NCBI RefSeq assembly: GCF_900108295.1
Contig: NZ_FNWK01000001.1
Coordinates: 992,001 to 1,056,000 of the forward strand
Reading direction: 5' to 3'
Length of the DNA stretch: 64,000 nt
Source: Sphingopyxis sp. YR583
GTDB lineage: Bacteria > Pseudomonadota > Alphaproteobacteria > Sphingomonadales > Sphingomonadaceae
Shown here: one piece after another, positions 1 through 64,000 of the stretch
Layout of the letters: each line of letters begins with the position of its first letter
How positions within the stretch are numbered: the first letter of the stretch is position 1
Translations under genes and position numbers: made by a program
The notes under the pieces: model-generated
What the model was told of the DNA's origin: nothing
What the model saw: only the letters and a program-made list of their open reading frames with translations
Databases searched by the model: none

Positions 1-1
1 G

Positions 2-883
2 CTCGTCGGCAACAAGGGCGAAGATACGCTGAGCGTCATCGCACTGGCGTCGGGCGAGGAACTGGCGAGGTTGCCCACCGGCAAGATGCCGCACGAGATC
101 GCGGTCTCGCCCGATGGCAAGCATGCGGCGGTCGTCGCCTATGGCAGCACGACGATCGACGTGTTCGATGTGGCGAACCGGACCAAGGTCAGGACAATCG
201 ACCTCAGCCCCAACCAGCGGCCGCACGGGCTGCTGTGGCTGTCCGACGGGCGAATGGTCGCGACGACCGAGGGCAGCGAGTCAGTCGCGGTGGTTGCGCC
301 CGATGGCAAGCTCATGTCGATTTCGACCGGGCAAAAGGGCACGCATATGATCGTCGTCGCGCCCGATAACCGCACGGCCTATACTGCGAATATCGGGGCA
401 GGGACGGTGAGTGTGCTCGACCTCAAGACCGGCAAGAAGCTTCGCGATATGACTATCGGCGGCAAGCCCGAGGGGTTGGCGCTGACGAAGAAGGGCCGCG
501 AGCTTTGGGTCGGCGACCTTGATGCGCCGCGGGTATCGATCTGGGATACGAAGACCGGAAAGAAGATCGCCGAACACCCGGTCGACCCGGTTGCAATCCG
601 CGTGCTGGCAAGCCCCGACGGCAAGCTGGTTGCGACGAGCAATATCGCAAGCGGCACGATCAGCCTGTTCGACGCCGAGACGCGCGCGCTGGTGAAAACG
701 GTCAAAGTGTCGGGCGAGGCGGCCAAGGGGCAGGTCACCCTGTTATTCAGCGCCGATTCGAAGCGGCTCTATGCCGCCGAGACGGGGCACGACAAGGTGG
801 CGGAAATCGACGTCGCGAGCGGCGAGGTGTTGCGCCGGATCGCGGCGGGCAAGAATGGCGACGGGCTGGCGATCGCGCCCTAA
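2..883 (+). CDS. YVTN-type beta-propeller repeat protein, 5' partial
   Basis: The reading frame is open from the first bases of the window, so the true start lies outside; 293 residues are visible. The protein is built of repeating propeller blades: the recurring pattern is a short strand, a VSPDGK or VAPDN-type turn, then a strand ending in V-x-D-x-x-T/S-G-K, with at least six blades. This is the pattern of YVTN/NHL/WD40-like propellers of the periplasmic or surface type, sometimes linked to quinoprotein or cytochrome metabolism. No catalytic residues are recognisable, so a binding or scaffolding role is only an inference. Its TAA overlaps by four bases the stop codon of the convergent aminotransferase gene. 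The N-terminus, with any signal peptide, is not visible, so location in the cell cannot be settled here. Confidence 0.85.
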   Translation, partial: LVGNKGEDTLSVIALASGEELARLPTGKMPHEIAVSPDGKHAAVVAYGSTTIDVFDVANRTKVRTIDLSPNQRPHGLLWLSDGRMVATTEGSESVAVVAPDGKLMSISTGQKGTHMIVVAPDNRTAYTANIGAGTVSVLDLKTGKKLRDMTIGGKPEGLALTKKGRELWVGDLDAPRVSIWDTKTGKKIAEHPVDPVAIRVLASPDGKLVATSNIASGTISLFDAETRALVKTVKVSGEAAKGQVTLLFSADSKRLYAAETGHDKVAEIDVASGEVLRRIAAGKNGDGLAIAP

Positions 884-2055
884 GCGGTTTCGGCCCGCAA
901 TGTGTCGCGAAAGGCCGCGAGGCGCCGTACCGCCTCGTCGAGTATCGCGCCATCCTTGGCGAAGCAGAGGCGCAGGATGTGGCGCGGGCCGTCGCCTTCG
1001 AAAAGTGCCGATACGGGGATCGAGGCGACCCCTGCCTCGCGCACCGCGCGTTCGCTGAATTCCCGGTCGGAAAGCGTAATTCCTGATGCGGCGAGGTCGA
1101 TGCACAGGAACCAGGTCGCGGCGTTCGGCAGGACCGCAAAGCCAGCGGCGTCCAGCGCATCGCGCAGATGCGCACGCGACGCGGCCCAGCGCCCGCGCTG
1201 CTCAGCGAACCACGCATCGGGCCGACCCAAACCCTCAGCCACCGCCCATTGCAATGCGGGCGGCGTCGTGAAGGTCAGGAACTGGTGCGCGCGGCCAAGC
1301 GCGGTGGCCATCGCGGGCGCGGCGCATAGCCAGCCGGTCTTCCACCCGGTGAGGCCGAAGATCTTGCCCGCCGAGCCGATCTTTACCGCGCGTTCGGCCA
1401 TGCCCGGGAAGGACATCAGCGAACGATGCGGCACGCCGTCGAACCGGACATCCTCCCAGACCTCGTCACAGATCGCGATGAGGTCGTGGCGCACGCAGAT
1501 GTCGGCCAGTATCGCCATCTCTGCTTCGCTGGCGACTGTCCCGGCCGGATTGAGCGGGTCGTTGAGCATGAGCACACGCGTGCACGGCGTGATCGCCGCC
1601 GCGAGCTGCTCGCGATCATAGCGCCAGTTGGGCGGCGCGAGCGCGACCGACACCGGAATACCGCCAGCGCGGCGCACCATCGGCGCATAGCTGTCATAGG
1701 CGGGCTGGAACAGAATCACCTCGTCCCCTGACGCGACGAAGGCAAGGATCGCGGCGGCAAGCGCCTCGGTCGCGCCCGAAGTCACGATCACCTGCTCACG
1801 CGACAGCGCGAGGCCCTGCCGCCGGGCATAGAAGCCGCAGATCGCGTCGCGCAGTTCGGGAAGCCCGAAGGCCGGGGGATATTGGTTCGACCTTTCGGCG
1901 AGCGCGCGCGCTGCAGCCGCGATCATGTCGGGATGCGGCGGTTCATCGGGAAAGCCCTGCCCGAGATTGATCGCGTCATGTGCCCGCGCGAGCCCCGACA
2001 TATGCTCGAAAATCGTCGGCTCCATCGCGGCATAGAGCGGGTGGACTGGGCTCAT
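880..2055 (-). CDS. Class I/II PLP-dependent aminotransferase
   Basis: 391 residues, normal for fold-type I aminotransferases. The PLP lysine is K231 in GSAGKIFGLTGWKTGW, the pyridine-nitrogen aspartate is D197 in AICDEVWED, and NDPLNPAGT is a variant of the N-x-P-x-N-P-T-G motif. An arginine in ILRLCFAK near the C-terminus should bind the substrate carboxylate. The LGQGFPDEPP N-terminal motif is typical of the kynurenine/methionine/glutamine aminotransferase group (KAT/YbdL-like), which suggests transamination of a large neutral or sulfur amino acid, but the exact substrate cannot be read from sequence. Its ATG overlaps the TGA of the upstream gene as ATGA, so it is the last gene of the argH-lysA operon and probably translationally coupled. 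Confidence 0.9.
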   Translation of the reverse strand: MSPVHPLYAAMEPTIFEHMSGLARAHDAINLGQGFPDEPPHPDMIAAAARALAERSNQYPPAFGLPELRDAICGFYARRQGLALSREQVIVTSGATEALAAAILAFVASGDEVILFQPAYDSYAPMVRRAGGIPVSVALAPPNWRYDREQLAAAITPCTRVLMLNDPLNPAGTVASEAEMAILADICVRHDLIAICDEVWEDVRFDGVPHRSLMSFPGMAERAVKIGSAGKIFGLTGWKTGWLCAAPAMATALGRAHQFLTFTTPPALQWAVAEGLGRPDAWFAEQRGRWAASRAHLRDALDAAGFAVLPNAATWFLCIDLAASGITLSDREFSERAVREAGVASIPVSALFEGDGPRHILRLCFAKDGAILDEAVRRLAAFRDTLRAETA

Positions 2056-2822
2056 GACCGCGAAATCCAGAGCGACAGGCCGGATGGCGGGTCGGCGGGC
2101 GGTGCATCGGCGATGTGGCGTACCGCGTCGGCGCGGGCGCGGTCGAGGATGGCTGCGGGAAGGTCCGCGGGGTGAAAGATATGATCGGCCTCGCCCAGCA
2201 AACGTGCGGCGCGCAAGGTCAGCTCGTCGGGATCGGCGCTCGTCAGCGCGATGGTTTCCAGGCGCGAGCGGTGGATCTGCGCTTCGCTCGCCAGCCAGCT
2301 TTCGACCTTGTCGGCCGCATCAGCACCAATGGGGTCGAGAGCACCACCGCTTGCCAGTGCGGCATCGATCGCGCGGCGGCGGTCGGCCACGACGGGCCAG
2401 CGCGCTTTCATGGAGTCCCGCGCGGCATAGAGCGCAGAAGCGAGCGCGCCGAGACGAGCGGGGAGCAAAGCTTCGATCCGCTGGCGGACGGCCTTTGCGA
2501 GGCCGGCCGAGGCCCCGCCCGTACCGATCGCGATCGTCACCGGCGCGCGGTCGACAATCGCGGGGGTAGTGAAATCGCAGAGACCAGGGCGATCGACGAC
2601 GTTGACGAGCAGACCTCGTGCGCGGAGCGTCGCCGCGACAGCGCGCGCCTCGCCATCATCGTCGAGTGCGACAAAGGCGATGGTTGCGCCCTCCTCCCAC
2701 TTCGGCACGATCCGCCCGCCCGCGCGTGCTATCAGCCGCGCCTTGGCATCGGCGGCTTCCCCCTCCCCGACCAGCACGACCGTGCGGCCGCGAAGGTTTA
2801 GGAATACGGGAAGCTGCTCCAC
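2052..2822 (-). CDS. Siroheme synthase N-terminal (Met8/CysG_N-like) protein
   Basis: 256 residues starting at a GTG. The start FLNLRGRTVVLVGEGEAA carries the NAD-binding glycine loop in the form found at the N-terminus of CysG and in Met8, followed by a CDFTTPAIVDRAPVTIAIGT-type stretch and a dimerisation segment. The family makes siroheme by oxidising precorrin-2 to sirohydrochlorin and inserting iron; the C-terminal methyltransferase of full-length CysG is absent, so a separate uroporphyrinogen methyltransferase would be needed. The GTG was chosen because homology begins there and it lies two bases beyond the lysA TGA. The TGA overlaps the aminotransferase ATG. Siroheme serves sulfite or nitrite reductase, but neither is in the window. 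The C-terminal half is less conserved, so ferrochelatase activity is inferred. Confidence 0.85.
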   Translation of the reverse strand: MEQLPVFLNLRGRTVVLVGEGEAADAKARLIARAGGRIVPKWEEGATIAFVALDDDGEARAVAATLRARGLLVNVVDRPGLCDFTTPAIVDRAPVTIAIGTGGASAGLAKAVRQRIEALLPARLGALASALYAARDSMKARWPVVADRRRAIDAALASGGALDPIGADAADKVESWLASEAQIHRSRLETIALTSADPDELTLRAARLLGEADHIFHPADLPAAILDRARADAVRHIADAPPADPPSGLSLWISRS

Positions 2823-2823
2823 C

Positions 2824-4083
2824 TCAGTCGATCCAGTCGGGCACGCGCTCGGCGGCCATGATCGTGCCCGCCGTGATGCGATCGGCGACGACGGCATAGC
2901 GGTAACCGTCGACGAGCACTTCGGGAACGAGGCTGCGGCTGTTATAGGTCGACGCCATCGTCGCGCCATAAGCACCGGCGGTGCGGAACACGGCGAGATC
3001 GCCCGGTGCAACTTCGTCGGTGATCCGGTCGCGTGCGAAGGTGTCGCCGGTTTCGCACACCGGGCCGACGATCGACGCGGTCATCGTCTCGCCGGTCGGC
3101 TTGACCGCAACGAAATCGTGATAGGCGTCGTAGAGTGCGGGGCGCGCAAGGTCGTTCATCGCCGCATCGACGATCACGAACGGATTGGTCACACCCGGCT
3201 TGACCCAGAGAACCTCGGTCAGCAGCACGCCGGTGTTGCCGGCAATCACGCGTCCGGGTTCGAACATCAATGTGACGTCCCAATCCTTGGTCACGCGCGC
3301 GACCATCGCGCCATATTCGGCCGGGCTCGGCGGGTTATCGTCGGCCTTGTACGGCACACCAAGGCCGCCGCCGAGGTCGACATGGGTGATGCTGTGTCCC
3401 GCCGCGCGCAGTTCGGCAACAAGCTGGCCGACACGTTCGAACGCCGCTTCGAGCGGGTCGAGGCTGGTGAGCTGGCTGCCGATATGCACCGCGATGCCGC
3501 GCATATTGAGCCCCGGCAGCGCCGAAAGGCGGCCGAAGATTTCGGGTGCGACGTCGATGCCGACGCCGAACTTGTTCTCGGCCTTGCCGGTCGAAATCTT
3601 GGCATGCGTGCCTGCATCGACGTCGGGATTGACGCGGAGAACGGCGGGCGCGGTCATTTCCTTCGCGAGCGCGATTTCGGCGAGCGCGATGCCCTCGGGC
3701 TCATGCTCGATATTGAACTGGCCGATGCCGCGGTCGAGTCCCTGCGCAAGTTCGGCGCGGGTCTTGCCGACACCCGAAAAGACGATGTCCTCGGCCGCCA
3801 TGCCTGCTGCCAGCGCGCGTTCGAGCTCGCCGCCCGATACGACGTCGGCGCCATAGCCCTGCCGCGCAAGCACGCGCAGCACGCCGAGGTTGGGGTTGCA
3901 CTTGATCGCGAAGGCGAGATGCTTCTTCGGCACATCCTTCAGCCCGTCACGGAACGCCTGTGCGTGACGTTCGAGCGTCGCGCGCGAATAGACATAGACG
4001 GGGGTACCGATTTCTTCGGCGATGCGCGGCAGCGGAATATCCTCGGCGTGCATCACGCCGTCCCGAATTTCAAAATGATTCAT
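2824..4083 (-). CDS. lysA: Diaminopimelate decarboxylase
   Basis: 419 residues, full length for LysA. It catalyses the last step of lysine synthesis, meso-diaminopimelate to L-lysine plus CO2, in the cytoplasm. It belongs to the alanine-racemase-fold PLP decarboxylases: the PLP lysine is K61 in FAIKCNPN, HIGSQ and the glycine-rich DLGGGLGVPY bind the cofactor phosphate, and GPVCETGD carries the cysteine contributed to the partner subunit's active site. The start MNHFEIRDGVMHAEDI is normal. It lies 17 bases after the small lipoprotein gene and two bases before the siroheme gene, so it sits in the middle of a five-gene operon headed by argH. Confidence 0.97.
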   Translation of the reverse strand: MNHFEIRDGVMHAEDIPLPRIAEEIGTPVYVYSRATLERHAQAFRDGLKDVPKKHLAFAIKCNPNLGVLRVLARQGYGADVVSGGELERALAAGMAAEDIVFSGVGKTRAELAQGLDRGIGQFNIEHEPEGIALAEIALAKEMTAPAVLRVNPDVDAGTHAKISTGKAENKFGVGIDVAPEIFGRLSALPGLNMRGIAVHIGSQLTSLDPLEAAFERVGQLVAELRAAGHSITHVDLGGGLGVPYKADDNPPSPAEYGAMVARVTKDWDVTLMFEPGRVIAGNTGVLLTEVLWVKPGVTNPFVIVDAAMNDLARPALYDAYHDFVAVKPTGETMTASIVGPVCETGDTFARDRITDEVAPGDLAVFRTAGAYGATMASTYNSRSLVPEVLVDGYRYAVVADRITAGTIMAAERVPDWID

Positions 4084-4100
4084 TGGTAAAGTCCTGAAGC

Positions 4101-4352
4101 TCAGCCCGGAGGCGGCAAGTCAAAATCGTCGGTTTCGCGTTGTTCGGACCGTTTGAGAAGTTCGTCGCTGCGCGCTGGCCGGGCCTGCGCGTCAGGCGTC
4201 GTAAGCTCCTCCGTAGGCGGGGCGCTGGTCGCGCCGACAGGAATCACCGGGGCAGGCTGGCCTGCCACGGGCTTCAGATCTTCCTTGCTACCGCACGCGC
4301 CGAGCAGCGCGGTTGCAGCGAATACAGCCATGATGAGGCGCTTGGTCGCCAT
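4101..4352 (-). CDS. Small lipoprotein between argH and lysA (LptM/LppL-like position)
   Basis: 83 residues. A short basic start and hydrophobic core lead into the lipobox LLGAC, which places the lipidated cysteine at residue 20; the mature part begins CGSKEDLKP and is proline-rich and disordered-looking, ending in an acidic DDFDLPPPG. The ATG overlaps the argH TGA as ATGA, and lysA follows after 17 bases. In many proteobacteria a short lipoprotein gene sits just before lysA or dapF. In Escherichia coli this is LptM (YifL), which helps mature the LPS translocon LptDE. The mature start CGSKEDL is only loosely like the LptM CGxKGPL motif, so the link rests mainly on position, size and lipobox. 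Confidence 0.8.
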   Translation of the reverse strand: MATKRLIMAVFAATALLGACGSKEDLKPVAGQPAPVIPVGATSAPPTEELTTPDAQARPARSDELLKRSEQRETDDFDLPPPG

Positions 4353-5755
4353 CACATCGTTCCTTCGAGCGCCGCACGGGCCGCGGCCACGGCCTTCCTT
4401 ACCCCGTCCGGCGCCGTGCCGCCATAGCTGGTGCGGCTCGCGACCGATGCCTCGACGGTCAGCGCGGCAAGCACCTCGGACGTGACCGCGGCATGGATCG
4501 CAGCGGCGTCGCCGGCGGGCAGCGCGGACAGCTCGACGCCCAGTTCCTCGGCGCGCTTGACGCAGGCGCCGACGACATGATGCGCCTCGCGGAACGGCAG
4601 GCCATTCTCGCGCACCAGCCAGTCGGCGAGGTCGGTCGCGGTCGAATAGCCCGATGCGGCGAGCGCGCGCATGCGGTCGGTGCGGAAGGTCAGCGTTTCG
4701 ATCATACCGGTCATCGCGGCGAGCGACAGCGCGAGCGCGTCGAAGGCACCAAAGACGGTTTCCTTGTCGTCCTGCAAATCCTTCGAATAGGTGAGCGGCA
4801 GGCCCTTCACGATCACGCTGATCCGCTGGAAGGCGCCGAGCAGCAGCCCCGCGCGCCCGCGCACGAGTTCGGCGGCATCGGGATTGCGCTTTTGCGGCAT
4901 GATCGAGCTGCCCGTCGACCAGGCGTCGGGCAGGCTGATGAAGCCGAAGGGCTGGCTGGCCCAGATCACGATCTCTTCGGCGAGGCGCGAGAGGTGGATC
5001 GCGGCGATCGACGCGGAGGCGCAGAATTCGAGCGCGAAATCGCGGTCCGACACGGCGTCGATACTGTTCGCCATCGGCCGGTCGAAACCGAGCGCGGCAG
5101 CGGTGGCGTGGCGATCGACCGGAAAACCCGTGCCCGCGAGCGCGGCCGCACCGAGCGGCGATTCGTTGAGGCGACGGCGCGCATCGGCGAAGCGGCTGCG
5201 GTCGCGGCCGAACATTTCGACATAGGCGAGCAGATGATGCCCGAGCGTCACCGGCTGTGCGACCTGAAGGTGCGTGAAGCCCGGCATGATGCTGCCCGCA
5301 TGTTCGTCGGCACGCGTCAGCAGCGCGGTCTGGATCGCCCGCAACCCCGCGTCGATGCGCTCGCAGGCGGTGCGCGTCCACAGGCGAAAATCGGTGGCGA
5401 CCTGATCGTTGCGCGAGCGTGCAGTGTGGAGTCGGCCGGCCGGTTCACCGACCAATTCCTTCAGCCGCGATTCGACCGTCATGTGAATGTCTTCGAGGCT
5501 CAGGTCGACGGGCACGCCGTTTGCGGCGAATTCGTCAGCGATCTGCGCCAGCCCGCGATCAATTTGAACCGCGTCTTCGGCCGCGATAATCCCGGCGGCG
5601 CCAAGCATGGCCGCATGCGCGCGGCTCGCCGCGATATCTTCTTCCCACAGGCGCTTGTCGACGGGAATCGACGCGTTAATCTCTTGCATGATCGCCGCGG
5701 GTCCGCCACCGAAGCGGCCGCCCCACATGCTGTTGCTGTCAGGAGAAGTCGTCAT
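4352..5755 (-). CDS. argH: Argininosuccinate lyase
   Basis: 467 residues, normal length. It cleaves argininosuccinate to arginine and fumarate, the last step of arginine synthesis, as a cytoplasmic homotetramer of the fumarase/aspartase superfamily. The family signature [12 protein letters not shown] is intact, including the flexible-loop serine that acts as catalytic base, as are HTARSRNDQ and [10 protein letters not shown]. The N-terminus MWGGRF is the usual one. It heads the operon argH, lipoprotein, lysA, siroheme domain, aminotransferase. The ATG lies inside the 5' end of the divergent TlpA-like gene if that gene starts at its first ATG, so the two promoters must sit in or very close to each other's coding sequence. 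Confidence 0.97.
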
Positions 5756-6350
5756 TCGCCGCGTTCCAAGCCCGTATCTTGTGATCCTCGCCGTGCTTCT
5801 GGCCGGATCGATCGCGGGCTGCGATAGGGAAAAGCAGGCGGGCGGGCAAGCCGCGCAAGGCCAAGCAAATGTTTCGGCGGGCCAAGCGAAGGGCGTCGGC
5901 CATTTTCAGCATCAGGTCGACCGGAGCAAGAAGGGTCAGGCGGCACCGGCCGCTCGCTTTCAGGGCCCCGACGATGCGCCCGTCACTCTCGCCAACTTTC
6001 GTGGGCGTCCGCTGCTCGTCAATCTGTGGGCAACGTGGTGTGCGCCCTGCGTCGCCGAGATGCCGACGCTCGATGCGCTCGCATCGAAAAGCGGCGACCG
6101 CATAACGGTGATCGCGGTCGCGCAGGACCTGCAGGGCGCGGAGGTTGTCGATCCGTGGTTCCAGAAGGCGGGGTTGAAGGCTTTGCAGCCCTATGTCGAT
6201 CCGCAGAACGGCCTGCTCGACGACGCCGGTAGCGCGCTTCCGACCAGCATCTATTATGACGCCGAAGGCCGCGAGATCTGGCGCGTGGTCGGCGCCATCG
6301 ATTGGCAGGGCGAAGAAGCGCAAGCGTTGCTGGCCGAGGCCACACTCTGA
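5727..6350 (+). CDS. TlpA-like thioredoxin-fold lipoprotein (thiol:disulfide)
   Basis: Up to 207 residues. A hydrophobic segment ends in the lipobox SIAGC, followed by a Gln/Ala-rich linker, then a TlpA/ResA-type thioredoxin domain with the active site WATWCAPC and a cis-proline region ALPTS. Such proteins sit in the inner membrane facing the periplasm and reduce disulfides, often of apocytochromes or copper proteins. The start is uncertain. The first ATG (5727) has no Shine-Dalgarno and overlaps argH head to head by 29 bases. An AGGAG at 5741-5745 is followed eight bases later by an in-frame ATT (5754), which would give a clean [17 protein letters not shown] lipoprotein signal. A perfect hairpin follows the stop codon. 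Confidence 0.88.
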
Positions 6351-6357
6351 CACAAGA

Positions 6358-6387
6358 AAGGGCGGGTGCCCCATGACACCCGCCCTT
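6358..6387 (+). terminator. Hairpin terminator after the TlpA-like gene
   Basis: AAGGGCGGGTG (6358-6368) and CACCCGCCCTT (6377-6387) form a perfect 11-bp stem with an 8-base loop, starting seven bases after the TGA. There is no long T-run after it on the plus strand, so termination strength is uncertain. It also lies in the space between this gene and the convergent small secreted protein gene, so it may serve both directions. Confidence 0.75.
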
Positions 6388-6427
6388 CCCTGCGACCCGG
6401 AGAGGGCTCCGGGGAACTCGCGAGAAC

Positions 6428-6766
6428 TTAGCCGCCGACCGTCACGCGGCCGCTGCGATAGCCCTTCTTGCGCATTTCCTTCACATAATCCTTGTCGGCA
6501 TCGACCACCTCGGTCTCCCACTCGTCCCACGCATCCCAGCGGTCTTCGCGGTCGGTGGCGTGGCGAAGATCGCTGCGCAATTCCTTCTCGGCCTCGAGAA
6601 TGTCGGCCTTATAATTGTACCAATATTGGTTGACGACGCCGGCGATCGGCGACGTGCGGATGTGCGGTGCCTCAAATCCCGGCGGCATCGAACCATAAGG
6701 GACGGCCGCAACCGCGGCGGTGGCGGGGAGCGCCAGAATGACTGCAAGGGTGGTCCATTTTTTCAT
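6428..6766 (-). CDS. Small secreted protein of unknown function
   Basis: 112 residues. A clear Sec signal peptide starts MKKWTTLAVILALPATAAVA and is followed by a mature domain of about 90 residues that is strongly charged and tryptophan-rich, with a segment like DREDRWDAWDEWETEVVDAD and a basic tail MRKKGYRSGR. The ATG at 6766 was chosen because AGGAGATGGACG precedes it directly; the frame is open further upstream without such support. No family is recognised. The alternating acidic and basic residues suggest a helical periplasmic protein. It is monocistronic, sitting between the TlpA hairpin and gpsA. Confidence 0.75.
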   Translation of the reverse strand: MKKWTTLAVILALPATAAVAAVPYGSMPPGFEAPHIRTSPIAGVVNQYWYNYKADILEAEKELRSDLRHATDREDRWDAWDEWETEVVDADKDYVKEMRKKGYRSGRVTVGG

Positions 6767-6880
6767 CGTCCATCTCCTGATTGCCCGCCCGCTCGCGGGC
6801 CGGTCAGGGGAGTCAACGAAGCGCACGGCCATTTTCTTCCCGGCTGATCGCCGAAATGGCACGGGTCGCGGCGGAATCGC

Positions 6881-7882
6881 CTAGCCAGGGTGCGCTTCGT
6901 CGCCAACGGCCGACCTTAACAGCCCGCGAAACACGTCCTGTGCGCTGCGTTTACCTTGCGTCACATCGAACACGTCGCGCGCGATCGGCATATCGAGACC
7001 GTAGCGTTCGGCGAGTGCAATCACGGTCGGCGCGCTCTTCACGCCTTCGGCGACCATGTTCATCCCCGCGATGATCTCGTCGATCGGCCGCCCTTTACCG
7101 AGTTCGACCCCGACATGACGGTTGCGGCTTAGCGGACTGGTACAGGTCGCGATCAGGTCGCCCATGCCGGTCAGCCCAGCAAAGGTTTCCGCGCGCCCGC
7201 CCATCGCGACGCCGAGCCGTGTAATTTCGGACAGCCCGCGCGTCATCAAGGCCGAGCGGGTGTTGTCGCCCGCCCCCAGCCCGTCGCCCATGCCGACCGC
7301 GATCGCGATGATATTCTTGAGCACCCCGCCAAGCTCGCAGCCGAGCAGATCGGTGTTGGTGTAAACGCGGAACAGCCCCGAATGAAACACCGGCTGGAGC
7401 GCGCGCACGACGATCTCGTCCTCCATCGACAAGACGCTCGCCGCTGCCTGCCCCGTCATGATCTCGCGCGCGAGATTGGGACCGGTGAGCACGCCGACGG
7501 GATGGCCGGGGAGCACTTCCTCGATCAGCTCGGTCATCCGCTGTCCCGAGGACAGTTCGAGCCCCTTGGTCAGGCTGATGACGGGCACCCAGGGACGCAA
7601 ATGGCTACGCGCCTCTTCGAGCACGCTGCGGAAACTGTGCGAGGGTACGCCCATGACAAGTACGTCGGCGCCTGCAACGACCTCGGCCATGTCTGCGGTC
7701 GCGCGCAGCGCCGGCGGCAGCTTGATTCCGGGCAGATATCGGCGGTTCTCGTTATCGCTATTGATGCCGTTGACCGTTTCGGCGTCGCGCGCCCAGAGCG
7801 TGATCGGCGCGTTACGCGACACCACCGATGCGACCGTCGTTCCCCAGCTGCCCCCGCCGAGCAGCCCCACCTTCAACCGCAT
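6881..7882 (-). CDS. gpsA: NAD(P)+-dependent glycerol-3-phosphate dehydrogenase
   Basis: 333 residues, full length. It reduces dihydroxyacetone phosphate to sn-glycerol-3-phosphate, the backbone for phospholipids and triacylglycerols, in the cytoplasm. The N-terminal nucleotide-binding loop is LLGGGSWGT, the catalytic lysine lies in ELGGVLKNIIAIAVGMGDGL, and the C-terminal domain has the family segments TGMGDLIATC and VAEGVKSAP. A TAGGAGAGCGG ribosome site precedes the ATG. It lies 37 bases downstream of an alpha/beta hydrolase gene and so looks like the last gene of the acylglycerol operon that starts at 16680. This fits, as it supplies the acceptor for the GPAT made from the same transcript. 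Confidence 0.97.
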   Translation of the reverse strand: MRLKVGLLGGGSWGTTVASVVSRNAPITLWARDAETVNGINSDNENRRYLPGIKLPPALRATADMAEVVAGADVLVMGVPSHSFRSVLEEARSHLRPWVPVISLTKGLELSSGQRMTELIEEVLPGHPVGVLTGPNLAREIMTGQAAASVLSMEDEIVVRALQPVFHSGLFRVYTNTDLLGCELGGVLKNIIAIAVGMGDGLGAGDNTRSALMTRGLSEITRLGVAMGGRAETFAGLTGMGDLIATCTSPLSRNRHVGVELGKGRPIDEIIAGMNMVAEGVKSAPTVIALAERYGLDMPIARDVFDVTQGKRSAQDVFRGLLRSAVGDEAHPG

Positions 7883-7919
7883 TCCGCTCTCCTATTTTCA
7901 GGAGAGACTGACGCGCATT

Positions 7920-8852
7920 TCAATGCTTGGCAAGAAAGCCCTTCATCACCGCCGCAGTCGCTTTCGGATCCTCGATCATCGGCACATGCCCGACATGTTC
8001 GAAGATATGCGACATGCTTCCCGTGATGCCGGCTTCGAGCACGGGGACACAGCTCACATCGAGCAATTGATCATGCCGTCCCCAGATGATCAGCGTTGGC
8101 ACTTCCACCTCGCCGAGCCGGTCGTTGAGTGGATGATCGCGCCCTTCGGTCGCGATGATCCAGAAGATCTTGTCGAGCTGATCGCGATATTTGAGGCCGT
8201 CGGCGTAGAGCACGGGTTTCAGCCGTGACGGAATATGCGGCGGCTTGTGGACGACCATCGCGACCAGCCGGTCGGCGTCTTCCAGATTGGCCAGGATCAG
8301 CGGATTATAATCCTCGTTCGCCGCCTGTTTCTGAAGCTCGCTTTCGTTCGCGCCGTTGACGCCGGCATTGTTGAGCAGGATCAGGCTGGCGAGCGCGCCC
8401 GGATAATCGATCGCATAGCGCAGCGCGATCCAGCCGCCCATGCTGTTGCCGCCAACGTGCGGACGCTGCAGCCCGAGCGTATCGGCAAATGCCTTCAACC
8501 GCGCGGTCTGTGCTTCCAGATTATAGGCAAGGTCGGGGTTGCGCTCATTTTCGCCGAAGCCCGGCAGATCGGGCGCGATGACATGATAATCGCGCGTCAG
8601 GTACGGCGCGATCATCGACCAATTATCCTTGTCGCCCGCAAAACCGTGGACAAGCAGCAACAACGGCTTCGCCGGATCGCCGCCCTCGAGATAGGGCCAG
8701 CTACGGCCGTCGACGACGACGCTCTTCTGCACCATTCCGCCGCGCCGCCGCAGCAGGGAACGACCCAGCGCGACAAGCCGGCCCGGAAACACGAAATACA
8801 TCAGCGCCAGCGCGATCAGCGGCGCGAAGAGCAGGACCAGCAAAATTCTCAT
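7920..8852 (-). CDS. Membrane-anchored alpha/beta hydrolase
   Basis: 310 residues. The N-terminus is a single hydrophobic segment (about residues 2-25), then a standard alpha/beta-hydrolase fold: oxyanion-region HGFAGDKDNW, nucleophile elbow GNSMGGW, acid in IIWGRHDQLL and catalytic histidine in HVGHVPMIEDP. The family covers lipases, esterases and haloalkane-dehalogenase-like enzymes. The position in an acylglycerol operon, with ATGA overlap to the preceding monoacylglycerol-lipase-like gene, suggests an ester of a lipid or fatty alcohol, but the substrate is not determined by the sequence. The N-terminal anchor would put the active site at the membrane. Confidence 0.88.
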   Translation of the reverse strand: MRILLVLLFAPLIALALMYFVFPGRLVALGRSLLRRRGGMVQKSVVVDGRSWPYLEGGDPAKPLLLLVHGFAGDKDNWSMIAPYLTRDYHVIAPDLPGFGENERNPDLAYNLEAQTARLKAFADTLGLQRPHVGGNSMGGWIALRYAIDYPGALASLILLNNAGVNGANESELQKQAANEDYNPLILANLEDADRLVAMVVHKPPHIPSRLKPVLYADGLKYRDQLDKIFWIIATEGRDHPLNDRLGEVEVPTLIIWGRHDQLLDVSCVPVLEAGITGSMSHIFEHVGHVPMIEDPKATAAVMKGFLAKH

Positions 8853-9709
8853 GCGGCGTCCGTCCCTTTTACATGCGCGTCAAACCAGCCGATCAGGTCG
8901 TCGAGCACGGCATCGCGTTCGGGCTCGTTATAGATTTCGTGGAACAGGCCGGGATAGATTTCGAGGCGCTTGTCGGCCGAGCCGACATTGTCGAACAGGT
9001 AACGCGACCCGGCGGGCGCGGTCAGCCGGTCTGCCTCGCCATGCTGGATTAGGATCGGCAGGCGAATTTTCGGCGCGTCGGCCTGTGCGACCGCCATCGC
9101 GTCCATGAATTCCTTGCCCAGCCGCGCGCCGATCTTGCCGGTGTAAACGAGCGGATCGGCCTTATAGGCCTCGACAACCTGCGCGTCGCGGCTGACGCCG
9201 TTGGCGTCGAGCGACAACACGCCAAGGCGCGGGAAGAAGCGCGAGAGGAAGCGGCTGATCCAGACGGTGAAGCGCGACGGCGGCTCGGCGGGCAGGATCG
9301 CCGGCCCCGAAACCGCGGCGGCGACAAAGGCATTCTGCCTTTCGACGAGGAACAATGTCGCGATCAGCCCGCCCATGCTGTGGCCGAGGAGAAGGCGCGG
9401 TGTATCGCCATGGTTGATCTCGACGAGTGTCAGCAGTTCGGCCATGCCGTCGAGAAAGGTGGAGAAGCGCGGCACGAAACCGCCGTCGCCGTCCGATTGG
9501 CCGTGGCCCCAATGATCGACCGCATAAATGGCATAGCCGGCATCGGTCAGCCGCTTTGCGACATAGTCATAGCGGCCGGCATGTTCGGCATAGCCGTGCG
9601 CAAGCAATATGACCGCGCGCGGTCGGCCTTCGGGAAGCCAGTGGGTGACATGCAGCCTCGAACCTGCGCCCGCGGAACCGGCCGACAGGATCACAGCGCC
9701 CGCCGCCAT
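8849..9709 (-). CDS. Lysophospholipase / monoacylglycerol lipase-like hydrolase
   Basis: 286 residues. It has the Hydrolase_4 arrangement of PldB/MGL enzymes: HGYAEHAGRYDYVAKRL at the oxyanion hole, DHWGHGQSDG, the nucleophile LLGHSMGGLIATLF, ILIQHGEADRLTAP with the catalytic acid and GLFHEIYNEPERD with the histidine. These motifs are diagnostic for monoacylglycerol lipases and lysophospholipases. The ATG at 9709 follows the patatin TGA by two bases and is where homology starts; the open frame upstream is antisense-free coding sequence of the patatin gene in another frame. Its TGA overlaps the next ATG as ATGA. It would complete acylglycerol breakdown begun by the upstream patatin-type lipase. 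Confidence 0.92.
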   Translation of the reverse strand: MAAGAVILSAGSAGAGSRLHVTHWLPEGRPRAVILLAHGYAEHAGRYDYVAKRLTDAGYAIYAVDHWGHGQSDGDGGFVPRFSTFLDGMAELLTLVEINHGDTPRLLLGHSMGGLIATLFLVERQNAFVAAAVSGPAILPAEPPSRFTVWISRFLSRFFPRLGVLSLDANGVSRDAQVVEAYKADPLVYTGKIGARLGKEFMDAMAVAQADAPKIRLPILIQHGEADRLTAPAGSRYLFDNVGSADKRLEIYPGLFHEIYNEPERDAVLDDLIGWFDAHVKGTDAA

Positions 9710-9711
9710 GC

Positions 9712-11184
9712 TCAGCGAACCGCCTTTTGCAGCGCGGCGCTGCGGTGGCCGGGGCCGTCGTCGCCCGCCTTGTCGATCTTTGCCAATATCGCTTCGAGCG
9801 CGCGGCTGATCGCGGTCTGCGTGCGGACCATTTCGACCTTCGGCCAGGCGGTGCGCTCGCCGGTATCGATCAGCTCGTCGATATCCTCCTGCCCCAGATC
9901 GCTCAGAATCTTTGTCGGCGACCAGAATTTGGGCGGGCGGATGATGTTGATGTCGCCGGTATATTCCTGATTGATCACCGAACGCGCCATGTTGGCGAGG
10001 CTGTTGATGGGCGGGATCAGTTCGAGCGGCTTCTGGAAAATCACCATATTGGCGTTGAGCCACGCCTTGAAGGTCGCCATCGACGCATGCTGGATCGCCT
10101 CGATCGGCGCCATCTGTTTGCGCGTGTCGCTGGCGAAGGGCAGTGCGATCGGGTTCGCTTGGCTGACGATATGATGATTGACGCCGTACAGCCGTTCGAG
10201 TCGCTTGGTCGGGATATCGTGCGTCACCGACCCGTCGACCCAGCGCCGGTCGGGCTGATAGGGAACACGGTTGCCCGCATCGTCGCGTGCCATCAGCATC
10301 ACGGGCGGGAAAACCCCCGGAACCGCGCACGATGCCAGAACGGCCTCGCGGATCAGCACGTTGGGCGCGGTGATCGCGTTGAGCAGACGGCCATTCTGAT
10401 GCTTTTCGGCGGGCGCGACCGAGACGTTGAGGTGGCGGCCGCTGACCTCATAGGCTTCCTGAAAAGTGAGGTCGGGAATCAGGTCGTCGAGACGCGCGCG
10501 CACCTCATCGGGGGCGAGGCGCTTCTGGTCGGGGTTGCGACCGGGGTTGGCGAGGCGCCCGCTTTCGAGAAAGGCGCCGATATCGGCATTCTTGCGCGTG
10601 CAGACGACCGCGGCGACAATCGACCCGCCGCTGGCGCCCGACATGATAGCGGGCAACACGCCTTCTTCCCACAATGCCTTCACGACGCCGATATGGAAAA
10701 AGAGGAAGCTGCCTGAACCCGAGAGCAATAGCGCCGAACGGCCGTAGCAATGCTGGGCACGGCGGAAGAAATCGCGCTTCTCGTCGCGACCGATGCTGCG
10801 TGCCGCGGCGATCTTGTCGAGCGAGGCAACCACCTCGGCAACATAATCCTCGATCAGCTTTTTCGTGCCAAAGCGCGCCTTCTGATACAGCCGTTCGTGC
10901 CCCATGCCGTCGATATTGCCATGGATGCCTTCGTTCAGAACAAAGAGCAGCCCCTTGACGTCACCCGCCGCCGACAGCTTGCGCAGCTTTTCGAGCCTCG
11001 CCCGGATCGCCTTATAATCGAAATGCTTGCTCTCGTCGGCGTCTCGCCACGCCTGCATTCCCGATTTCTTGTCATGCTCGTGCGCCGCCTTGGTCCAGGC
11101 AGCATAATCGGGCGCGGTCACAAGATCGCGGTCGGCGCTGAGCGTCGGGGTAAAAAGCATTCGGTAGTCCTGCGAGAGCATCAT
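9712..11184 (-). CDS. DUF3336/patatin-like phospholipase (SDP1/Tgl-type triacylglycerol lipase)
   Basis: 490 residues. The N-terminal third (about 1-155) matches the DUF3336 layout and leads into a patatin domain: glycine loop LLLSGSGSFLFFHIGVVKAL, nucleophile SGASGGS and aspartate in RRWVDGSV, forming a Ser-Asp dyad. The combination of DUF3336 and a patatin domain is that of plant SDP1 and yeast Tgl3/4/5 triacylglycerol lipases and their bacterial relatives. The ATG at 11184 forms TAATG with the WS/DGAT stop; a second ATG follows directly. Lying next to a TAG-synthesising enzyme, it probably mobilises stored acylglycerol. Phospholipase activity is an alternative, since the two functions share motifs. 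Confidence 0.9.
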   Translation of the reverse strand: MMLSQDYRMLFTPTLSADRDLVTAPDYAAWTKAAHEHDKKSGMQAWRDADESKHFDYKAIRARLEKLRKLSAAGDVKGLLFVLNEGIHGNIDGMGHERLYQKARFGTKKLIEDYVAEVVASLDKIAAARSIGRDEKRDFFRRAQHCYGRSALLLSGSGSFLFFHIGVVKALWEEGVLPAIMSGASGGSIVAAVVCTRKNADIGAFLESGRLANPGRNPDQKRLAPDEVRARLDDLIPDLTFQEAYEVSGRHLNVSVAPAEKHQNGRLLNAITAPNVLIREAVLASCAVPGVFPPVMLMARDDAGNRVPYQPDRRWVDGSVTHDIPTKRLERLYGVNHHIVSQANPIALPFASDTRKQMAPIEAIQHASMATFKAWLNANMVIFQKPLELIPPINSLANMARSVINQEYTGDINIIRPPKFWSPTKILSDLGQEDIDELIDTGERTAWPKVEMVRTQTAISRALEAILAKIDKAGDDGPGHRSAALQKAVR

Positions 11185-12752
11185 TATTTTTTGCGAGTCT
11201 TGCCGGTTGCGTTGCCTTTGGCAACCGGTTTCACCCTGCTCTTTGTCGCAGTTTGGGCCGCCGACTTCGGTTTGGCCTTGGGTTTCGGAGCGGACTTGGC
11301 GGCCGCCTTCGGCGCTGCCGTAACGGCTTTCGCTTTTTCCGGCTTGGGCACTGCCGCCATCAGATCGGCGAAACTTTCGTCGATGCATTCGCGAAAAAAG
11401 GCGATGTCGGGCATCACCGCGCGCTCGGAGATGAGCGAAAAGGCGATCCGGCCGTTGTAACTGGGGGTCGCGACGAACAGCCCCATATTGTTCGCAAGCG
11501 GCGCCATGCCGTGCTGCTGCACAAGCTGTGCGCCGGCCAGATAGAGCGGCACCTGCGCGCCGGGCACGTTCGAGATGAAGAGGTTGGTACCGCGAACCGC
11601 AAAGCGCTCGCTGGTCACCAGCCGCGCGACCGCCGCCATCGTCGCACCCGGAATATGCTGCGACAGGCCGGTCATGATCCGCGCGCTGACGCCTGCTTTG
11701 GCTTCCTTGGCATCGACCGTATAGTCGCGAACCGCCGCGAGCCGTTCGAGCGGGTCGGCGATGTCGGTACGGATCGGGACGCTCATCGCCGACACCTGAT
11801 TGCCCGGCTTCGACGCCTTGCCGCCCTTCCCGCGCAGATTGATCGGCGCGACCGCGACGAGGCTGTCCTTCGGGAGCTCCTTGTGCTTCGCGAGATATTT
11901 GCGCAGCGCGCCGCCGACAGTGGTGAGCACGACGTCGTTGACCGTCGCACCGGGCACCTTCTTGCGGATTTCGGCGACGTCGGTCAGCGCGACTGTCGTC
12001 GCGTCGAACATCTTGTGCGGGCCGACGGGCACGTTGAACCGCGTTTCGGGAACGCCCGCAGTCATCCCGCCTTCGGCGATCGACTTGCGCGCCGACGAGA
12101 TGATCGCGGGCGACATCTTCATCAGCGCGTTCATAAACTTGACCGGCGACTGCATCGACGCCGACCAGGCGCGCGAAAGCGTTTCGGCGCTCGACGGCGC
12201 CTTGCCGAGATCTTCGACCGGCGGCGGTTCGGCGATCGCAGGAGTGCCTTTGGCGTCGATATCGCTCATCGCGATGAAGGCGTGTGCGCCCGATGCGCCG
12301 TCGACGGCGGCGTGGTGGACACGGTGGAGCATCGCGAAGCTGCCCTTCGGGATGCCCGGAATGCGGTCGAGCCCCTCGATGATATAAATATCCCAGAGCG
12401 GCCGGTTCATATCCATCGGCTTCGAGAACCAGCGCGCGACCGCGATGCAGAATTGCCGCCAGTCGCCGGGTTCGGACAGGCGCGCGTGGCTCATATGCGC
12501 TTCGATGTCGAAATGCTCATCCTCGACCCAATAGGGATGGTCCATGTCGAACGGCAGGCGGTGCAACCGGCGCTTGAACAAGGGCGAGGTGTCGACGCGG
12601 CTTTCGACGTGGCGGATAATATCCTTGAAGCGCACGAAGCCGCCCGGCGCGGTCGAGGGGTCGTAGATATAGACGCCCATGATATGCGTCAGATTGTTCG
12701 CCGTCTGCGTATAGAGGAACTGGGCGTCCTGCGCGCTGAGCTGTTTGAGCAT
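11184..12752 (-). CDS. WS/DGAT: wax ester synthase / diacylglycerol O-acyltransferase
   Basis: 522 residues. The active-site motif HHAAVDG is intact at H146-H147 to D151-G152, PLWDIYIIEG lies shortly before it, and the C-terminal half has NDVVLTTVGGALR and FISNVPG, all marks of bacterial WS/DGATs. The enzyme transfers acyl from acyl-CoA to diacylglycerol or a fatty alcohol at the inner membrane. The ATG at 12752 was chosen for its AGGAGGATAGG ribosome site and the canonical MLKQLSAQDAQFLYTQ start. Unusually, the last 50 or so residues are a Lys/Ala/Pro-rich tail beyond the catalytic fold. It lies one base from plsB upstream and overlaps the patatin gene downstream. Confidence 0.95.
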   Translation of the reverse strand: MLKQLSAQDAQFLYTQTANNLTHIMGVYIYDPSTAPGGFVRFKDIIRHVESRVDTSPLFKRRLHRLPFDMDHPYWVEDEHFDIEAHMSHARLSEPGDWRQFCIAVARWFSKPMDMNRPLWDIYIIEGLDRIPGIPKGSFAMLHRVHHAAVDGASGAHAFIAMSDIDAKGTPAIAEPPPVEDLGKAPSSAETLSRAWSASMQSPVKFMNALMKMSPAIISSARKSIAEGGMTAGVPETRFNVPVGPHKMFDATTVALTDVAEIRKKVPGATVNDVVLTTVGGALRKYLAKHKELPKDSLVAVAPINLRGKGGKASKPGNQVSAMSVPIRTDIADPLERLAAVRDYTVDAKEAKAGVSARIMTGLSQHIPGATMAAVARLVTSERFAVRGTNLFISNVPGAQVPLYLAGAQLVQQHGMAPLANNMGLFVATPSYNGRIAFSLISERAVMPDIAFFRECIDESFADLMAAVPKPEKAKAVTAAPKAAAKSAPKPKAKPKSAAQTATKSRVKPVAKGNATGKTRKK

Positions 12753-12753
12753 C

Positions 12754-15093
12754 CTATCCTCCTGAACCCGGCAACCGGTCGGCAAGCGCGACGGTTGAAA
12801 GCCGCATCGTTTCCATGACGTTGGCAAGGCCGCGCAGTTCCATCAGCAGCGCACGGCGCGCGGCGAGATTCACCGGCGTCGCCTCCTCCGCGAGCCCCAT
12901 ATGGCGCATCAACGACAGCCCGTTGGCAAAGAGCAATTTGCCGATCGCCGCCTCGCTGCTGATCCGGCGAAGCAGATAGGCCTGCCGCCCCTCGACGAGT
13001 GCGGCGTCGAGCAGGGCCTTTTCGTCGACCGCATCGCCAGGCTTCGCGCGTGCAAGCTGTTCGGCGACGACCGAATAGGCCTCGGCAAACGGCAGCAATA
13101 TCGCGTGGCCGACAACCGGCTGGCAGCGACGCAGCATCTGCGCGATGCCGCGGTCGCCGCTCGCGAGGCGGCGGTCCCACACCGGGTCGATGCGCGCCAG
13201 TTCGGCCTCGATCGCGGCGCGATGCTCGTCGCGGGGCGGATAGAAGAATTCGAATTTGAACAGGTCGCGAAGCCGGTCGATCTTGGCCCAGAAGGCGGCC
13301 GTGGCATCGCCGCTGTCGGCGTCGCGCAGTTCGAACAGCGCCAGCTCGATCATCGCACGGTCGAGGAAATGATGCGCGATGATGTTGCGGTAATAACTCG
13401 CCATCGGATGCTTGGCGGGGTCGATCGAATAGACATTCTCGCTCCCCGCCTCGTAACGCGTCAGAAGGCCGCTCTCGACCAGCGTATCGACCGTTGCGGA
13501 GAGCGCGGCATCGTCGCCGCTTTCGAGTTCACTGCTGAGGCGAATGTCGCGCGCCCGGGCCCAGTCGGTCACCGCGCCGATCGCGCCGAGCAGTTCCGCC
13601 GACGTCGCACCGCGCGGCGCCATGCCGAGCAGGATCAGGCACATCACCGACGTGACGGTGAGCGGCGTGACGCGGTTCGCCTCGACAGCGACCGCGAAAG
13701 CGATCTTTTCCAGCGCGCGCTTGTCGTCGGGTCCGGGCGCCTGTTCGATCACCACCGGATCGCCGATATCGAGCCGGATGCGGCCCGACGGTTCCTTCAG
13801 GCTCTTCATATAGCCGAGGAACCAGGACAGGCTTTCGGGCTTCTTGTTCCGCCCGGTCTGTTCGGCGGCATATTCCTCGACGTCGCGGATCAGGTCGAAG
13901 CTGGTGACGAAGGGCACGAAATGGACGCCCTGCGTTCCCGTCGCATGCGCTGCGTCGAGGACATATTTCATCAGGCCATATTTGGGCGGCATCAGCTTGC
14001 CGAGCCGCGAACGCGTCCCCTCGAACGCCCATGAAAGCGGGAAACGCTTGGCGAGCAGCCAGGCAATATAGTGGCGCAGAACGAGCTTGTAGACCGGCTG
14101 GTCCTGAAAGCTGCGGCGGATGAAGATCATCCCCGAGCGGCGGAAGAATTCACCCATCACCGCAAAGTCGAGGTTCGCCCCGCCGAAGCTGTGCAGCATC
14201 GGCATGTCCTTTTCATAGGTCAGCCGGCTGGGCGTCGCGCCGTCGATATAGGTCTTGTGCGTGAACAGGATCGCGGTCGGATGTTCGCGCAGGATATTGC
14301 GGAGCTTCGCGAGTTCGGCGGCATCGACCTCCATTTCGGGCGCATAGCCGCCGAACATCATGCGATCGAGCCGCGCCCGCAGGTCGAGGAAGAGCGCCGA
14401 AGGCCGCGCGATGACTTCCTTCATCAGCGGCCGCGCCTCGCGATAGAGATCGCCGACGGGGCGTCCGGTCTTTTCCGCGAGGTCGGCAAGCGCGGCGCGG
14501 AATTTGGGACTGGTACGCAGGCCATCGGCGACGAAGCGCGGCACCTTGTACCGCGTGCCGCGCACTCCGCGTTCGGCGACATCGAGTGCCAGCGCAGCCT
14601 GCCGCGCGACGAAGCCCGCAAATTCGGGGCTGTCGGCACCCTCGCCATCACCGCCGCCGGTCTGCGCGCAGAAACGATCGCGCAGCATGTCGAGCGTCGC
14701 TGCTTCGCCGACCAATATCTGCGCGCGGCGGCGGTCGCGAAGCAGGATCAACCGCGATCGCAGCGGGCCCGGATGGCGCGGGTCGCCAAAGATCAGGTGC
14801 CGGAATTTGAGCGCGCGATCCTTGTCGAAGCCCGGGATGCGCCAGGCGACGCGCAGCGGCACGACCTGCCGCGACGGCGCACCGCCCAGCCGCGCCTGCA
14901 GCACGTCGACGGGCAGCGCATGGTCGCCATCCTCGATATCGAGGCTGGCCCAGGCCGGCTCGTCATCGCCACTCGTCGAATGGATCCAGTCGAGCAGGAT
15001 ACGCCGCTCGACGCCGTTGCGCGCGTCGATGATATAGAGCCGGTCGGCCGCCTGTTCCGCCACGATTCCGGTGCGGGGCGTTCCGTCAGCCAC
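12754..15093 (-). CDS. plsB: Glycerol-3-phosphate 1-O-acyltransferase
   Basis: 779 residues, in the range of PlsB rather than the short soluble PlsY/PlsX route. It acylates position 1 of glycerol-3-phosphate at the inner membrane. Motif I is HKTYID (H279, D284), a form of the H-x4-D charge relay where E. coli has HRSHMD; GGANLDF and FFRRSGMIFIRRSF form motif II, AFEGTRSRLGK motif III and FVPFVTSFD the region of motif IV. The GTG start lies three bases after the previous stop codon. The N-terminal 200 residues and C-terminal 250 are typical helical extensions of this family. It is the second gene of the acylglycerol operon, followed by WS/DGAT one base after its TAG. Confidence 0.93.
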   Translation of the reverse strand: MADGTPRTGIVAEQAADRLYIIDARNGVERRILLDWIHSTSGDDEPAWASLDIEDGDHALPVDVLQARLGGAPSRQVVPLRVAWRIPGFDKDRALKFRHLIFGDPRHPGPLRSRLILLRDRRRAQILVGEAATLDMLRDRFCAQTGGGDGEGADSPEFAGFVARQAALALDVAERGVRGTRYKVPRFVADGLRTSPKFRAALADLAEKTGRPVGDLYREARPLMKEVIARPSALFLDLRARLDRMMFGGYAPEMEVDAAELAKLRNILREHPTAILFTHKTYIDGATPSRLTYEKDMPMLHSFGGANLDFAVMGEFFRRSGMIFIRRSFQDQPVYKLVLRHYIAWLLAKRFPLSWAFEGTRSRLGKLMPPKYGLMKYVLDAAHATGTQGVHFVPFVTSFDLIRDVEEYAAEQTGRNKKPESLSWFLGYMKSLKEPSGRIRLDIGDPVVIEQAPGPDDKRALEKIAFAVAVEANRVTPLTVTSVMCLILLGMAPRGATSAELLGAIGAVTDWARARDIRLSSELESGDDAALSATVDTLVESGLLTRYEAGSENVYSIDPAKHPMASYYRNIIAHHFLDRAMIELALFELRDADSGDATAAFWAKIDRLRDLFKFEFFYPPRDEHRAAIEAELARIDPVWDRRLASGDRGIAQMLRRCQPVVGHAILLPFAEAYSVVAEQLARAKPGDAVDEKALLDAALVEGRQAYLLRRISSEAAIGKLLFANGLSLMRHMGLAEEATPVNLAARRALLMELRGLANVMETMRLSTVALADRLPGSGG

Positions 15094-15096
15094 CGC

Positions 15097-16680
15097 TTAG
15101 CCGGTCTTTCCCTTGCGGGCGGCCGGTTTCTTGGCCGGCGCCTTTTTCTTGGGAACGGACTTCTTCTCGGCCGCTTTCCCTGCCTTCGGCTTTTCGGCCT
15201 TTGCTGCGGGAGCGGCCTCGGTCGCCACCGATTCCGCCACGCTCTCCTCGGGCTGGCCGAGCGTACGCAGGAACATGTTCCGCACATCGCGAACGTGATT
15301 GTTGATCGTTTTCGGGCTCCATCCCGAGGTATCGACCGGCGGCAGCACGGTGACGCGCACCGTCGCCGGGCGCATCACAAACTCGTTTTTCGGCGCGACG
15401 TCGGTGGCGTTATGAATCACGATCGGCACGATCGGCACCCCGGCCTGCATCGCGAGATGAAACGCGCCCTTCTTGAACGGTTCGAGCTTCGGCGTCAGGC
15501 TGCGCGTGCCCTCGGGCGAGATGCAGATCGACTTGCCCTCGATCTTGATCGCGTCGACCAGCGGCTCCATCGCCTTGATCGCGCTCTTGCCGTCGGCGCG
15601 GTCGACGAAGACGGTACCGCCCCATTCCATCAGCTTGCCGAGAATGGGGATGTCCTTGATTTCCTTCTTCCCCACCCCGCCCATGTCGCGGCGGATGAGC
15701 TTGGCGAGGATCATCACATCCGCCTTGCTCTGGTGGTTGAAGATGAAGATGCACGGGCGCGAAGACCAGAGGTTCTTCTCGTCCTCGACCTCCAGCTCGA
15801 CGCCGGAGATCGCCGTCGCAAAGTCGCCGAACAGCCCGATCGAAAAATTGGCCGCCTCACGCTGCGAGCGCGTCAGCGCCCAGATCGGCAGCCCGGCGGC
15901 GAAGGCGCCGACGAGCGAGCCGGTGGCATAGATGGTGCGCGTATAATCGACCCACGACGGCGTCCCGCGGCTACCGAAGCGCTGCACCGGCCAGCCATTT
16001 TCCTCGGCAATGGCTTTCAGCTTGAGATTGGGATTGAGCGGACGCGGCTTGCCGACGCGTTCGAGCAGTTCGATATCGTCGTCGCTGTCCGAATAGAAAA
16101 AGCTCTGATCGAGATCGAGGCCATATTCCTCGGCCAGCTCTTCCGCCGCGAGCACCTTGCCCTCGCCGAAACAGAGCGGCCGGATGATCTCGCCGGTGAA
16201 AACGCCGTCCTCGATCTCGTATGCCGAGCATTTGATGTCGGTGATGCCAAGGTCGCGCGCCGTCGGCTCGATCTGATAGATCGTCGCCGACGAGATGATC
16301 GCGACGCGGTGCCCCTTGGCCTGATGCGCCTCGATGATCGCGCGCGTCTCGGGATAGATCTTCCGCGCGATATGCTTTTTGTAGAGCTCCTCGCCAAACT
16401 CGATGAAGCTGTCCTCGTCGACGCCCTTCATGAATTTGGCGGCGCCCGACATCAGCCCCGAAAAGCCGATCGTGCCAAGGCTGTGCTGTGCGATGACCTG
16501 CGCCGTCTCGGCGATCTCTTCCACCGACATTTCGCGGCGCTGGAATTTCTCGCGCAGCATCGCGGTCGCCGAATAGCCCGAGATGATCGTGCCGTCGAAA
16601 TCGAACAGCGCGGCGATATGCGGCCCGGGCTCGGACGCCAATACTTCTTCCAAATGTGGCTGCGGCCTCGGCACGCGCAT
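15097..16680 (-). CDS. HAD-IB phosphatase fused to 1-acylglycerol-3-phosphate acyltransferase (PlsC)
   Basis: 527 residues in two domains. Residues 20-255 are a HAD-IB (SerB-like) domain with the DFDGT nucleophile motif at 27-31, an ISSATIYQ motif II and YSDSDDDIELL motif. Residues 290-480 are a PlsC-type acyltransferase with NHQSKADVMIL (H-x4-D) and SPEGTRSLTPKL. The tail of about 45 residues is Lys/Ala/Pro-rich. The acyltransferase should make phosphatidate from lysophosphatidate; whether the HAD half dephosphorylates a lipid to give diacylglycerol is unproven. The same fusion exists in mycobacteria (PlsC, Rv2483c), also beside plsB2 and a WS/DGAT. It is the first gene of the operon; the ATG sits directly after a GGTGGGGAG purine run. 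Confidence 0.92.
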   Translation of the reverse strand: MRVPRPQPHLEEVLASEPGPHIAALFDFDGTIISGYSATAMLREKFQRREMSVEEIAETAQVIAQHSLGTIGFSGLMSGAAKFMKGVDEDSFIEFGEELYKKHIARKIYPETRAIIEAHQAKGHRVAIISSATIYQIEPTARDLGITDIKCSAYEIEDGVFTGEIIRPLCFGEGKVLAAEELAEEYGLDLDQSFFYSDSDDDIELLERVGKPRPLNPNLKLKAIAEENGWPVQRFGSRGTPSWVDYTRTIYATGSLVGAFAAGLPIWALTRSQREAANFSIGLFGDFATAISGVELEVEDEKNLWSSRPCIFIFNHQSKADVMILAKLIRRDMGGVGKKEIKDIPILGKLMEWGGTVFVDRADGKSAIKAMEPLVDAIKIEGKSICISPEGTRSLTPKLEPFKKGAFHLAMQAGVPIVPIVIHNATDVAPKNEFVMRPATVRVTVLPPVDTSGWSPKTINNHVRDVRNMFLRTLGQPEESVAESVATEAAPAAKAEKPKAGKAAEKKSVPKKKAPAKKPAARKGKTG

Positions 16681-16742
16681 CTCCCCACCAACGGCTATGT
16701 TGCCGTTTTACCTAGGCACAGTGGCAGTAAAGATGGCGTTTA

Positions 16743-17366
16743 TCAATGGCGCGAAAGCGCGGAGGCCTCGCGTGCCAGCGTCTCGATTTTGGTCACGTCG
16801 ACCGGGCCCGCTGGAACCACCCAGCTACCGCCGACGCACAGCACCGGTTCGAGGGCAAGCCACTCGGGTGCGGTCGCAAGGCTGATGCCGCCGGTGGGGC
16901 AGAAATTGATCCCGCCGAACGGCCCCGCGAGCGCTTTGAGCGCGGGAATTCCGCCGCTCGTTGCCGCGGGAAAGAATTTGAAGCTGTCGAGCCCGAGGTC
17001 GAGCCCCGCCATGATGTTCGACGCATTGGCGACGCCGGGCAGGAAGGGAATGCCGCTCGCGACCGCCGCTTCGCCAAGGCTGTCGGTAAGGCCGGGCGAA
17101 ACGATGAATTCGGAACCCGCGTCGATCGCGTCCTTGAGCATGCGGGGGTTGAGCACCGTGCCGGCGCCCACGACAGCGCCGGGGACCGCCTTCATCGCGC
17201 GGATCGCATCGAGCGCGGCGGGGGTCCGCATCGTGACTTCGAGCACTTTCAGCCCGCCCGCGACAAGTGCTTCGGCCATCGGCACCGCGTCTTCGACGCG
17301 GTCGATGACGATCACCGGGATGACCGGCGCGAAGCGCATGATCTGCTCGATACCGCTGTCGGACAT
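16743..17366 (-). CDS. eda: 2-keto-3-deoxy-6-phosphogluconate aldolase
   Basis: 207 residues, normal for KDPG/KHG aldolase. It splits KDPG into pyruvate and glyceraldehyde-3-phosphate in the cytoplasm, the last step of the Entner-Doudoroff pathway. The Schiff-base lysine is in SFKFFPA, the general-base glutamate in LEVTMRT, and the phosphate-binding CPTGGIS is intact. The ATG at 17366 is preferred over one five codons upstream because GGAGTGAAT precedes it. It follows edd by 48 bases and is the last gene of zwf-edd-eda. The catalytic trimer and both substrate loops look complete. Confidence 0.96.
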   Translation of the reverse strand: MSDSGIEQIMRFAPVIPVIVIDRVEDAVPMAEALVAGGLKVLEVTMRTPAALDAIRAMKAVPGAVVGAGTVLNPRMLKDAIDAGSEFIVSPGLTDSLGEAAVASGIPFLPGVANASNIMAGLDLGLDSFKFFPAATSGGIPALKALAGPFGGINFCPTGGISLATAPEWLALEPVLCVGGSWVVPAGPVDVTKIETLAREASALSRH

Positions 17367-17414
17367 ATTCACTCCATTCAAGACTGGCGTCGCCCATAAG
17401 GCGACAGATCGGGT

Positions 17415-19256
17415 TCAGATGACTGTTTCCATCGCCGCAAGCACGGCCGAACCACCCTTTTCGGCCTCATCGGCATGGTGACGAAACAGCGCGAACAGTT
17501 CGCGGCCGACACCGACCGCGGGCGACGGAGCCACTGCGGGGCTGCGCGCCGCCCATATGGCGGGATCGACGAGCGCCAACACTTCACCCTTGCGCGCACA
17601 GACACGGACGATGTCGCCGTCGGCGAGGAAGGCGAGCGGGCCGCTGACCCCGTCGGCACCGGGCAGCGCCTCGGGCGACAAATGGATCACCGCCGGCACC
17701 TTGCCGCTCGCCCCCGACATCCGGCCGTCGGTGAGCAAGGCGACGCGGAAACCGCGGTCCTGCAGCACGCCAAGCGCCGGGGTGAGCTTGTGCAGTTCGG
17801 GCATGCCGTTCGCGCGCGGCCCCTGGAAACGCACGACGACGACCACATCGCGCTCGAGTTCGCCGGCCTTGAACGCCGCCAGCACCGCATCCTGCGTATC
17901 GAAGATCCGGCACGGCGCCTCGATCGTCCAGCGATCCTCGGCGACCGCGCTGGTCTTGATGATCGCACGGCCAAGGTTACCCGCGAGCAGGCGCATCCCG
18001 CCGTCGGCCGAGAAAGGCGCGGAAACGGGGCGCAACATCGTATCGTCGCGACTCTCGGTCGGCGCCGCCTGCCAGTGGAGTTCGTCGTTCACGAGCACGG
18101 GCTCGGCAGCATAATCGGCCATCGTTCCGCCAACAGTCAGCACATCGCCGTGCAACAGCCCCGCGCCGAGCAGTTCCTTGACGACATAGCCGACACCGCC
18201 GGCCGCGTGGAAGTTGTTCACGTCGCCCGCGCCGTTCGGATAGACGCGCGCGAGCAAGGGCACCGCGTGGCTCAATTCGTCGAAATCCTGCCAGTCGATG
18301 ATGATCCCCGCCGCGCGGGCAATGGCGGGCAGGTGGATCGCATGGTTGGTCGACCCGCCCGTCGCGAGCAGGCCGATCGCGGCGTTGACGATCGCTTTTT
18401 CGTCGATGCAACGCGCCAGCGGCCGGTAATCGTCGCCGTCCCAACCGATCTCGGCGATCCGGTGCGTTGCGGTGCGCGTCAATTCCTGCCGCAGCTTCGT
18501 TCCGGGATTGGTGAAGGCGCTGCCGGGGATATGGAGCCCCATCAGTTCCATCATCATCTGGTTGCTGTTCGCTGTGCCATAGAAGGTACAGGTGCCTGCC
18601 CCATGATAGCTTGCTGCCTCGGCTTCGAGCAGCTCATCGCGGCTCGCCTTGCCCTCGGCATAAAGCTGGCGGACGCGCTGCTTTTCCTTGTTCGCAAGAC
18701 CCGAGGGCATCGGTCCCGCCGGGATCAATATCTGCGGCAGATGACCGAAGCGCAGCGCACCGATCAGCAGGCCGGGGACGATCTTGTCGCATATGCCGAG
18801 CAGCAGCGCGCTCTCGAACATCGCATGGCTGAGCGCGATCACGGTGCCCTGCGCGATATTGTCGCGGCTGAACAAAGACAGGTCCATGCCCGCCTGCCCC
18901 TGCGTCACCCCATCGCACATCGCGGGAACCCCGCCCGCGACCTGCGCGGTCGCGCCGACTTCGCGCGCGAACAATTTGATCTGCTCGGGATAGCGGCCGT
19001 AGGGCTGATGCGCCGAGAGCATGTCGTTATAGCTGGTGACGATGCCGATGTTCATCGCCGCGCCGGTACGGATCGCAGGCTTGTCCTCGCCCGAGGCGGC
19101 AAAGCCGTGCGCAAGGTTACCGCACGACAGATTGCCGCGGTTGGTTCCGGCGTCGCGCTGGCGATCCATCAGGTCGAGATAGGCGGCGCGGCGCGGCGCG
19201 CTGCGTTCGATGATACGATCGGTAACCTTGGCGATTACGGGGTTCAGATCAGTCAT
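17415..19256 (-). CDS. edd: Phosphogluconate dehydratase
   Basis: 613 residues, full length for Edd of the IlvD/Edd family. It dehydrates 6-phosphogluconate to KDPG. The iron-sulfur ligand regions are visible as SCGNLAHG near the N-terminus, [12 protein letters not shown], and [16 protein letters not shown], all family signatures; [18 protein letters not shown] marks the C-terminal domain. The ATG at 19256 lies eight bases inside the end of zwf, so translation is probably coupled. With zwf upstream and eda downstream this forms a complete glucose-6-phosphate to pyruvate plus triose-phosphate route except for 6-phosphogluconolactonase, which is not in the window. Confidence 0.97.
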
Positions 19257-20712
19257 GCCAGCTCGCTCCGTCGCGCTCGATCAGCGCGATTGCACTCGAC
19301 GGCCCCCAGCTTCCCGCCGTGTAATTCTGCGGCGCCATGTCGACCGCGGCCCAGGCGTCGCGGATCGAATCGATCCACTGCCACTGCGCCTCGACCTCGT
19401 CGCGACGGACGAACAGGGTCTGGTCGCCCTCGATGAAATCGAGCAGCAGGCGTTCGTACGCGATGCGGCGGCGCTCGCCGGCAAAGCTGTGCGAGAGCGA
19501 GACGTCCATCGTCACTTCCTTGAGCTTGACCCCGTCGCGGTCGAGTCCCGGCTGTTTTGCCATCACCTTGACCCGGATATTCTCCTCGGGCTGCAGGTTG
19601 ATGATCATGCTGTTCGCGTCGAGCTTGCCCGCGCCGACCCGCGCAAAGATATTGTGCGGCACCGGCTTGAACTGGATCAGCACCTCCGACTTGCGCTGCG
19701 GCATCCTTTTGCCGGTACGAAGGTAAAAGGGAACGCCCTTCCAGCGCCAATTGTCGATATAGGCCTTCAACGCGACGAAAGTTTCGGTGTTCGACGGATT
19801 GCCGAGTTCGTCGGCATAACCCGAGACCGCGCCGCCATTGACTGCGCCGCTGCTATACTGCCCCTTGACGCTGTGCATCTTCACATCCTCGGCGCTCATC
19901 TTGCGAAGGCTGCGGAGCAGCTTCACCTTCTCGTCGCGCACCGCGGTCGACGAGACGCTGGACGGCGGCTCCATCGCGATGATCGCCAGCAGCTGCAGCA
20001 TATGGTTCTGCACCATGTCCTTCAGCGCGCCGACGCCGTCATAATAAGAGACGCGGCCCTCGAGCCCGACGGTTTCGGCAACGGTGATCTGGACATGGTC
20101 AATCGCCTGCGCGTTCCACAGCGGCTCGAACAACATATTTGCAAAACGCAGCGCGAGCAGGTTCTGGACCGTTTCCTTGCCCAGATAATGGTCGATGCGG
20201 AAGACGCGGTCCTCGGCAAAGGCATCGCCGACCTCTGCATTGACCTGCCGCGAGGACGCGAGATCCTGCCCGATCGGCTTTTCCATCGCGATCCGGCATT
20301 CGGCACACGCAATGTTCGCAGCCTTCAGCCCCTGCGCAATCGGTCCGAACATCGAGGGCGGGGTAGACAGGTAAGCGCCAATCGGGCGGCCAAGCCGGTC
20401 GCCAAGCTGCGCCGCAAGATCGTCATAACCCGTCCCGGCACCGGCATCGACCGGACAATAGTCCACCCGTTCCAGAAAGCTCGCGATCTGCGCGTCGTCG
20501 AGCCGATCGTCGGACAGATGATCGGCGAGCGCTTCGCGCACCATCTGGTGGCACGCCGTGCGATCCATCTTCGAGCGCCCCGATGCGACGATCGTCAGCG
20601 CATCTTCAAGCAACCCGTCGACGTGCAGATTGTAGAGCGAGGGAAAGAGCATGCGCTGCGCAAGGTCGCCCGTCGCGCCGAACAGGATCAGGGTTTCGAC
20701 TTTCACGCTCAC
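19249..20712 (-). CDS. zwf: Glucose-6-phosphate 1-dehydrogenase
   Basis: 487 residues. It oxidises glucose-6-phosphate with NAD(P)+ to 6-phosphogluconolactone. [19 protein letters not shown] is the nucleotide-binding start, [19 protein letters not shown] the active-site signature with the substrate-binding lysine and catalytic histidine region, and [10 protein letters not shown] a conserved substrate-binding element. The GTG at 20712 was chosen because AAGGGGA lies about six bases upstream and homology begins at once; a second in-frame GTG two codons later is possible. It heads zwf-edd-eda and is transcribed away from glpD across a 121-base spacer. Confidence 0.96.
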
Positions 20713-20833
20713 TACAGTCCCCTTGGATAATATGATTGAATTGAAGGATGCACCCCGCGAATGCAACGCGCATACGTAAGCCGCATACGATGTCGCCTCT
20801 TGGCAAATCCGACAACGCTGCCATAGGAACGCC
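20713..20833. promoter_or_regulatory. Divergent zwf/glpD intergenic region with paired CGCATACG repeats
   Basis: The 121-base spacer serves both the Entner-Doudoroff operon and glpD. It holds two direct copies of CGCATACG at 20769-20776 and 20782-20789, 13 bases apart from start to start, slightly more than one helical turn. Such spaced direct repeats often bind a dimeric regulator on one face of the DNA. No regulator gene is adjacent and I do not recognise the motif; it does not look like a HexR or GlpR site. No convincing -35/-10 pair could be set for either direction. Confidence 0.4.
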
Positions 20834-22384
20834 ATGACCGACACCCCTGCCCCTTATGATGTCATCGTCGTCGGCGGCGGTGTCAATGGCGCGGGCGTTG
20901 CGCGCGATGCGGCGGGGCGCGGCGCGCGCGTCCTGTTGATCGAGGCGGACGACCTTGCCGAAGGCACCTCGTCGAAATCGACCAAGCTGATCCACGGCGG
21001 GTTGCGCTACCTTGAACATTATGAGTTTGGCTTGGTGCGCGAGGCGCTGAAGGAACGCGAAATATTGTGGGGCATCGCGCCGCACATCATTCGTCCGCTG
21101 CGCTTCGTGTTGCCGCACCGGCCGGGACTGCGTCCGCGCTGGCTGCTGCGGCTGGGCCTGTTTCTTTACGACCATATCGGCGGCCGCAAGAAACTGCCCG
21201 CGACGCGTTCGATCGATCTTCGGCATCACGACGCGGGCGGACCGCTTCAGCCGCAATATGTGAAGGGTTTCGAATATTCGGACGGCTGGGTCGACGACGC
21301 CCGCCTCGTCACACTCAATGCCCGTGACGCCGCCGACCGCGGCGCCCGCGTCCGCACGCGCACGCGGGCCGAGATGCTGCGCTGCGAGGATGGGCTGTGG
21401 GTGGTCGACGCGCGCGACGACCAGGGCCACCAATATCGCTTCACCGGCCGCAGCGTCGTCAATGCGGCGGGCCCCGCCGTGCTCGACCTGCTCAAGCGCG
21501 CCGATGCCGAGCCCGATCATCAGATGCGGCTCGTTCGCGGATCGCATATCGTCGTGCGGCGGATCTTCGAGCATGATTATGCCTATTTCTTCCAGCTTCC
21601 CGACGGGCGTATCTTCTTTGCCATTCCCTATGAACGCGACTTCACGCTGATCGGCACGACCGATCAGGACCATGAGGGGCCGGCCAGCGAGGCGAAGGCG
21701 AGCGACGAGGAAATCGCCTATCTGTGCGAAGGCGCCAGCCTCTATTTCCGCATGCCCGTCACCCCCGCCGATGTCGTGTGGACCTATTCGGGAGTGAGGC
21801 CGCTGATCGAGGACGGATCGGGGCGTCCCGAGGCGGCGACGCGCGGCTACCGGATCGACCTCGACATGACCGAAGGCGCGCCGCTGCTCACCATCTATGG
21901 CGGCAAGATCACCAGCTATCGCCACGTCGCCGAAGAGGCGGTCAACGAACTTTCGGGGCACATCGATGCCCTGTCGGGCAAGCGCTGGACCGGCAGGTCA
22001 TCCTTGCCCGGCGGTAATTTTCCGACCGATGGCGTCGCGGCGCTCAAGGCCGAATATAAGCTCGCCCATCCCTTCCTCGCCGCCCCGACGATCGATCGCA
22101 TCGCCCGCGCCTATGGCACCGACGCGCGGCGCTGGCTTGCAGGCGCGGATGATTGGGCCGCGCTCGGCGGCGAAATTGCGCACGGGCTCAGCGTCGCCGA
22201 GCTTCGCTGGATGGTAACGCGCGAATGGGCGCGGACGACCGACGACATCCTCTGGCGGCGGAGCAAGCTGGGGCTGCACTTTACTACCGAAGAGGTCGCT
22301 CGCCTTGCCGAACAGACCGAACGCCTCGTCAGCGAAGCGCGCTCGGCCGATCCCGAATATTTCGACGGCCTGGTGAATGGCTGA
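20834..22384 (+). CDS. glpD: Aerobic glycerol-3-phosphate dehydrogenase
   Basis: 516 residues, full length. It is a peripheral inner-membrane flavoprotein that oxidises glycerol-3-phosphate to dihydroxyacetone phosphate and passes electrons to quinone. The FAD-binding loop is VVGGGVNGAGVARDAAGRG, followed by GTSSKSTKLIHGGLRYL, the FAD-dependent G3P dehydrogenase signature. YGGKITSYRHVAEEAV and the DAO_C domain follow. AGGAACGCC precedes the ATG. It opposes gpsA, found in the lipid operon at 6881-7882, so the window holds both directions of the G3P/DHAP step. glpF and glpK are not present here. A hairpin shared with the convergent MOSC gene ends it. Confidence 0.96.
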   Translation: MTDTPAPYDVIVVGGGVNGAGVARDAAGRGARVLLIEADDLAEGTSSKSTKLIHGGLRYLEHYEFGLVREALKEREILWGIAPHIIRPLRFVLPHRPGLRPRWLLRLGLFLYDHIGGRKKLPATRSIDLRHHDAGGPLQPQYVKGFEYSDGWVDDARLVTLNARDAADRGARVRTRTRAEMLRCEDGLWVVDARDDQGHQYRFTGRSVVNAAGPAVLDLLKRADAEPDHQMRLVRGSHIVVRRIFEHDYAYFFQLPDGRIFFAIPYERDFTLIGTTDQDHEGPASEAKASDEEIAYLCEGASLYFRMPVTPADVVWTYSGVRPLIEDGSGRPEAATRGYRIDLDMTEGAPLLTIYGGKITSYRHVAEEAVNELSGHIDALSGKRWTGRSSLPGGNFPTDGVAALKAEYKLAHPFLAAPTIDRIARAYGTDARRWLAGADDWAALGGEIAHGLSVAELRWMVTREWARTTDDILWRRSKLGLHFTTEEVARLAEQTERLVSEARSADPEYFDGLVNG

Positions 22385-22396
22385 CAAGGATCGTCG

Positions 22397-22415
22397 GGCG
22401 GCGCTCCCCGCCGCC
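22397..22415. terminator. Bidirectional hairpin between glpD and the MOSC gene
   Basis: GGCGGCG (22397-22403) pairs with CGCCGCC (22409-22415) around a five-base loop, in the 30-base space between two convergent genes; the right arm touches the MOSC stop codon. The stem is short and lacks a T-run, so it is a weak candidate for two-way termination. Confidence 0.45.
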
Positions 22416-23074
22416 TAGTCGGCGCCGAATTGCTCGGCGAGCTTGGCGCGGCGCGCTTTCCATGTTTCGGCGAGGATCGGCACGTCCCGCAGCGCGCGCA
22501 GGTCGGCCAGCCGGTCTTTCGCCTCGCCGCCGATCAGCAGGGCAAAGAGCGACGCCAGCGGCCATTCGGGATAGGGCCGCTCGACAAGCTCCAGCCCGTC
22601 GCCGGCGCGGACATGGCCGGGTTCGAGCACCCGATAATACCACCCCGTGCGCCGCGTCTTGACCACCTGTGCCATCACGCCCTTGGTCTGGAACCGGTGG
22701 TCGAGCTTCCAGCACGGCTGGCGCGCCTGCGTCACTTCGATCAGAGCGGTGCCCAACCGAAAGCGGTCGCCGAGAAAGACATTCTGCTCGTCGAGCCCGG
22801 TCGTCGAGATATTCTCGCCGAACGCGCCTGGCGCATCGAGCAAGGGGGCATCGCCCAGATAGCTCCGCCACCAGTCATAATGGTCGGCCGGATAATGATG
22901 GATCGCCTTGTCGATGCCGCCATGGACCGTCCGGTCGGCCTGTTCATCGCCGACAAGCCCCATCGCATCGACAGCGACCGCGTCCATGACCGGCAGCTTG
23001 CCGATGGCGCTGGGCTCGTCGCCGCGAAAGGGCTGCGACTTGCCAAGGAGGACAGCGAGAATCGGCGTTTCCAT
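22415..23074 (-). CDS. YiiM-like MOSC domain protein
   Basis: 219 residues. It matches the E. coli YiiM layout: an N-terminal beta segment, GLVGDEQADRTVHGGIDKAIHHYP (the MOSC core with conserved H-G-G and H-Y-P), FGENISTTGL, then ARQPCWKLDHRF, which carries the conserved cysteine proposed to hold the molybdenum cofactor sulfur or persulfide. A C-terminal 3-alpha domain ends in DVPILAETWKARR. YiiM supports reduction of N-hydroxylated bases such as 6-N-hydroxylaminopurine. The ATG at 23074 is where homology starts. It lies 40 bases after the MFS gene on the same strand, so the two may be co-transcribed. Confidence 0.88.
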   Translation of the reverse strand: METPILAVLLGKSQPFRGDEPSAIGKLPVMDAVAVDAMGLVGDEQADRTVHGGIDKAIHHYPADHYDWWRSYLGDAPLLDAPGAFGENISTTGLDEQNVFLGDRFRLGTALIEVTQARQPCWKLDHRFQTKGVMAQVVKTRRTGWYYRVLEPGHVRAGDGLELVERPYPEWPLASLFALLIGGEAKDRLADLRALRDVPILAETWKARRAKLAEQFGAD

Positions 23075-23114
23075 GCCGCCGATTGCATAAGCCCGGCGGC
23101 GCAAATGGCAATCG

Positions 23115-24278
23115 TCAGGCTTGCACGAGTAACGGAACGGCGCGTTGCCGCGTCGCAAGGACGATGACCAGTCCCGCCAGAGCCATGACGGCGCCCGCAA
23201 TCGACACCGCAGGGAAGCCGAGTCCGGCGCCGATCACCCCGCCGCCGACCGCCGCCCCGATGGCATTGCCAAGGTTAAACGCGCCGATATTGACCGCCGA
23301 GGCAAGGTTCGGAGCGTCGGATGCCGCCTCCATCACGCGCATCTGGAGCGGCGGGACGATGGCGAAAGTCGCGACGCCCCACAGGAAGATCGTGACTGCC
23401 GCGGCGATCGGCGAATACATCGTCGCCGCAAACAGGATCAGCATCACGACAAGCCCGCTGAGCGAGACAATCAGCGTGCGGTCGATCGAACGATCGGCGA
23501 ACACGCCGCCAAGCCAGTTGCCCACGGTGAGGCCAAGGCCATAGATCACCAGCATCGCGGTCACGAACAAAGTCCCCGCCCCCGTCGCCTCAGTCAGGAT
23601 CGGCGCGATATAGGTGAAGACGGTGAACATCGCCGCCGACCCGATCGCGGTCAGCGCAAGCGCGACGAGCACTTCGCGGCGCTTCAGCACACCAAGTTCG
23701 GCGAGCATATTGCCACCCTCGGCCCGGGGGATGTCGGGGAGCGCGAAGCGAAGCGCGGCCATGGTGAAAAGGCCCCAGATCGCGATGATGCCGAAAGCGG
23801 TGCGCCAGCCGAAACTCTCGCCGATCCATGGCGCAAGCGGCACGCCGATCACATTGGCGAGCGTCAGCCCCATGAACATCGCCGCGACCGCGCTCGCGCG
23901 CTTGTCGGGTGCGACGAGGCTGGCCGCGACGACCGAGCCGACGCCGAAGAAGGCGCCATGATTGAGCGAAGTGGTCACGCGTGCGACCATCAGCGTCGAA
24001 TAATCGCCCGCGATCGCCGAGAGAAAGTTGCCGAGCGTGAAGATAGCCATCAGGCCGATCAACAAGGTGCGGCGGTTCATCCGCGCGGTGGTGAGCGTCA
24101 TCAGCGGCGCGCCGAGCATCACGCCGAGCGCATAGGCCGAGACGAGCAGCCCGGCGGCGGGAATCGAGACCCCGAGCCCCTCGGCCATATCGGGCAGCAG
24201 GCCCATCGGCGCGAATTCGGTGATGCCGATGCCGAAGGCGCCGGTCGCGAGTGCCAGCAGCGGAAAATTGATCTTCAT
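23115..24278 (-). CDS. MFS transporter, DHA1 (AraJ/YdhP-like) drug or sugar efflux family
   Basis: 387 residues with about 12 hydrophobic segments. The start PLLALATGAFGIGITEFAPMGLLPDMAEGLG is the typical helix-1 motif of AraJ/YdhP/SotB-type DHA1 carriers (T-E-F-x-x-x-G-L-L). A motif-A-like segment follows helix 2 (LTTARMNRR), and NHGAFFGVGSVVAASLV lies in helix 4. These proteins export small molecules such as arabinose derivatives or drugs with proton antiport. It faces a LysR regulator across a 100-base spacer containing a palindrome, so it is the probable target of that regulator. The exported substrate cannot be told from sequence. Confidence 0.88.
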   Translation of the reverse strand: MKINFPLLALATGAFGIGITEFAPMGLLPDMAEGLGVSIPAAGLLVSAYALGVMLGAPLMTLTTARMNRRTLLIGLMAIFTLGNFLSAIAGDYSTLMVARVTTSLNHGAFFGVGSVVAASLVAPDKRASAVAAMFMGLTLANVIGVPLAPWIGESFGWRTAFGIIAIWGLFTMAALRFALPDIPRAEGGNMLAELGVLKRREVLVALALTAIGSAAMFTVFTYIAPILTEATGAGTLFVTAMLVIYGLGLTVGNWLGGVFADRSIDRTLIVSLSGLVVMLILFAATMYSPIAAAVTIFLWGVATFAIVPPLQMRVMEAASDAPNLASAVNIGAFNLGNAIGAAVGGGVIGAGLGFPAVSIAGAVMALAGLVIVLATRQRAVPLLVQA

Positions 24279-24362
24279 GAGCCTGATTCCCTGATTTTCA
24301 TCAGACGCACAGATGGCGGTGCAAATAGCCCAAGTTTAGAGCGTGTTTCGGTCAAACATTTA

Positions 24363-24375
24363 TGCGTATAACGCA
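24363..24375. promoter_or_regulatory. Candidate LysR-type operator TGCGT-N3-ACGCA
   Basis: A perfect palindrome with the T-N11-A outline of LysR-type boxes lies three bases before the preferred regulator start, in the divergent MFS/LysR spacer. This placement is usual for autoregulation and control of the divergent gene. The half site is short and no second copy was seen in the spacer. Confidence 0.5.
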
Positions 24376-24378
24376 CAG

Positions 24379-25308
24379 ATGAGCCGCGATCGCGTCAACC
24401 GTGCCGCCGATATGGAAATCTTCGCGACCGCGATCGAGCGCGGCGGCTTTTCCGCCGCGGCGCGCGTGCTCGGCCTGTCGCCGTCGGCGGTCAGCCGGAC
24501 AATCTCGGGAATCGAGGCGCGGTTCGGCGTCCGCCTGATCGTCCGTACCACGCGCGCGCTGGCGATGACGGCGGAAGGCGAGGCCTATTATCACGCCGCG
24601 CGGCGCATCCTCGCAGACCTCACCGAAGTCGAGCAGGCGATCGGCGAACAGGCCGCACCGCGCGGGCGGCTCCGCGTCAGCACCACCCATTCCTATGGCC
24701 GCCGCTATATCGTGCCGCTGCTCGGCACCTTCGCCGACCTCTACCCCGGGATCATCGTCGACATCAGCCTGACCGACATGGTGATCGACCTCGTCGAGGA
24801 GCGCGCCGATGTCGCGATCCGCATCGGCCCGCTGCCCGACAGCCCGCTGATCGCGCGGCGGCTGGGCGAAAGCGACCGCGCCGTCATTGCCTCGCCCGCC
24901 TATTTGGCGAAGCACGGCACTCCCGCAATGCCCGAAGAGCTTGAGCACCATCGCTGCATTGGTTTCAACTTCCGCCGCCGCCAGCCGTGGTGGCCGTTCG
25001 TTCGCGACGGCCAAGGCTTCGACCTTCCCGTGACGCCCGCGATCGAGGCGAACAATGGCGACACCGTCGTCCAGCTTGCGCTTGAAAATGTCGGTATCGC
25101 GCGTGTCGGCCGCTTCAACGTCGCCGACGAAATTGCCGACGGCCGACTGGTCGAGATTCTCGCCGACTTTAATCCGGGTGATATCGAGCCCTTCCATGCG
25201 CTTTACCTCGGCGGGTCGACCCTGCCCGCGCGCGTGCGCGTGTTCATCGACTTCCTCGCCGACCGGCTCGGCCGCGACGGTTGGGACAAGCCCGCGTCGA
25301 TGGTTTAG
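24379..25308 (+). CDS. LysR family transcriptional regulator
   Basis: 309 residues from the preferred ATG. The N-terminal winged helix-turn-helix reads FATAIERGGFSAAARVLGLSPSAVSRTISGIEARFGVRL, followed by a linker helix and a PBP2-like effector domain (about 100-300) starting GRLRVSTTHSYGRRYIVPLL. This is the CrgA-like subgroup. The start at 24379 gives the normal MSRDRVNRAADMEIF N-terminus; an in-frame GTG at 24343 would add 12 residues and cover the palindrome. It is divergent from the MFS pump gene and most likely regulates it and itself. It is followed after nine bases by fdhD, which may be read through from it, but no functional link is evident. Confidence 0.9.
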   Translation: MSRDRVNRAADMEIFATAIERGGFSAAARVLGLSPSAVSRTISGIEARFGVRLIVRTTRALAMTAEGEAYYHAARRILADLTEVEQAIGEQAAPRGRLRVSTTHSYGRRYIVPLLGTFADLYPGIIVDISLTDMVIDLVEERADVAIRIGPLPDSPLIARRLGESDRAVIASPAYLAKHGTPAMPEELEHHRCIGFNFRRRQPWWPFVRDGQGFDLPVTPAIEANNGDTVVQLALENVGIARVGRFNVADEIADGRLVEILADFNPGDIEPFHALYLGGSTLPARVRVFIDFLADRLGRDGWDKPASMV

Positions 25309-25317
25309 GCTGCGCAG

Positions 25318-26142
25318 ATGATTCAGCCAGATGATCAGCGCGATCGAGAGATGGTCGACCTGCCCGTCCGCCGCCTCGGCCTTGCCGAACCCGGCGACGC
25401 TGACCTGACCCGCAGCATCGCGATCGAGGCGCCGGTTTCGGTCGAGGTCGGTGGCATCGCCTATGCGGTGATGATGGCGACGCCCGCCGATCTCGATGAT
25501 TATGCTGTCGGATTTGCACTGAGCGAGGGTCTGATCGAAACCGCAGACCAGATCGGCCGCGTCGATGTCCATCCGATCGAAGGCGGTTTTGCGCTGCGCA
25601 TCTGGTTGCCGCCCGAACGCAATGCGATCGCGCTCGAACGCGCACGCACGCGGGTGAGCGAGAGTAGCTGCGGGCTTTGCGGGATCGAGAATATCGAAGA
25701 GGTGCTGCGGCCGCTGCCCCCCGTGACCGCACGGATCGGGACCGACCGCAGCGCGATCGCCACCGCATTGGCGTCGCTCCGCGATCACCAGCCGCTCGGC
25801 CAGGCCACGGGTGCGGTCCATGCCGCGGCCTTCTGCTCGCCCGCGGGGCAAATCCTGCTCGCACGCGAGGATGTCGGGCGCCACAATGCGCTCGACAAGC
25901 TGATCGGCGCGATGGCGCGCACAGGCGTCGATCCGGCCAGCGGCTTCATTCTGCTCTCCGCGCGGTGCAGTTACGAACTCGTCGAAAAGACCGCGCGCGC
26001 GGGCTGCCCGATGCTCGTCACGGTTTCGGCCCCCACCAGCCTTGCCGCGACACGCGCGGCTGCGGCTGGCCTGACGCTCGTCGCTCTCGCACGGACGGAC
26101 TCGGCACTCATTGTCAGCGATCCGCACGGAATGATCGCGTGA
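25318..26142 (+). CDS. fdhD: Formate dehydrogenase accessory sulfurtransferase
   Basis: 274 residues, normal for FdhD. It transfers sulfur from IscS-type desulfurase to the molybdenum cofactor before its insertion into formate dehydrogenase-type enzymes. The conserved cysteine motif ESSCGLCG, the DLDDYAVGFALSEGLI segment, GAVHAAAFCSPAG, EDVGRHNALDKLIG and SARCSYELVEKTARAGCP are all present. Its last bases GTGA form the start codon of mobA, so the two are translationally coupled. A client molybdoenzyme is encoded just beyond, on the opposite strand (27284-29557), which makes the assignment secure. Confidence 0.96.
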   Translation: MIQPDDQRDREMVDLPVRRLGLAEPGDADLTRSIAIEAPVSVEVGGIAYAVMMATPADLDDYAVGFALSEGLIETADQIGRVDVHPIEGGFALRIWLPPERNAIALERARTRVSESSCGLCGIENIEEVLRPLPPVTARIGTDRSAIATALASLRDHQPLGQATGAVHAAAFCSPAGQILLAREDVGRHNALDKLIGAMARTGVDPASGFILLSARCSYELVEKTARAGCPMLVTVSAPTSLAATRAAAAGLTLVALARTDSALIVSDPHGMIA

Positions 26143-26648
26143 AAACGCTCGGCGCGGTCCTCGCAGGCGGACGGTCGAGCCGTTTCGGGTCGGACAAGGC
26201 GCTCGCCATGCTGGATGGACGAAGCTTGCTCGACCATGCCGCGACGGCGCTCCGCTCTCATTGCGACGCGGTGGTCATCGTCGGTCGCGGCGAGATCGCC
26301 GACTGGCCGCGCCCCGATATGGGGCCGCTGGGCGGGATGGCCGGGGCGCTGATCAATGCCGCGGATCACGGGTTTGATCAGTTGCTGACCGCGTCGGTCG
26401 ATTGCGTTCGTTTGCCCGATGATCTGCGCGCGCTGCTGGAGCCCGCGCCGGCCTTTCTGGAGACGCAGCCGGTGATCGGGCTGTGGCCCGTCGCAGCGCT
26501 GCGCGACCTTCAGGTCATGCTGGAAGATGGGAGCGATCTCGCAGTCAAAGCCTTCGCCCGGGGGATCGGCGCTCGTAGCGTGGCGAGCGATTTCGTACCG
26601 CCGAATATCAACAGCGCCGCCGACCTCGACCGCCTGACGGGGCTATGA
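26139..26648 (+). CDS. mobA: Molybdenum cofactor guanylyltransferase
   Basis: 169 residues, a little shorter than E. coli MobA (194). It adds GMP to molybdopterin to give the bis-MGD-type cofactor used by DMSO-reductase-family enzymes. The GTP-binding start LAGGRSSRFGSDKAL is diagnostic, and GPLGGMAGAL and the aspartate of TASVDCVRLP follow in order. The GTG start overlaps the fdhD TGA. Its TGA overlaps the stop codon of the convergent DUF1345 gene by a few bases. Both neighbours belong to formate-dehydrogenase-type maturation, so the function is supported by context. Confidence 0.93.
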   Translation: MKTLGAVLAGGRSSRFGSDKALAMLDGRSLLDHAATALRSHCDAVVIVGRGEIADWPRPDMGPLGGMAGALINAADHGFDQLLTASVDCVRLPDDLRALLEPAPAFLETQPVIGLWPVAALRDLQVMLEDGSDLAVKAFARGIGARSVASDFVPPNINSAADLDRLTGL

Positions 26649-27275
26649 CCCGCCGATGGCATTCACGGTGAACGCCAAAATACCCATGTTGAAGATGAAC
26701 GCCGCCATGCAGTGGCCGAGCACGACGCGCCGCATATGCGCGCCCGATATGGTGACGTCGGAGGTCTGGAAGGTCATACCGAGCGTGAAGGCGAAATAGA
26801 GGAAATCCCAGTAATCGGGTTCATGCACCCCCGGCACCTCGATCCCGCGCCGGTCGCGGCCATCCTTTTGCAGATAAAAGAGATGCGCATAGTGGAGCGT
26901 GAACACCATGTTCGCGAACAGCCAGGCAAGCGCGAGGGTCGCGACGATCAGGACGACATCGGCGCGATCGAGCTGGTCCGGGCTGGCGACCAGCGTGCCC
27001 ACCGCGAACAATATGACGAGCGACAACAGCACGGTGATCGCGAGCAAGCCGGCGCGGTTGGCGTCATTGCGTTCGGCCCGGCGGCGCATCTGTTCGGCAT
27101 CGGCGCGGAACAGCGGCACGACCGTGCACAGAAAGACAAGCGCTGCCGCGTCGAAGCCGATCAGGAGGGCAGCGCGCGGACCGACCCCGGCGACAAGCGC
27201 CGCAGCCAGCACGGCGACCAGCACGACGGGAAAGATCAGGAAACGGACCGGCGCGATATGCTTTCCGACGGCCAT
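26643..27275 (-). CDS. DUF1345 family integral membrane protein
   Basis: 210 residues with about five hydrophobic segments and two charged loops. The segment HYAHLFYLQKDG and the strongly conserved PDYWDFLYFAFTLGMTFQTSDV are the signature of the DUF1345 family, whose biochemical role is unknown. It lies eight bases after the start of nothing else on its strand: the molybdoenzyme gene ends nine bases upstream, so the two are probably one transcript. A membrane partner or electron-transfer link for the molybdoenzyme is possible, but DUF1345 genes occur in many contexts and no redox cofactor ligand set is visible. Confidence 0.85.
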   Translation of the reverse strand: MAVGKHIAPVRFLIFPVVLVAVLAAALVAGVGPRAALLIGFDAAALVFLCTVVPLFRADAEQMRRRAERNDANRAGLLAITVLLSLVILFAVGTLVASPDQLDRADVVLIVATLALAWLFANMVFTLHYAHLFYLQKDGRDRRGIEVPGVHEPDYWDFLYFAFTLGMTFQTSDVTISGAHMRRVVLGHCMAAFIFNMGILAFTVNAIGGS

Positions 27276-27283
27276 CGGCGGTG

Positions 27284-29557
27284 TCAGCCCGCGGCCCCGA
27301 CGACGCGCACCGGGATCGACTTCGCCGCCGGACAGCCGCTGGTCTTGTCATAGAAAGCGAGCGGAAGCAGCGGATTGAGCTCGGGATAATAACCCGCCAC
27401 CGAGCCACGCGACATCGGATAGTCGAGGATCGTGAGCCCATCGACGCGGCGCGAAATGCCATCGGCGCCGATCGTTTCGAGCGCGACCTTCGCGCCCGCC
27501 GCCAGCCCGCGCGAGGCGATATCCTGGGCATTCATGAACAGGATCATGCGGTCGTTATACACGCCGCGATAGCGGTCGTTATAGCTGTAGATCGTCGTGT
27601 TGAACTGGTCGTGCGACCGCACGGTGGCGAGGCGCAGCATGTCGGGATCGGCTACCGGCGCGTTGACCGCGAGCCCCGGAAGGACAAGGAAATTGGCCTT
27701 GCCGCTCGGCGTCGCCCAGACGCGCCGGCGCGGCGGGATGTCGAGGTGGAAACCCATCGGCGCCTCGATCCGCTCGGCAAAGCCTTCATAGAGCGCAGGA
27801 TAAACCGCCGCGATCTTGTCGCGGATCAGGCTGTAATCATCGATATAGCTCGCCCAATCGACCTTGCTCTCCGGCAAGGTCGCCATCGCCATGCGGCAGA
27901 CGATTTCGGTCTCGGTCAGCAAATACTCGCTCGCGGGTTCGAGCACACCGCGCGAGGCGGTCACGTTCGACATCGAATCCTCGATCGTGACGAACTGTTC
28001 GCCCTTGGCGGTTTCGATCCGTTCTGAGCGCGCCACAACGGGCAGGATCAGCGCGTCCTTGCCATGCACTAGATGCCCGCGGTTGAGCTTGGTCGCGATC
28101 CCGACGGTCAGGTCGAGCTTTCGCATCGCCGCGTAAGACCGATCGGTGTCGGGCACCGCGCGGACGAAATTGCCGCCGAGCCCGATGAAGACCTTTGCCG
28201 TACCCGCCAGCATCGCCTCGACCGACTCGACCGAGTGGTGCCCATGTTCGCGCGGCGGCTCGAAGCCGAAGACATCGCGCACCTTGTCGAGATAGGCTTG
28301 GCTCGGCTTCTCGTCGATGCCGACGGTGCGGTCGCCCTGGACGTTCGAATGGCCGCGGATCGGCGAGATGCCCGCGCCGGGCTTGCCGTAATTGCCCTTC
28401 AAGAGCAGCAGGTTCGCGATCTGCTGGACGAGCTCGGACCCCTGCTGATGCTGGGTCACCCCCATGCCGTAACAGATGATCGTCGCGTTCGAGCGAATAT
28501 AGATTTCGGCGCAGCGGCGGATCTGCGCCTCGTCGATCCCCGATGCCGCGACAAGGTCGGGCCAGTGCTGCGCCTCGATATCGGCCTTGAGCCCGGCAAA
28601 ACCCGATGTGTGCTCGGCGATGAAATCATGGTCGAGGACGGTTTCGCCAGCTGCCTCGCGCTCGAACAGCGTCTTCATCATGCCCTTCAGGAACGCGAGA
28701 TCGCCGCCGATCCTGATATGCACGAATTCGCTGGTGATCGCGCTCGACCCGAAGGTCGCCATCTGAACGATATCCTGCGGCTCGGTGAATTTGATCAGCG
28801 CACGTTCGGGCATCGGGTTGACCGCGACGATGGGAATCCCGCGTTTGCGCGCCTCGACGAGCGGCGTCATCATGCGCGGTGCGTTGGTGCCGGCATTATG
28901 CCCGATCAGGAAGATCGCCTCCGCATGGTCGAAATCCTTGAGGATCACCGTGCCCTTGCCGATACCGATCGAGTGCGGCAGCCCGCGGCTCGTCGGTTCG
29001 TGGCACATGTTCGAACAATCGGGAAAATTGTTGGTGCCAAATTCGCGGACGAAAATCGAATAGAGGAAGGCGGTCTCGTTCGCGGTGCGGCCCGATGTAT
29101 AGAATTCGGCCTGATGCGGACTGGCGAGCGCGCGCAGATGCGCGCCGATCAGCGCGAAAGCGTCGTCCCAGTCGACCGGCACATAATGATCGCTCGCGGC
29201 GTCATATCGCATCGGCTCGGTCAGCCGCCCCTGCATCTCCAGCCAATAATCCGACTGCGCCATCAGGTCGGTGACGCTGTGCTGTGCGAAAAAGTCGCGT
29301 GTTACGCGGAATTTCGTCGCCTCGTGCGCAAGCGCTTTGGCGCCATTTTCACAGAATTCGAGCTTCTTTGTGCAATGCGCGTCGGGGAAGGCGCAACTCG
29401 GGCATTTGAAGCCGCCCGGCTGGTTCATCGACAGGAGCGCGCGCGATCCCTTGGTGACGACGCTTTGTTCGAGCAACACCTTCGCGGTCGCCGCTGCGGC
29501 CCCCCAGCCGCCGGCGGGGCTGTTATAAGTCTTATACCGTGGTGCATCGTCTGCCAT
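27284..29557 (-). CDS. FdhF/YdeP family molybdopterin oxidoreductase (formate dehydrogenase-like alpha subunit)
   Basis: 757 residues, normal for the YdeP group of DMSO-reductase-family enzymes. The N-terminus carries CPSC at 52-55 with further cysteines at 62 and 69 rather than the classical four-cysteine iron-sulfur pattern. NMCHEPTSRGL puts C185 where formate dehydrogenases have the molybdenum ligand, and GNYGKPGAGISPIRGHSNVQGDRTVG is the molybdopterin region. YdeP is linked to acid resistance in E. coli; its substrate is not established, so formate oxidation is not assured. fdhD and mobA lie 1 kb away, facing it. DUF1345 follows downstream. Start is the ATG of MADDAPRYKTY. Confidence 0.92.
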   Translation of the reverse strand: MADDAPRYKTYNSPAGGWGAAAATAKVLLEQSVVTKGSRALLSMNQPGGFKCPSCAFPDAHCTKKLEFCENGAKALAHEATKFRVTRDFFAQHSVTDLMAQSDYWLEMQGRLTEPMRYDAASDHYVPVDWDDAFALIGAHLRALASPHQAEFYTSGRTANETAFLYSIFVREFGTNNFPDCSNMCHEPTSRGLPHSIGIGKGTVILKDFDHAEAIFLIGHNAGTNAPRMMTPLVEARKRGIPIVAVNPMPERALIKFTEPQDIVQMATFGSSAITSEFVHIRIGGDLAFLKGMMKTLFEREAAGETVLDHDFIAEHTSGFAGLKADIEAQHWPDLVAASGIDEAQIRRCAEIYIRSNATIICYGMGVTQHQQGSELVQQIANLLLLKGNYGKPGAGISPIRGHSNVQGDRTVGIDEKPSQAYLDKVRDVFGFEPPREHGHHSVESVEAMLAGTAKVFIGLGGNFVRAVPDTDRSYAAMRKLDLTVGIATKLNRGHLVHGKDALILPVVARSERIETAKGEQFVTIEDSMSNVTASRGVLEPASEYLLTETEIVCRMAMATLPESKVDWASYIDDYSLIRDKIAAVYPALYEGFAERIEAPMGFHLDIPPRRRVWATPSGKANFLVLPGLAVNAPVADPDMLRLATVRSHDQFNTTIYSYNDRYRGVYNDRMILFMNAQDIASRGLAAGAKVALETIGADGISRRVDGLTILDYPMSRGSVAGYYPELNPLLPLAFYDKTSGCPAAKSIPVRVVGAAG

Positions 29558-29652
29558 GCCGCCAACTAAAGCATAGCGACCCGATCATATCCATCGGTCT
29601 TTGGTGTTAAGGATGCGGATACGCCCCCTCGGCGCAGCCTGTCGGGAAAAGC

Positions 29653-29679
29653 GGCGGGGACGGCCGAGCCGTCCCCGCC
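29653..29679 (-). terminator. Intrinsic terminator after the zinc-ribbon gene
   Basis: GGCGGGGACGGC (29653-29664) and GCCGTCCCCGCC (29668-29679) form a perfect 12-bp stem with a three-base loop, seven bases downstream of the minus-strand stop codon at 29687 and followed on that strand by GCTTTTCCC. It separates this gene from the molybdoenzyme gene transcribed in the same direction. Confidence 0.8.
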
Positions 29680-29686
29680 AGCCGGT

Positions 29687-29992
29687 TCAGTCGAAAAGCT
29701 CTTCAAGGAAGGATTTTCGCCGTTTCGGATATCCCTTGTGATGCTTGTTATAACCCGGATCCCACCCGTGCGATGCCGCGGGATAACCCTGCGGAGGCGG
29801 GGCCGATTGAGGGGCGTGCTGCGGCGTCGGCTGCGACAGCGCGCTGCGCTCGATGATCTTGTCGAGTTCGCCGCGATCGAGCCACACACCGCGGCATTGC
29901 GGGCAATAATCGATCTCGACCCCCTGTCGATCAGACATGGCGAGCGGGGTTCTGCATGCCGGACAGGGCATACCAACTGCGGCGCCGGTCAT
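29687..29992 (-). CDS. TFIIB-type zinc-ribbon (zf-TFIIB) protein
   Basis: 101 residues. The N-terminal half is a zinc ribbon of the zf-TFIIB family: MPCPACRTPL, then IDYCPQCRGVWLDRGELDKII, giving two CxxC knuckles about 20 residues apart and the family hallmark C-x-G-x-W-L-D-x-G-E-L. The C-terminal half is Pro/Gln-rich and ends basic, KRRKSFLEELFD, a common end for this family. The function is unknown; a nucleic-acid or protein-binding role is assumed. The ATG at 29992 has GGGAG upstream; an internal start seven codons on would lose only MTGAAVG. A strong terminator follows. Between its start and the GST-like gene (216 bases) I see only its presumed promoter. Confidence 0.85.
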   Translation of the reverse strand: MTGAAVGMPCPACRTPLAMSDRQGVEIDYCPQCRGVWLDRGELDKIIERSALSQPTPQHAPQSAPPPQGYPAASHGWDPGYNKHHKGYPKRRKSFLEELFD

Positions 29993-30208
29993 CGCGCATT
30001 GCTCCCATGGCGCCAGGAAAATCGGGAAAAAATATGCGTCATCGCATGGTCTCCAAACATGATCCGACCGGGGATGCGATGCGGCTTGAAAAAAGCCTGT
30101 TGGTCGAGCCGGCATCGGAAATCCCCGATGCGGTCCGACATCACGATCCAGAAGGATCGCCAGAGGGGCCCGGCCCGCATCTTCGACATAAGCGATGCGC
30201 GCGCGAAT

Positions 30209-30853
30209 TCAATGACAACGCGTGGCCGCTCGTTCGGTTCGGCCCGCTTCTCCTTCCGCCCATGGCGCGAACCTGACCATCACGCGATCAAACAGGTCCG
30301 ACGTCACGAGGCCGACCAGCCAATCCCGGACCCGCTGCGGCGCGTTGACCGCGAACCAGTCCGCATCGACGCCCGCAAACTGCCGCACGAAAGGAAATAG
30401 CGCGATGTCGCTGAAACCCCGTTCCGCACCGTCCAGAAAGGCATGCCGCGCCAATCGCTCGTCCAGTTTCGCCAGCATCGCCAGACCCGCCGCACGGTGC
30501 GCGATCGGGTCGGCATCATAGCGCCCGGAATATTTATATCGGTCGAGATGATGCTTGAAGCCCTCGTCGAACTCCATGACCAGCGCCGCGTCGGCGCGCG
30601 GCACCCACCGTTCCGGGTCATGCTGCGCCAATGCCCAGCGCATGATGTCGAGGCTTTCGTCGATGACCAGACCGTCTGCAAGCACCAGCACCGGCACGGT
30701 CCCCTTCGGCGAAGCCGCGAGCATTGCGGGCGGCTTGTCGCGCAGCACCACCTCGCGATGCGAATACATCGTCTCGCTCACCGTCAGGGCCATTCGTGCG
30801 CGCATCGCATAGGGGCAGCGCCGGAAGCTGTAGAGGATCGGAATATCGGCCAT
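30209..30853 (-). CDS. Glutathione S-transferase-like protein
   Basis: 214 residues. The N-terminal thioredoxin-like domain begins MADIPILYSFRRCPYAMRARMAL, with C13-P-Y in the place of the catalytic residue of omega/beta-type GSTs or glutaredoxin 2, then a KGTVPVL cis-proline and VIDESLDIM glutathione-binding segment. Residues 85-214 are the all-helical C-terminal domain. The enzyme would conjugate or reduce glutathione mixed disulfides. The ATG at 30853 is supported by AAGGGGCG. The C-terminal end after FAPWAEGEAGR is basic and low in similarity. It lies 93 bases downstream of a degraded regulator gene, to which it may once have been linked. Confidence 0.88.
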   Translation of the reverse strand: MADIPILYSFRRCPYAMRARMALTVSETMYSHREVVLRDKPPAMLAASPKGTVPVLVLADGLVIDESLDIMRWALAQHDPERWVPRADAALVMEFDEGFKHHLDRYKYSGRYDADPIAHRAAGLAMLAKLDERLARHAFLDGAERGFSDIALFPFVRQFAGVDADWFAVNAPQRVRDWLVGLVTSDLFDRVMVRFAPWAEGEAGRTERAATRCH

Positions 30854-30946
30854 CGTCCGCCCCTTAAACCGGGCTCCGGCGATCACCAAATCGGGCGCCT
30901 GGCGATGGAGCGATAGCCGCGCTGTCCCCCTACCGGCGCGATAAAA

Positions 30947-31277
30947 TCAGAACTGATCCCGCAGCATTTCGCCGATGGAATTGTTGAAATGGCTTTCCAT
31001 CGCGGCGCGCGCGCCGGATCGCGTTCGGCGATCGCTTCGGCGACCTCGCGATGCAACGCCAGCGTCTCGTCGCGTTCTTCATGCGTCGTCCGCCCGGACC
31101 AGGCGCGCGGGATCGCAAGCGCCATCAATTGCTCGAACGAGCGGACGATCTGATAGAAAAGCTGATTGCCGCTCGCCGCGGCGATCGTCTGGTGAAGATG
31201 AAATCGCGCACCGATTCGACCGCGCGCTCGACGAACGAACCGCGCCCACCGGGATCGACCATTCCGCTCATGCTGCG
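30947..31277 (-). pseudogene. Remnant of a GntR/FCD family regulator (C-terminal part, frameshifted)
   Basis: Read on the minus strand, about 110 codons of an FCD effector domain are recognisable in pieces. FVERAVESVR is in one frame near 31260-31210. ARFHLHQTIAAASGNQLFYQIVRSF continues in a second frame, through LALHREVAEAIAERDPARA. AAMESHFNNSIGEMLRDQF and a stop (30947-30949) return to another frame. The histidines of RFH-x-x-LH and ESHF are metal ligands in intact FCD domains. The winged-helix N-terminal half is missing; instead the 3' end of an AraC-type gene abuts it, overlapping by about ten bases. At least two frameshifts and a lost 5' half make this a pseudogene. Confidence 0.75.
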
Positions 31278-31882
31278 ACTCCGACGCGGCGCATCGCGGT
31301 GGGCGCCATGCCGAAGCGGCGCGAAAAGGCGCGCGTGAAGCTGGCGTTGTTGAGATAGCCGCAGCGATAGCCGATGCTCGCGACCTGCAGATCGCTCGCC
31401 GCGAGCATCTGCCGCGCCTGGCGCAGCCGCCGCTCGCTCAGCGCCTCGGCGATGCTGCACTGGTAAAGCTCGCGAAACCCGCGGGTCAGCTTGTCGCGAT
31501 TGATGCCGCAGCTTTTGGCGATGTCGTCGATCGTCAGCTTTTCCTGCCAGCGGGTGTCGACGATCCGGCGCGCGGCGGCGATGCGCGCGATGTCGCTTTC
31601 GGTCAGGCTCGGCTGCCCTTCGACGGCAACGAGATTGCCGGAGCGCAGCGCCGCGAAAAACTTGCAGAGAAGTTCGGTACTGCGCGCAAGGCGGAGCGTG
31701 TCAGCGGCGGCATCGTCGCTTTCGGGTGAGACGATCGACTGGCCGAGCGCGCGCAGGTCCGACGGCAGATACCAGCGCGCGTCGGGATCGGGCAGGTCGC
31801 CGAACAGGCGGCGACAGGCCCGGCGCGAGACAGCGAACGCGAGCAGATGCTCCTCATTTTCGAGTTCGCGAAACGCCAATGT
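31268..31882 (-). pseudogene. AraC-type regulator lacking its N-terminal part
   Basis: About 200 codons of an AraC/XylS protein remain in one frame. The C-terminal DNA-binding domain is complete: KLTIDDIAKSCGINRDKLTRGFRELYQ is the first helix-turn-helix and QVASIGYRCGYLNNASFTRAFSRRFGMAPTAMRR the second. Upstream are about 100 residues of the middle region (LENEEHLLAFAVSRRACRRLFG onward). Before roughly 31875-31890 the frame stays open only as the antisense of the SnoaL-like gene, and the expected N-terminal effector domain is absent. No good start codon is visible at the junction. A shortened DNA-binding protein could still be made, but a truncated gene is the simpler reading. Confidence 0.7.
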
Positions 31883-32320
31883 GCGAACGACGGGCTCACC
31901 GATATCGCCGAAGCCGAAACCAACCGCGCGACGATCGCCAGGGCAATGGATGCATGGGCGGCCGGAACCGGCGGACCTTATGATCCGCTTACCGACGAAG
32001 CGGTGTGGACGATCTCCGGCAATTCGCTCGCGAGCAAGACCTACCCCTCGAAGGAAGCGTTCATAGCCGAGGTCGTCCGACCGTTTAACGCCCGGATAAG
32101 CGCGCGTTTGATCCCGAGCGTCCACAATATGTACGCAGACGGCGATACGGTAATCGCGCATTTTTACGCGAAGGGAACGGCACGTGACGGCCAGCCCTAC
32201 GCCAACAGCTATGCGTGGATCCTGACACTGAAGGACGGACGGATTGTAGGCGCTTTTGCCTTCTTCGACGCGAAGGCGGTCGACGGTTTTGGGACGCGGG
32301 TGGCGCCGGTTGCCGAATGA
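31847..32320 (+). CDS. SnoaL/NTF2-like protein with altered 5' end
   Basis: 157 residues if started at 31847. The body (about 25-150) is an NTF2-fold SnoaL-like domain: IARAMDAWAAGTGGPYDPLTDEAVW, then NSYAWILTLKDGRIVGAFAFFD, the usual strand order of ketosteroid-isomerase-like proteins of unassigned substrate. The normal start of such proteins would be a methionine just before TDIAEAETNRAT, but none exists there. The first 12 or so codons come from sequence that, on the other strand, encodes the AraC remnant. The available starts are ATG 31847 or ATG 31946. No Shine-Dalgarno precedes 31847. A deletion joining two genes head to head near 31880 explains this. Expression is uncertain. Confidence 0.6.
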   Translation: MLLIFEFAKRQCANDGLTDIAEAETNRATIARAMDAWAAGTGGPYDPLTDEAVWTISGNSLASKTYPSKEAFIAEVVRPFNARISARLIPSVHNMYADGDTVIAHFYAKGTARDGQPYANSYAWILTLKDGRIVGAFAFFDAKAVDGFGTRVAPVAE

Positions 32321-32324
32321 ACCT

Positions 32325-32368
32325 TTGCGAAGCGTTGGACGGCGTGTTCGCCGTCCAACGCTTCGCAA
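32325..32368. terminator. Perfect 19-bp hairpin after the SnoaL-like gene
   Basis: The arms 32325-32343 and 32350-32368 are exact reverse complements around the six-base loop GTGTTC, starting five bases after the TGA at 32318-32320. No T-run follows in either direction. The stem is far longer than the other hairpins in this window; it may be a two-way terminator or mRNA stabiliser. The 174 bases from 32369 to 32542 hold no gene I can support. Confidence 0.75.
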
Positions 32369-32542
32369 TTGGCCGTTTGCAGTCAGTCCGCTTTTGACGA
32401 GGAATTGAAAGAAGCAGCCGATCGCGGTGCGCGAGAGGCAAGGGCCGGAGGAGGCAATATTCCTGCTGAATGGAAATTTCGCCAAATCCGGCTGTCGTGG
32501 CGAAGCCTCTCTGTCCACAGATATTCCGCTATTGCTGTATAG

Positions 32543-32899
32543 CTAACATTTGCCTTGCGCCTTCAAGCGCTGGTGATGTGCATCGACCTGTTGCTGCGCC
32601 AACCGAAAAGCCATGGCGGCATTCGTCTTGCGTTCCCGGCTGCGATACTGGTTCACTATGACATTCCCGTCCGTTTCGGACAGGTTTTTTAGCGCGCATC
32701 GGGCGTTAGGATTTTGCCGACCCAAGCGATCGAAGAGCTCGGTTTTTGCCTTCCACTCGCCTTTCTTTTCTCCCTTGTATTTGTGGTTGGTCGCATCGGC
32801 CCAACCAGGAACATAGTTGTAATCCTGCGCCCACACCGAACTCGGGACGGAAATAGCCAGAACCAGGGCCGCTGCCCGCCTCACAAAGAATTTTATCAT
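32543..32899 (-). CDS. Small secreted protein of unknown function
   Basis: 118 residues. A signal peptide MIKFFVRRAAALVLAISVPSSVWA is followed by a mature part of about 94 residues starting QDYNYVPGWADATNHKYKG. It is basic, helical in outlook, has two cysteines (in ARCALK and at the C-terminal residue), and ends in a Gln/His-rich helix QQQVDAHHQRLKAQGKC. The C-terminal cysteine may pair with the internal one. AGGAGGAAGC precedes the ATG, a strong ribosome site. No family is recognised. The 279 bases upstream to the VOC gene contain only a short CCCGC-GCAA-GCGGG hairpin (33084-33097) and no supported gene. Confidence 0.7.
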   Translation of the reverse strand: MIKFFVRRAAALVLAISVPSSVWAQDYNYVPGWADATNHKYKGEKKGEWKAKTELFDRLGRQNPNARCALKNLSETDGNVIVNQYRSRERKTNAAMAFRLAQQQVDAHHQRLKAQGKC

Positions 32900-33178
32900 G
32901 CTTCCTCCTGATTTCCTTGCAAGCCGTGGCTGACCTCGATGTCTTCAGCAGGACCCTCATCGGCGGCGTCCGGTTCCATAGCATAAGGACAAAAAGCGAC
33001 CGATAGTCGACGTTGCCCACCCTGTTTGGCATCGCTAACAAATGTGCGTCGAGAAAGGGGAGATTGGTGCGGTTAGCCCGGTCCCCGCGCAAGCGGGCCC
33101 TGACCTTCGCTGCGGCGTTGTGTCCCTAGACCTGGAACGCTGTCGTAATGGTGCGGCAGCGAGGGAAAGGCTTTGGAT

Positions 33179-33601
33179 ATGCAACATCAGATCTCCGTCA
33201 TCACACTCGGTATCAGCGATCTCCAGCGGTCCCGCCGCTTTTATGTCGAGGGATTTGGCTGGACGCCTGTCTTTGAGAACGAAGAAATCATCTTCTATCA
33301 GATGAACGGCTTTGTGCTCGGCACGTTCGACAAGTCGGCACTTGAAGAAGACATGAACCGTTCGGGGCTTTCAGCGCCCGGCGCCTTTTCGCTAGGACAT
33401 AATGTGTCGAGCCAAGCGGAGGTTGAAAGCGCGATCGAGCAGCTCGTCCAAGCAGGCGGGCGCCTCATCAGACCAGCAGATGCCCCCTCGCATGGCGGTT
33501 TTCGAGGATATGTGGCCGATCCCGACGATCATGCCTGGGAGATAGCATGGAACCCCAACTGGCCTATCGATGAGAATGGCCACGTCACATTTGCGATTTA
33601 G
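33179..33601 (+). CDS. VOC superfamily (glyoxalase/bleomycin-resistance) protein
   Basis: 140 residues, one vicinal-oxygen-chelate domain of two beta-alpha-beta modules. It opens ISVITLGISDLQRSRRFYVEGFGW, the usual VOC start, and closes GGFRGYVADPDDHAWEIAWNPNW, where D-x-x-x-H-x-W-E carries the C-terminal metal-ligand glutamate in catalytic members. The N-terminal ligand position is T11/L rather than histidine, so it may not bind metal in the standard way. It belongs to the uncharacterised group often called glyoxalase/fosfomycin-resistance-like. The ATG at 33179 follows GGGAAAGG at proper spacing; a TTG two codons upstream is possible. A hairpin terminator follows. Confidence 0.85.
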   Translation: MQHQISVITLGISDLQRSRRFYVEGFGWTPVFENEEIIFYQMNGFVLGTFDKSALEEDMNRSGLSAPGAFSLGHNVSSQAEVESAIEQLVQAGGRLIRPADAPSHGGFRGYVADPDDHAWEIAWNPNWPIDENGHVTFAI

Positions 33602-33608
33602 TGTGGTT

Positions 33609-33642
33609 GTCCGCTTGCCTGTGTTGTCGCAGGTCAGCGGAC
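33609..33642 (+). terminator. Hairpin after the VOC gene
   Basis: GTCCGCT (33609-33615) pairs with AGCGGAC (33636-33642), and the inner bases GCCTG/CAGG extend the stem with one mismatch; it begins eight bases after the stop codon. The rest of the 237-base space to the next gene shows no gene I can support, only a weak GGGGT/ACCCC inverted repeat at 33810-33827. Confidence 0.5.
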
Positions 33643-33838
33643 AGTCGGAAATCGTCTGGCGTCGAACATGCTCGTGAAACCCTGCCCACGCTTCTTCGGA
33701 GTATTGCAGATGACGACCTGTCAGGGTCGAAGGCGTGAACCTCGAACAGCGGACGTTACTATTTCTTGCTCTGCGCACCCTCTTGTGATCACTTGCAACG
33801 GGGACGCGGGGGGTAGTCACTGACCCCTGCTGGCGAAA

Positions 33839-34654
33839 GTGGGGGTGGTGAATGTGCCGTACCGCAATGCGTGGATCTATTGTCTCGCGATAATCGCGAT
33901 GACGGTACTGGCCTTTTGGCCCGGATATTTCTCGCGGCTCGGCACGGCGAAGATAGCTTGGCATGTTCACGCGATCACAGCGACGGCCTGGCTGTTGCTG
34001 CTCGCAGCGCAGAGCTGGTCGATCGACCAGGGGCATCGTGCTCGGCACCGCAGCCTTGGTCTGGCGGCTTTTGTCCTGATCCCGCTCTTCCTTGTCGGTG
34101 CCGCCGGGGTCGAGCATAGCATGGCAATCGCAACGGGTTCCGGACAAGATCCCTTTTACAACCTTTGGGGCTCGCCGCTCGGCGTCTACGATCTGATCGG
34201 CTCGGCGGCCTTCCTCTGGTTTGGCGTGATGGCGCTGAAGGAACGGCGCAATGTCGCGCGGCATGCCGCCTGGCTGCTTGCGACCCCGTTGCTTCTGATC
34301 GGACCTGCGCTGGGGCGCGTGTACAATGCCCACCTTCCCGGCCTCATTATCAACGGCCCCCAGGATTTCCCGTTGTTCCGCTGGAGCGTCCATCTCGGCG
34401 GCATGACCGCGGCTGTGATCGCGCTGTGGCTATGGTCTCGCCACCGTCGGCACGGACAGCCGTGGCTGGTCGTGGCAGCGGTCATCATGCTGCAGTCACT
34501 ATCGTTCGAGACAATCGGTTTCAGCCGGATCTGGAACGCCGCATACATCGCATTTGGCGATATCGCGGCTCCGGTGCATGCCATTGGTGCTGGCATGATT
34601 GCGGCAGCCGCGCTTTGGTGGGGTTGGCGCTGCGTTTACGCGGATCAAGATTGA
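33839..34654 (+). CDS. Multi-pass membrane protein of unknown function
   Basis: 271 residues from the first GTG, with about seven hydrophobic segments. Conserved-looking features are HVHAITATAWLLLLAAQSW (helix 2), HRSLGLAAFVLIPLFLVG (helix 3), RHAAWLLATPLLLIGPALGR and a late FRWSVHLGGMTAAVIALW. Paired histidines H-x-H and R-H-R-x-L-G at helix ends resemble haem-binding or DUF2306/cytochrome-b561-like bundles, but I cannot assign a family. An alternative GTG at 33854 lies five bases after GGGGGTGG and may be the true start, shortening the protein by five residues. It stands alone between the VOC gene and the repeat lipoprotein gene. Confidence 0.75.
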   Translation: MGVVNVPYRNAWIYCLAIIAMTVLAFWPGYFSRLGTAKIAWHVHAITATAWLLLLAAQSWSIDQGHRARHRSLGLAAFVLIPLFLVGAAGVEHSMAIATGSGQDPFYNLWGSPLGVYDLIGSAAFLWFGVMALKERRNVARHAAWLLATPLLLIGPALGRVYNAHLPGLIINGPQDFPLFRWSVHLGGMTAAVIALWLWSRHRRHGQPWLVVAAVIMLQSLSFETIGFSRIWNAAYIAFGDIAAPVHAIGAGMIAAAALWWGWRCVYADQD

Positions 34655-34748
34655 TGAGGGCTCAAACTTGGATCGAAACTCATAATCTCCGCGGGAACGG
34701 TCGCGCCTGGCACACCATTGGCGGCGTGGTTTTTTTGGAAATTAAGGC

Positions 34749-35525
34749 ATGCTGACCTTTTACCGCTTATTTTCTCGAGCCCTCCTGACGATTGGGCTGA
34801 TCGCTGTCGCGGCTTGCAGCAATGCCCCGTCTCCCCCGGAGGAACGAACCAGCGCAATCGCGCCCCAAGCTGCGGAACCCGCGATTGCAAATAGCAAATC
34901 CGATCAAGCGGGCGCCATGGCCACCTCCGTGGCCGCGCCTCCCCCGGAAGACGAGGCGGTTGCGTTCGGCAGCGACATATGCGCGTCCTCAACGGATGGC
35001 AGGACCGTGGCATGCGGCCCCAATGCCAACATATGCACGACATCCACAGACGGCGGACATGCCGCTTGCGGCGGGCGCGCGACTATCTGCACGACGAGCA
35101 CGAACGGAAATTCGGCGGCATGCGGCGGACTTGCTCCAATCTGCACGTCTTCCACAAGCGGCAATAGCGTTGCTTGCGGGGGTCTTTCGCCGATCTGCAC
35201 CGGCAGCACGAACGGAAATTCGGTCGCCTGTGGCGGCCGTGCGTCGATTTGCACGAGTAGCACGGACGGATCCGACGTTGCCTGCGGCGGGCTCGCTTCG
35301 ATCTGCACCGGGAGCACGGATGGTTCCGACGTTGCCTGCGGCGGTCAAGCGTCGATTTGCACCGGGAGTACGGATGGAAGCGATGTGGCGTGCGGGGCCC
35401 TTGCGACGATCTGTACCACCAGCACGGACGGCGTCGATGTGGCATGCGGCGGACGCGCGAGTGGCTGCGTCACAGGCAGGACCGGTCGTCGCGCCTGCGG
35501 CGATGGCTCCTATTCCTCAGACTGA
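34749..35525 (+). CDS. Lipoprotein with nine tandem 18-residue cysteine repeats
   Basis: 258 residues. A signal peptide ends in the lipobox AVAAC, lipidating C23. Residues 24-76 are a Pro/Ala-rich linker. From residue 77 there are nine consecutive 18-residue units of the form I-C-T-x-S-T-D/N-G-x-x-V/A-A-C-G-G-x-A-x, each with two cysteines 11 residues apart, and a shorter degenerate tenth unit ending in CGDGS. With 20 or so evenly spaced cysteines and short polar turns, a disulfide-braced solenoid projecting from the membrane is likely. I know no named family with this unit. AAGG precedes the ATG. A second secreted protein gene follows 18 bases later, so they are probably co-transcribed. Confidence 0.85.
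   Translation: MLTFYRLFSRALLTIGLIAVAACSNAPSPPEERTSAIAPQAAEPAIANSKSDQAGAMATSVAAPPPEDEAVAFGSDICASSTDGRTVACGPNANICTTSTDGGHAACGGRATICTTSTNGNSAACGGLAPICTSSTSGNSVACGGLSPICTGSTNGNSVACGGRASICTSSTDGSDVACGGLASICTGSTDGSDVACGGQASICTGSTDGSDVACGALATICTTSTDGVDVACGGRASGCVTGRTGRRACGDGSYSSD
34977..35462 (+). repeat. Nine tandem 54-bp coding repeats
   Basis: The units begin at each ATCTGC/ATATGC/ATTTGC (Ile-Cys) codon pair and are exactly 54 bases, all in frame. Units 6-8 are nearly identical at the DNA level, including shared silent positions, while units 1-3 have diverged, which points to recent duplication at the 3' side. Copy-number change between strains would keep the frame. Confidence 0.9.
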
Positions 35526-35543
35526 TACCCAAGGAGAATGAGA

Positions 35544-36059
35544 ATGAAATCCAAGTTGTGGGCAGGCGTGCTTGCGCTAGCGCTATGGGTTCCCGAACCG
35601 GCCGCCGCGCAAATTCTCGTCGGCAACGGGATCGTAAAGGTGCAGTGCGATGGGCGCGTTCGTTGGGGTTCGGCAAGCGGAAATATCGACTCCACACACC
35701 CTTTCACGATCACGCTTACCTATGACCTCGGCAGGAACGTCGTTAAAATCAACGACGGCACCACACCGACTTGGGACGGCAAGCCGCTCTTTATCCAAGG
35801 AAAGCAATATCCGATCACAAAGAATGATTTCAGGGGCGCCGTTTCGTTCGTCGCGGAAAAGCTCGCACCGAACGTACCCGATAACAATGCCGCAGGCGGT
35901 GTCTTCCTCCTCTACCCCGACGCAACATTCGGACTCACTGAGGCATTTGATAACGGTATGTCATTTCTCGGAATGAATGTTCAGTCGGCGGTTTTCCTCG
36001 ATGGGACCTGCCACAAGTTGTCTCCGCCGGTAGCCGCTCCTCGTAAGCGACCACAATAG
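35544..36059 (+). CDS. Secreted protein of unknown function paired with the repeat lipoprotein
   Basis: 171 residues. A Sec signal peptide starts MKSKLWAGVLALALWVPEPAAA, and the mature part begins QILVGNGIVKVQCDGRVRWGS. It has a beta-rich look: alternating hydrophobic strands such as HPFTITLTYDLGRNVVKINDGT and AVSFVAEKL, one cysteine pair (in VQCDG and GTCHKLS) and a basic proline tail. The ATG at 35544 was chosen since AAGGAGA lies at the right distance, while the ATG six bases earlier is too close. No family is recognised. Eighteen bases separate it from the repeat lipoprotein, which suggests the two act together at the cell surface. The 134 bases after it, up to the convergent SGNH gene, show no clear feature. 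Confidence 0.75.
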   Translation: MKSKLWAGVLALALWVPEPAAAQILVGNGIVKVQCDGRVRWGSASGNIDSTHPFTITLTYDLGRNVVKINDGTTPTWDGKPLFIQGKQYPITKNDFRGAVSFVAEKLAPNVPDNNAAGGVFLLYPDATFGLTEAFDNGMSFLGMNVQSAVFLDGTCHKLSPPVAAPRKRPQ

Positions 36060-36193
36060 CGCCACCCGCCCCTATGATCCGGGCATGTTTCGCAACTGCG
36101 AATGGCGGTAACCTGTCCGCCGGCTTGCCGATGAAAGGCTGGCGAAGCGGTCATTGCCAGTCTGCTCCAAATCAGAAGCGCATTTGCGATCGG

Positions 36194-37027
36194 CTAGAAA
36201 TTTCTCTGCAACGCCCGTTTCATCTCACCATATCCAATGCGATTGGGATGAACCCCGTCGAACGTGAAACGCCCATCGATTGAACGGCTGCCGTCCGAAA
36301 TCACTTCATGATAATCGACGAATGTGATCTCTTCAGCTTGTGCAAAGGCCTTCAGCCAGGCGTTCAGATCGACGATCCGCGGCGCGGGATCGATGCCGGG
36401 CTTCCACGCGAAACGCCCGGCAGGCGGAATCGCACCAAGGATCACGCCGATCCCGTTCGCTTTTGCTAGCGCGACCATCGCGCGGATATTGTCGCGAAAC
36501 TGCGCCGCGCTGGTTGGCCCCGCGTTGCCGGCGATGTCGTTGGTCCCTGCAAGGATATGGACCTTTGCAGGACGCAGCGCGATGACGTCGGCCTGGAATC
36601 GCAGTAACATTTGCGCGCTCGTCTGACCGCTGATCCCTCGATTCACGATGTCGGCGCTAAAAAGTGCGGGATCAGCGAGGGCCCAAAGCTCAGTGATCGA
36701 ATCGCCCATGAACACGATACGCGGTGGCCGGGCTGAATCGGCCGACCGCCTTTCATTGTCGGCGCGATAACGACAGAGGTCGGCCCAGTCGCTCTTCCGG
36801 GCTTTGGCATTGGCTGCCTGATAGGCTTTCAGTTCTGGCGGCGGCGCGGGACGCGCGGCGCCCTGCGCCAATTCGGCGAGCGCCCCAAAATAGGCTCTTA
36901 CCGAATCCGGAACCGCAATGACCAACCCGGCGCAGGGTTCGGCAACCATAGCCGACGCCGCAACATGTCGCGCCGCAACCGGCGCAGCCGCGCCGCACAG
37001 AATGAAGGCGATCATCGCGTGGATCAT
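36194..37027 (-). CDS. Secreted SGNH/GDSL esterase
   Basis: 277 residues. A signal-like start (MIHAMIAFILCGAAAPVAA) leads into about 75 residues of helical linker, then an SGNH hydrolase domain: IVFMGDSITELWA (block I serine), NRGISGQT (block II glycine), LAGTNDIAGN (block III asparagine) and FTFDGVHPNRIGYGEMK (block V Asp-x-x-His). All four catalytic blocks are intact. The sequence resembles acetyl-esterase or rhamnogalacturonan/platelet-activating-factor acetylhydrolase-like members. The ATG at 37027 follows the DUF3089 stop by 16 bases; it has no clear Shine-Dalgarno, and an ATG four codons on is possible. It is the last gene of a seven-gene esterase-rich run. Confidence 0.88.
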   Translation of the reverse strand: MIHAMIAFILCGAAAPVAARHVAASAMVAEPCAGLVIAVPDSVRAYFGALAELAQGAARPAPPPELKAYQAANAKARKSDWADLCRYRADNERRSADSARPPRIVFMGDSITELWALADPALFSADIVNRGISGQTSAQMLLRFQADVIALRPAKVHILAGTNDIAGNAGPTSAAQFRDNIRAMVALAKANGIGVILGAIPPAGRFAWKPGIDPAPRIVDLNAWLKAFAQAEEITFVDYHEVISDGSRSIDGRFTFDGVHPNRIGYGEMKRALQRNF

Positions 37028-37043
37028 CGGCTTGGCTTTGCGC

Positions 37044-38198
37044 TCAGCCCGGATGACGCGCTTTCCAATTCGCGACGCGGTCGACCGCATTGGTGCGTAT
37101 ATTCGCATAGAACAATCCATAGTCGTTGCGGTGATAGCTGCCGTAGAACCAGCTCAGCGAGTCCCGGAACGGCGACATCCAACCGATTTCGACGTCGAGC
37201 AGCATGTCGTTGCATCGCGCCCCCGTCAGACCATTTTCGAGCGGAGCCAGCGGGGCTGCCCGTTCGGGGTAGGGCGCCTTCGGGAAGGGCAGTGCGCCAA
37301 GGTTGGCGGCCGCCCCCGCCGAGCCCGTTTCGTCCCAGGTCAGCGGGTTGACGCAAATCGCCGGCGCGGTGCTTTTGACCCGTCGGCCCTGCCACCAGAA
37401 ATCGACGCTCTTCGTCAGCATCGACGCCGCGTCGCGGCCTTTCTCGCTGGCGTTCCACGAGATCACACAGCCCGTCTGGCGCGCGCTGGCGCAGGTCGGC
37501 AGGCCGAGCGACGCGAAACTCGCGGGCGTGTAGGCGCCGATCGTATAGGCCGCGACCAGCCGGTCCTGCAGCGGGGTGCCGATCACCGCCTCCTGCAACA
37601 GACGAACCGCGTGCCCCGTCCCCTGGCTGTGCGACGCGATGATGAAGGGCCGGCCCTTGTTGTGGTGCTCGACATAATATCGAAACGCGCGCGCTACATC
37701 CGAATAGGCAAGCGCAACCGCGTCTCCGTCGCCGAGCCCACGCAGCGATGCCTGCCGGTAATGCGGCGCATAGAGCGCACAGCAGCCGTTGAAGGCCGAA
37801 AGCTGCGCGAGCAGCACCGGGCCGTTATACGCGCCGTCGACATCGTAGGGCGCATTCCAGACGTCGTTCTTCAGATACATGGTCGGATGGATGAAAAAGA
37901 CGTCGGCGGGCGCCCCGGCCTCATCGATCGCCTTGAAGCCCGGCGGCACCGACCGCTCCGGACCGTTGCGGCCGGGAAAGGCGAACCACGCCGCCTGCTG
38001 CGCATAGTCGGGCGCGGGCGGCGCCTTCGTCTCCGCGAAGGGCTTTTCGGGTTCGCGCGAACTTTCGATCAGGCTTTGGGCGACCGAACATTGCGACAGC
38101 AGCGCGAGCAGCACGACGATCGTGATCGCGATCTTCCAGCGTTTGCGGATTCGGCCGCTTTTGCCGCGCAGCCAGTTCGGCGCCGCCGCTGCGCTCAC
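37044..38198 (-). CDS. DUF3089 alpha/beta hydrolase
   Basis: 384 residues starting at a GTG that overlaps the TetR stop as GTGA. A basic N-terminus precedes one transmembrane segment (ITIVVLLALLSQCSV, about 22-36), so the rest lies in the periplasm. DVFFIHPTMYL and YAPHYRQA are the family's early motifs, and IIASHSQGTGHAVRLL is the nucleophile elbow with the serine in S-x-G form (SHSQG). The late GYGSYHRNDYGLFYANI holds a conserved histidine. DUF3089 proteins are lipase-like enzymes without well-defined substrates, frequent in sphingomonads next to acyl-CoA ligases. Here it sits with a carboxylesterase, SGNH esterase and acyl-CoA ligase. Confidence 0.87.
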   Translation of the reverse strand: MSAAAAPNWLRGKSGRIRKRWKIAITIVVLLALLSQCSVAQSLIESSREPEKPFAETKAPPAPDYAQQAAWFAFPGRNGPERSVPPGFKAIDEAGAPADVFFIHPTMYLKNDVWNAPYDVDGAYNGPVLLAQLSAFNGCCALYAPHYRQASLRGLGDGDAVALAYSDVARAFRYYVEHHNKGRPFIIASHSQGTGHAVRLLQEAVIGTPLQDRLVAAYTIGAYTPASFASLGLPTCASARQTGCVISWNASEKGRDAASMLTKSVDFWWQGRRVKSTAPAICVNPLTWDETGSAGAAANLGALPFPKAPYPERAAPLAPLENGLTGARCNDMLLDVEIGWMSPFRDSLSWFYGSYHRNDYGLFYANIRTNAVDRVANWKARHPG

Positions 38199-38905
38199 TG
38201 CCCGGCCTCGCGCGCCGCGCGGCGCGCTTCGCACGTCGCGATGAAGCCCGCCGCCATAAAGCGCGCCATACGCTCCCTGACCGCCTCGAAATCGTCGGAC
38301 TTGCAGAGCCCGCCCGACAGCTTGTCGATACGCCCGGTACGGCCGAGCGTGAGCATCAGGCCGGCCGAGACGAAATGATAGCCCCAGAACAGGTCTTCGC
38401 GCGGACAGTCGGGCATCGCCTGCTGGAGTATCCCGATCAGCCGCAGCACGACCGCATCGAAATGCGTGTCCATCAGTTCGGCGCCCCATTCGGCGGTGTT
38501 GCTCATCTGCGCGCCGAGCTGGCCATAATGGCGCCAGCCGATGCCGCCCTCGCCATGCGTTTCGAGGTCGGTGTCGAGATAGGCACGCAATGCGCCCTCG
38601 ACCGTCGGCCGCCCCTCGACTGCGCGCTCATAGGCGTCGAGCGCCTTCATCCGGCGTTCGATCGTCACCGGCGCGCGGCGCGCGATGACCGCGTCGAACA
38701 GCTCCTTCTTGTCCTTGAAATAATAGTGAAGCAGCGACTGGTGGACACCGACCTGCGCCGCGACCTCCTTCAGCGTCACGCCGTACAGGCCGCGCTTCGA
38801 GAACAGCTCCTCGGCGGCGTCGTAAATCTGTTCCATCGTCGCCGCGCGCTGGTCGGCCTTGGTCGGCTTCCTGCTACGCTTCACCTGCTTTTCCGGCTTG
38901 GTCAT
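38195..38905 (-). CDS. TetR family transcriptional regulator
   Basis: 236 residues. The N-terminal helix-turn-helix is AATMEQIYDAAEELFSKRGLYGVTLKEVAAQVGVHQSLLHYYFKDKKELFDAV, with canonical spacing; the remaining 170 residues form an all-helical ligand domain of the TetR_C type, unassigned by sequence. The basic start TKPEKQVKRSRKPTK would lie along the DNA. The ATG at 38905 follows AAGGGAATGAA, while an earlier in-frame ATG at 38968 overlaps the acyl-CoA ligase gene. It lies inside the operon rather than at its end, downstream of the ligase and overlapping the DUF3089 gene, so it is likely autoregulated and may respond to an acyl-CoA or the esterase substrate. Confidence 0.9.
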   Translation of the reverse strand: MTKPEKQVKRSRKPTKADQRAATMEQIYDAAEELFSKRGLYGVTLKEVAAQVGVHQSLLHYYFKDKKELFDAVIARRAPVTIERRMKALDAYERAVEGRPTVEGALRAYLDTDLETHGEGGIGWRHYGQLGAQMSNTAEWGAELMDTHFDAVVLRLIGILQQAMPDCPREDLFWGYHFVSAGLMLTLGRTGRIDKLSGGLCKSDDFEAVRERMARFMAAGFIATCEARRAAREAGQ

Positions 38906-38960
38906 TTCATTCCCTTGGCCCCGCGGGACAAGCCCTCTGGAACGTCGCATTGTCAGTGTT

Positions 38961-40541
38961 TCAGCCATGTTCGGCCCTCAATCGCTTTTTGTCGATTTTT
39001 CCGGTCAGCGCCAGCGGCATCGCCGCCAGCCTCACGATCGCATCGGGCAGCCACCAGTTGGCCACGCGGCCGCGCAGCGCACCGAGCAACGCCTCGTCGC
39101 TGACCTCCGCCCCGGCGCGCGGCTCGACGATCAGCACCGGCCGCTCGCCCCATTTTTCATGCGCGCGGCCGACGACCGCCGCCAGCGCCACCTCGGGCAA
39201 TCCGCCGACGATCGCCTCGATTTCGGCGGGGTTGATCCATTCGCCCCCCGACTTGATCAGGTCCTTGGCGCGGCCGGTGATGCTGAGGTTGCCGTCGGCG
39301 TCTATCGTCGCAAGATCGCCCGTATCAAACCAGCCGCCCGCGTCGGTCGCCTTCTCCGTCTGACCGAAATAGCGCTCGACGACGCTGCCGCCCTTCACGC
39401 GCAATCGCCCCTCGCCACCGCGCTGGTCGGCCAACGCCACACCCTTTTCGTCGGTGAGCAGCAGGTCGACGCCCATCGGCGGACGCCCCGACTTCACGGC
39501 GACGCGGGTTTTCGCAGTCGCCGGCGTCATCGCGCCCAGCGGCGACAATTCGGTCATCCCCCAGCTCGTCTGTACGGTGACGCCCAGTCTCTGTTCGAGG
39601 CGGTCCATCAGCGCCTGCGGGACGGCCGAACCGCCCAGCAAAAGCCGCTTCAGCGACGGCAGTTCGCCGCCGGCCGCGTCGAGATGGTCGACCAGCCCCA
39701 GCCACACCGTCGCAACGCCCGCGGCGACCGTGACTCCCTCGTCCGCAATCAATCGCGCAAGGCTGGCGCCGTCCTGATCGCGGCCTGGGAGCACCATCTT
39801 CGCGCCCACCGCAGGCGCCGCGAAGGGAAAGCCCCAGCCATTGGCATGGAACATCGGCACCGCGACCAGCACGACATCCTCGCACGTCAGCCCCATCACG
39901 TCGGCCTGCAGCAGATGCGCGGTGTGAAGATAGTTCGAACGGTGGGTGTAGGTTACGCCCTTGGGATCGCCGGTCGTCCCCGAGGTGAAGCAGAGGCCCG
40001 CCGGCATATTTTCGTCGAAAGCGCCCCATTCGGCAGGCGCGCCATGCACCGCGAGCAGTTGGTCCAGATGCCATAGCCGCGCGCCGCGGACATCGGGCAC
40101 CGCATCGCTCGCAGGTCCATCGTCCAACAGCACGACATGGCCAATCGTCGGACACAGCGCGACCAGCGCCTCGACCAGCGGCGCAAGCCCGCTGCTCGCC
40201 CCCAGAACGCGCACCTCCGCCTGACGCACCATCTTCGCCAGATGGTCGGCGGTCAGCCGCGGATTGAGCGTGTGACACGCGACGCCCACCCCCATTGCCG
40301 CATACCAGCATTCCATATGCGCCTGGGTATTCCACGCCAGCGTCGCAAGATGCTCACCCGGATGCAGACCAAGCGCCAGCAGCGCCCCAGAGAGGCGGTT
40401 GCTACGCGCCGACAAGGCGGCATAGCTGGTGCGCGCGGACGCAGTGCCCGTCACGACCTCGCGACCGCCGTGCCATTTCGCGGCGTGCGAAAGGAATTTG
40501 TCGAGCGTCAGCGCATAGGGTTGCGGATTACCGGGGTTCAC
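38961..40541 (-). CDS. Fatty-acid/aromatic acyl-CoA ligase (AMP-binding)
   Basis: 526 residues. It activates a carboxylic acid with ATP and CoA. The ATP loop is CFTSGTTGDPKGVTYTHRS, the adenine motif SWGMTELSPLG, the Asp of WFDTGDLATID and the hinge in GRAKDLIKSGGEWINPAEIE are all present, and the catalytic lysine lies in LTGKIDKKRLR. Similarity is to medium/long-chain fatty-acid ligases of the AlkK group. The GTG start overlaps the carboxylesterase TGA as GTGA. It probably takes up the acid freed by the adjacent esterases. Chain length or aromatic preference cannot be read from sequence. Confidence 0.9.
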   Translation of the reverse strand: MNPGNPQPYALTLDKFLSHAAKWHGGREVVTGTASARTSYAALSARSNRLSGALLALGLHPGEHLATLAWNTQAHMECWYAAMGVGVACHTLNPRLTADHLAKMVRQAEVRVLGASSGLAPLVEALVALCPTIGHVVLLDDGPASDAVPDVRGARLWHLDQLLAVHGAPAEWGAFDENMPAGLCFTSGTTGDPKGVTYTHRSNYLHTAHLLQADVMGLTCEDVVLVAVPMFHANGWGFPFAAPAVGAKMVLPGRDQDGASLARLIADEGVTVAAGVATVWLGLVDHLDAAGGELPSLKRLLLGGSAVPQALMDRLEQRLGVTVQTSWGMTELSPLGAMTPATAKTRVAVKSGRPPMGVDLLLTDEKGVALADQRGGEGRLRVKGGSVVERYFGQTEKATDAGGWFDTGDLATIDADGNLSITGRAKDLIKSGGEWINPAEIEAIVGGLPEVALAAVVGRAHEKWGERPVLIVEPRAGAEVSDEALLGALRGRVANWWLPDAIVRLAAMPLALTGKIDKKRLRAEHG

Positions 40542-42196
40542 GGGGCATTTCTCTTCGTCGGACAGGGAGTGGCGGGGATGGCGCCGGCAGCGATGCCGAT
40601 ATTCGCCATCCACATCTGGTTGGCGGCGCGGCGACGGCAGACGACCTCTTCGTGCAGCGCATAGCTTCCCGGCAGGACGTCGGCCGCGGCGGCCGGCTGG
40701 CCGCGTAAGGCGATATAACCACGCTCGGCACCATAGGCGGGCCATTCGGCCGCGCCCTTCACCGCCGGCTTGCCGGTTTTCGCAAAACTGGTCCAATAGC
40801 CCAGCAACGCGTCGGACAGCGCGGTTTCGGCCGCGTTCACCGGCGCGCGGGGCCACGCCTTCGGCAGGACGGCGTCGGCGCCGACCTGACCGAAGATGTA
40901 CGGGATCTCCATGGCGTGAAACGCCGGGATCTTCAGCGAGTCGGCGGCGGGATAGCTGTGATCCCAATAATAGAGGAAAGCGGGCGCGCCGGCCGCGGCC
41001 TGTTTCTCGGCCATGCGCTGCGCGGTCCAGCCGTAGATGCCATCGCGCGTCGCGGCGAGGACGCTCTCCTCAAGGTCCGACGCCGGATAGAGCTTCAGGA
41101 AATCGTCCGCGAGCGCGCCGTAGTTGGCGCGGATAGCAGCTTCATAGGTGGCCGCGTCGGCGGGAACCGGCGGCGCAAGGCGGCGCAGCGTGCGGATCTC
41201 GCCCGCATTGAAGCCCACGATCAGCGGCACTTTCGCCTGCTCGCCGGCATCGAAGCTGTCGACCACCTGCTTTTCGAGCACCCAGCCGTCGATCACGGGT
41301 TGCGGGAAGAAGCCGATCTTCGGCCCCGCCGCGTTCAGCGTTTCGGCATCGATCGCGCGGAGTGCCGCCACGTCGGGGGCCTTCAGCATCGCCGCGGCGA
41401 TCGTGCCGATCTGTTCGCCCGACGGCGCACCATAGGCGCCCGCCTTGAGACCGGGGTTGATGACCATATAGGCGCTTTGCGCGATCGCCTTCGCGAACAG
41501 GCCGCGCGCGAGCGGACTGGCCATCAGGTCCATGACGCTGAGTCCGCCGGCGGATTCGCCGAAAATGGTGACATTATCCGGGTCGCCACCGAACGCGGCG
41601 GCGTTCGTCTGTACCCATTTCAGCGCCTCGATCTGATCGAGCAAACCGTAATTGCCCGACGAGCCGTGCGGCGATTCGGCGCTAAGGCCGGGGTGGCTTA
41701 AAAAGCCGAACAGGCCGAGGCGGTAGTTGATAGTCACGACGACCACATCGCCCTGTGCGGCGATATGCCTTGCGTCGTAAAAGGCGCTGCTGGCCGAACC
41801 GCCGGCAAGGCCGCCACCGTGAATCCAGACCATGACCGGTGCCTTCTTCGCACCCTTCGGCGTCCAGACGTTGAGCGCAAGGCAATCCTCGCTCATCGCC
41901 GGAATCGGCTCGGCATAGACGCTGTCGGTCCCGGGGCCAGCCGTAATCTGCATGCAGGTGGGCCCGAATTTGGTGGCATCGCGCGTTCCCTTCCACGCGC
42001 CGGCCGCGACGGGAGGACGCCAGCGCAGACCGCCGACCGGCGCCTCGGCGTACGGGATGCCGCGAAAGACGCGCGTCCCGTCCGCCAGCGTCTCGCCGGT
42101 CAGCTTGCCCTGCGCGACCGCGACGGTCTGTGCCTGTGCGGCAATCGGCAGCGCGGCGGCGGCGGCAATGAGCGTGAAGAGCTTAAGCGGCGACAT
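40538..42196 (-). CDS. Secreted type-B carboxylesterase
   Basis: 552 residues with signal peptide MSPLKLFTLIAAAAALPIAAQA. The family signatures are complete: EDCLALNVWTPKG, VMVWIHGGGLAGGSAS (oxyanion hole), NVTIFGESAGGLSVMDLM (nucleophile serine), a glutamate in VPLIVGFNAGEIRTL and a histidine in IPAFHAMEIPYIFG. It hydrolyses carboxylic esters in the periplasm, as PnbA-like enzymes do. An odd touch is the C-terminal stretch EVVCRRRAANQMWMANIG with two cysteines. It overlaps the MFS gene before it by 14 bases and the acyl-CoA ligase gene after it, so expression is coupled and the chain reads as import, hydrolysis, activation. Confidence 0.92.
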   Translation of the reverse strand: MSPLKLFTLIAAAAALPIAAQAQTVAVAQGKLTGETLADGTRVFRGIPYAEAPVGGLRWRPPVAAGAWKGTRDATKFGPTCMQITAGPGTDSVYAEPIPAMSEDCLALNVWTPKGAKKAPVMVWIHGGGLAGGSASSAFYDARHIAAQGDVVVVTINYRLGLFGFLSHPGLSAESPHGSSGNYGLLDQIEALKWVQTNAAAFGGDPDNVTIFGESAGGLSVMDLMASPLARGLFAKAIAQSAYMVINPGLKAGAYGAPSGEQIGTIAAAMLKAPDVAALRAIDAETLNAAGPKIGFFPQPVIDGWVLEKQVVDSFDAGEQAKVPLIVGFNAGEIRTLRRLAPPVPADAATYEAAIRANYGALADDFLKLYPASDLEESVLAATRDGIYGWTAQRMAEKQAAAGAPAFLYYWDHSYPAADSLKIPAFHAMEIPYIFGQVGADAVLPKAWPRAPVNAAETALSDALLGYWTSFAKTGKPAVKGAAEWPAYGAERGYIALRGQPAAAADVLPGSYALHEEVVCRRRAANQMWMANIGIAAGAIPATPCPTKRNAP

Positions 42197-43499
42197 GGGC
42201 GTCCTTTCGGTGGTTGCGCTTCAAAACCCGCGCGAGCGCGAGATGAAGCGCGATCGCGACGAAATAGAAGGGAATGAGGCTGTAGAAAGCGAGCTGCAGC
42301 GAAGTGTCCGGGTGCGTCGGCTTGAACCAGTCGCTCACCGCGCCGAGCCAGGTCGGGCCGAGCCCGAGCCCGATCAGATTCATGATGAGCAGCAGAACCG
42401 CCCCGGCCAGCGTCCGCTGGCGCGCAGGAACGGCATTCTGGACCAGCGTCACCGCGGGCGTCAGGTAGAAATAGTTGAGGAAAGTCGGGCCGAGCAGGAA
42501 AAGCATCGCGAGCGGCCAGGCCGGCGTGTGCACGAAGCCGATGAAAAAGGGGACCGCGAGCAACAGCGAAATCGCGGGAATCAGCCCATAAGCTTCGGGA
42601 TGACTTGCGGCATAACGATCGACGAGACGGCCCGACAGATAGATGCCCGCGCTCACCCCCACACCCAGCACCAACGCATACCAGATCGCGATCTGGTCGA
42701 GCGTCATCCCCTTCTCGCGCATCAGGAACAGCGTTGTGAAAGCGAGCGTCGCATAGGTGATGAACTGCGTCGCCCCCGCCGCCAGCGAGACGAGCGTCAG
42801 GTCGGCACGCGCAAAGAACATCTTCATCGTTGCACTGAAGGTCGGCGTGTCGCCGGCCGGGGCGGATGCAGGCGCGGCATCGGTCGCCCCGCGTCGCGGT
42901 TCGCGGACGAAGGCCCAAACGCCCGCCGCGGCGATCAGTCCGGCGACGCCGAGCAGCAGAAAGGCGAGGCGCCAGTCGTAGGCGGCCGCGACCTTGGCAC
43001 CGAAGGCGACGCCCAGCGCCTGCCCGAGCGGCGGGCCGAGGTTGAACAGGCCGAGTGCCAGCCCGCGCCGTTCGGGCGGAAAATAGTCGGAGATGATCGA
43101 GTAGGACGGCGGCACCCCGCCCGCCTCGCCGATGCCGACGCCCATCCGCGCCGCCGCCAGCTGGACATAAGTCGTCGACATGCCGCACGCGATTGTCGCC
43201 GCGCTCCACAGCGCGCAAGCAACGGACAGCACGCGGACGCGGTTCGTCCGGTCGGCGAGCCACGCGACCGGAATGCCGAGGACGCAATAGAATATCGCAA
43301 AATATAGCCCGCCGAGCAGCCCGAGTTCGCCGTCGCTGATCCCGAGATCGTCCTGGATCGGCTTGGCGAGGATCGACAGCAATTGCCGGTCGAGAAAGTT
43401 GAGGATGTAAACGAAACAGAGCGCGGCCAGAACGAACCATGCGTAACGGTCATCGCGACCCTCGATGGCAGGGCGTGGCGGGAACGGGGCTGCCGACAT
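42183..43499 (-). CDS. Spinster-type MFS transporter
   Basis: 438 residues with about 12 hydrophobic segments. YAWFVLAALCFVYILNFLDRQLLSILAKPIQDDLGISDGELGLLGG is the Spinster/MFS_1 start, followed by the motif-A region LADRTNRVRVL and a GVGIGEAGGVPPSYSIISDYFP motif shared by sphingomonad Spinster-like carriers, which often flank TonB receptors and take up or extrude organic acids or glycosides. The ATG at 43499 gives the standard length; GGAATCAGCCCG precedes it. A hairpin with a T-run lies between it and the TonB receptor gene upstream, so its expression may be lower or separately promoted. Confidence 0.88.
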   Translation of the reverse strand: MSAAPFPPRPAIEGRDDRYAWFVLAALCFVYILNFLDRQLLSILAKPIQDDLGISDGELGLLGGLYFAIFYCVLGIPVAWLADRTNRVRVLSVACALWSAATIACGMSTTYVQLAAARMGVGIGEAGGVPPSYSIISDYFPPERRGLALGLFNLGPPLGQALGVAFGAKVAAAYDWRLAFLLLGVAGLIAAAGVWAFVREPRRGATDAAPASAPAGDTPTFSATMKMFFARADLTLVSLAAGATQFITYATLAFTTLFLMREKGMTLDQIAIWYALVLGVGVSAGIYLSGRLVDRYAASHPEAYGLIPAISLLLAVPFFIGFVHTPAWPLAMLFLLGPTFLNYFYLTPAVTLVQNAVPARQRTLAGAVLLLIMNLIGLGLGPTWLGAVSDWFKPTHPDTSLQLAFYSLIPFYFVAIALHLALARVLKRNHRKDAHVAA

Positions 43500-43521
43500 C
43501 GGGCTGATTCCGTATAAAAAT

Positions 43522-43551
43522 GCGGGCATGGCGGGACCAGGCCATGCCCGC
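43522..43551 (-). terminator. Intrinsic terminator/attenuator between TonB receptor and MFS genes
   Basis: GCGGGCATGG and CCATGCCCGC form a perfect 10-bp stem with a 10-base loop, and on the minus strand are followed at once by ATTTTTAT. It lies nine bases after the receptor's stop codon and 22 bases before the MFS start, so it would reduce or end read-through from the receptor gene into the esterase operon. Confidence 0.8.
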
Positions 43552-43560
43552 GAGGGAGGA

Positions 43561-45747
43561 TCAGAAGCTTCGGCTGACGCGCAGGCCATATTGACGCGGG
43601 GCACCCGCAAGGCGGCGCGCACCGTTGATCGCCGCGACATAATGCTGGTTCGTCAGGTTGGTGCCATAGGCCGCGACCGTCCAGTCGCCGGTGGTGAGCG
43701 TCAGCTGGGCGTTCAGGATGTTGCGCGCCTCCAGCCGGTCGCCGAACAGCCGGTTCTGGAACAGGCTGCCCCAGTTTGCGGCGATATGAGCAAAGTCAAC
43801 GCGCGGCGTCAGCGTGGCATCGCTGCCGAGCGGGATCGCATATTGCGCGCCGGCGCTGAGCGTCAGCTTCGGCGCATAGGCCTGTTCGTTACCCGACAGA
43901 TCGACGCACCGCCCGCCGGCCGGGCCGCTTTCGGGATCGCACGCGGTCGCGGCGCCGCCGAGCCGCGGATCGGCGGCAAAGAAAGTCCCGAGTTTCGAAT
44001 TCGACACCGACGCGGCGACGTCGAACGAAAAGGCATCGAAACTCCCCTGCGCCGAAAACTCCGCACCATAGAGTTTGGTCTTGCCCGGCACGTTGAAGAT
44101 CGAGGAAATGCTGGGTGCAAACGGATCGACGATGCTGATCTGGAAATTCTTGTAGATATTGTAATAGCCGCCGAGCTGCGTGCGCAGATGGCCGTCGAAC
44201 CATGTGCTCTTCCAGCCCAGTTCGAAATCGGTGACGTCCTCGGGATCGAAGGCAAGCGGGGTGCGGCCGAGGATATTCGGGCCGTTGAGGCCGCCCGCCT
44301 TGGTTCCGGTGGCGACGAAGGCATAGAGGAAATTGTCGGGATCGACCGTCCAGTTGATCGCGACCTTGCCGTTCACCTTGCGGTTGACGGTCCGGTCGAC
44401 CTGCGCGAGCGTCAGGATGGGGCCGGGAATCCCGGTGAAATAGGCCCGCGCCTCGGCATCGTTCGCCGACGTCGTCCGCGACCAGCGTCCGCCGACGGTG
44501 ATCTGGAGCCCATCGGCCAGCTCGTACCCGACCTGTCCGAAGGCCGCGAGCGCGGTCTTGGGATTGGTGCCGACGATCTCGATGTCGAGCGCGGTCGGCG
44601 TGTTCGGCGTCGCATCCGAATAATAGCCGCCCTTTTCCGGAATGATGATCTTGTCATGCTGGTAATAGCCACCCAGAATCCAGGTGAAGGGACCGGTATC
44701 GGGCGAGATGATATTGAATTCCTGCGACCAGATTTCCTCGCTGATCCGGTCGCGGAACGACAGGGCCGGCACGATCGTCGCGGTCCCGTCGGCATCGTAG
44801 GAAATCTGGGTCGTTCCGCGCTGGAAGCCACTGATCGAGCGTAGCGTCAGCCCGCTGGCGAGCTTATATTGGGCGTTGAGCACGATGCGCCCGAATTCGT
44901 CGCGGCCGCTGAGATGCGCGTCGTTGGCGACCTTCAGCGGATCGCCGGCTTCGGTCGCCCGGCTCGCCGGCAGACCGCCATATTCGATATTGTTGTAATC
45001 GCCCTTCAGCAGGATGCGCAGTTCGGGGGTCGGTTCCCACGCGATGCTGACGCGGCCGCTATAGTCGCGGCGGTTGCCGGGGTTGCCGGTCCACGGGCCC
45101 GACACGTCATAGAAGGTATCGCGACGCTCCATGTTGCCGGCAAAGCGGATCGCCAGCGTGTCGCTGTCCGGAATATTAAGCGCGCCCTGCAGCTTGATAT
45201 GGTCGTAATTGCCATATTGGGCGAGGAAATAGCCGCCGACACGGTCGAACACCGGATTCTGTTCGGTGATGAACACCGCGCCGCCGGTCGCGTTGCCGCC
45301 CGCGAACGTACCCTGCGGCCCGCGCAGTACCTCGACGCTCGCAATGTCGTAATAGGGTTCGCTCTGGAAATAGCCCGGCAGCGTCGCGACGCCGTCGCGA
45401 TAGGTGATCACGCCGACGCCGATCGCGCTATTCTGTTCGGTCTTGCCGATCCCGCGGATGTTGAATGCATTGCCCTGGCCGGTGGTGTTCACGGTCAGCG
45501 ACGGCGACGCGAATTGCAGCCCCTCGACGCTGTTGACGCTCTTGCGGACCAGATCCTCGCCCGTCAGCACGGTCGCGGCGACGCTGGTCCGTTGCAGGCT
45601 GACGTTGCGACGCTCGGCGGTGACGACGATTTCGCCATCGTCGGCATTGGCTGTTTCATCGATCGGTGCAGGCGCGCCTTGCGCAAGGGCGGACGCGGGG
45701 CCGAGCAAGGCGACGGCCGACACGGAAAGCAGCAGCTTCCTCATCAT
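43561..45747 (-). CDS. TonB-dependent receptor (first)
   Basis: 728 residues. The signal peptide ends near ALAQG; DDGEIVVTAERRN is the TonB-box-like segment at the start of the plug domain, which continues ATVLTGEDLVRKSVNSVEGLQFASPSL. NIRGIGKTEQNS and VEVLRGPQGTFAGGNATGGAVF are plug motifs. The rest is a 22-strand barrel ending in RQYGLRVSRSF with the terminal phenylalanine needed for BAM insertion. GGGAGAAGAT precedes the ATG at 45747. No iron-binding feature stands out. Its neighbours (MFS, esterases, GH1 glycosidase) suggest a carbon-source substrate such as an acylated glycoside rather than a siderophore. Confidence 0.93.
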   Translation of the reverse strand: MMRKLLLSVSAVALLGPASALAQGAPAPIDETANADDGEIVVTAERRNVSLQRTSVAATVLTGEDLVRKSVNSVEGLQFASPSLTVNTTGQGNAFNIRGIGKTEQNSAIGVGVITYRDGVATLPGYFQSEPYYDIASVEVLRGPQGTFAGGNATGGAVFITEQNPVFDRVGGYFLAQYGNYDHIKLQGALNIPDSDTLAIRFAGNMERRDTFYDVSGPWTGNPGNRRDYSGRVSIAWEPTPELRILLKGDYNNIEYGGLPASRATEAGDPLKVANDAHLSGRDEFGRIVLNAQYKLASGLTLRSISGFQRGTTQISYDADGTATIVPALSFRDRISEEIWSQEFNIISPDTGPFTWILGGYYQHDKIIIPEKGGYYSDATPNTPTALDIEIVGTNPKTALAAFGQVGYELADGLQITVGGRWSRTTSANDAEARAYFTGIPGPILTLAQVDRTVNRKVNGKVAINWTVDPDNFLYAFVATGTKAGGLNGPNILGRTPLAFDPEDVTDFELGWKSTWFDGHLRTQLGGYYNIYKNFQISIVDPFAPSISSIFNVPGKTKLYGAEFSAQGSFDAFSFDVAASVSNSKLGTFFAADPRLGGAATACDPESGPAGGRCVDLSGNEQAYAPKLTLSAGAQYAIPLGSDATLTPRVDFAHIAANWGSLFQNRLFGDRLEARNILNAQLTLTTGDWTVAAYGTNLTNQHYVAAINGARRLAGAPRQYGLRVSRSF

Positions 45748-46097
45748 ATCTTCTCCCAATGACAAACGCTCTGCGGCGCTCTCGGTCCGGGATTTGTGCT
45801 CAAAACTTCCGGTTGTCAACAGTCATTAATACATGAATTAATAACATGATCATTTCAATTTTTCCGCAAAAATCCGATAAAGATCCCCATAAATTCGGTT
45901 ATGTCTCAAGTCACATTTTCACTCATTAATATTGTAGTGAATTTCTCGATTCGATGATAACCCTTGCTGCGACTCGCAACATAGCGGGACCGGGAGAGAC
46001 AGATGCCTTGCCACGGCCGATCGGCGTGCGAGCCTGCACGCGCACAGTTCACATGCCTTGCTCCACCGACAGAAACCCCTGTCCAGCGAGCCCGATC
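45748..46097. promoter_or_regulatory. AT-rich divergent spacer between TonB receptor and GH1 genes
   Basis: 350 bases without a gene. The part from 45820 to 45960 is far richer in A and T than the rest of the window and holds the inverted repeat TTCACT-N12-AGTGAA (45918-45923 and 45936-45941), plus repeated ATTAAT motifs between 45826 and 45842. It must contain both divergent promoters and is the natural place for the operator of the TetR regulator or another factor. No pair of -35/-10 boxes stood out enough to mark. Confidence 0.5.
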
Positions 46098-47435
46098 GTG
46101 ACGGAAACGCCGCGCTTCACCCCGACCCGGCGCGCAGTCGCCGCCGCGCTCGCGGGCTTCGTTCCTGCCGCAAGGCTGCTCGCCGCCCCGGCGGCGAACA
46201 CGCCGCGACCCGGCTTCCTGTGGGGCACCGCGATCTCGGGTCACCAGAGCGAGGGCAACAACGTCCATTCGGACGCCTGGTTTCTCGAAAATCTGGAACC
46301 GACGGCGTTCGAGGATGCGTCGGGCGACGCGTGCGACAGCTATCATCGCTATGGCGAGGATCTGGACATCGCGGCCTCGCTGGACCTCAACTGCTACCGC
46401 TTCGGGATCGAATGGTCGCGGATCGAGCCCGAGCCCGGCCGTTTCTCGATTGCCGCGCTCGACCATTACAAGCACGTGCTGGAGGGCTGCCACCGGCGCG
46501 GGTTGCTGCCGATGGTGACGTTCAACCATTTCACCGTGCCGCTGTGGTTCGCCGACCGCGGCGGCTACGAGGTCGCCGACGGCGCCGACCTGTTCGCGCG
46601 CTTCGCCGAACGCACCACGGCCGCGCTGGGCCCGCTGATCGGCATGGCGACGACCTTCAACGAAGCGAATATCCTGTTGCTCCGCAAGGCACTGCCGCGT
46701 TTTGCGACCGATGCCGGGGCAGCGCGGGCGCGCAACATGATCGAAACCGCCCGGCGCCGGCGCAGCGCCCCCGCCTTTTCGTCCTACCTCTTTGCCGATC
46801 CCGACCGCGTCGACCCGATCCTGCGCGATGCGCACGCCAAGGCCTATCAGGCGATCAAGGCCGGCCCCGGCGACTTTCCCGTCGGGCTGACGCTGTCGAT
46901 GCAACAGATCGACGGCGTCGGACCGAACGCAGCGCAGATCCAGGCCGGGGTCGAGGCCATGATATATGGCGAGTGGATCGACGCGGCGCGGCACAGCGAT
47001 TTCGTCGGCGTCCAGACCTATTCGCGGCTGCGGTTCAACGACGACGGGCTGATGCCTGCGCCCGAGGGCGCCGAACTGACCGCGATGGGATATGAATATT
47101 ATCCCGCGGCGGTCGGCGCGACGCTGCGCTACGCCGCGCGGCACATCGACAAGCCCGTCTATCTGACCGAGACGGGCATCGGCACCGATGACGATCGCCG
47201 CCGCATCGCCTTTATCGATGCGACCCTGAACGAATTGCGCCGTTGCATCGCCGACGGCATCGACGTCAAAGGCTATATCTACTGGTCGCTGCTCGACAAT
47301 TTCGAATGGACGCGGGGCTATGCGCCGCACTTCGGCCTTGTCGCGGTTGACCGCCACAACTTCGCACGCACGCCCAAACCGAGCGCACGCCATTTCGGCG
47401 CGATCGCGCGCCGCGCGCACGGAGGCCGGCCATGA
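46098..47435 (+). CDS. Exported family GH1 beta-glycosidase
   Basis: 445 residues from the GTG at 46098. A Tat-like signal (TPTRRAVAAALAGFVPAARLLAAPA) precedes a GH1 barrel: FLWGTAISGHQSEG is the N-terminal signature, VTFNHFTVPLWF and TTFNEANI carry the acid/base glutamate, and YLTETGIGTDDD the nucleophile glutamate. The usual motifs are T-F/L-N-E-P and I/V-T-E-N-G; here they are N-E-A and T-E-T-G, both unusual, though both glutamates remain. SLLDNFEWTRGYAPHFGLVAVD ends the barrel. An ATG at 46053 is an alternative start. It would cleave a beta-glycoside in the periplasm and is the first gene of a three-gene plus-strand run. Confidence 0.88.
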   Translation: MTETPRFTPTRRAVAAALAGFVPAARLLAAPAANTPRPGFLWGTAISGHQSEGNNVHSDAWFLENLEPTAFEDASGDACDSYHRYGEDLDIAASLDLNCYRFGIEWSRIEPEPGRFSIAALDHYKHVLEGCHRRGLLPMVTFNHFTVPLWFADRGGYEVADGADLFARFAERTTAALGPLIGMATTFNEANILLLRKALPRFATDAGAARARNMIETARRRRSAPAFSSYLFADPDRVDPILRDAHAKAYQAIKAGPGDFPVGLTLSMQQIDGVGPNAAQIQAGVEAMIYGEWIDAARHSDFVGVQTYSRLRFNDDGLMPAPEGAELTAMGYEYYPAAVGATLRYAARHIDKPVYLTETGIGTDDDRRRIAFIDATLNELRRCIADGIDVKGYIYWSLLDNFEWTRGYAPHFGLVAVDRHNFARTPKPSARHFGAIARRAHGGRP

Positions 47436-47752
47436 TGGCGCCGGGCTGGCGTGCGGCGGGCTGGCGCGCGGCGGCGCCCTTGCTGCCGATCCTCCTCGCG
47501 GGCTGCGACGCCGGCCCCTCCCACGATGCTGAGACACCCGCCGCGGTGACCGTCCAGGCTGTCCCGCAGGTCGAAAGCGCCAGACCGGCTCCCGTGCGCG
47601 CAACCGCGCCGCCGGCGCTGCCGACCCCCGAAAACCGTCCCCCGCTCACAGAAATGGCACCGCAAAAGCCATTCACCGACCCGCCGCTGCCGCGCGAACT
47701 GCTCGACGACGGCGACCTCATCCCGCTGCCCTCCCCACCCCAACGCAGATGA
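47432..47752 (+). CDS. Small proline-rich lipoprotein
   Basis: 106 residues. The hydrophobic segment AAAPLLPILLAGC ends in a lipobox, lipidating about residue 25; the rest is Pro/Ala-rich and probably unstructured, ending LPSPPQRR. Its ATG overlaps the GH1 stop codon as ATGATG/TGA, and an esterase gene follows 17 bases later. No family is recognised. It may anchor or assist the exported glycosidase, but only position supports this. Confidence 0.65.
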   Translation: MMAPGWRAAGWRAAAPLLPILLAGCDAGPSHDAETPAAVTVQAVPQVESARPAPVRATAPPALPTPENRPPLTEMAPQKPFTDPPLPRELLDDGDLIPLPSPPQRR

Positions 47753-47769
47753 ACAAGGAAGGAGAGGAT

Positions 47770-48714
47770 ATGATCCGTTCGCTTTTCAAGGCCCTGCGCG
47801 TTGCGCTGGTCGCGTGGCTTGCCGTCTGGGCCGCGTCAGCGGTGCCGGCATCGGCCGCCCCCTGCGCAAGCAATTGCCTGCAACCCGGCGACCACACGAT
47901 ATGGACATGGTCGGGCGGATTGCTTCGCTCCTATCTGGTCCATGTTCCCGAGAGCTATACGGGGCAGGACGACGTCCCATTGCTGCTCGACCTCCATGGG
48001 TTCAGCAGCTACGCCGCCGACGAGCGCAAATGGTCGGGCCAACTGCGCGAATCCGATCGACGCGGTTTTATCGCTGTCTGGCCTGACGGCATGGCATTGA
48101 GCTGGAATGCCTATGGCTGCTGCTTCCTCGGCAATGCATTGATGGTCGACGATGTCGCGTTCCTGCGCACCGTCATCGGCGAGGTGAAGCGCCGGTCCAA
48201 CATCGACGACGGCCGCGTCTATGTCACCGGCATCTCGAACGGCGGCGGAATGGCCCAGCGCATGGCGTGCGAGGCGGCGGACATCGTCACCGCCGTGGTG
48301 TCGATCTCGTTTCCGCTCAACAGCAACCAGTGCCGTCCCGCACGACCGGTCAGCGTGACCGCAATCGCGGCGACCGGCGACGGCACGATCAACTATTATG
48401 GCAATTCGCCGCCGCTGGGCCTTCCGAACGTGTTGCTTGGCATACCTCTTGGCGTCCAGGGCGCCCGCGAAAGCCTCGCCTCGTGGAAGCGGATCGACGG
48501 CTGCAGCGACGAATTGACGCGCGTCCAGCTCAGGGACGATGTCAGGCTCGAGGAATATCGCGACTGCCGCGGCGGAACACGTGCCGGTCTGGTGACGATC
48601 ACCGGCGGAACTCACGTCCTTTACAGCGGCTATGTCGGTCTCGGCTATACCGGCGATTATGTCGCACCCATCGATGTTGCGTCGTACATGTGGGATAACG
48701 TCTTCACGTATTGA
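47770..48714 (+). CDS. LpqC/PHB-depolymerase-type secreted esterase
   Basis: 314 residues. A signal peptide (MIRSLFKALRVALVAWLAVWAASAVPASA) precedes an alpha/beta domain of the LpqC/esterase-PHB family: LLLDLHGFSSYAADE is the oxyanion strand, YVTGISNGGGMAQRMACEAAD the nucleophile elbow (GISNGG), and TITGGTHVLYSG the catalytic histidine. This family includes feruloyl esterases, acetylxylan esterases and poly(3-hydroxybutyrate) depolymerases. Cysteine pairs fit a periplasmic location. The ATG at 47770 follows GGAGAGGAT; an ATG at 47749 overlaps the lipoprotein gene and is less likely. With the GH1 enzyme it fits an acylated or feruloylated glycoside as substrate. Confidence 0.87.
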   Translation: MIRSLFKALRVALVAWLAVWAASAVPASAAPCASNCLQPGDHTIWTWSGGLLRSYLVHVPESYTGQDDVPLLLDLHGFSSYAADERKWSGQLRESDRRGFIAVWPDGMALSWNAYGCCFLGNALMVDDVAFLRTVIGEVKRRSNIDDGRVYVTGISNGGGMAQRMACEAADIVTAVVSISFPLNSNQCRPARPVSVTAIAATGDGTINYYGNSPPLGLPNVLLGIPLGVQGARESLASWKRIDGCSDELTRVQLRDDVRLEEYRDCRGGTRAGLVTITGGTHVLYSGYVGLGYTGDYVAPIDVASYMWDNVFTY

Positions 48715-48823
48715 TCTCCGCTGGCCGGTTGCGGTATGCCCGCTTTCTGATCGAGATTTGGACAAGCGGGCATCGATGCCAAACGAATGACAAGGGCGGC
48801 CCCCAGCCACGCCCAATCCCCAG

Positions 48824-48864
48824 TTTTTTATCCAATTGCGCCGAAGCCTCTAGCCGCCTATCAT
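48824..48864 (+). promoter_or_regulatory. Promoter of the GntR gene with an operator half-site
   Basis: The 13-mer TTTTTTATCCAAT (48824-48836) recurs exactly at 49634-49646. It touches a promoter candidate TTGCGC (48836-48841), 17-base spacer, TATCAT (48859-48864). The left half of the palindrome (TTGGAT) is not conserved here. The placement suggests autoregulation of the GntR gene, whose GTG lies 30 bases after the -10 box. Confidence 0.6.
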
Positions 48865-48893
48865 TGACCGGAAGGAACAAGCGGGGAAGTTCG

Positions 48894-49610
48894 GTGAAAA
48901 AGCCGGAAAAGAGGCAGCCGAAAATCGTCAGCCGCGTAAAGATCGCGGATGCGGTCACAGATGAAATCCGCCAGCTCATCCTGTCCGGCGAGATCGCCGA
49001 CGGGTCGCCCTTGCGGCAGGACGCGCTGGCCGAGCAGATGGGAACGAGCAGGATCCCGGTGCGCGAGGCGCTTTCGCGGCTCGAAAGCGAAGGCCTTGTC
49101 GCCAGCTTCCCGCACAAGGGATATGTCGTCACCGGCCTGTCGCGCAGCGATATCGAAGAGCTCTTTGATCTGCGCACAATGCTCGAACCCGACCTCATCC
49201 GCCACGCCATCGCAAATATGACCGAGGATGACCTTGCCATCGCCACGTCGATCCTCGCCGAATATGATGCCGCGCTGCTGACCGGCGATGTCGACACCTG
49301 GGGCGACCTCAACCGGCGATTCCATATGGCACTCTACGCCCCGTCCGGCCGCAGCAAGACGCTCGACATCGTCCGCGGTCTGCTCGTCAACGCCGACCGC
49401 TACACGCGGCTCGTGCTGACGGTCGGATATGGCATCGACAAGGCGCAGGAAGATCATGGCGGCCTGCTCGACCTCTGCAGGCGCGGGCTGGTCAACCAGG
49501 CGGTGGCGCTGACCCGCGACCATATCGAACGCACAGGCGCCGACCTGCTCGAAATGCTCGATGCGCGCGACCGCGAGGACGACGGAAAAATAGCCACCGC
49601 GGTGGCCTGA
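48894..49610 (+). CDS. GntR/FadR-type (FCD) transcriptional regulator
   Basis: 238 residues. The N-terminal winged helix reads RVKIADAVTDEIRQLILSGEIADGSPLRQDALAEQMGTSRIPVREALSRLESEGLVASFPHKGYVV, the standard GntR pattern. The C-terminal FCD domain (about 95-230) has metal-ligand candidates in NRRFHMALY (Asp/Arg-x-x-x-His), and the late EDHGGLLDLC and RDHIERTG. It would bind a carboxylate, often an organic or amino acid. The GTG at 48894 follows GGGGAAG. Three DNA sites with core TTTTATCCAAT lie upstream of this gene, of the next operon and between the TonB receptor and S12 genes, so it likely governs 48.9-61.6 kb. Confidence 0.93.
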   Translation: MKKPEKRQPKIVSRVKIADAVTDEIRQLILSGEIADGSPLRQDALAEQMGTSRIPVREALSRLESEGLVASFPHKGYVVTGLSRSDIEELFDLRTMLEPDLIRHAIANMTEDDLAIATSILAEYDAALLTGDVDTWGDLNRRFHMALYAPSGRSKTLDIVRGLLVNADRYTRLVLTVGYGIDKAQEDHGGLLDLCRRGLVNQAVALTRDHIERTGADLLEMLDARDREDDGKIATAVA

Positions 49611-49628
49611 ACGCCAATCAAAAAGATG

Positions 49629-49657
49629 TTGGATTTTTTATCCAATAATCCTATTAT
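49629..49657 (+). promoter_or_regulatory. Palindromic operator on the promoter of the reductase operon
   Basis: TTGGAT (49629-49634), five T, ATCCAA (49640-49645) is a perfect palindrome. Its left arm is also a -35 box: 17 bases further lies TATTAT (49652-49657), matching TATAAT in five of six positions. A regulator bound here would block RNA polymerase. Transcription would start near 49664, giving a leader of about 40 bases for the ATG at 49703. Confidence 0.75.
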
Positions 49658-49702
49658 CTTCCCGCTATGGGAGATCACGCGCTTACGCGATCATATTCAG
49701 GC

Positions 49703-50632
49703 ATGAAAACGATCGGCGCCGCGCAAGTCGCCGGCGCCTTGCCCCTTGCGGCGCTCGTCGATCATCTGGCCATCGCGCTGCGCAGACCGGCCGCGGCGCC
49801 GCTGCGGCTTGGCGTGTCGCGCCAAACCGGCCGCGAACTGCTCGTCATGCCCGCGATGGCCGATCGGTATGCCGGCGTGAAGATATTGACCGTCACGGCG
49901 GACAATGGGGCGAACGGCCTCCCCGTGATCGGCGGGCTGTTCATCCTGATCGATACCAGGACCGGCGAGACGCTCGCCATACTCGATGCCGAAGAGCTGA
50001 CCGCGCGCCGCACCGCGGCGATCTCGGCGCTCGCATCACGCGCGCTTTCGCGCCCCGACGCCCGTCATCTGCTGCTGCTCGGAACCGGACATCTCGCTCC
50101 CTTTCTCGCTGAAGCCCATGCCGTGGTGCGCCCCATCGATACCGTCGAGGTCTGGGGCCGCTCGGCCGCCAAGGCTGAACACACCGCGGCTGAAGTCCGT
50201 CGGCGCTTGCCCGATGCCAAGGTGACCATTGCCGACGATCTGGCAGCAGCCGCGGGACGTGCCGACATCATCTCCGCCGCAACGCGCGCAACCGAACCGC
50301 TGATCCGCGGCGACTGGGTGCAGCCGGCAACCCACGTCGATCTCGTCGGCGGCTATCGGCCCGACATGCGCGAGATCGACGACGAGGGCGTTCGCCAGTC
50401 GGTGATCTATGTCGACACGATCGAGGGCGCGCTCGCCGAGGCCGGCGACCTTCGCACCCCGCTCGAACAGGGCGTGATCGCACGGCATGCGATCCGCGGC
50501 GACATCGGCGCCCTCGTCGGGGGCGACCTGGTGCTCCCCGCCGGAACGCGCACGCTGTTCAAGTCAGTCGGCACCGCGCTGGCCGATCTCGCCGCGGCTG
50601 AGCTGGTCTGGGAAAAGATCGGTGAGTTCTAG
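49703..50632 (+). CDS. Ornithine cyclodeaminase / mu-crystallin family reductase
   Basis: 309 residues. The family is NAD(P)H-linked: members deaminate ornithine to proline or reduce cyclic imines (pyrroline- or piperideine-2-carboxylate, ketimines) or N-alkyl imino acids. The Rossmann motif is LLLLGTGHLAPFLAEA, preceded by GGLFILIDTRTGETLAILDAEELTARRTAAISALAS, the family signature with the conserved arginine and T-A-A-x-S. The ATG at 49703 matches the usual M-K-x-I-x-A start; an ATG at 49667, very near the predicted transcription start, would give a leaderless start. It is followed, overlapping by 11 bases, by a D-amino-acid-oxidase-like flavoprotein, which could make or consume the same imine. 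Confidence 0.9.
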   Translation: MKTIGAAQVAGALPLAALVDHLAIALRRPAAAPLRLGVSRQTGRELLVMPAMADRYAGVKILTVTADNGANGLPVIGGLFILIDTRTGETLAILDAEELTARRTAAISALASRALSRPDARHLLLLGTGHLAPFLAEAHAVVRPIDTVEVWGRSAAKAEHTAAEVRRRLPDAKVTIADDLAAAAGRADIISAATRATEPLIRGDWVQPATHVDLVGGYRPDMREIDDEGVRQSVIYVDTIEGALAEAGDLRTPLEQGVIARHAIRGDIGALVGGDLVLPAGTRTLFKSVGTALADLAAAELVWEKIGEF

Positions 50633-51860
50633 ATCGACCGTCGTCGTCGGCGCGGGCATCGTCGGGTTGGCGGCAGCGGTCGAGGCGCAACGGCGCGGTG
50701 ACCGCGTCACGCTGTTCGATGCGGCCGATCCTGGCATGGGCTGTTCCTTCGGCAATGCCGGGATTATCGCGGCATCCGAAATCTTCCCGCTGATTACCCC
50801 GGGCCGCATCGCCAGCCTGCCGCGGATGCTGCTGGCCCGCGACGCGCCGGCGGTCATCCGCGCTGCGGCGCTGCCGCAGCTGATGCCGTGGATGATGCGC
50901 GCCGCGACGACGCTGTCAGCGCGGCGACAGGATGCGATCACGCACGCCATTGCCGCACTCAACGGCCGTGCGGTCGCGGCGTGGCGCGACCTGCTCGCGC
51001 ATTGCGGCCGGCCGGACCAGTTGCGCGAAAAAGGCATGATCCGGCTGATCCGCGATCCGCAAGACCGTACGGAGCTCGACGATGTCCGGATGCGCCTTGC
51101 GCAGCACGGCCTGCCGTCGCGTCGGCTCGATCGGGACGACTTGCTGGCGCTCGAACCCGCACTGGGCAAGGCGGCAACCGCCGGCCTGCTCCACGAAAGC
51201 GACGCCGACATCGGCGAGCCGCTAGCGCTGAGCCGGAGCCTGCTCGCCCGTTTCCGCGAAGCCGGCGGAAGCGTGATCCGCCAACGCGTGCTGACGATCG
51301 GATGCGACGACACCGCCGCCCTACTCGTCACCGACGCCGGTTCCCACCGCGCCGACCGGATTTTGATTACCACAGGTCTCGCATCGGGGGCGCTGCTGCG
51401 GCCACTCGGCGCAGCCGTCCCCCTTCAGGCCGAGCGCGGCTATCACCTCGCGCTGCCCGGCCTTGGCAGCCTGCTCTCGCGGCCCGTCACCTTCCAGCGC
51501 GAATCCTGCGTTGCAACCCCGATGGACGGCGCGCTGCGCCTAGCCGGAACGGTCGAGTTTGCCGACGCCGCCGCGCCGCCCGACTGGCGGCGCGCGCATA
51601 GCCTCGCAGCTTTTGCCGGTCGCTATTTCGACGACATGCGTCTCTCCGCAGACCCCGAAGTCTGGCTGGGTAGTCGCCCCTCGCTCCCCGACTCACTGCC
51701 GGCGATCGGCCGTCTCGCCGCGATGCCGCGGATCGGATATGCCTTTGGCCATCAGCATCTCGGAATTACGCAAGCGGCGGTTTCGGCACAACTCCTCTGC
51801 GGCATCATGGCCGGCGAACCGCCGTTCGACCCGGCGCCTTACGACCTCGCGCGCTTCTGA
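50622..51860 (+). CDS. FAD-dependent D-amino-acid dehydrogenase-like (DadA/DAO) oxidoreductase
   Basis: 412 residues starting at a GTG within the end of the reductase gene, with GGGAAAAG upstream. The FAD loop is VVVGAGIVGLAAAVEAQRRG at the extreme N-terminus; GMGCSFGNAGIIAASE is the DadA-type flavin motif; RSDRILIT-type and GSRPSLPDSLPAIGRL near the C-terminus, then FGHQHLGITQAAVSAQLL, complete the DAO fold. DadA-group enzymes oxidise D-amino acids, D-hydroxyproline or N-alkyl amino acids to imino acids. Substrate is undefined. It lies in an operon with a cyclodeaminase-family reductase, and its end faces an MBL-fold hydrolase gene with only four bases between. Confidence 0.9.
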   Translation: MSSRSTVVVGAGIVGLAAAVEAQRRGDRVTLFDAADPGMGCSFGNAGIIAASEIFPLITPGRIASLPRMLLARDAPAVIRAAALPQLMPWMMRAATTLSARRQDAITHAIAALNGRAVAAWRDLLAHCGRPDQLREKGMIRLIRDPQDRTELDDVRMRLAQHGLPSRRLDRDDLLALEPALGKAATAGLLHESDADIGEPLALSRSLLARFREAGGSVIRQRVLTIGCDDTAALLVTDAGSHRADRILITTGLASGALLRPLGAAVPLQAERGYHLALPGLGSLLSRPVTFQRESCVATPMDGALRLAGTVEFADAAAPPDWRRAHSLAAFAGRYFDDMRLSADPEVWLGSRPSLPDSLPAIGRLAAMPRIGYAFGHQHLGITQAAVSAQLLCGIMAGEPPFDPAPYDLARF

Positions 51861-51864
51861 CGCG

Positions 51865-52821
51865 TCAGGAACCGATCCACGGCAGCGTCGTCCCGATATC
51901 CATCTGGTCGTTGACGCGATAGCGTTTTGGGAAGAAGCCCTCACCCTTGAGCGTACCGGCATCGATCCCGCCCAAAGCGCGATCGAGGTCGGCCAGATCC
52001 TTCATCGTCAGCCACGGCGCGGCATAGCCTTCTTCGCGGCGACAGCAATGCGCGGCCCAGAGGCGGGTTTCGGGAGGAAGCTCTTTCAACAGACGCTGCG
52101 CCGTACGCCGATATTCACCCCTGTTCGCGCCGGGCAGGAAGGCATAGAGCATCGTCGGATAGATATAGTCGCCGGTGAACAGCCGGCCGCCGGCCGCGTC
52201 ATAGAGCGAAACCGATTGCGGCGTATGCCCGGGCGTCGACAGCAGGCGCAACGTCCGCCCGCCAAGGTCGATCGTCGCGCCGGGTTTGATCCATTCGGCG
52301 ACTTCGAACGCCGGCGTCTCCAGACCGTCGAACATGCCGAGGAACTGATAGCGGCCGGGGCGGAAGCGGTTGCCGTCGGCATCGGCGCGGGTCGCCGGCA
52401 GGTCGACGATCGCGACGCGGTCGCCATCCTTGATCCCGGCGAGATGGTCATAGTGCAGATGCGACGGCAAGATTGTCACGGGGCGGTCGGTCAGCCCCTT
52501 GACCACCGGGCGCATATCGCGCGTGCCCGAGCCCGCGTCGAACAGCAGCGCGCGCTTGTCGCCGACGATCAGGTAGGAATAATTCGCCTGATAATAGCGC
52601 GGCTCGCCGATCGCATAAACGCCATGCCCCAGATCCTCGACAGCGAAATAGTCGTCCGCCATCCGGCCCTTGGCGATCCTGGCCGGTTCGGGCGACATCA
52701 CCGTTGCCGGATCGTTCAGCAGCGGCCAGCTTTCGGCATAGATATAGGGCGCGAACCGCGCGGCGGCGATCCCCGCCAAGGCTACCACCGCAAGCGACAC
52801 CAGAATAGCACGACGCGTCAT
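51865..52821 (-). CDS. Exported metallo-beta-lactamase-fold hydrolase
   Basis: 318 residues. A hydrophobic N-terminal segment (about 5-23) acts as signal or anchor. The MBL fold shows the metal motif HLHYDHLAG (H-x-H-x-D-H), a downstream histidine in LLSTPGHTPQSVSLYD, the aspartate in RLFTGDYIYP, and AAHCCRREEGYAAP with the last histidine. This set binds two metals in lactonases, glyoxalase II and related hydrolases, so thioester, lactone or lactam hydrolysis is possible. It is transcribed toward the flavoprotein gene and lies downstream of the second TonB receptor gene on the same strand (52 bases apart), so it is likely part of that transcript. Confidence 0.88.
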   Translation of the reverse strand: MTRRAILVSLAVVALAGIAAARFAPYIYAESWPLLNDPATVMSPEPARIAKGRMADDYFAVEDLGHGVYAIGEPRYYQANYSYLIVGDKRALLFDAGSGTRDMRPVVKGLTDRPVTILPSHLHYDHLAGIKDGDRVAIVDLPATRADADGNRFRPGRYQFLGMFDGLETPAFEVAEWIKPGATIDLGGRTLRLLSTPGHTPQSVSLYDAAGGRLFTGDYIYPTMLYAFLPGANRGEYRRTAQRLLKELPPETRLWAAHCCRREEGYAAPWLTMKDLADLDRALGGIDAGTLKGEGFFPKRYRVNDQMDIGTTLPWIGS

Positions 52822-52873
52822 TCATCCCCCCCTGCAGGAAAAGGCCCCGCCCCTGCGGGCGAGGCCTATCGGA

Positions 52874-55282
52874 TCAGAAGCTTTTCGTGAAGCGCAGGCC
52901 GACCCGCCGCGGCGGCGCGACCGAGGTGGAGAAGCGGCGGAAATAGACGGTATTGCCGCCCGCATTGACCACATTCTGGTTGTAGAGCGCCGAATCCCGG
53001 ACGCCGATTTCGGCATATTCGTTGAAGATATTGTCCGCATAAAGCGTGACCGAATAACCGGCATCCTTGTTGACGAGGCCGATCCGCGCGTAGCTGATCG
53101 AATAGGACGGCAGCGTCAGGCTGCCACCCCGTCCCCCCGTCGTGGTGAGCACGTTGCCCGAGAAAGTGCTGCTCCAGCCCATGTCGAGGTCGAGCGAATT
53201 GCTGACCGGCGTCGTATAGGACAGCGACACGCTGCCGCGATGCTTGGCCGATCCCGGCAGGCGATCGCCCTTTTGCCCGTCGATATAGACGGTATCGAAT
53301 CCCGGCGGTGCGATCGTGGCGATCAGGTTGGGCGACAATTCGTCGAGCTGCGCATCGGTATAGGCATAGCTGCCCTGCAGGCGAAGCCCCTCGGCCAACC
53401 GCGCATCGAGGCTGAGCTCGACCCCCTTGCTCGACGCGCCATTGCCGTTGACGGTGATCCCCACCTGTCCGACCTGCGTCGCCGAACCGATCTGGACATC
53501 CTTCCAGTCGACATAGAAAAGCGCGCCGTTGAGCGTCAGACGCCGGTCGAAAAGCTCGGTCTTCAGCCCGATTTCATAGTTGGTCGTCGTATCGGGCTTA
53601 TAGGCCAGTTCGTTTGGCTGGCCGCACACGAAGACGTCCACCGGCAGCGGCGTCGGGCACGGCGACACGCCGTTCGAATTGCCGCCGCGATAGCCCTGAC
53701 TGACCGTCAGATAGCCGAGGATGTCAGGCGAGAATTTATACGACATGTTGAACTTGCCGAGCACGCCGTCGTCCTTCTGGCCGCCCGGCGTAGCCGGGAA
53801 GAACGCCGGCCCTGAAGGGGGGACCGGGCCAAAGGCGAACTGCGCCGAGGTGACCAGGTCATATTTATAATAGCGCCCGCCGACCGTCACATTGAGCGCG
53901 TCGGTGAGGTCATAGGAAAGCTCGCCATAAACGGCATATTCCTCGCGCTTGCGCAGATCGAGCGAGATATAGTCGCGCAGATCGCCGGTGTAGAATCCGG
54001 GGATCAGCTCCGCATAATCGATGCGCTGCTTATATTTGTTGTAGAAACCGCCGATCGCCCAGTTGAACGGGCCGCCGCCGGTCGAAACGAGGCGCAGCTC
54101 CTGATTGATCCGCTCTTCCTTGACGCGTTCATCGGTGTAGTCGACGAGCGGATCGAAGTTTTCGTATCCAAAACCGAGCTGGATCGCGAGGTCGGTCTGG
54201 TCGCGCTGCGCCCGCGAACGATAGTCCGAATAGCTCGATGCAGAGGTCAGCTTGGCAAAGCCGAGATCGAAACTGGCTTCCAGTGCCACCAGTTGATTGT
54301 CGCGCTTCGACGGTTCCTCGACGCGCAGCGCCGATTCATATTTGCCGATCGTGACGGGCAGATTGGTCAGCCGCGCCGACGAAGACTGGCGGCCGCCGCT
54401 GTCCTGAAACTGGAAATAATAGGTAAGGTTGAGGTCGATGGCGTCCGACGGCTGCCAGCGCGCGGCCACCCGGCCCGACCAGGTGTCCTCATAGTTCACA
54501 TCCTTGACGCGCCGGAAATTCGCTTCGCGCCCGGCCGGGGTGGCCAGCGCATTCGGCAGCGACACGCCCGGCGTCTGCACGACATAAGGCTGGTCAATGA
54601 AACCTGAATCCTCGAGCCGGTCGAGCGATGCCCGGAGCGCGAGATTGGACGCGACCGGAATGTTGATCGTCGCTCCCGCATCGAAGCTCGCCGAACCCGC
54701 CGAATCATATTTATAGACGTCGCCGCGCACATCGAGCGAGAAGGCGTCGAACTGCGGACGGCGCGGAATATAGCGGATTGCGCCGCCCAGCGTGCCGGCG
54801 CCATAGAGCGTGCCCTGCGGCCCGAGCAGCACCTCGATGCGCTCCATGTCGTTGAGCTTCAGCTCGATGAACACCGGCGTTTCACCGAGGTAGGTCGCGA
54901 CCGTGCCGCCGCCATCATTGCCGACGTCGTTGGCGCGGAGCGGTTCGGCGTTCAGGCCGCGCACAATGATCTGGCTGGCGCCGCGCGAGCCCTGGTCGAT
55001 GATGCTGATCCCGGGAACGGCGCGGGTCGCTTCCGCGATCGAGCTCAGACCTTCGCGTTCGAGCTGGTCGCCCGTGACGGCCGCAATGTTGATCGGCGTA
55101 TCCTGGACCGTCGTTTCGCGGCGCGTCGCCGTGACGACAATCTCGTTCGGATCGGCGTCGCTCGACGCCCCCTGCGCCATCGCCGCGGCCGGCATCATTG
55201 CCGACAACAGGACGCCGCCAGCGGCGGACCCCATCAGTCCGATCCGGATGGTGCGGCGGTTCGCGGTGCGCAGTCTTGACAT
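52874..55282 (-). CDS. TonB-dependent receptor (second)
   Basis: 802 residues. The start MSRLRTANRRTIRIGLMGSAAGGVLLSAMMPAAAMA is a long signal peptide, then DPNEIVVTATRRET is the TonB-box region and plug start. The plug has VRGLNAEPLRANDVGNDGGGTVATYLGETPVF and IEVLLGPQGTLYGAGTLGGAIRYI. The barrel ends PPRRVGLRFTKSF with terminal phenylalanine. GGGGGA precedes the ATG. The many Asp/Asn-rich loops fit uptake of a polar organic compound. It is divergent from the S12 hydrolase gene across a 158-base spacer that holds an imperfect copy of the GntR operator, so it is likely induced with the catabolic genes. Confidence 0.93.
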   Translation of the reverse strand: MSRLRTANRRTIRIGLMGSAAGGVLLSAMMPAAAMAQGASSDADPNEIVVTATRRETTVQDTPINIAAVTGDQLEREGLSSIAEATRAVPGISIIDQGSRGASQIIVRGLNAEPLRANDVGNDGGGTVATYLGETPVFIELKLNDMERIEVLLGPQGTLYGAGTLGGAIRYIPRRPQFDAFSLDVRGDVYKYDSAGSASFDAGATINIPVASNLALRASLDRLEDSGFIDQPYVVQTPGVSLPNALATPAGREANFRRVKDVNYEDTWSGRVAARWQPSDAIDLNLTYYFQFQDSGGRQSSSARLTNLPVTIGKYESALRVEEPSKRDNQLVALEASFDLGFAKLTSASSYSDYRSRAQRDQTDLAIQLGFGYENFDPLVDYTDERVKEERINQELRLVSTGGGPFNWAIGGFYNKYKQRIDYAELIPGFYTGDLRDYISLDLRKREEYAVYGELSYDLTDALNVTVGGRYYKYDLVTSAQFAFGPVPPSGPAFFPATPGGQKDDGVLGKFNMSYKFSPDILGYLTVSQGYRGGNSNGVSPCPTPLPVDVFVCGQPNELAYKPDTTTNYEIGLKTELFDRRLTLNGALFYVDWKDVQIGSATQVGQVGITVNGNGASSKGVELSLDARLAEGLRLQGSYAYTDAQLDELSPNLIATIAPPGFDTVYIDGQKGDRLPGSAKHRGSVSLSYTTPVSNSLDLDMGWSSTFSGNVLTTTGGRGGSLTLPSYSISYARIGLVNKDAGYSVTLYADNIFNEYAEIGVRDSALYNQNVVNAGGNTVYFRRFSTSVAPPRRVGLRFTKSF

Positions 55283-55317
55283 GACAATCCCCCAATGGCT
55301 AACAGTCGATCTGCGTT

Positions 55318-55335
55318 TAGGACATTTTATCCAAT
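55318..55335. promoter_or_regulatory. Imperfect copy of the GntR operator between receptor and S12 genes
   Basis: TAGGAC-ATTTT-ATCCAA (55318-55334, followed by T) matches the perfect palindrome at 49629-49645 in four of six left-arm and all six right-arm positions, with the same five-base spacing. It sits in the spacer between divergent genes, where one bound regulator could control both. Confidence 0.6.
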
Positions 55336-55440
55336 TTTGAAATGAAAAATTTCCCCACCCCGTTGTTGACGGCGTAGCAAAGGGAAAGCTGGTCAAAGAA
55401 GACGGCGCACACCGCGCGATCGGATGGGAGGCAGAGGCTG

Positions 55441-56922
55441 ATGTCGACTCGGCGGGAATTCCTGAAAACGGGCGCGGCGCTTGTCGCAGCTGGCGGCGTC
55501 GCGACCCCGCCGGTGGCAATGGCAGCGACCTCAGCAGCGGCCTCAAGGGCATCGGACAGCGCGCCGACAGTCGATTTCGTCGCTGCGCTGCGCGCCGCGG
55601 TCGACGCGCATCGCATCACCGGAGCTTCCTTTGCCTATTGGGACGGCAGCACGCTGCACAGCGCCGTGGCCGGGCTCCGTAACAGCGTCACCGGCGATCC
55701 GGTCACCCCCGACACGCTGATGCACGTCGGCTCGATCACCAAGGTCGCCAATGCCACGCTGGTGATGCAGCTCGTCGACGACGGGCTGATCGCCCTCGAC
55801 GATCCGGTCCTCAAGCATATCCCCGAACTGCGCACCCGCGACATGGACGCGCTCGGCCGCGTCACCTGCAAGATGCTGATCAATCACAGCAGCGGGATCG
55901 ACGGCGAATGGCTGCCCGAATATGGCCCCGACCAGGAACGCATCGTCGACACGATCAACCGTTGCGCCGGTCTCGGCCAGTTGTTCGCACCGGGTACGGA
56001 GACGTCGTACAACAATGTCGCGACGGTGATCGCCGGCTATCTGACGCAGAAACTGCGCGGCGAGAGCTGGTACACGCTCGTCAGGAAGCGCATCTACGAA
56101 CCGCTCGGCATGGCGCATGCCCTCGTCGATCCGCTCGACGTGCCGCGCTTCCGGACCAGCATCGGCGATCTTACCGACTATACGACGGGCAAGATGTTCC
56201 AGACCAGGCGGCCCTTCCTCGCGCCAAGCTTTGCCCCGGCCGGCGCGACGCAGATGACCACGGCGACCGACCTCGTCGACTTCGCGCGCGCGCTGATCGG
56301 CGGCGGGGTCGGCACCAACGGCACGCGCATCCTGTCGGAAGCATCGGCGCGGGCGATGATCACCAAGACCAGCGAATATGTAAGCATGGGCGTCGAATCG
56401 CATGGCTATGGGCTAGGCTGGAGCATCCAGCCCGGCGGGCTCGTCAGCCATGGCGGCGGCGGGCCGGGCGTGCGGTCGATGCTCGTCGCGCATCCCGCCA
56501 CCGGGCGCGTCGCGGCGTTGCTGACCAATTGCGATCGCGGCGACGCGCTGATGGACGCGTTTCTGAATCCGGTCACGCGCGGCTGGACCGGCCTCAAACC
56601 CCCTGCCCCGTTGCAGCGGAGCAGCAAGCGCATCGATTCCGCGCGCTATGTCGGCACCTATGAGAATAACGCCGATCGCTATGTGATCGCCGCCGCAGCG
56701 GGTGGGCTGACGCTGCGGACCTATGACAAGATCGGGACCTACGACAACTCGGATATGGAAAAGCCGGCGCTGAAACTGGCGTCGATGGGCGATGGCCTGT
56801 TCGAACGGCCATCGTCCTTCGCCGGCGTCCAGCCGGGATTGCTCCGCTTCGTAAAGCCGGGCCCCGACGGCAAGGCCCGCTTCCTCGCGGATGGAGGACG
56901 GCTCCTTGCCCGCGTCGGCTGA
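55441..56922 (+). CDS. Tat-exported S12 family serine hydrolase (beta-lactamase/D-aminopeptidase fold)
   Basis: 493 residues. The start MSTRREFLKTGAALVAAGGVA is a Tat signal. The penicillin-binding fold shows SITK (S98-K101) as the S-x-x-K motif, SYNN as Y-x-N and SHGGGGP as the K-T-G equivalent H-x-G, so all three catalytic elements are present. A C-terminal domain of about 100 residues (from PPAPLQRSSKRIDSARYVGTYENN) has a lipocalin-like beta character, as in D-aminopeptidase/esterase EstB relatives. The group includes D-aminopeptidases, D-amino-acid amidases and esterases. It overlaps the M19 gene by 32 bases and likely acts in the periplasm on what the divergent TonB receptor imports. Confidence 0.9.
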   Translation: MSTRREFLKTGAALVAAGGVATPPVAMAATSAAASRASDSAPTVDFVAALRAAVDAHRITGASFAYWDGSTLHSAVAGLRNSVTGDPVTPDTLMHVGSITKVANATLVMQLVDDGLIALDDPVLKHIPELRTRDMDALGRVTCKMLINHSSGIDGEWLPEYGPDQERIVDTINRCAGLGQLFAPGTETSYNNVATVIAGYLTQKLRGESWYTLVRKRIYEPLGMAHALVDPLDVPRFRTSIGDLTDYTTGKMFQTRRPFLAPSFAPAGATQMTTATDLVDFARALIGGGVGTNGTRILSEASARAMITKTSEYVSMGVESHGYGLGWSIQPGGLVSHGGGGPGVRSMLVAHPATGRVAALLTNCDRGDALMDAFLNPVTRGWTGLKPPAPLQRSSKRIDSARYVGTYENNADRYVIAAAAGGLTLRTYDKIGTYDNSDMEKPALKLASMGDGLFERPSSFAGVQPGLLRFVKPGPDGKARFLADGGRLLARVG

Positions 56923-58003
56923 TCCCTGCCGCCGCGCCGTCCTGAGTGGCGCACTCGCGGCGGGGGCCGCGATCAGCCTCCCCGGCGGCGCGTTCGCCAA
57001 GGCAAGGCCGGCGGGGCAGCGGATCGTCGTCAACGGTCTCGACCCCTCGGCACGCTCGCCCGAATTTCTCGCGATGCTCCGCAAGGGCGGCGTCGATTGC
57101 TGGCACCAGAGCGTCGGCGACGACTTCGCGTCCTTCGCCAGCCTGTTCCGCTTCTTCGACGAGAACAAGGCCGAGATCGGTCAGGCGCGCAGCGTGCGCG
57201 ACATCCGGCGCCTCAAGAGCGAAGGGCGCCTCTCGCATATCGCGGGTTGGCAGTCGGCGGGCGGACTGATCGTCGGCGGCGAGCCCCAACTCGGAAATCT
57301 GCGCGCCTATCGGGAAGTTGGCCTCCGCATCTGCGGCATATCCTATAATCTCGCCGACCCGTTCGGCGGCGGTTGCCTCGAACCCGACACCGGGCTGACC
57401 CGCGCCGGGCACCGGCTGGTCGAGGCGATCCACAAGGAAAATCTTGTCCTCGACATCGCCGGGCACACGAACGAGAAAACCTCCTTCGCCGCGCTCGCCG
57501 TCTCGTCGGGCGTCCCCGTCATCTGCAGCCACACCAATGTGCGCGCCCTCAACGATAATCCGCGCTGCACCACCGACGCGATGTTCGAGGCGATTGCCAG
57601 GACCGGCGGCGTGGTCGGCGTCACCGCGTTCAGCGACTTCCACGTCCGCAAGGCGAGCGATGCGAAGCTCGTCCGCTCGCCGCAGGCAAGCCTCTACCGG
57701 CATCTCGACCAATATGACTATCTGAAACGGCTGATCGGTATCGATCACATCGGCCTCGGCCCCGATTTCCTCGAAGGTCGCAACAATGACGTCGGGCCGC
57801 TGACCCAGGCCGACGTGATCCTGATGGCGCCCGAAGCCTATACGCAGGAATTGCCGTGGGATTATGTCAAGGGCTTCGAAAATATCGGCAAATTGCCGAA
57901 TGTCGTGACGGGGCTCGCGCAGCGCGGCTGGACCGACGACGAACTGCGCAAGCTGACCGGCGACAACTGGCTGCGCATCTACGAAGCGGTGTGGGGAGAA
58001 TAG
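56891..58003 (+). CDS. Membrane-dipeptidase-like (M19 family) protein with altered metal site
   Basis: 370 residues. A Tat/Sec-like leader (DPCRRAVLSGALAAGAAISLPGGAFA) precedes an amidohydrolase barrel. The C-terminal M19 motifs are recognisable: LVLDIAGHTNEKT and VPVICSHTNVRALNDNPR hold the two family histidines, and GIDHIGLGPDFLEG the aspartate. The N-terminal H-x-D motif (DGHNDLP in renal dipeptidase) reads VVNGLDP, and the bridging glutamate segment (G-x-E-G/N-G) reads AGWQSAGG. Two of five metal ligands are therefore missing. Activity with another metal or a non-peptidase role is possible. The ATG has no ribosome site; a TTG at 56906 lies eight bases after GGAGG and may be the real start. 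Confidence 0.87.
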   Translation: MEDGSLPASADPCRRAVLSGALAAGAAISLPGGAFAKARPAGQRIVVNGLDPSARSPEFLAMLRKGGVDCWHQSVGDDFASFASLFRFFDENKAEIGQARSVRDIRRLKSEGRLSHIAGWQSAGGLIVGGEPQLGNLRAYREVGLRICGISYNLADPFGGGCLEPDTGLTRAGHRLVEAIHKENLVLDIAGHTNEKTSFAALAVSSGVPVICSHTNVRALNDNPRCTTDAMFEAIARTGGVVGVTAFSDFHVRKASDAKLVRSPQASLYRHLDQYDYLKRLIGIDHIGLGPDFLEGRNNDVGPLTQADVILMAPEAYTQELPWDYVKGFENIGKLPNVVTGLAQRGWTDDELRKLTGDNWLRIYEAVWGE

Positions 58004-58006
58004 ACG

Positions 58007-59302
58007 ATGTCCGCGGAAGGGGCAGCGCCGGTTGCGGCGTCGAGGAAGCAGGTCGCCGGGGTGTGCCTCGGCAACGCCATCGAATTCTACGATTTCGTCA
58101 CCTATGCCTATTTCGCGGCGCAAATCGGGCGGACCTTCTTTCCGTCCGACACGCCGGGGCTCAGCTTGCTCGCGTCGCTCGCGACCTTCGGCGTCGGCTT
58201 CCTGACCCGGCCACTCGGCGCGATCCTGCTCGGACGGTTCGCCGACCGGGTCGGCCGCAAGCCGGCGATGCTGGTCTCTTTTGGCCTGATGGGGTTTGCG
58301 TCGCTCGCGCTGCCGCTCATTCCGTCCTACGCCGCAATCGGCGTCGCCGCGCCGGTGATGGTGGTGCTCTGCCGCCTGATCCAGGGCTTCGCGGTCGGCG
58401 GCGAGGTCGGCGCCGCGACCGCCTTCCTGATGGAAGCGGCCCCGGCGAACCGGCGCGGCCTCTATACCTCGCTGCAGGCGATGAGTGCTGACCTCTCGGC
58501 CCTGACCGCCGGCATTATCGGGCTGCTGCTCTCGTCGCTGATGAGCGACGCGATGCTCGACGCATGGGGCTGGCGCATCGCCCTGCTGCTCGGCGCGGTG
58601 ATCATCCCGATCGGCCTCGTCCTGCGGCGCACCCTCGTCGAAACGCTCCATCCCGAAGCCGCGAACGATCCGGTGGAGATCGCCGTCAGCTATCGCCGCG
58701 TCGCGATCGCCGGGGTGTGCCTCGTAGCGGCGGCGACGACGACCAACTATCTGCTCAAATATATGACGACATATGCCAGCGCGACGCTGGGCATGACGAC
58801 CCAGTTCGCCTTCGGCGCGACGGTGGTGGTTGGCGTCTGCGGCGCCATCTGCGCGCCGCTCGCCGGATCGCTGTCGGACCGCATCGGGCGCAAGCCGGTG
58901 ATGCTGGTGCCGTGGATCGCCCTCGCCCTCGCCGTCTTTCCCTGTTTCGAACTGCTCGAACAGCAACGGACGGCAACCGCGCTCTATGTTGCCTGCGCGA
59001 TCCTCGCGATCTGTTCGACCTTCGCCTCATCGGTCTTCTTCGTCGTGATCGCAGAATCGCTGCCGCAGCGCGTGCGCTCGGGCGCACTCGGCCTGATCTA
59101 TGCGCTGGCGGTATCGGTGTTCGGCGGGTCGGCGCAATTTACCGTCGCCTGGCTGACCCAGTTGAGCGGTAGCCCGATGACCCCGGCCTGGTACATGATT
59201 GGCGGCGTGATCATCGGCCTGATCGCCATGTATTCGATCCCGGAAACAGCGCCGGTCAAACGTGCGCGCCTCGCGGCGCACGACACGGGAGCAAATGCAT
59301 GA
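58007..59302 (+). CDS. MHS family (ProP-like) MFS transporter
   Basis: 431 residues with 12 predicted transmembrane segments. LGNAIEFYDFVTYAYFAAQIGRTFFP is the metabolite:H+ symporter (MHS) start, where E-x-Y-D-F is diagnostic; GVGFLTRPLGAILLGRFADRVGRKPAML holds motif A, and LIQGFAVGGEVGAATAFLMEAAP motif B. Relatives carry proline, betaine, shikimate, alpha-ketoglutarate or citrate. It would import the hydrolysis product of the two upstream exported hydrolases. GGGGAGAATAGACG precedes the ATG, three bases after the M19 stop, and the last bases overlap the TSUP gene as ATGA. Confidence 0.92.
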   Translation: MSAEGAAPVAASRKQVAGVCLGNAIEFYDFVTYAYFAAQIGRTFFPSDTPGLSLLASLATFGVGFLTRPLGAILLGRFADRVGRKPAMLVSFGLMGFASLALPLIPSYAAIGVAAPVMVVLCRLIQGFAVGGEVGAATAFLMEAAPANRRGLYTSLQAMSADLSALTAGIIGLLLSSLMSDAMLDAWGWRIALLLGAVIIPIGLVLRRTLVETLHPEAANDPVEIAVSYRRVAIAGVCLVAAATTTNYLLKYMTTYASATLGMTTQFAFGATVVVGVCGAICAPLAGSLSDRIGRKPVMLVPWIALALAVFPCFELLEQQRTATALYVACAILAICSTFASSVFFVVIAESLPQRVRSGALGLIYALAVSVFGGSAQFTVAWLTQLSGSPMTPAWYMIGGVIIGLIAMYSIPETAPVKRARLAAHDTGANA

Positions 59303-60189
59303 TCCCGTCGCTCACCCACATTATTCTTGCCGCACTGAGCCTCATTGCGATCTGGTTCGCAGTCCGCTGGTGGAAGCTTGAACGGCGCAATGCCGAAACG
59401 CCCCCCGCCGGGCGCCGCCCCGGTCCGGTTGATCTGGCCATTGGTTTCGTCGCCAATTTCTTCGACACGCTCGGCATCGGCTCCTTCGCCTCGACAACGG
59501 CGGCTTTCAAACTCTCCGGCCATGTGGCGGATGAAAAAATTCCCGGCACGCTTAACGTCGGCCATGCGCTGCCGACGATTACGCAGGCGTTGATCTTTAT
59601 CGCGATCGTTTCGGTCGATCCGGCAACGCTGATCGGGATGATCGTCGCAGCGGTCGCAGGAGCCTGGCTCGGCGTCGGTTTCGTCGCCCGCCTGCCGCGG
59701 CGCGCCATCCAGATCGGCATGGGCGTTGCGCTGCTCTGCGCCGCAATCCTGTTCCTTGTCAGCCTGCTCGGGCTGATGCCGGGCGGCGGCGTTGCGGAGG
59801 GGCTGGAAGGTGCGAAGCTGGCCCTTGCGGTTGCGGTGAGTTTTCTGCTCGGTGCGCTGATGATGCTCGGCGTCGGGCTGTATGCGCCGTGCCTCATTCT
59901 CGTCAGCCTGCTCGGCATGAACCCGCTCGTCGCCTTCCCGATCATGATGGGCTCGTGCGCCTTTCTGATGCCGGTGGGCGGCGCTCGCTTCGTCGCCAGC
60001 GGCCGCTACAGCCTGCCCGCGGCACTCGGGCTCGCAGTGGGAGGCGTCCCGGCGGTGCTGATTGCCGCCTATCTGGTCAAGTCGCTACCGCTCGACTGGC
60101 TGCGCTGGCTGGTGGTGATCGTCGTCGCCTACGCTGCAATCAGCATGCTCTGGTCGGCGCGGCGCGATACGCCTGCCACCGCCCCTTAA
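59299..60189 (+). CDS. TSUP (TauE/SafE) family permease
   Basis: 296 residues with eight or so transmembrane segments in two repeats. PGPVDLAIGFVANFFDTLGIGSFASTTAAFKL and LLGALMMLGVGLYAPCLILVSLLGMNPLVAFPIMMGSCAFLMP are the paired TSUP signatures. Family members export sulfite, sulfoacetate or other sulfonates, or import organic sulfur or carboxylates. It overlaps the MHS carrier gene by four bases and lies 33 bases before the aldehyde dehydrogenase gene. An aldehyde dehydrogenase paired with a TSUP exporter is the arrangement of SafD and SafE in taurine-degrading Neptuniibacter, where sulfoacetaldehyde is oxidised and sulfoacetate exported; whether that holds here is open. Confidence 0.87.
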   Translation: MIPSLTHIILAALSLIAIWFAVRWWKLERRNAETPPAGRRPGPVDLAIGFVANFFDTLGIGSFASTTAAFKLSGHVADEKIPGTLNVGHALPTITQALIFIAIVSVDPATLIGMIVAAVAGAWLGVGFVARLPRRAIQIGMGVALLCAAILFLVSLLGLMPGGGVAEGLEGAKLALAVAVSFLLGALMMLGVGLYAPCLILVSLLGMNPLVAFPIMMGSCAFLMPVGGARFVASGRYSLPAALGLAVGGVPAVLIAAYLVKSLPLDWLRWLVVIVVAYAAISMLWSARRDTPATAP

Positions 60190-60222
60190 TCCCAGTTCAC
60201 AGATCGAAACAGGAGGGCCGCT

Positions 60223-61638
60223 ATGCGTGACCATCGGAATTTGTACATCGACGGCGTCTGGTTGGCGCCCACCGAAGCCGGAGTTATCGATGTCATCGAT
60301 CCCGCCACCGAGCAGGTCGCGGGCCGGATCGCCGCAGCCGGTCCCGCGGACGTCGATCGCGCCGTCGCCGCGGCGCGGCGCGCCTTTGCGAGCTGGTCGA
60401 CGACGACGCGCGAAGAGCGGCTCGCCCTGCTAGGGCGTATCGTGGCGGAATATCGCCGGCGCGAGGCCGACATTGCCGCGGCGATCACTCTCGAAATGGG
60501 CGCCCCCGCCGCGCTCGCCGCCGGCGGGCAGACGAAAAGCGGGCTGTCGCATTTCGAAGCCGCGATCAAGGTGCTGACCGACTATGTCTTCGAGGAACAG
60601 CGCGGCACCACGCGCATCTGCAAGGAAGCGATCGGCGTCTGCGGGCTGATTACGCCGTGGAACTGGCCGATGAACCAGGTCGCATGCAAGGTCGCACCGG
60701 CGCTTGCCACCGGCTGCACCATCGTCCTCAAACCATCGGAAGTCGCGCCTTTTTCCGCGATTGTCTTTACCGAGATTCTCGATGCCGCTGGGGTTCCGCC
60801 CGGAGTCTTCAACCTCGTCAACGGCGGCGCCGACACCGGCGCGGCGATTGCCTCGCATCGCGACGTCGACATGGTTTCCTTTACCGGATCGACGCGCGGC
60901 GGGGTCGCGGTCGCCATCGCCGCGGCGCCGACGGTCAAGCGGGTGGCGCAGGAGCTTGGCGGAAAATCGCCGTTCATCCTCCTGTCCGGCGCAGATTTCC
61001 CGAAAGCCGTTGGCGTGGCTGTGCGCCATGTGATGAACAATTCCGGCCAGTCGTGCAACGCACCGACCCGCATGCTCGTCCCCGCGGCGCGCATGGACGA
61101 GATCACCGCACTCGCCCGCGAAGAGGCCGCGAAGGTGACGGTCGGCAGCCCCGCAAGCGACGCCGTGATCGGCCCCGTCGTCTCGCAATTGCAGTGGCAA
61201 CGCATCCAGCAACTGATCGAAAAAGGCATCGCAGAGGGCGCAACGCTGGTCGCCGGCGGCCCCGGCAAACCCGATGGTCTGGAAACCGGCTATTATGTCC
61301 GCCCGACGGTTTTCGCCGACGTCACCTCCGACATGACGATCGCGCGCGAAGAGATCTTCGGCCCGGTCTTGTCGATCATTGGCTATGACGATCCCGACGA
61401 TGCCGTATGCATCGCCAACGACACCGATTATGGCCTCGCGGCCTATCTGTGGGGCGGTGACGGTGACGACCTGCCCGGCGTCGCCGCGCGCATCCGCGCC
61501 GGGCGGATTTCGATTAACGGATCGGCTGGCGACATTCTCGCGCCGTTCGGCGGCTACAAGATGAGCGGTAACGGCCGCGAGTGGGGAGAATATGGTTTCG
61601 ACGAATTCGTCGAGTTGAAGGCGGTGCTTGGCGGTTAG
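60223..61638 (+). CDS. NAD(P)+-dependent aldehyde dehydrogenase
   Basis: 471 residues, full length. The glutamate general base is in VAQELGGKSPFILLS and the catalytic cysteine in NNSGQSCNAPTRML; GVCGLITPWNWPMNQVACKVAPALATGCTIV and FTGSTRGG form the cofactor-binding part, and EEIFGPVLSIIGYDDPDDAV closes the domain. It would oxidise an aldehyde from amine or amino-acid catabolism in the cytoplasm. AGGAGGGCCGCT precedes the ATG. It is the last gene of the run S12, M19, MHS, TSUP, ALDH. No specific aldehyde can be named; succinic semialdehyde, betaine aldehyde and sulfoacetaldehyde types are all compatible. Confidence 0.92.
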   Translation: MRDHRNLYIDGVWLAPTEAGVIDVIDPATEQVAGRIAAAGPADVDRAVAAARRAFASWSTTTREERLALLGRIVAEYRRREADIAAAITLEMGAPAALAAGGQTKSGLSHFEAAIKVLTDYVFEEQRGTTRICKEAIGVCGLITPWNWPMNQVACKVAPALATGCTIVLKPSEVAPFSAIVFTEILDAAGVPPGVFNLVNGGADTGAAIASHRDVDMVSFTGSTRGGVAVAIAAAPTVKRVAQELGGKSPFILLSGADFPKAVGVAVRHVMNNSGQSCNAPTRMLVPAARMDEITALAREEAAKVTVGSPASDAVIGPVVSQLQWQRIQQLIEKGIAEGATLVAGGPGKPDGLETGYYVRPTVFADVTSDMTIAREEIFGPVLSIIGYDDPDDAVCIANDTDYGLAAYLWGGDGDDLPGVAARIRAGRISINGSAGDILAPFGGYKMSGNGREWGEYGFDEFVELKAVLGG

Positions 61639-62235
61639 TGGCCGTTGCACGAACCGCTCCGCGGATTACTGCAAGCTTCGATGCGAAGCGGGCGGCGAGC
61701 GCGGCACCTGATTGAACGCGGGCTGCCGCGGGCAGACCCATTCGGCACCTTTACCTGGCGAGTCGAACGCTGAACGCGATATCCAGATTAGCCCGATTCG
61801 CGCGCTGGGGTTCTGCTTCACGCTCGATCGCCACGTTCTCGCGCACGCTCGTCCGTCCTGCCATCCGGAATACCGGTACCGCCTTTCACCGACACGAGCC
61901 CGCACAGTCCAGCGCCTGACAGCGGGCAGGCTCACGTCGGTGCCGCCGCAAAGCCGAGGTCACACTGCCAGAATCGGCGCGTCTGCAGTTTGCCGTCCGG
62001 TTTCGCAATCCGAATTTGGAGCGTTCGCTAGCGCGCACGTCCACCTTCTAGGCAGCCATCAGCCGCCCCGCGGCGCGCGTAAAACAGCTCCCCCATAACT
62101 CAGCCCATGATCACCGCGGTTCGGGCACCGCCCACTTTCCGACGCCTTACGTCCGAAACTCTAAACGGTTCCAGACGGCCAGCTTGCAAACTGGTTTCCT
62201 TAATACCGTACGAATGCGAGCTATTTTAGCGACGC
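61639..62235. other. 597-base gap with no supported gene
   Basis: Open frames here are short, lie on both strands and show no family motif, ribosome site or codon bias like their neighbours. Composition is somewhat less GC-skewed than the flanking genes, and no strong hairpin follows either the aldehyde dehydrogenase or the convergent amine oxidase gene. A small RNA or decayed gene cannot be excluded. Confidence 0.4.
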
Positions 62236-63678
62236 CTATGGTCTTGAAAGCAAGCGGTGCACATTGCGAGACGTCACAATACCTTGTTCGATCGCGCCGT
62301 CGATTGCACTCCGCCAAGCGCTGGCCCAGTCGCCGCTTGCAAAGAACACACGGCCGTGAGGAGCTTGCAGATCGCGGAGCGCGTTTGAAATTTGCCCCGG
62401 CCTTGAGATGCACCAGGCGCCTTTGGAATAGGGATCGTTGTTCCAGTCATGCGCCTTGACCGCGACGACCTTCGCATCGGGAAGAAACTGTCGCACCGCC
62501 TTCTCGACTGCCTCCCTATCCATGACCTGGATTGGATTGTCGCCGGATCCAAAAGCGATAAGGTGCGTATGCCCATTTGCAGCGCCGTCCCAAAAGATGT
62601 GGTTGATCGGGCTCGGCCCGGTACCGGGTGCCCAAGCGGTGAAGATCGGACGCTCGCCCTCGATCAGGATATGGATCTTGTTCGCTTTGCCGGCATGGCC
62701 TTCCATCGAGACCTTGAGCTTTTCCCTGGGGAGCGGCGGGCTGAATTTAACATCTTTGAGCGCATTCAACGGAACGGTCGAGATCGCCGCTTTCGCAGAG
62801 TAGACCTCACCGTCGGCGCCGATAACGCGGACGCCGCTCGCGGTCGTTTCGATTACCGCAACCCGATTGTCGAGCTTGATCGTCGCACCGCAGTCCTTCT
62901 CGAGCGCCGTATAGAGTGACCGCATCCCGCCCTTGATCTTGAAACGGCTGACGACGTCGGATTCGAGTTCGAGACTATAGCCGCTCAGCGCGACCAAGCG
63001 CACGATGTCGACCCAGGACACGTTTTTTGAAGCGCCGCCGCTGTTGGCGGTGAACATCGTTGCCGCCAGTATGCGGCTTTCGGGCGTATGCTGCGTCGCC
63101 GCGATCTTGTCGGCCACCGAGATAGTGTCCGCCTCGACCCAGCGACGGTCGACGAAAGGTTCAGCCGGGCGTGGCATGATCTCGCGCGCATCGGCGAACA
63201 TCGCCTGGATCGGTCCATAAAATTCCGCGCCGCGTTCCGACATTTTGGCTTGGTGGCGCCGGCCCTCTTCGTCGAGATAGATAACATCGTCCGCGAAATT
63301 GCCCGGCGACTCTTCGATCTCGACCCCGTAGCGGCTGATCTCCGCCCAGACATGCGGCTGGAACCAGTGAACCCAGGTCCCGCCCAGGTCGTGCGGCTTA
63401 CCATTGAATTCAGCCGTATATGTTCGACCGCCTACCCGGTCCCTCGCCTCGAGAACCAGGGTCTTGTAGCCATGCTGTTTGAGCTCGCGCGCTGCGGTCA
63501 GCCCCGCAAAACCGGCACCGACCACGATCGCATCATATTCGTCCGTTCGGCCAGCAGCCGTCGTCCCGCCACCGGGCGCGCCGCGTGCCATCGGCGACGC
63601 CAGAGCGCCGGCAACGGCAGCTCCGGCGAGGACAGCTCGGCGCGACGGCAAAGGAGCCTCGGTTTCAGGGTTCTTCAT
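62236..63678 (-). CDS. Tat-exported flavin amine oxidase
   Basis: 480 residues. LPSRRAVLAGAAVAGALASPMARG is a Tat signal with the twin arginine. The FAD loop is AIVVGAGFAGLTAARELKQHG, followed by VLEARDRVGGRTYTAEFNG and DLGGTWVHWFQPHVW, the amine-oxidase (MAO/polyamine oxidase) substrate- and FAD-contacting segments. The C-terminal GRVFFASGDWASAWRSAIDGAIEQG contains the flavin-binding G-x-x-x-A/S region with the conserved E/G near its end. It would oxidise a primary or secondary amine to an aldehyde in the periplasm, giving H2O2. GAGGAGAGATTTCG precedes the ATG. It is divergent from a gene starting at the window edge. Confidence 0.93.
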   Translation of the reverse strand: MKNPETEAPLPSRRAVLAGAAVAGALASPMARGAPGGGTTAAGRTDEYDAIVVGAGFAGLTAARELKQHGYKTLVLEARDRVGGRTYTAEFNGKPHDLGGTWVHWFQPHVWAEISRYGVEIEESPGNFADDVIYLDEEGRRHQAKMSERGAEFYGPIQAMFADAREIMPRPAEPFVDRRWVEADTISVADKIAATQHTPESRILAATMFTANSGGASKNVSWVDIVRLVALSGYSLELESDVVSRFKIKGGMRSLYTALEKDCGATIKLDNRVAVIETTASGVRVIGADGEVYSAKAAISTVPLNALKDVKFSPPLPREKLKVSMEGHAGKANKIHILIEGERPIFTAWAPGTGPSPINHIFWDGAANGHTHLIAFGSGDNPIQVMDREAVEKAVRQFLPDAKVVAVKAHDWNNDPYSKGAWCISRPGQISNALRDLQAPHGRVFFASGDWASAWRSAIDGAIEQGIVTSRNVHRLLSRP

Positions 63679-63880
63679 CGAAATCTCTCCTCAGCTGACG
63701 AAGCAAGTGGGCCTATCCAAACACAATCTTTGTCATCTGTCAAACTTTCAAATCCGGCTTGCGGATACCAGGCATGCGAGTCGCGAATGGAGCATTCCGC
63801 GAGCGCGGGGTTGCAAAAAAGGCATCGCGCGAAGCCAGGATGCACGGGATTCCAGCAATATAGCCACGTATTTTTGACGA

Positions 63881-63909
63881 TTGACCAATTTTGGTCATAC
63901 GCATAGTAT
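63881..63909 (+). promoter_or_regulatory. Promoter with palindromic operator near the window end
   Basis: TTGACC (63881-63886), 17 bases, TAGTAT (63904-63909) form a good sigma-70-type promoter pointing at the gene at 63985. The palindrome TGACCAA-TT-TTGGTCA (63882-63897) covers the -35 box and spacer, as a repressor site would. The remaining divergent spacer, 306 bases in all, has no gene. Confidence 0.6.
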
Positions 63910-63984
63910 TGGTGAGCGAACTGGGTGTCGGCAGGCGTCACGGGCGATCCGGCATCCGATGTTTCAAATCAAAGGGGATGTGGG

Positions 63985-64000
63985 ATGAGAATGAAGCCAT
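63985..64000 (+). CDS. First codons of a gene cut by the window end
   Basis: ATG AGA ATG AAG CCA begins 14 bases after AAAGGGGATG, and a promoter and operator lie 75 bases upstream. The M-R-M-K-P start would suit a signal peptide, and a TonB receptor or transporter would be in keeping with the neighbouring exported amine oxidase, but only five codons are visible. Confidence 0.4.

Follow-up and report, generated by a model that had tools for sequence, protein, structure and literature searches.

A ten-gene Sphingopyxis block related to hydroxyproline-degradation genes and its candidate role in the use of cyclic D-imino acid peptides

HypR regulons whose members include peptidases, TonB receptors and OCD genes have been described, chiefly from Gammaproteobacteria (PMC5343134), and the original prediction that no named pathway holds the functions encoded by the ten Sphingopyxis genes described here was therefore too strong. 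These genes seem to have branched off from hydroxyproline-degradation genes already known, and do not look wholly new. A description of the cluster itself was not found among the papers listed on D-proline together with TonB receptors, dipeptidases or inversion, or on D-amino acids together with Sphingopyxis, within a coverage that mostly excludes subscription journals. We consider it about an even call that the block is a regulon dedicated to peptides containing a cyclic D-imino acid, with D-proline the likeliest.

Layout of the block

The block belongs to Sphingopyxis sp. YR583 (contig NZ_FNWK01000001.1 of assembly GCF_900108295.1; genome 4.3 Mb), and coordinates refer to the window, the whole 64,000-nt stretch of DNA that was analysed. 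All ten predicted genes are present at 48824..61638, and each exceeds the Pfam gathering score for its named family. With the operator copies, the features are:

48825..48836, + strand: operator copy 1 (TTTTTATCCAAT), 5′ of the GntR gene (motif scan; kept in L061)
48894..49610, + strand: GntR/FCD regulator, paralogue of hydroxyproline-operon regulators, GTG start (PF00392 and PF07729)
49635..49646, + strand: operator copy 2, 5′ of the reductase gene, overlapping the 6/5/6 inverted repeat TTGGATTTTTTATCCAA (motif scan)
49703..50632, + strand: OCD-family Delta1-pyrroline-2-carboxylate / Delta1-piperideine-2-carboxylate reductase, alternative ATG at 49667 possible (PF02423; NF004793/PRK06141)
50622..51860, + strand: FAD-dependent D-amino/imino-acid dehydrogenase of the HypO/LhpB branch, GTG start (PF01266; tree)
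51865..52821, – strand: metallo-beta-lactamase-fold (MBL) hydrolase with HLHYDH motif and hydrophobic N-terminus, exported or anchored (PF00753; translation)
52874..55282, – strand: TonB-dependent outer-membrane receptor (PF00593 and PF07715, receptor and Plug)
55324..55335, + strand: operator copy 3 (ATTTTATCCAAT), divergent TonB receptor/S12 region (motif scan; kept in L061)
55441..56922, + strand: S12 serine hydrolase, Tat-type export (PF00144; RREFLK signal, SITK, YNN and HGG in the translation)
56891..58003, + strand: M19-like protein, Tat-type export, degenerate metal site (PF01244)
58007..59302, + strand: MHS-type MFS importer (PF00083/PF07690; TIGR00883 at 332 bits, below its cut-off of 443)
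59299..60189, + strand: TSUP (TauE/SafE) permease (PF01925)
60223..61638, + strand: aldehyde dehydrogenase, ALDH (PF00171)

The tight spacing claimed for these genes is borne out by the gap lengths: the run from S12 through M19, MHS and TSUP to ALDH has intergenic distances of –32, +3, –4 and +33 bp, and the reductase and flavoenzyme genes overlap. What the claim missed is strand, as the MBL and TonB receptor genes lie opposite to the other eight. At least three transcripts are therefore needed, one for GntR and reductase-flavoenzyme (+), one for TonB receptor-MBL (–) and one for S12 to ALDH (+). A scan for sigma-70 consensus sequences gave 3 promoter-like sites against 2.4 expected and adds no support.

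Conservation and the GntR regulator

All ten genes recur, with order and strands unchanged, in a second Sphingopyxis genome (G014) at 79–95% identity. This synteny places the block beyond chance and backs the prediction of a single system. Five genes flanking the block in the window had no match in the 19-kb G014 stretch (∼2 kb upstream, 4.4 kb downstream), which, being short, tests only the nearest neighbours, an LpqC-like gene upstream and a monoamine-oxidase-like gene downstream. In the variant loci L062–L067, L169 and L213 the recurring members are only GntR, reductase, flavoenzyme, TonB receptor, S12 and M19; ALDH-family genes occur in L065, L066 and L213 only, and close relatives of the MBL or TSUP gene were not found in these loci. 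A search of 674 plasmid records returned relatives that were all below 60% identity; two matches from hydroxyproline-type neighbourhoods served as references and two others lie in unrelated settings.

The predicted co-occurrence holds for the core enzymes, since the flavoenzyme (≥40% identity) has a reductase and an M19 gene within 12 kb in 8/8 Sphingopyxis genomes. It does not extend to the regulator: in G046, G072 and G051 the enzyme pair occurs with no GntR orthologue in the cluster and no operator match, and the regulator is thus not a constant partner. Where the regulator is present, comparison across genomes supports the predicted GntR control of the block, putatively via WTTTTATCCAAT operators. 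This 12-bp sequence, a motif chosen post hoc from inspected sequences, has four copies in the 4.3-Mb genome, and three of these are at block promoters. Its copies lie within the cluster in G014 (3/3), G041 (2/2) and G002 (2/2), eight other genomes have none, and the operators occupy the same three places in YR583 and G014. Five further genomes, including one of a different genus, have this sequence or a near version of it together with the orthologous GntR. For the wider motif WTTTTATMCAAW, 18 of 25 sites are in-cluster across six genomes with a GntR orthologue, as against 4 sites in 14 genomes lacking one and 12 matches of the reversed pattern in the 20 genomes together; the 11-base core, at up to one mismatch, is found 3 times in the window (shuffle mean 0.18), a count reached by 0/100 shuffles. 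The fourth WTTTTATCCAAT of the genome, at C3:55697 (L081), stands ∼450 bp from a 514-aa gene with no Pfam match, downstream of which come a TonB receptor and type II secretion genes; the copy could have arisen by chance or could mark an outlying member of the regulon.

A search of 80 Sphingopyxis genomes with the regulator gave 18 matches in 17 genomes. Five are orthologues (54–100% identity) that accompany the flavoenzyme and reductase genes; the other 13 are paralogues (36–42%, E 1e-30 or better), every one within ∼6 kb of a PF05544 hydroxyproline-epimerase-type gene. We assign the GntR/FCD regulator of the block to the Hyp-operon (HypR) lineage, as a paralogue.

Enzymes and candidate substrates

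The reductase scores 330.2 bits against NF004793/PRK06141 (cut-off 322), a curated pyrroline/piperideine-2-carboxylate reductase model, which is a family assignment only. In a quick-search tree with some long branches, the flavoenzyme, a paralogue of HypO, falls in a sphingomonad clade of seven (SH-aLRT 96) among Hyp-locus enzymes; 58 of the 91 rows come from Hyp-type loci, and these are split (8 changes) and do not form one clade. One member of the supported clade, from Sphingomonas sp. Root720 (L084), gave no reductase, M19 or GntR gene of the block kind by tblastn over 10 kb. As the reductase is the steady partner of the flavoenzyme in all eight genomes, the simplest pathway would run from D-proline (or a cyclic D-imino acid resembling it) via Delta1-pyrroline-2-carboxylate to L-proline.

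Family membership, clade and constant pairing point to D-proline or a like compound as the substrate, and the mechanism we propose is as follows. A peptide would cross the outer membrane via the TonB receptor and, going by family names, be cleaved in the periplasm by the exported S12 and M19-like proteins, after which the released imino acid or a short peptide would enter through the MHS carrier. In the cytoplasm the product of D-proline oxidation by the HypO-branch flavoenzyme would be Delta1-pyrroline-2-carboxylate, which the OCD-family reductase would convert to L-proline for normal proline catabolism. The GntR/FCD protein would bind the WTTTTATCCAAT operators and would probably repress transcription until the imino acid lifts the repression. 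The scheme agrees with the predicted outer-membrane import and imino-acid theme, both supported here, and with proline-imine peptides, one of the substrates first put forward; a bare D-proline pathway has no step for ALDH, TSUP or MBL.

Of the two exported proteins, the S12 hydrolase shows the motif set of its family (SxxK, YxN, HxG/KTG) in its translation as SITK, YNN and HGG. The M19-like protein covers positions 65–318 of the 319 in the Pfam profile. Relative to HxD, Glu, His, His and Asp, the canonical binuclear ligands of M19, three are gone by alignment position: LDP stands where HxD is expected, and Gln where Glu is. Q121, H192, H214, R225 and D292 are invariant in 34/34 aligned sequences. 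Its best solved relative is PDB 2i5g, an amidohydrolase (118 bits), which shares the Gln in place of Glu, whereas with the M19 membrane dipeptidases it has the family match in common but not the HxD and Glu of their binuclear site. The expectation of a classic D-peptide dipeptidase stands as to family (PF01244) and is weakened as to function, a dipeptidase role being unproven because the three ligands are lost.

The matched reductase model spans Delta1-piperideine-2-carboxylate too, and thus keeps D-pipecolate and D-lysine among the candidate substrates. A broader D-residue peptide system, in which the pair handles several D-amino acids, chiefly D-lysine/D-pipecolate via that imine, is unlikely but the best of the alternatives. 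Variant locus L067 also has DUF1611, MR_MLE and Amidohydro_3 genes, the first two presumably DgcN/DgcA, and the degenerate M19-like protein has relatives that adjoin an alanine-racemase-family gene (L074) and DgcN/DgcA-like genes (L079, L080), all of which would suit such a system. So would a table on D-amino acid catabolism in PMC4912152, in which his, leu and lys are given for Sphingopyxis isolates. Against it, the flavoenzyme and GntR cluster among hydroxyproline-type proteins, and proline-type peptidases (DPPIV/S9, S15, M24) occur in three of the five variant loci scanned (L065, L067, L169), with none in the window block or in L062 and L064. The S9, S15 and M24 families include members of other specificities.

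Hydroxyproline itself fares worse than predicted. A separate Hyp operon is present in the genome at C1:1529–1535 kb (L072; deaminase copy at C1:1531235), and Pfam finds among the block proteins neither a 4-hydroxyproline epimerase (PF05544), of which genomic copies lie elsewhere, nor a Pyr4H2C deaminase of the DHDPS family. Four genomes (G041, G002, G004, G051) have the flavoenzyme-reductase pair and lack a PF05544 gene, and their best Hyp deaminase matches reach 29–32% as against 69–100% in Hyp-positive genomes. Because of these four genomes, hydroxyproline as the main substrate was dropped as the best reading; the separate operon weakens it further. An accessory route, with the flavoenzyme oxidising peptide-derived cis-4-hydroxy-D-proline to feed the separate operon, would suit the presence of that operon and the HypO-branch position of the flavoenzyme, some of whose near relatives bear the source name ‘D-hydroxyproline dehydrogenase’. 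We regard it as quite unlikely, given the same four genomes, the departure of the flavoenzyme from common Hyp-locus residues (E53→S, F192→H, S292→F, R295→E) and a deaminase route that requires no reductase partner. The pattern suggests that a regulator and a dehydrogenase of hydroxyproline use were taken over to serve another imino acid.

It is improbable that the block serves an opine, an N-alkyl amino acid or a sulfonate conjugate, with the ALDH producing an acid for export by TSUP. The TSUP gene does adjoin that of the ALDH, and cyclodeaminase-family enzymes are found in opine pathways; known flavin opine dehydrogenases, however, have two subunits, and the block has a single flavoprotein, with no Pfam match among the ten proteins to a second subunit or BFD-like iron-sulfur domain of the OoxAB type. 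The predicted opine-like or N-alkyl substrates are thus not supported, the flavoenzyme also lying among hydroxyproline-type enzymes, and the opine reading was rejected for want of the second subunit. The ALDH, considered as a candidate alpha-ketoglutarate semialdehyde dehydrogenase of the hydroxyproline regulon, shares 41% identity with the S. meliloti hyp-type cluster ALDH and reached no NCBIfam cut-off among the matches listed (25 of 41). Within 1.5 kb on each side of 18 other family-level relatives (62–66%), one weak TonB-receptor match was the sole block-like neighbour; the absence of MHS and TSUP there led us to reject the sulfonate reading. That the genes form no functional unit and adjoin by happenstance draws on the recurrence of only six of ten genes, plus some ALDH-family members, in the variant loci, and is largely refuted and highly improbable, given the synteny and shared operator positions of YR583 and G014.

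Returning to cyclic D-imino acid peptides, a bolder proposal, tentative and rather doubtful, is that of a sphingomonad pathway new to description, living on peptides of D-proline or another cyclic D-imino acid, in which a captured HypR paralogue shed the hydroxyproline branch and was rewired to D-to-L proline inversion, alongside an M19-like periplasmic enzyme whose reduced, perhaps single-metal Gln/His/His/Asp site would make it a new kind of peptidase or amidase in M19. The analysis offers a concrete, testable substrate class for sphingomonad genes otherwise named D-amino acid dehydrogenase, dipeptidase or beta-lactamase family, and the regulator with its 12-bp operator could be a ready-made biosensor. 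The M19-like branch is well conserved and lacks some family-defining ligands, so that automatic ‘dipeptidase’ naming is questionable.

Comparison with known systems

Pseudomonas putida reportedly has a D-proline / D-lysine route with a Delta1-piperideine/pyrroline-2-carboxylate reductase (said to be the work of Muramatsu in 2005). The proposed pathway would likewise oxidise a D-imino acid and reduce the cyclic imine to the L-form, but the P. putida enzyme is said to be of the malate/lactate-dehydrogenase type, whereas that of the block is of the OCD type and clustered with uptake and hydrolase genes. Closer in family are the OCD-superfamily proline ketimine reductases, NAD(P)H-dependent enzymes for Delta1-pyrroline-2-carboxylate; these adjoin proline-racemase-superfamily members such as trans-3-hydroxyproline dehydratase (PMC4113996), while the block reductase adjoins a D-imino-acid flavoenzyme.

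The collagen utilisation cluster of Colwellia BB5 (PMC7883544) similarly groups a TonB receptor, MFS carrier, peptidases, D-hydroxyproline dehydrogenase and OCD-type reductase; the block differs in lacking M9 collagenase (Pfam), peptidyl-prolyl isomerase, epimerase and deaminase. In regulator and enzymes the block resembles the HypR proline/4-hydroxyproline regulon, for which PMC5343134 and PMC3223726 give a GntR-family regulator, often autoregulated, a HypO-type flavoenzyme and an OCD gene, with TonB receptor, MFS carrier and peptidases as members in various taxa. Unlike that regulon as described there, the block lacks hypE and hypD, has its own operator form and a flavoenzyme in a sphingomonad clade, and in place of the listed proline (di)peptidases carries an S12 hydrolase and a degenerate M19-like protein.

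Content and limits of the block

In the window (G000:C1:992001-1056000, within a 4.3 Mb genome) the stretch 48,894-61,638 encodes ten proteins, each matched by a family scan to one of the ten families that the original prediction had placed there:

GntR/FCD regulator; OCD-family reductase-HypO-branch flavoenzyme: + strand
TonB receptor-MBL protein: - strand
S12-M19-like-MHS-TSUP-ALDH: + strand, intergene gaps of -32 to +33 bp

All ten genes recur in a second Sphingopyxis genome, G014, in unchanged order and orientation and at 79-95% identity. None of five flanking window genes (GH1-like, LpqC-like, a second TonB receptor, a carboxylesterase and a monoamine-oxidase-like gene) was found in the 19-kb G014 stretch. 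As this stretch extends beyond the block by just ~2 kb on the upstream side and 4.4 kb on the downstream side, the nearest neighbours provide the sole real boundary test. Two of the G014 genes, those for the TonB receptor and the TSUP permease, each read as two pieces, reflecting either decay or an assembly error. Directly upstream of the block, window 45954-48714 (+) carries two ORFs, one resembling a family-1 glycosidase and the other an exported esterase of LpqC/PHB-depolymerase type, and downstream, at 62236-63678 (-), lies a Tat-type flavin monoamine-oxidase-like ORF; none of the three was found in the G014 stretch, and all are named from their read translations. The third-position GC of the latter is 0.71, against 0.77-0.85 for the block genes.

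The flavoenzyme-reductase pair and the hydroxyproline route

The block's own genome has a separate hydroxyproline (Hyp) operon (C1:1,529-1,535 kb) with GntR, epimerase-type, deaminase-type, HypO-type and M24 genes; a second gene of the epimerase-type family PF05544 stands apart from it, at G000:C1:94345-95325. Both pathways are also found in G014, G046 and G072. Four other Sphingopyxis genomes (G041, G002, G004 and G051) all carry the flavoenzyme-reductase pair and contain no PF05544 gene. Their best matches to the Hyp deaminase are 29-32% identical, which is the level of the second copy (30-32%) in Hyp-positive genomes, where the true deaminase reaches 69-100%. Judged by this gene content, the predicted flavoenzyme product cannot enter the Hyp route via known enzymes in these four genomes. 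In G413, a family genome of another genus, the best deaminase match is just 31%; a PF05544 (proline-racemase-family) gene lies there in two pieces ~5 kb from the cluster version (G413:C184:23578-24530).

The original prediction had looked to conserved co-occurrence in sphingomonads, and for part of the set this is borne out: reductase and M19 gene lie within 12 kb of the flavoenzyme in all eight Sphingopyxis genomes with a flavoenzyme of at least 40% identity. In an NCBIfam scan of the window protein the reductase scores 330.2 against a cut-off of 322 for the pyrroline/piperideine-2-carboxylate reductase model. Because four genomes lack the Hyp route, the reductase is always near and the window reductase passes its cut-off, we propose that D-proline, or a near relative, would be oxidized to Delta1-pyrroline-2-carboxylate and then reduced to L-proline. 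Homology and the company of neighbouring genes are the basis for every functional step of this putative pathway. For some proteins of the OCD superfamily, proline-ketimine reductase activity has been measured (PMC4113996).

The regulator and flavoenzyme of the block are kin to Hyp genes. GntR matches at E 1e-30 or better number 18 in 17 of 80 Sphingopyxis genomes, five being orthologues (54-100%) and 13 paralogues (36-42%), each of the 13 with a PF05544 gene within ~6 kb. Our flavoprotein tree has 91 rows (75 family loci, drawn from 80 of 571 confirmed relatives, 11 Sphingopyxis stretches, four plasmid loci and the window) and omits seven near-duplicates (L063, L066, L085, L086, L087, L116 and L117). 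Classed by tblastn within 6.5 kb (by hand for the window), 58 rows are Hyp-type loci (PF05544-type plus DHDPS, a deaminase-type family, or ALDH), six lie beside a reductase without PF05544-type, four have PF05544-type alone and 23 none of these. Hyp-type rows are not monophyletic (8 changes), and the Hyp-operon flavoenzymes of Sphingopyxis (L070-L073) form a separate, long branch. In this quick tree the window flavoenzyme falls in a seven-member sphingomonad clade (SH-aLRT 96), divided from Hyp-locus enzymes at columns that include S53 (E in 83% of Hyp rows), H192 (F, 93%), F292 (S, 88%) and E295 (R, 97%). Six members are reductase-linked; near the seventh, L084, tblastn over 10 kb finds none of the block's kinds of reductase, M19 or GntR, which speaks against a strict rule.

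The predicted operator motif

Reading intergenic stretches by eye, we found WTTTTATCCAAT at three places in the window: upstream of GntR, upstream of the reductase and between the divergent TonB receptor and S12 genes. It stands at the same three sites in G014, and twice each in G041 and G002. With at most one mismatch allowed, the window holds three copies of the 11-base core where 0.18 are expected, a count reached in 0 of 100 shuffles. Genome-wide, exact WTTTTATCCAAT occurs four times in G000 (three at the block), three times in G014 (three), and twice in G041 and in G002 (two each); eight other genomes scanned had none, and the reversed pattern gave none. The fourth own-genome copy (L081, G000:C3:48000-64000, position 7698) lies ~450 bp from a gene for a 514-aa protein that matches no Pfam family; next to this gene come a TonB receptor and genes for type II secretion, and a HipA-like pair stands on the other side.

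One of the eight, G004, has a GntR orthologue and a motif form with A for C, after which the motif was widened to WTTTTATMCAAW. This form has 25 sites in the six genomes with a GntR orthologue, 18 of them in the cluster (in cluster/genome: G000 3/4, G014 3/3, G041 2/3, G002 2/3, G004 4/6, G413 4/6), against four in total in 14 genomes without one; the reversed pattern matches 12 times across the 20 genomes. Since the motif was picked after viewing Sphingopyxis sequences, G413, chosen by its flavoenzyme, is the single independent test: its GntR (61%) shares a contig with flavoenzyme, reductase, M19 and TonB receptor, and four of its six sites lie there.

A related motif, ATTTTATACAAT, is found at most ~120 bp upstream of HypO in four gammaproteobacterial Hyp loci (L099, L111, L137 and L142); in L152 it lies elsewhere, and other matches of the same scan (e.g. 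L098, L101, L119, L120 and L135) are distant from HypO. A search with a relaxed form of the motif found it neither at the 13 Sphingopyxis Hyp-operon GntR loci nor in L070-L073.

The peptide side and known systems

DPPIV/S9, S15 and M24 are families with many proline-type members. Among five distinct, partly Pfam-scanned variant loci of the block, L065, L067 and L169 carry such genes plus S12 genes, L064 an S12 (52% identical) and an M20 gene, and L062 an M19 gene alone. The large L067 island (G046:C11:4000-23500) holds Amidohydro_3, flavoenzyme, reductase, TonB receptor, DPPIV, S12, M24, M19, MFS and an ECF sigma/FecR pair, as well as DUF1611 and MR_MLE genes, presumably of DgcN/DgcA type.

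The translated S12 and M19-like proteins of the block both bear twin-arginine-like signals. The second R of the M19-like signal is conserved in at least 90% of 34 aligned M19-like proteins; Q121, H192, H214, R225 and D292 are invariant in all 34. By position, the block protein has LDP in place of the HxD of the M19 family and Gln in place of its Glu. The best solved relative, 2i5g, has the same Gln. L064 and L067 likewise have M19 proteins that are degenerate in the alignment; those of L062 and L065 keep Glu and have HxC. Separate searches for M19-like and for flavoenzyme relatives gave five pairs with equal longest-contig sizes (44,944; 15,854; 13,833; 315,238; 1,131,412, the last both from Sphingomonas sp. 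LT1P40); if equal sizes mean a shared contig, this suggests linkage beyond Sphingopyxis.

G017 holds two further relatives of the degenerate M19-like protein. One (51%) adjoins genes for an alanine-racemase-family protein, an S9-like hydrolase and an oligopeptide-binding protein (L074, G017:C1:1106000-1125000). The other (51%) shares its gene row with a PQQ alcohol dehydrogenase-type enzyme, an amidase, a protein of DUF885 and a TonB receptor (L076, G017:C4:238000-257000), the M19-TonB receptor pairing recurring in L077 and L078. An M19-like paralogue in G014 reads as two pieces that lie apart, and one of them contains a stop (G014:C1:1291424-1293844).

The distribution is patchy: of 397 family genomes drawn, 3 have a flavoenzyme match with an E-value of 1e-60 or better. 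The variant loci yielded no close relative of either the MBL or the TSUP gene. A HypR regulon reconstruction gives OCD genes, TonB receptors, MFS carriers, proline peptidases and collagenases as targets of HypR, the Hyp regulator, in various taxa (PMC5343134), and a collagen cluster built of similar parts is described in PMC7883544; the theme is thus already known. The Streptomyces HypR motif given in PMC6608401 differs from the block operator. The novelty lies in a version from sphingomonads that lacks epimerase and deaminase, carries an operator form of its own, has a flavoenzyme from a divergent clade and includes an M19-like partner that is degenerate.
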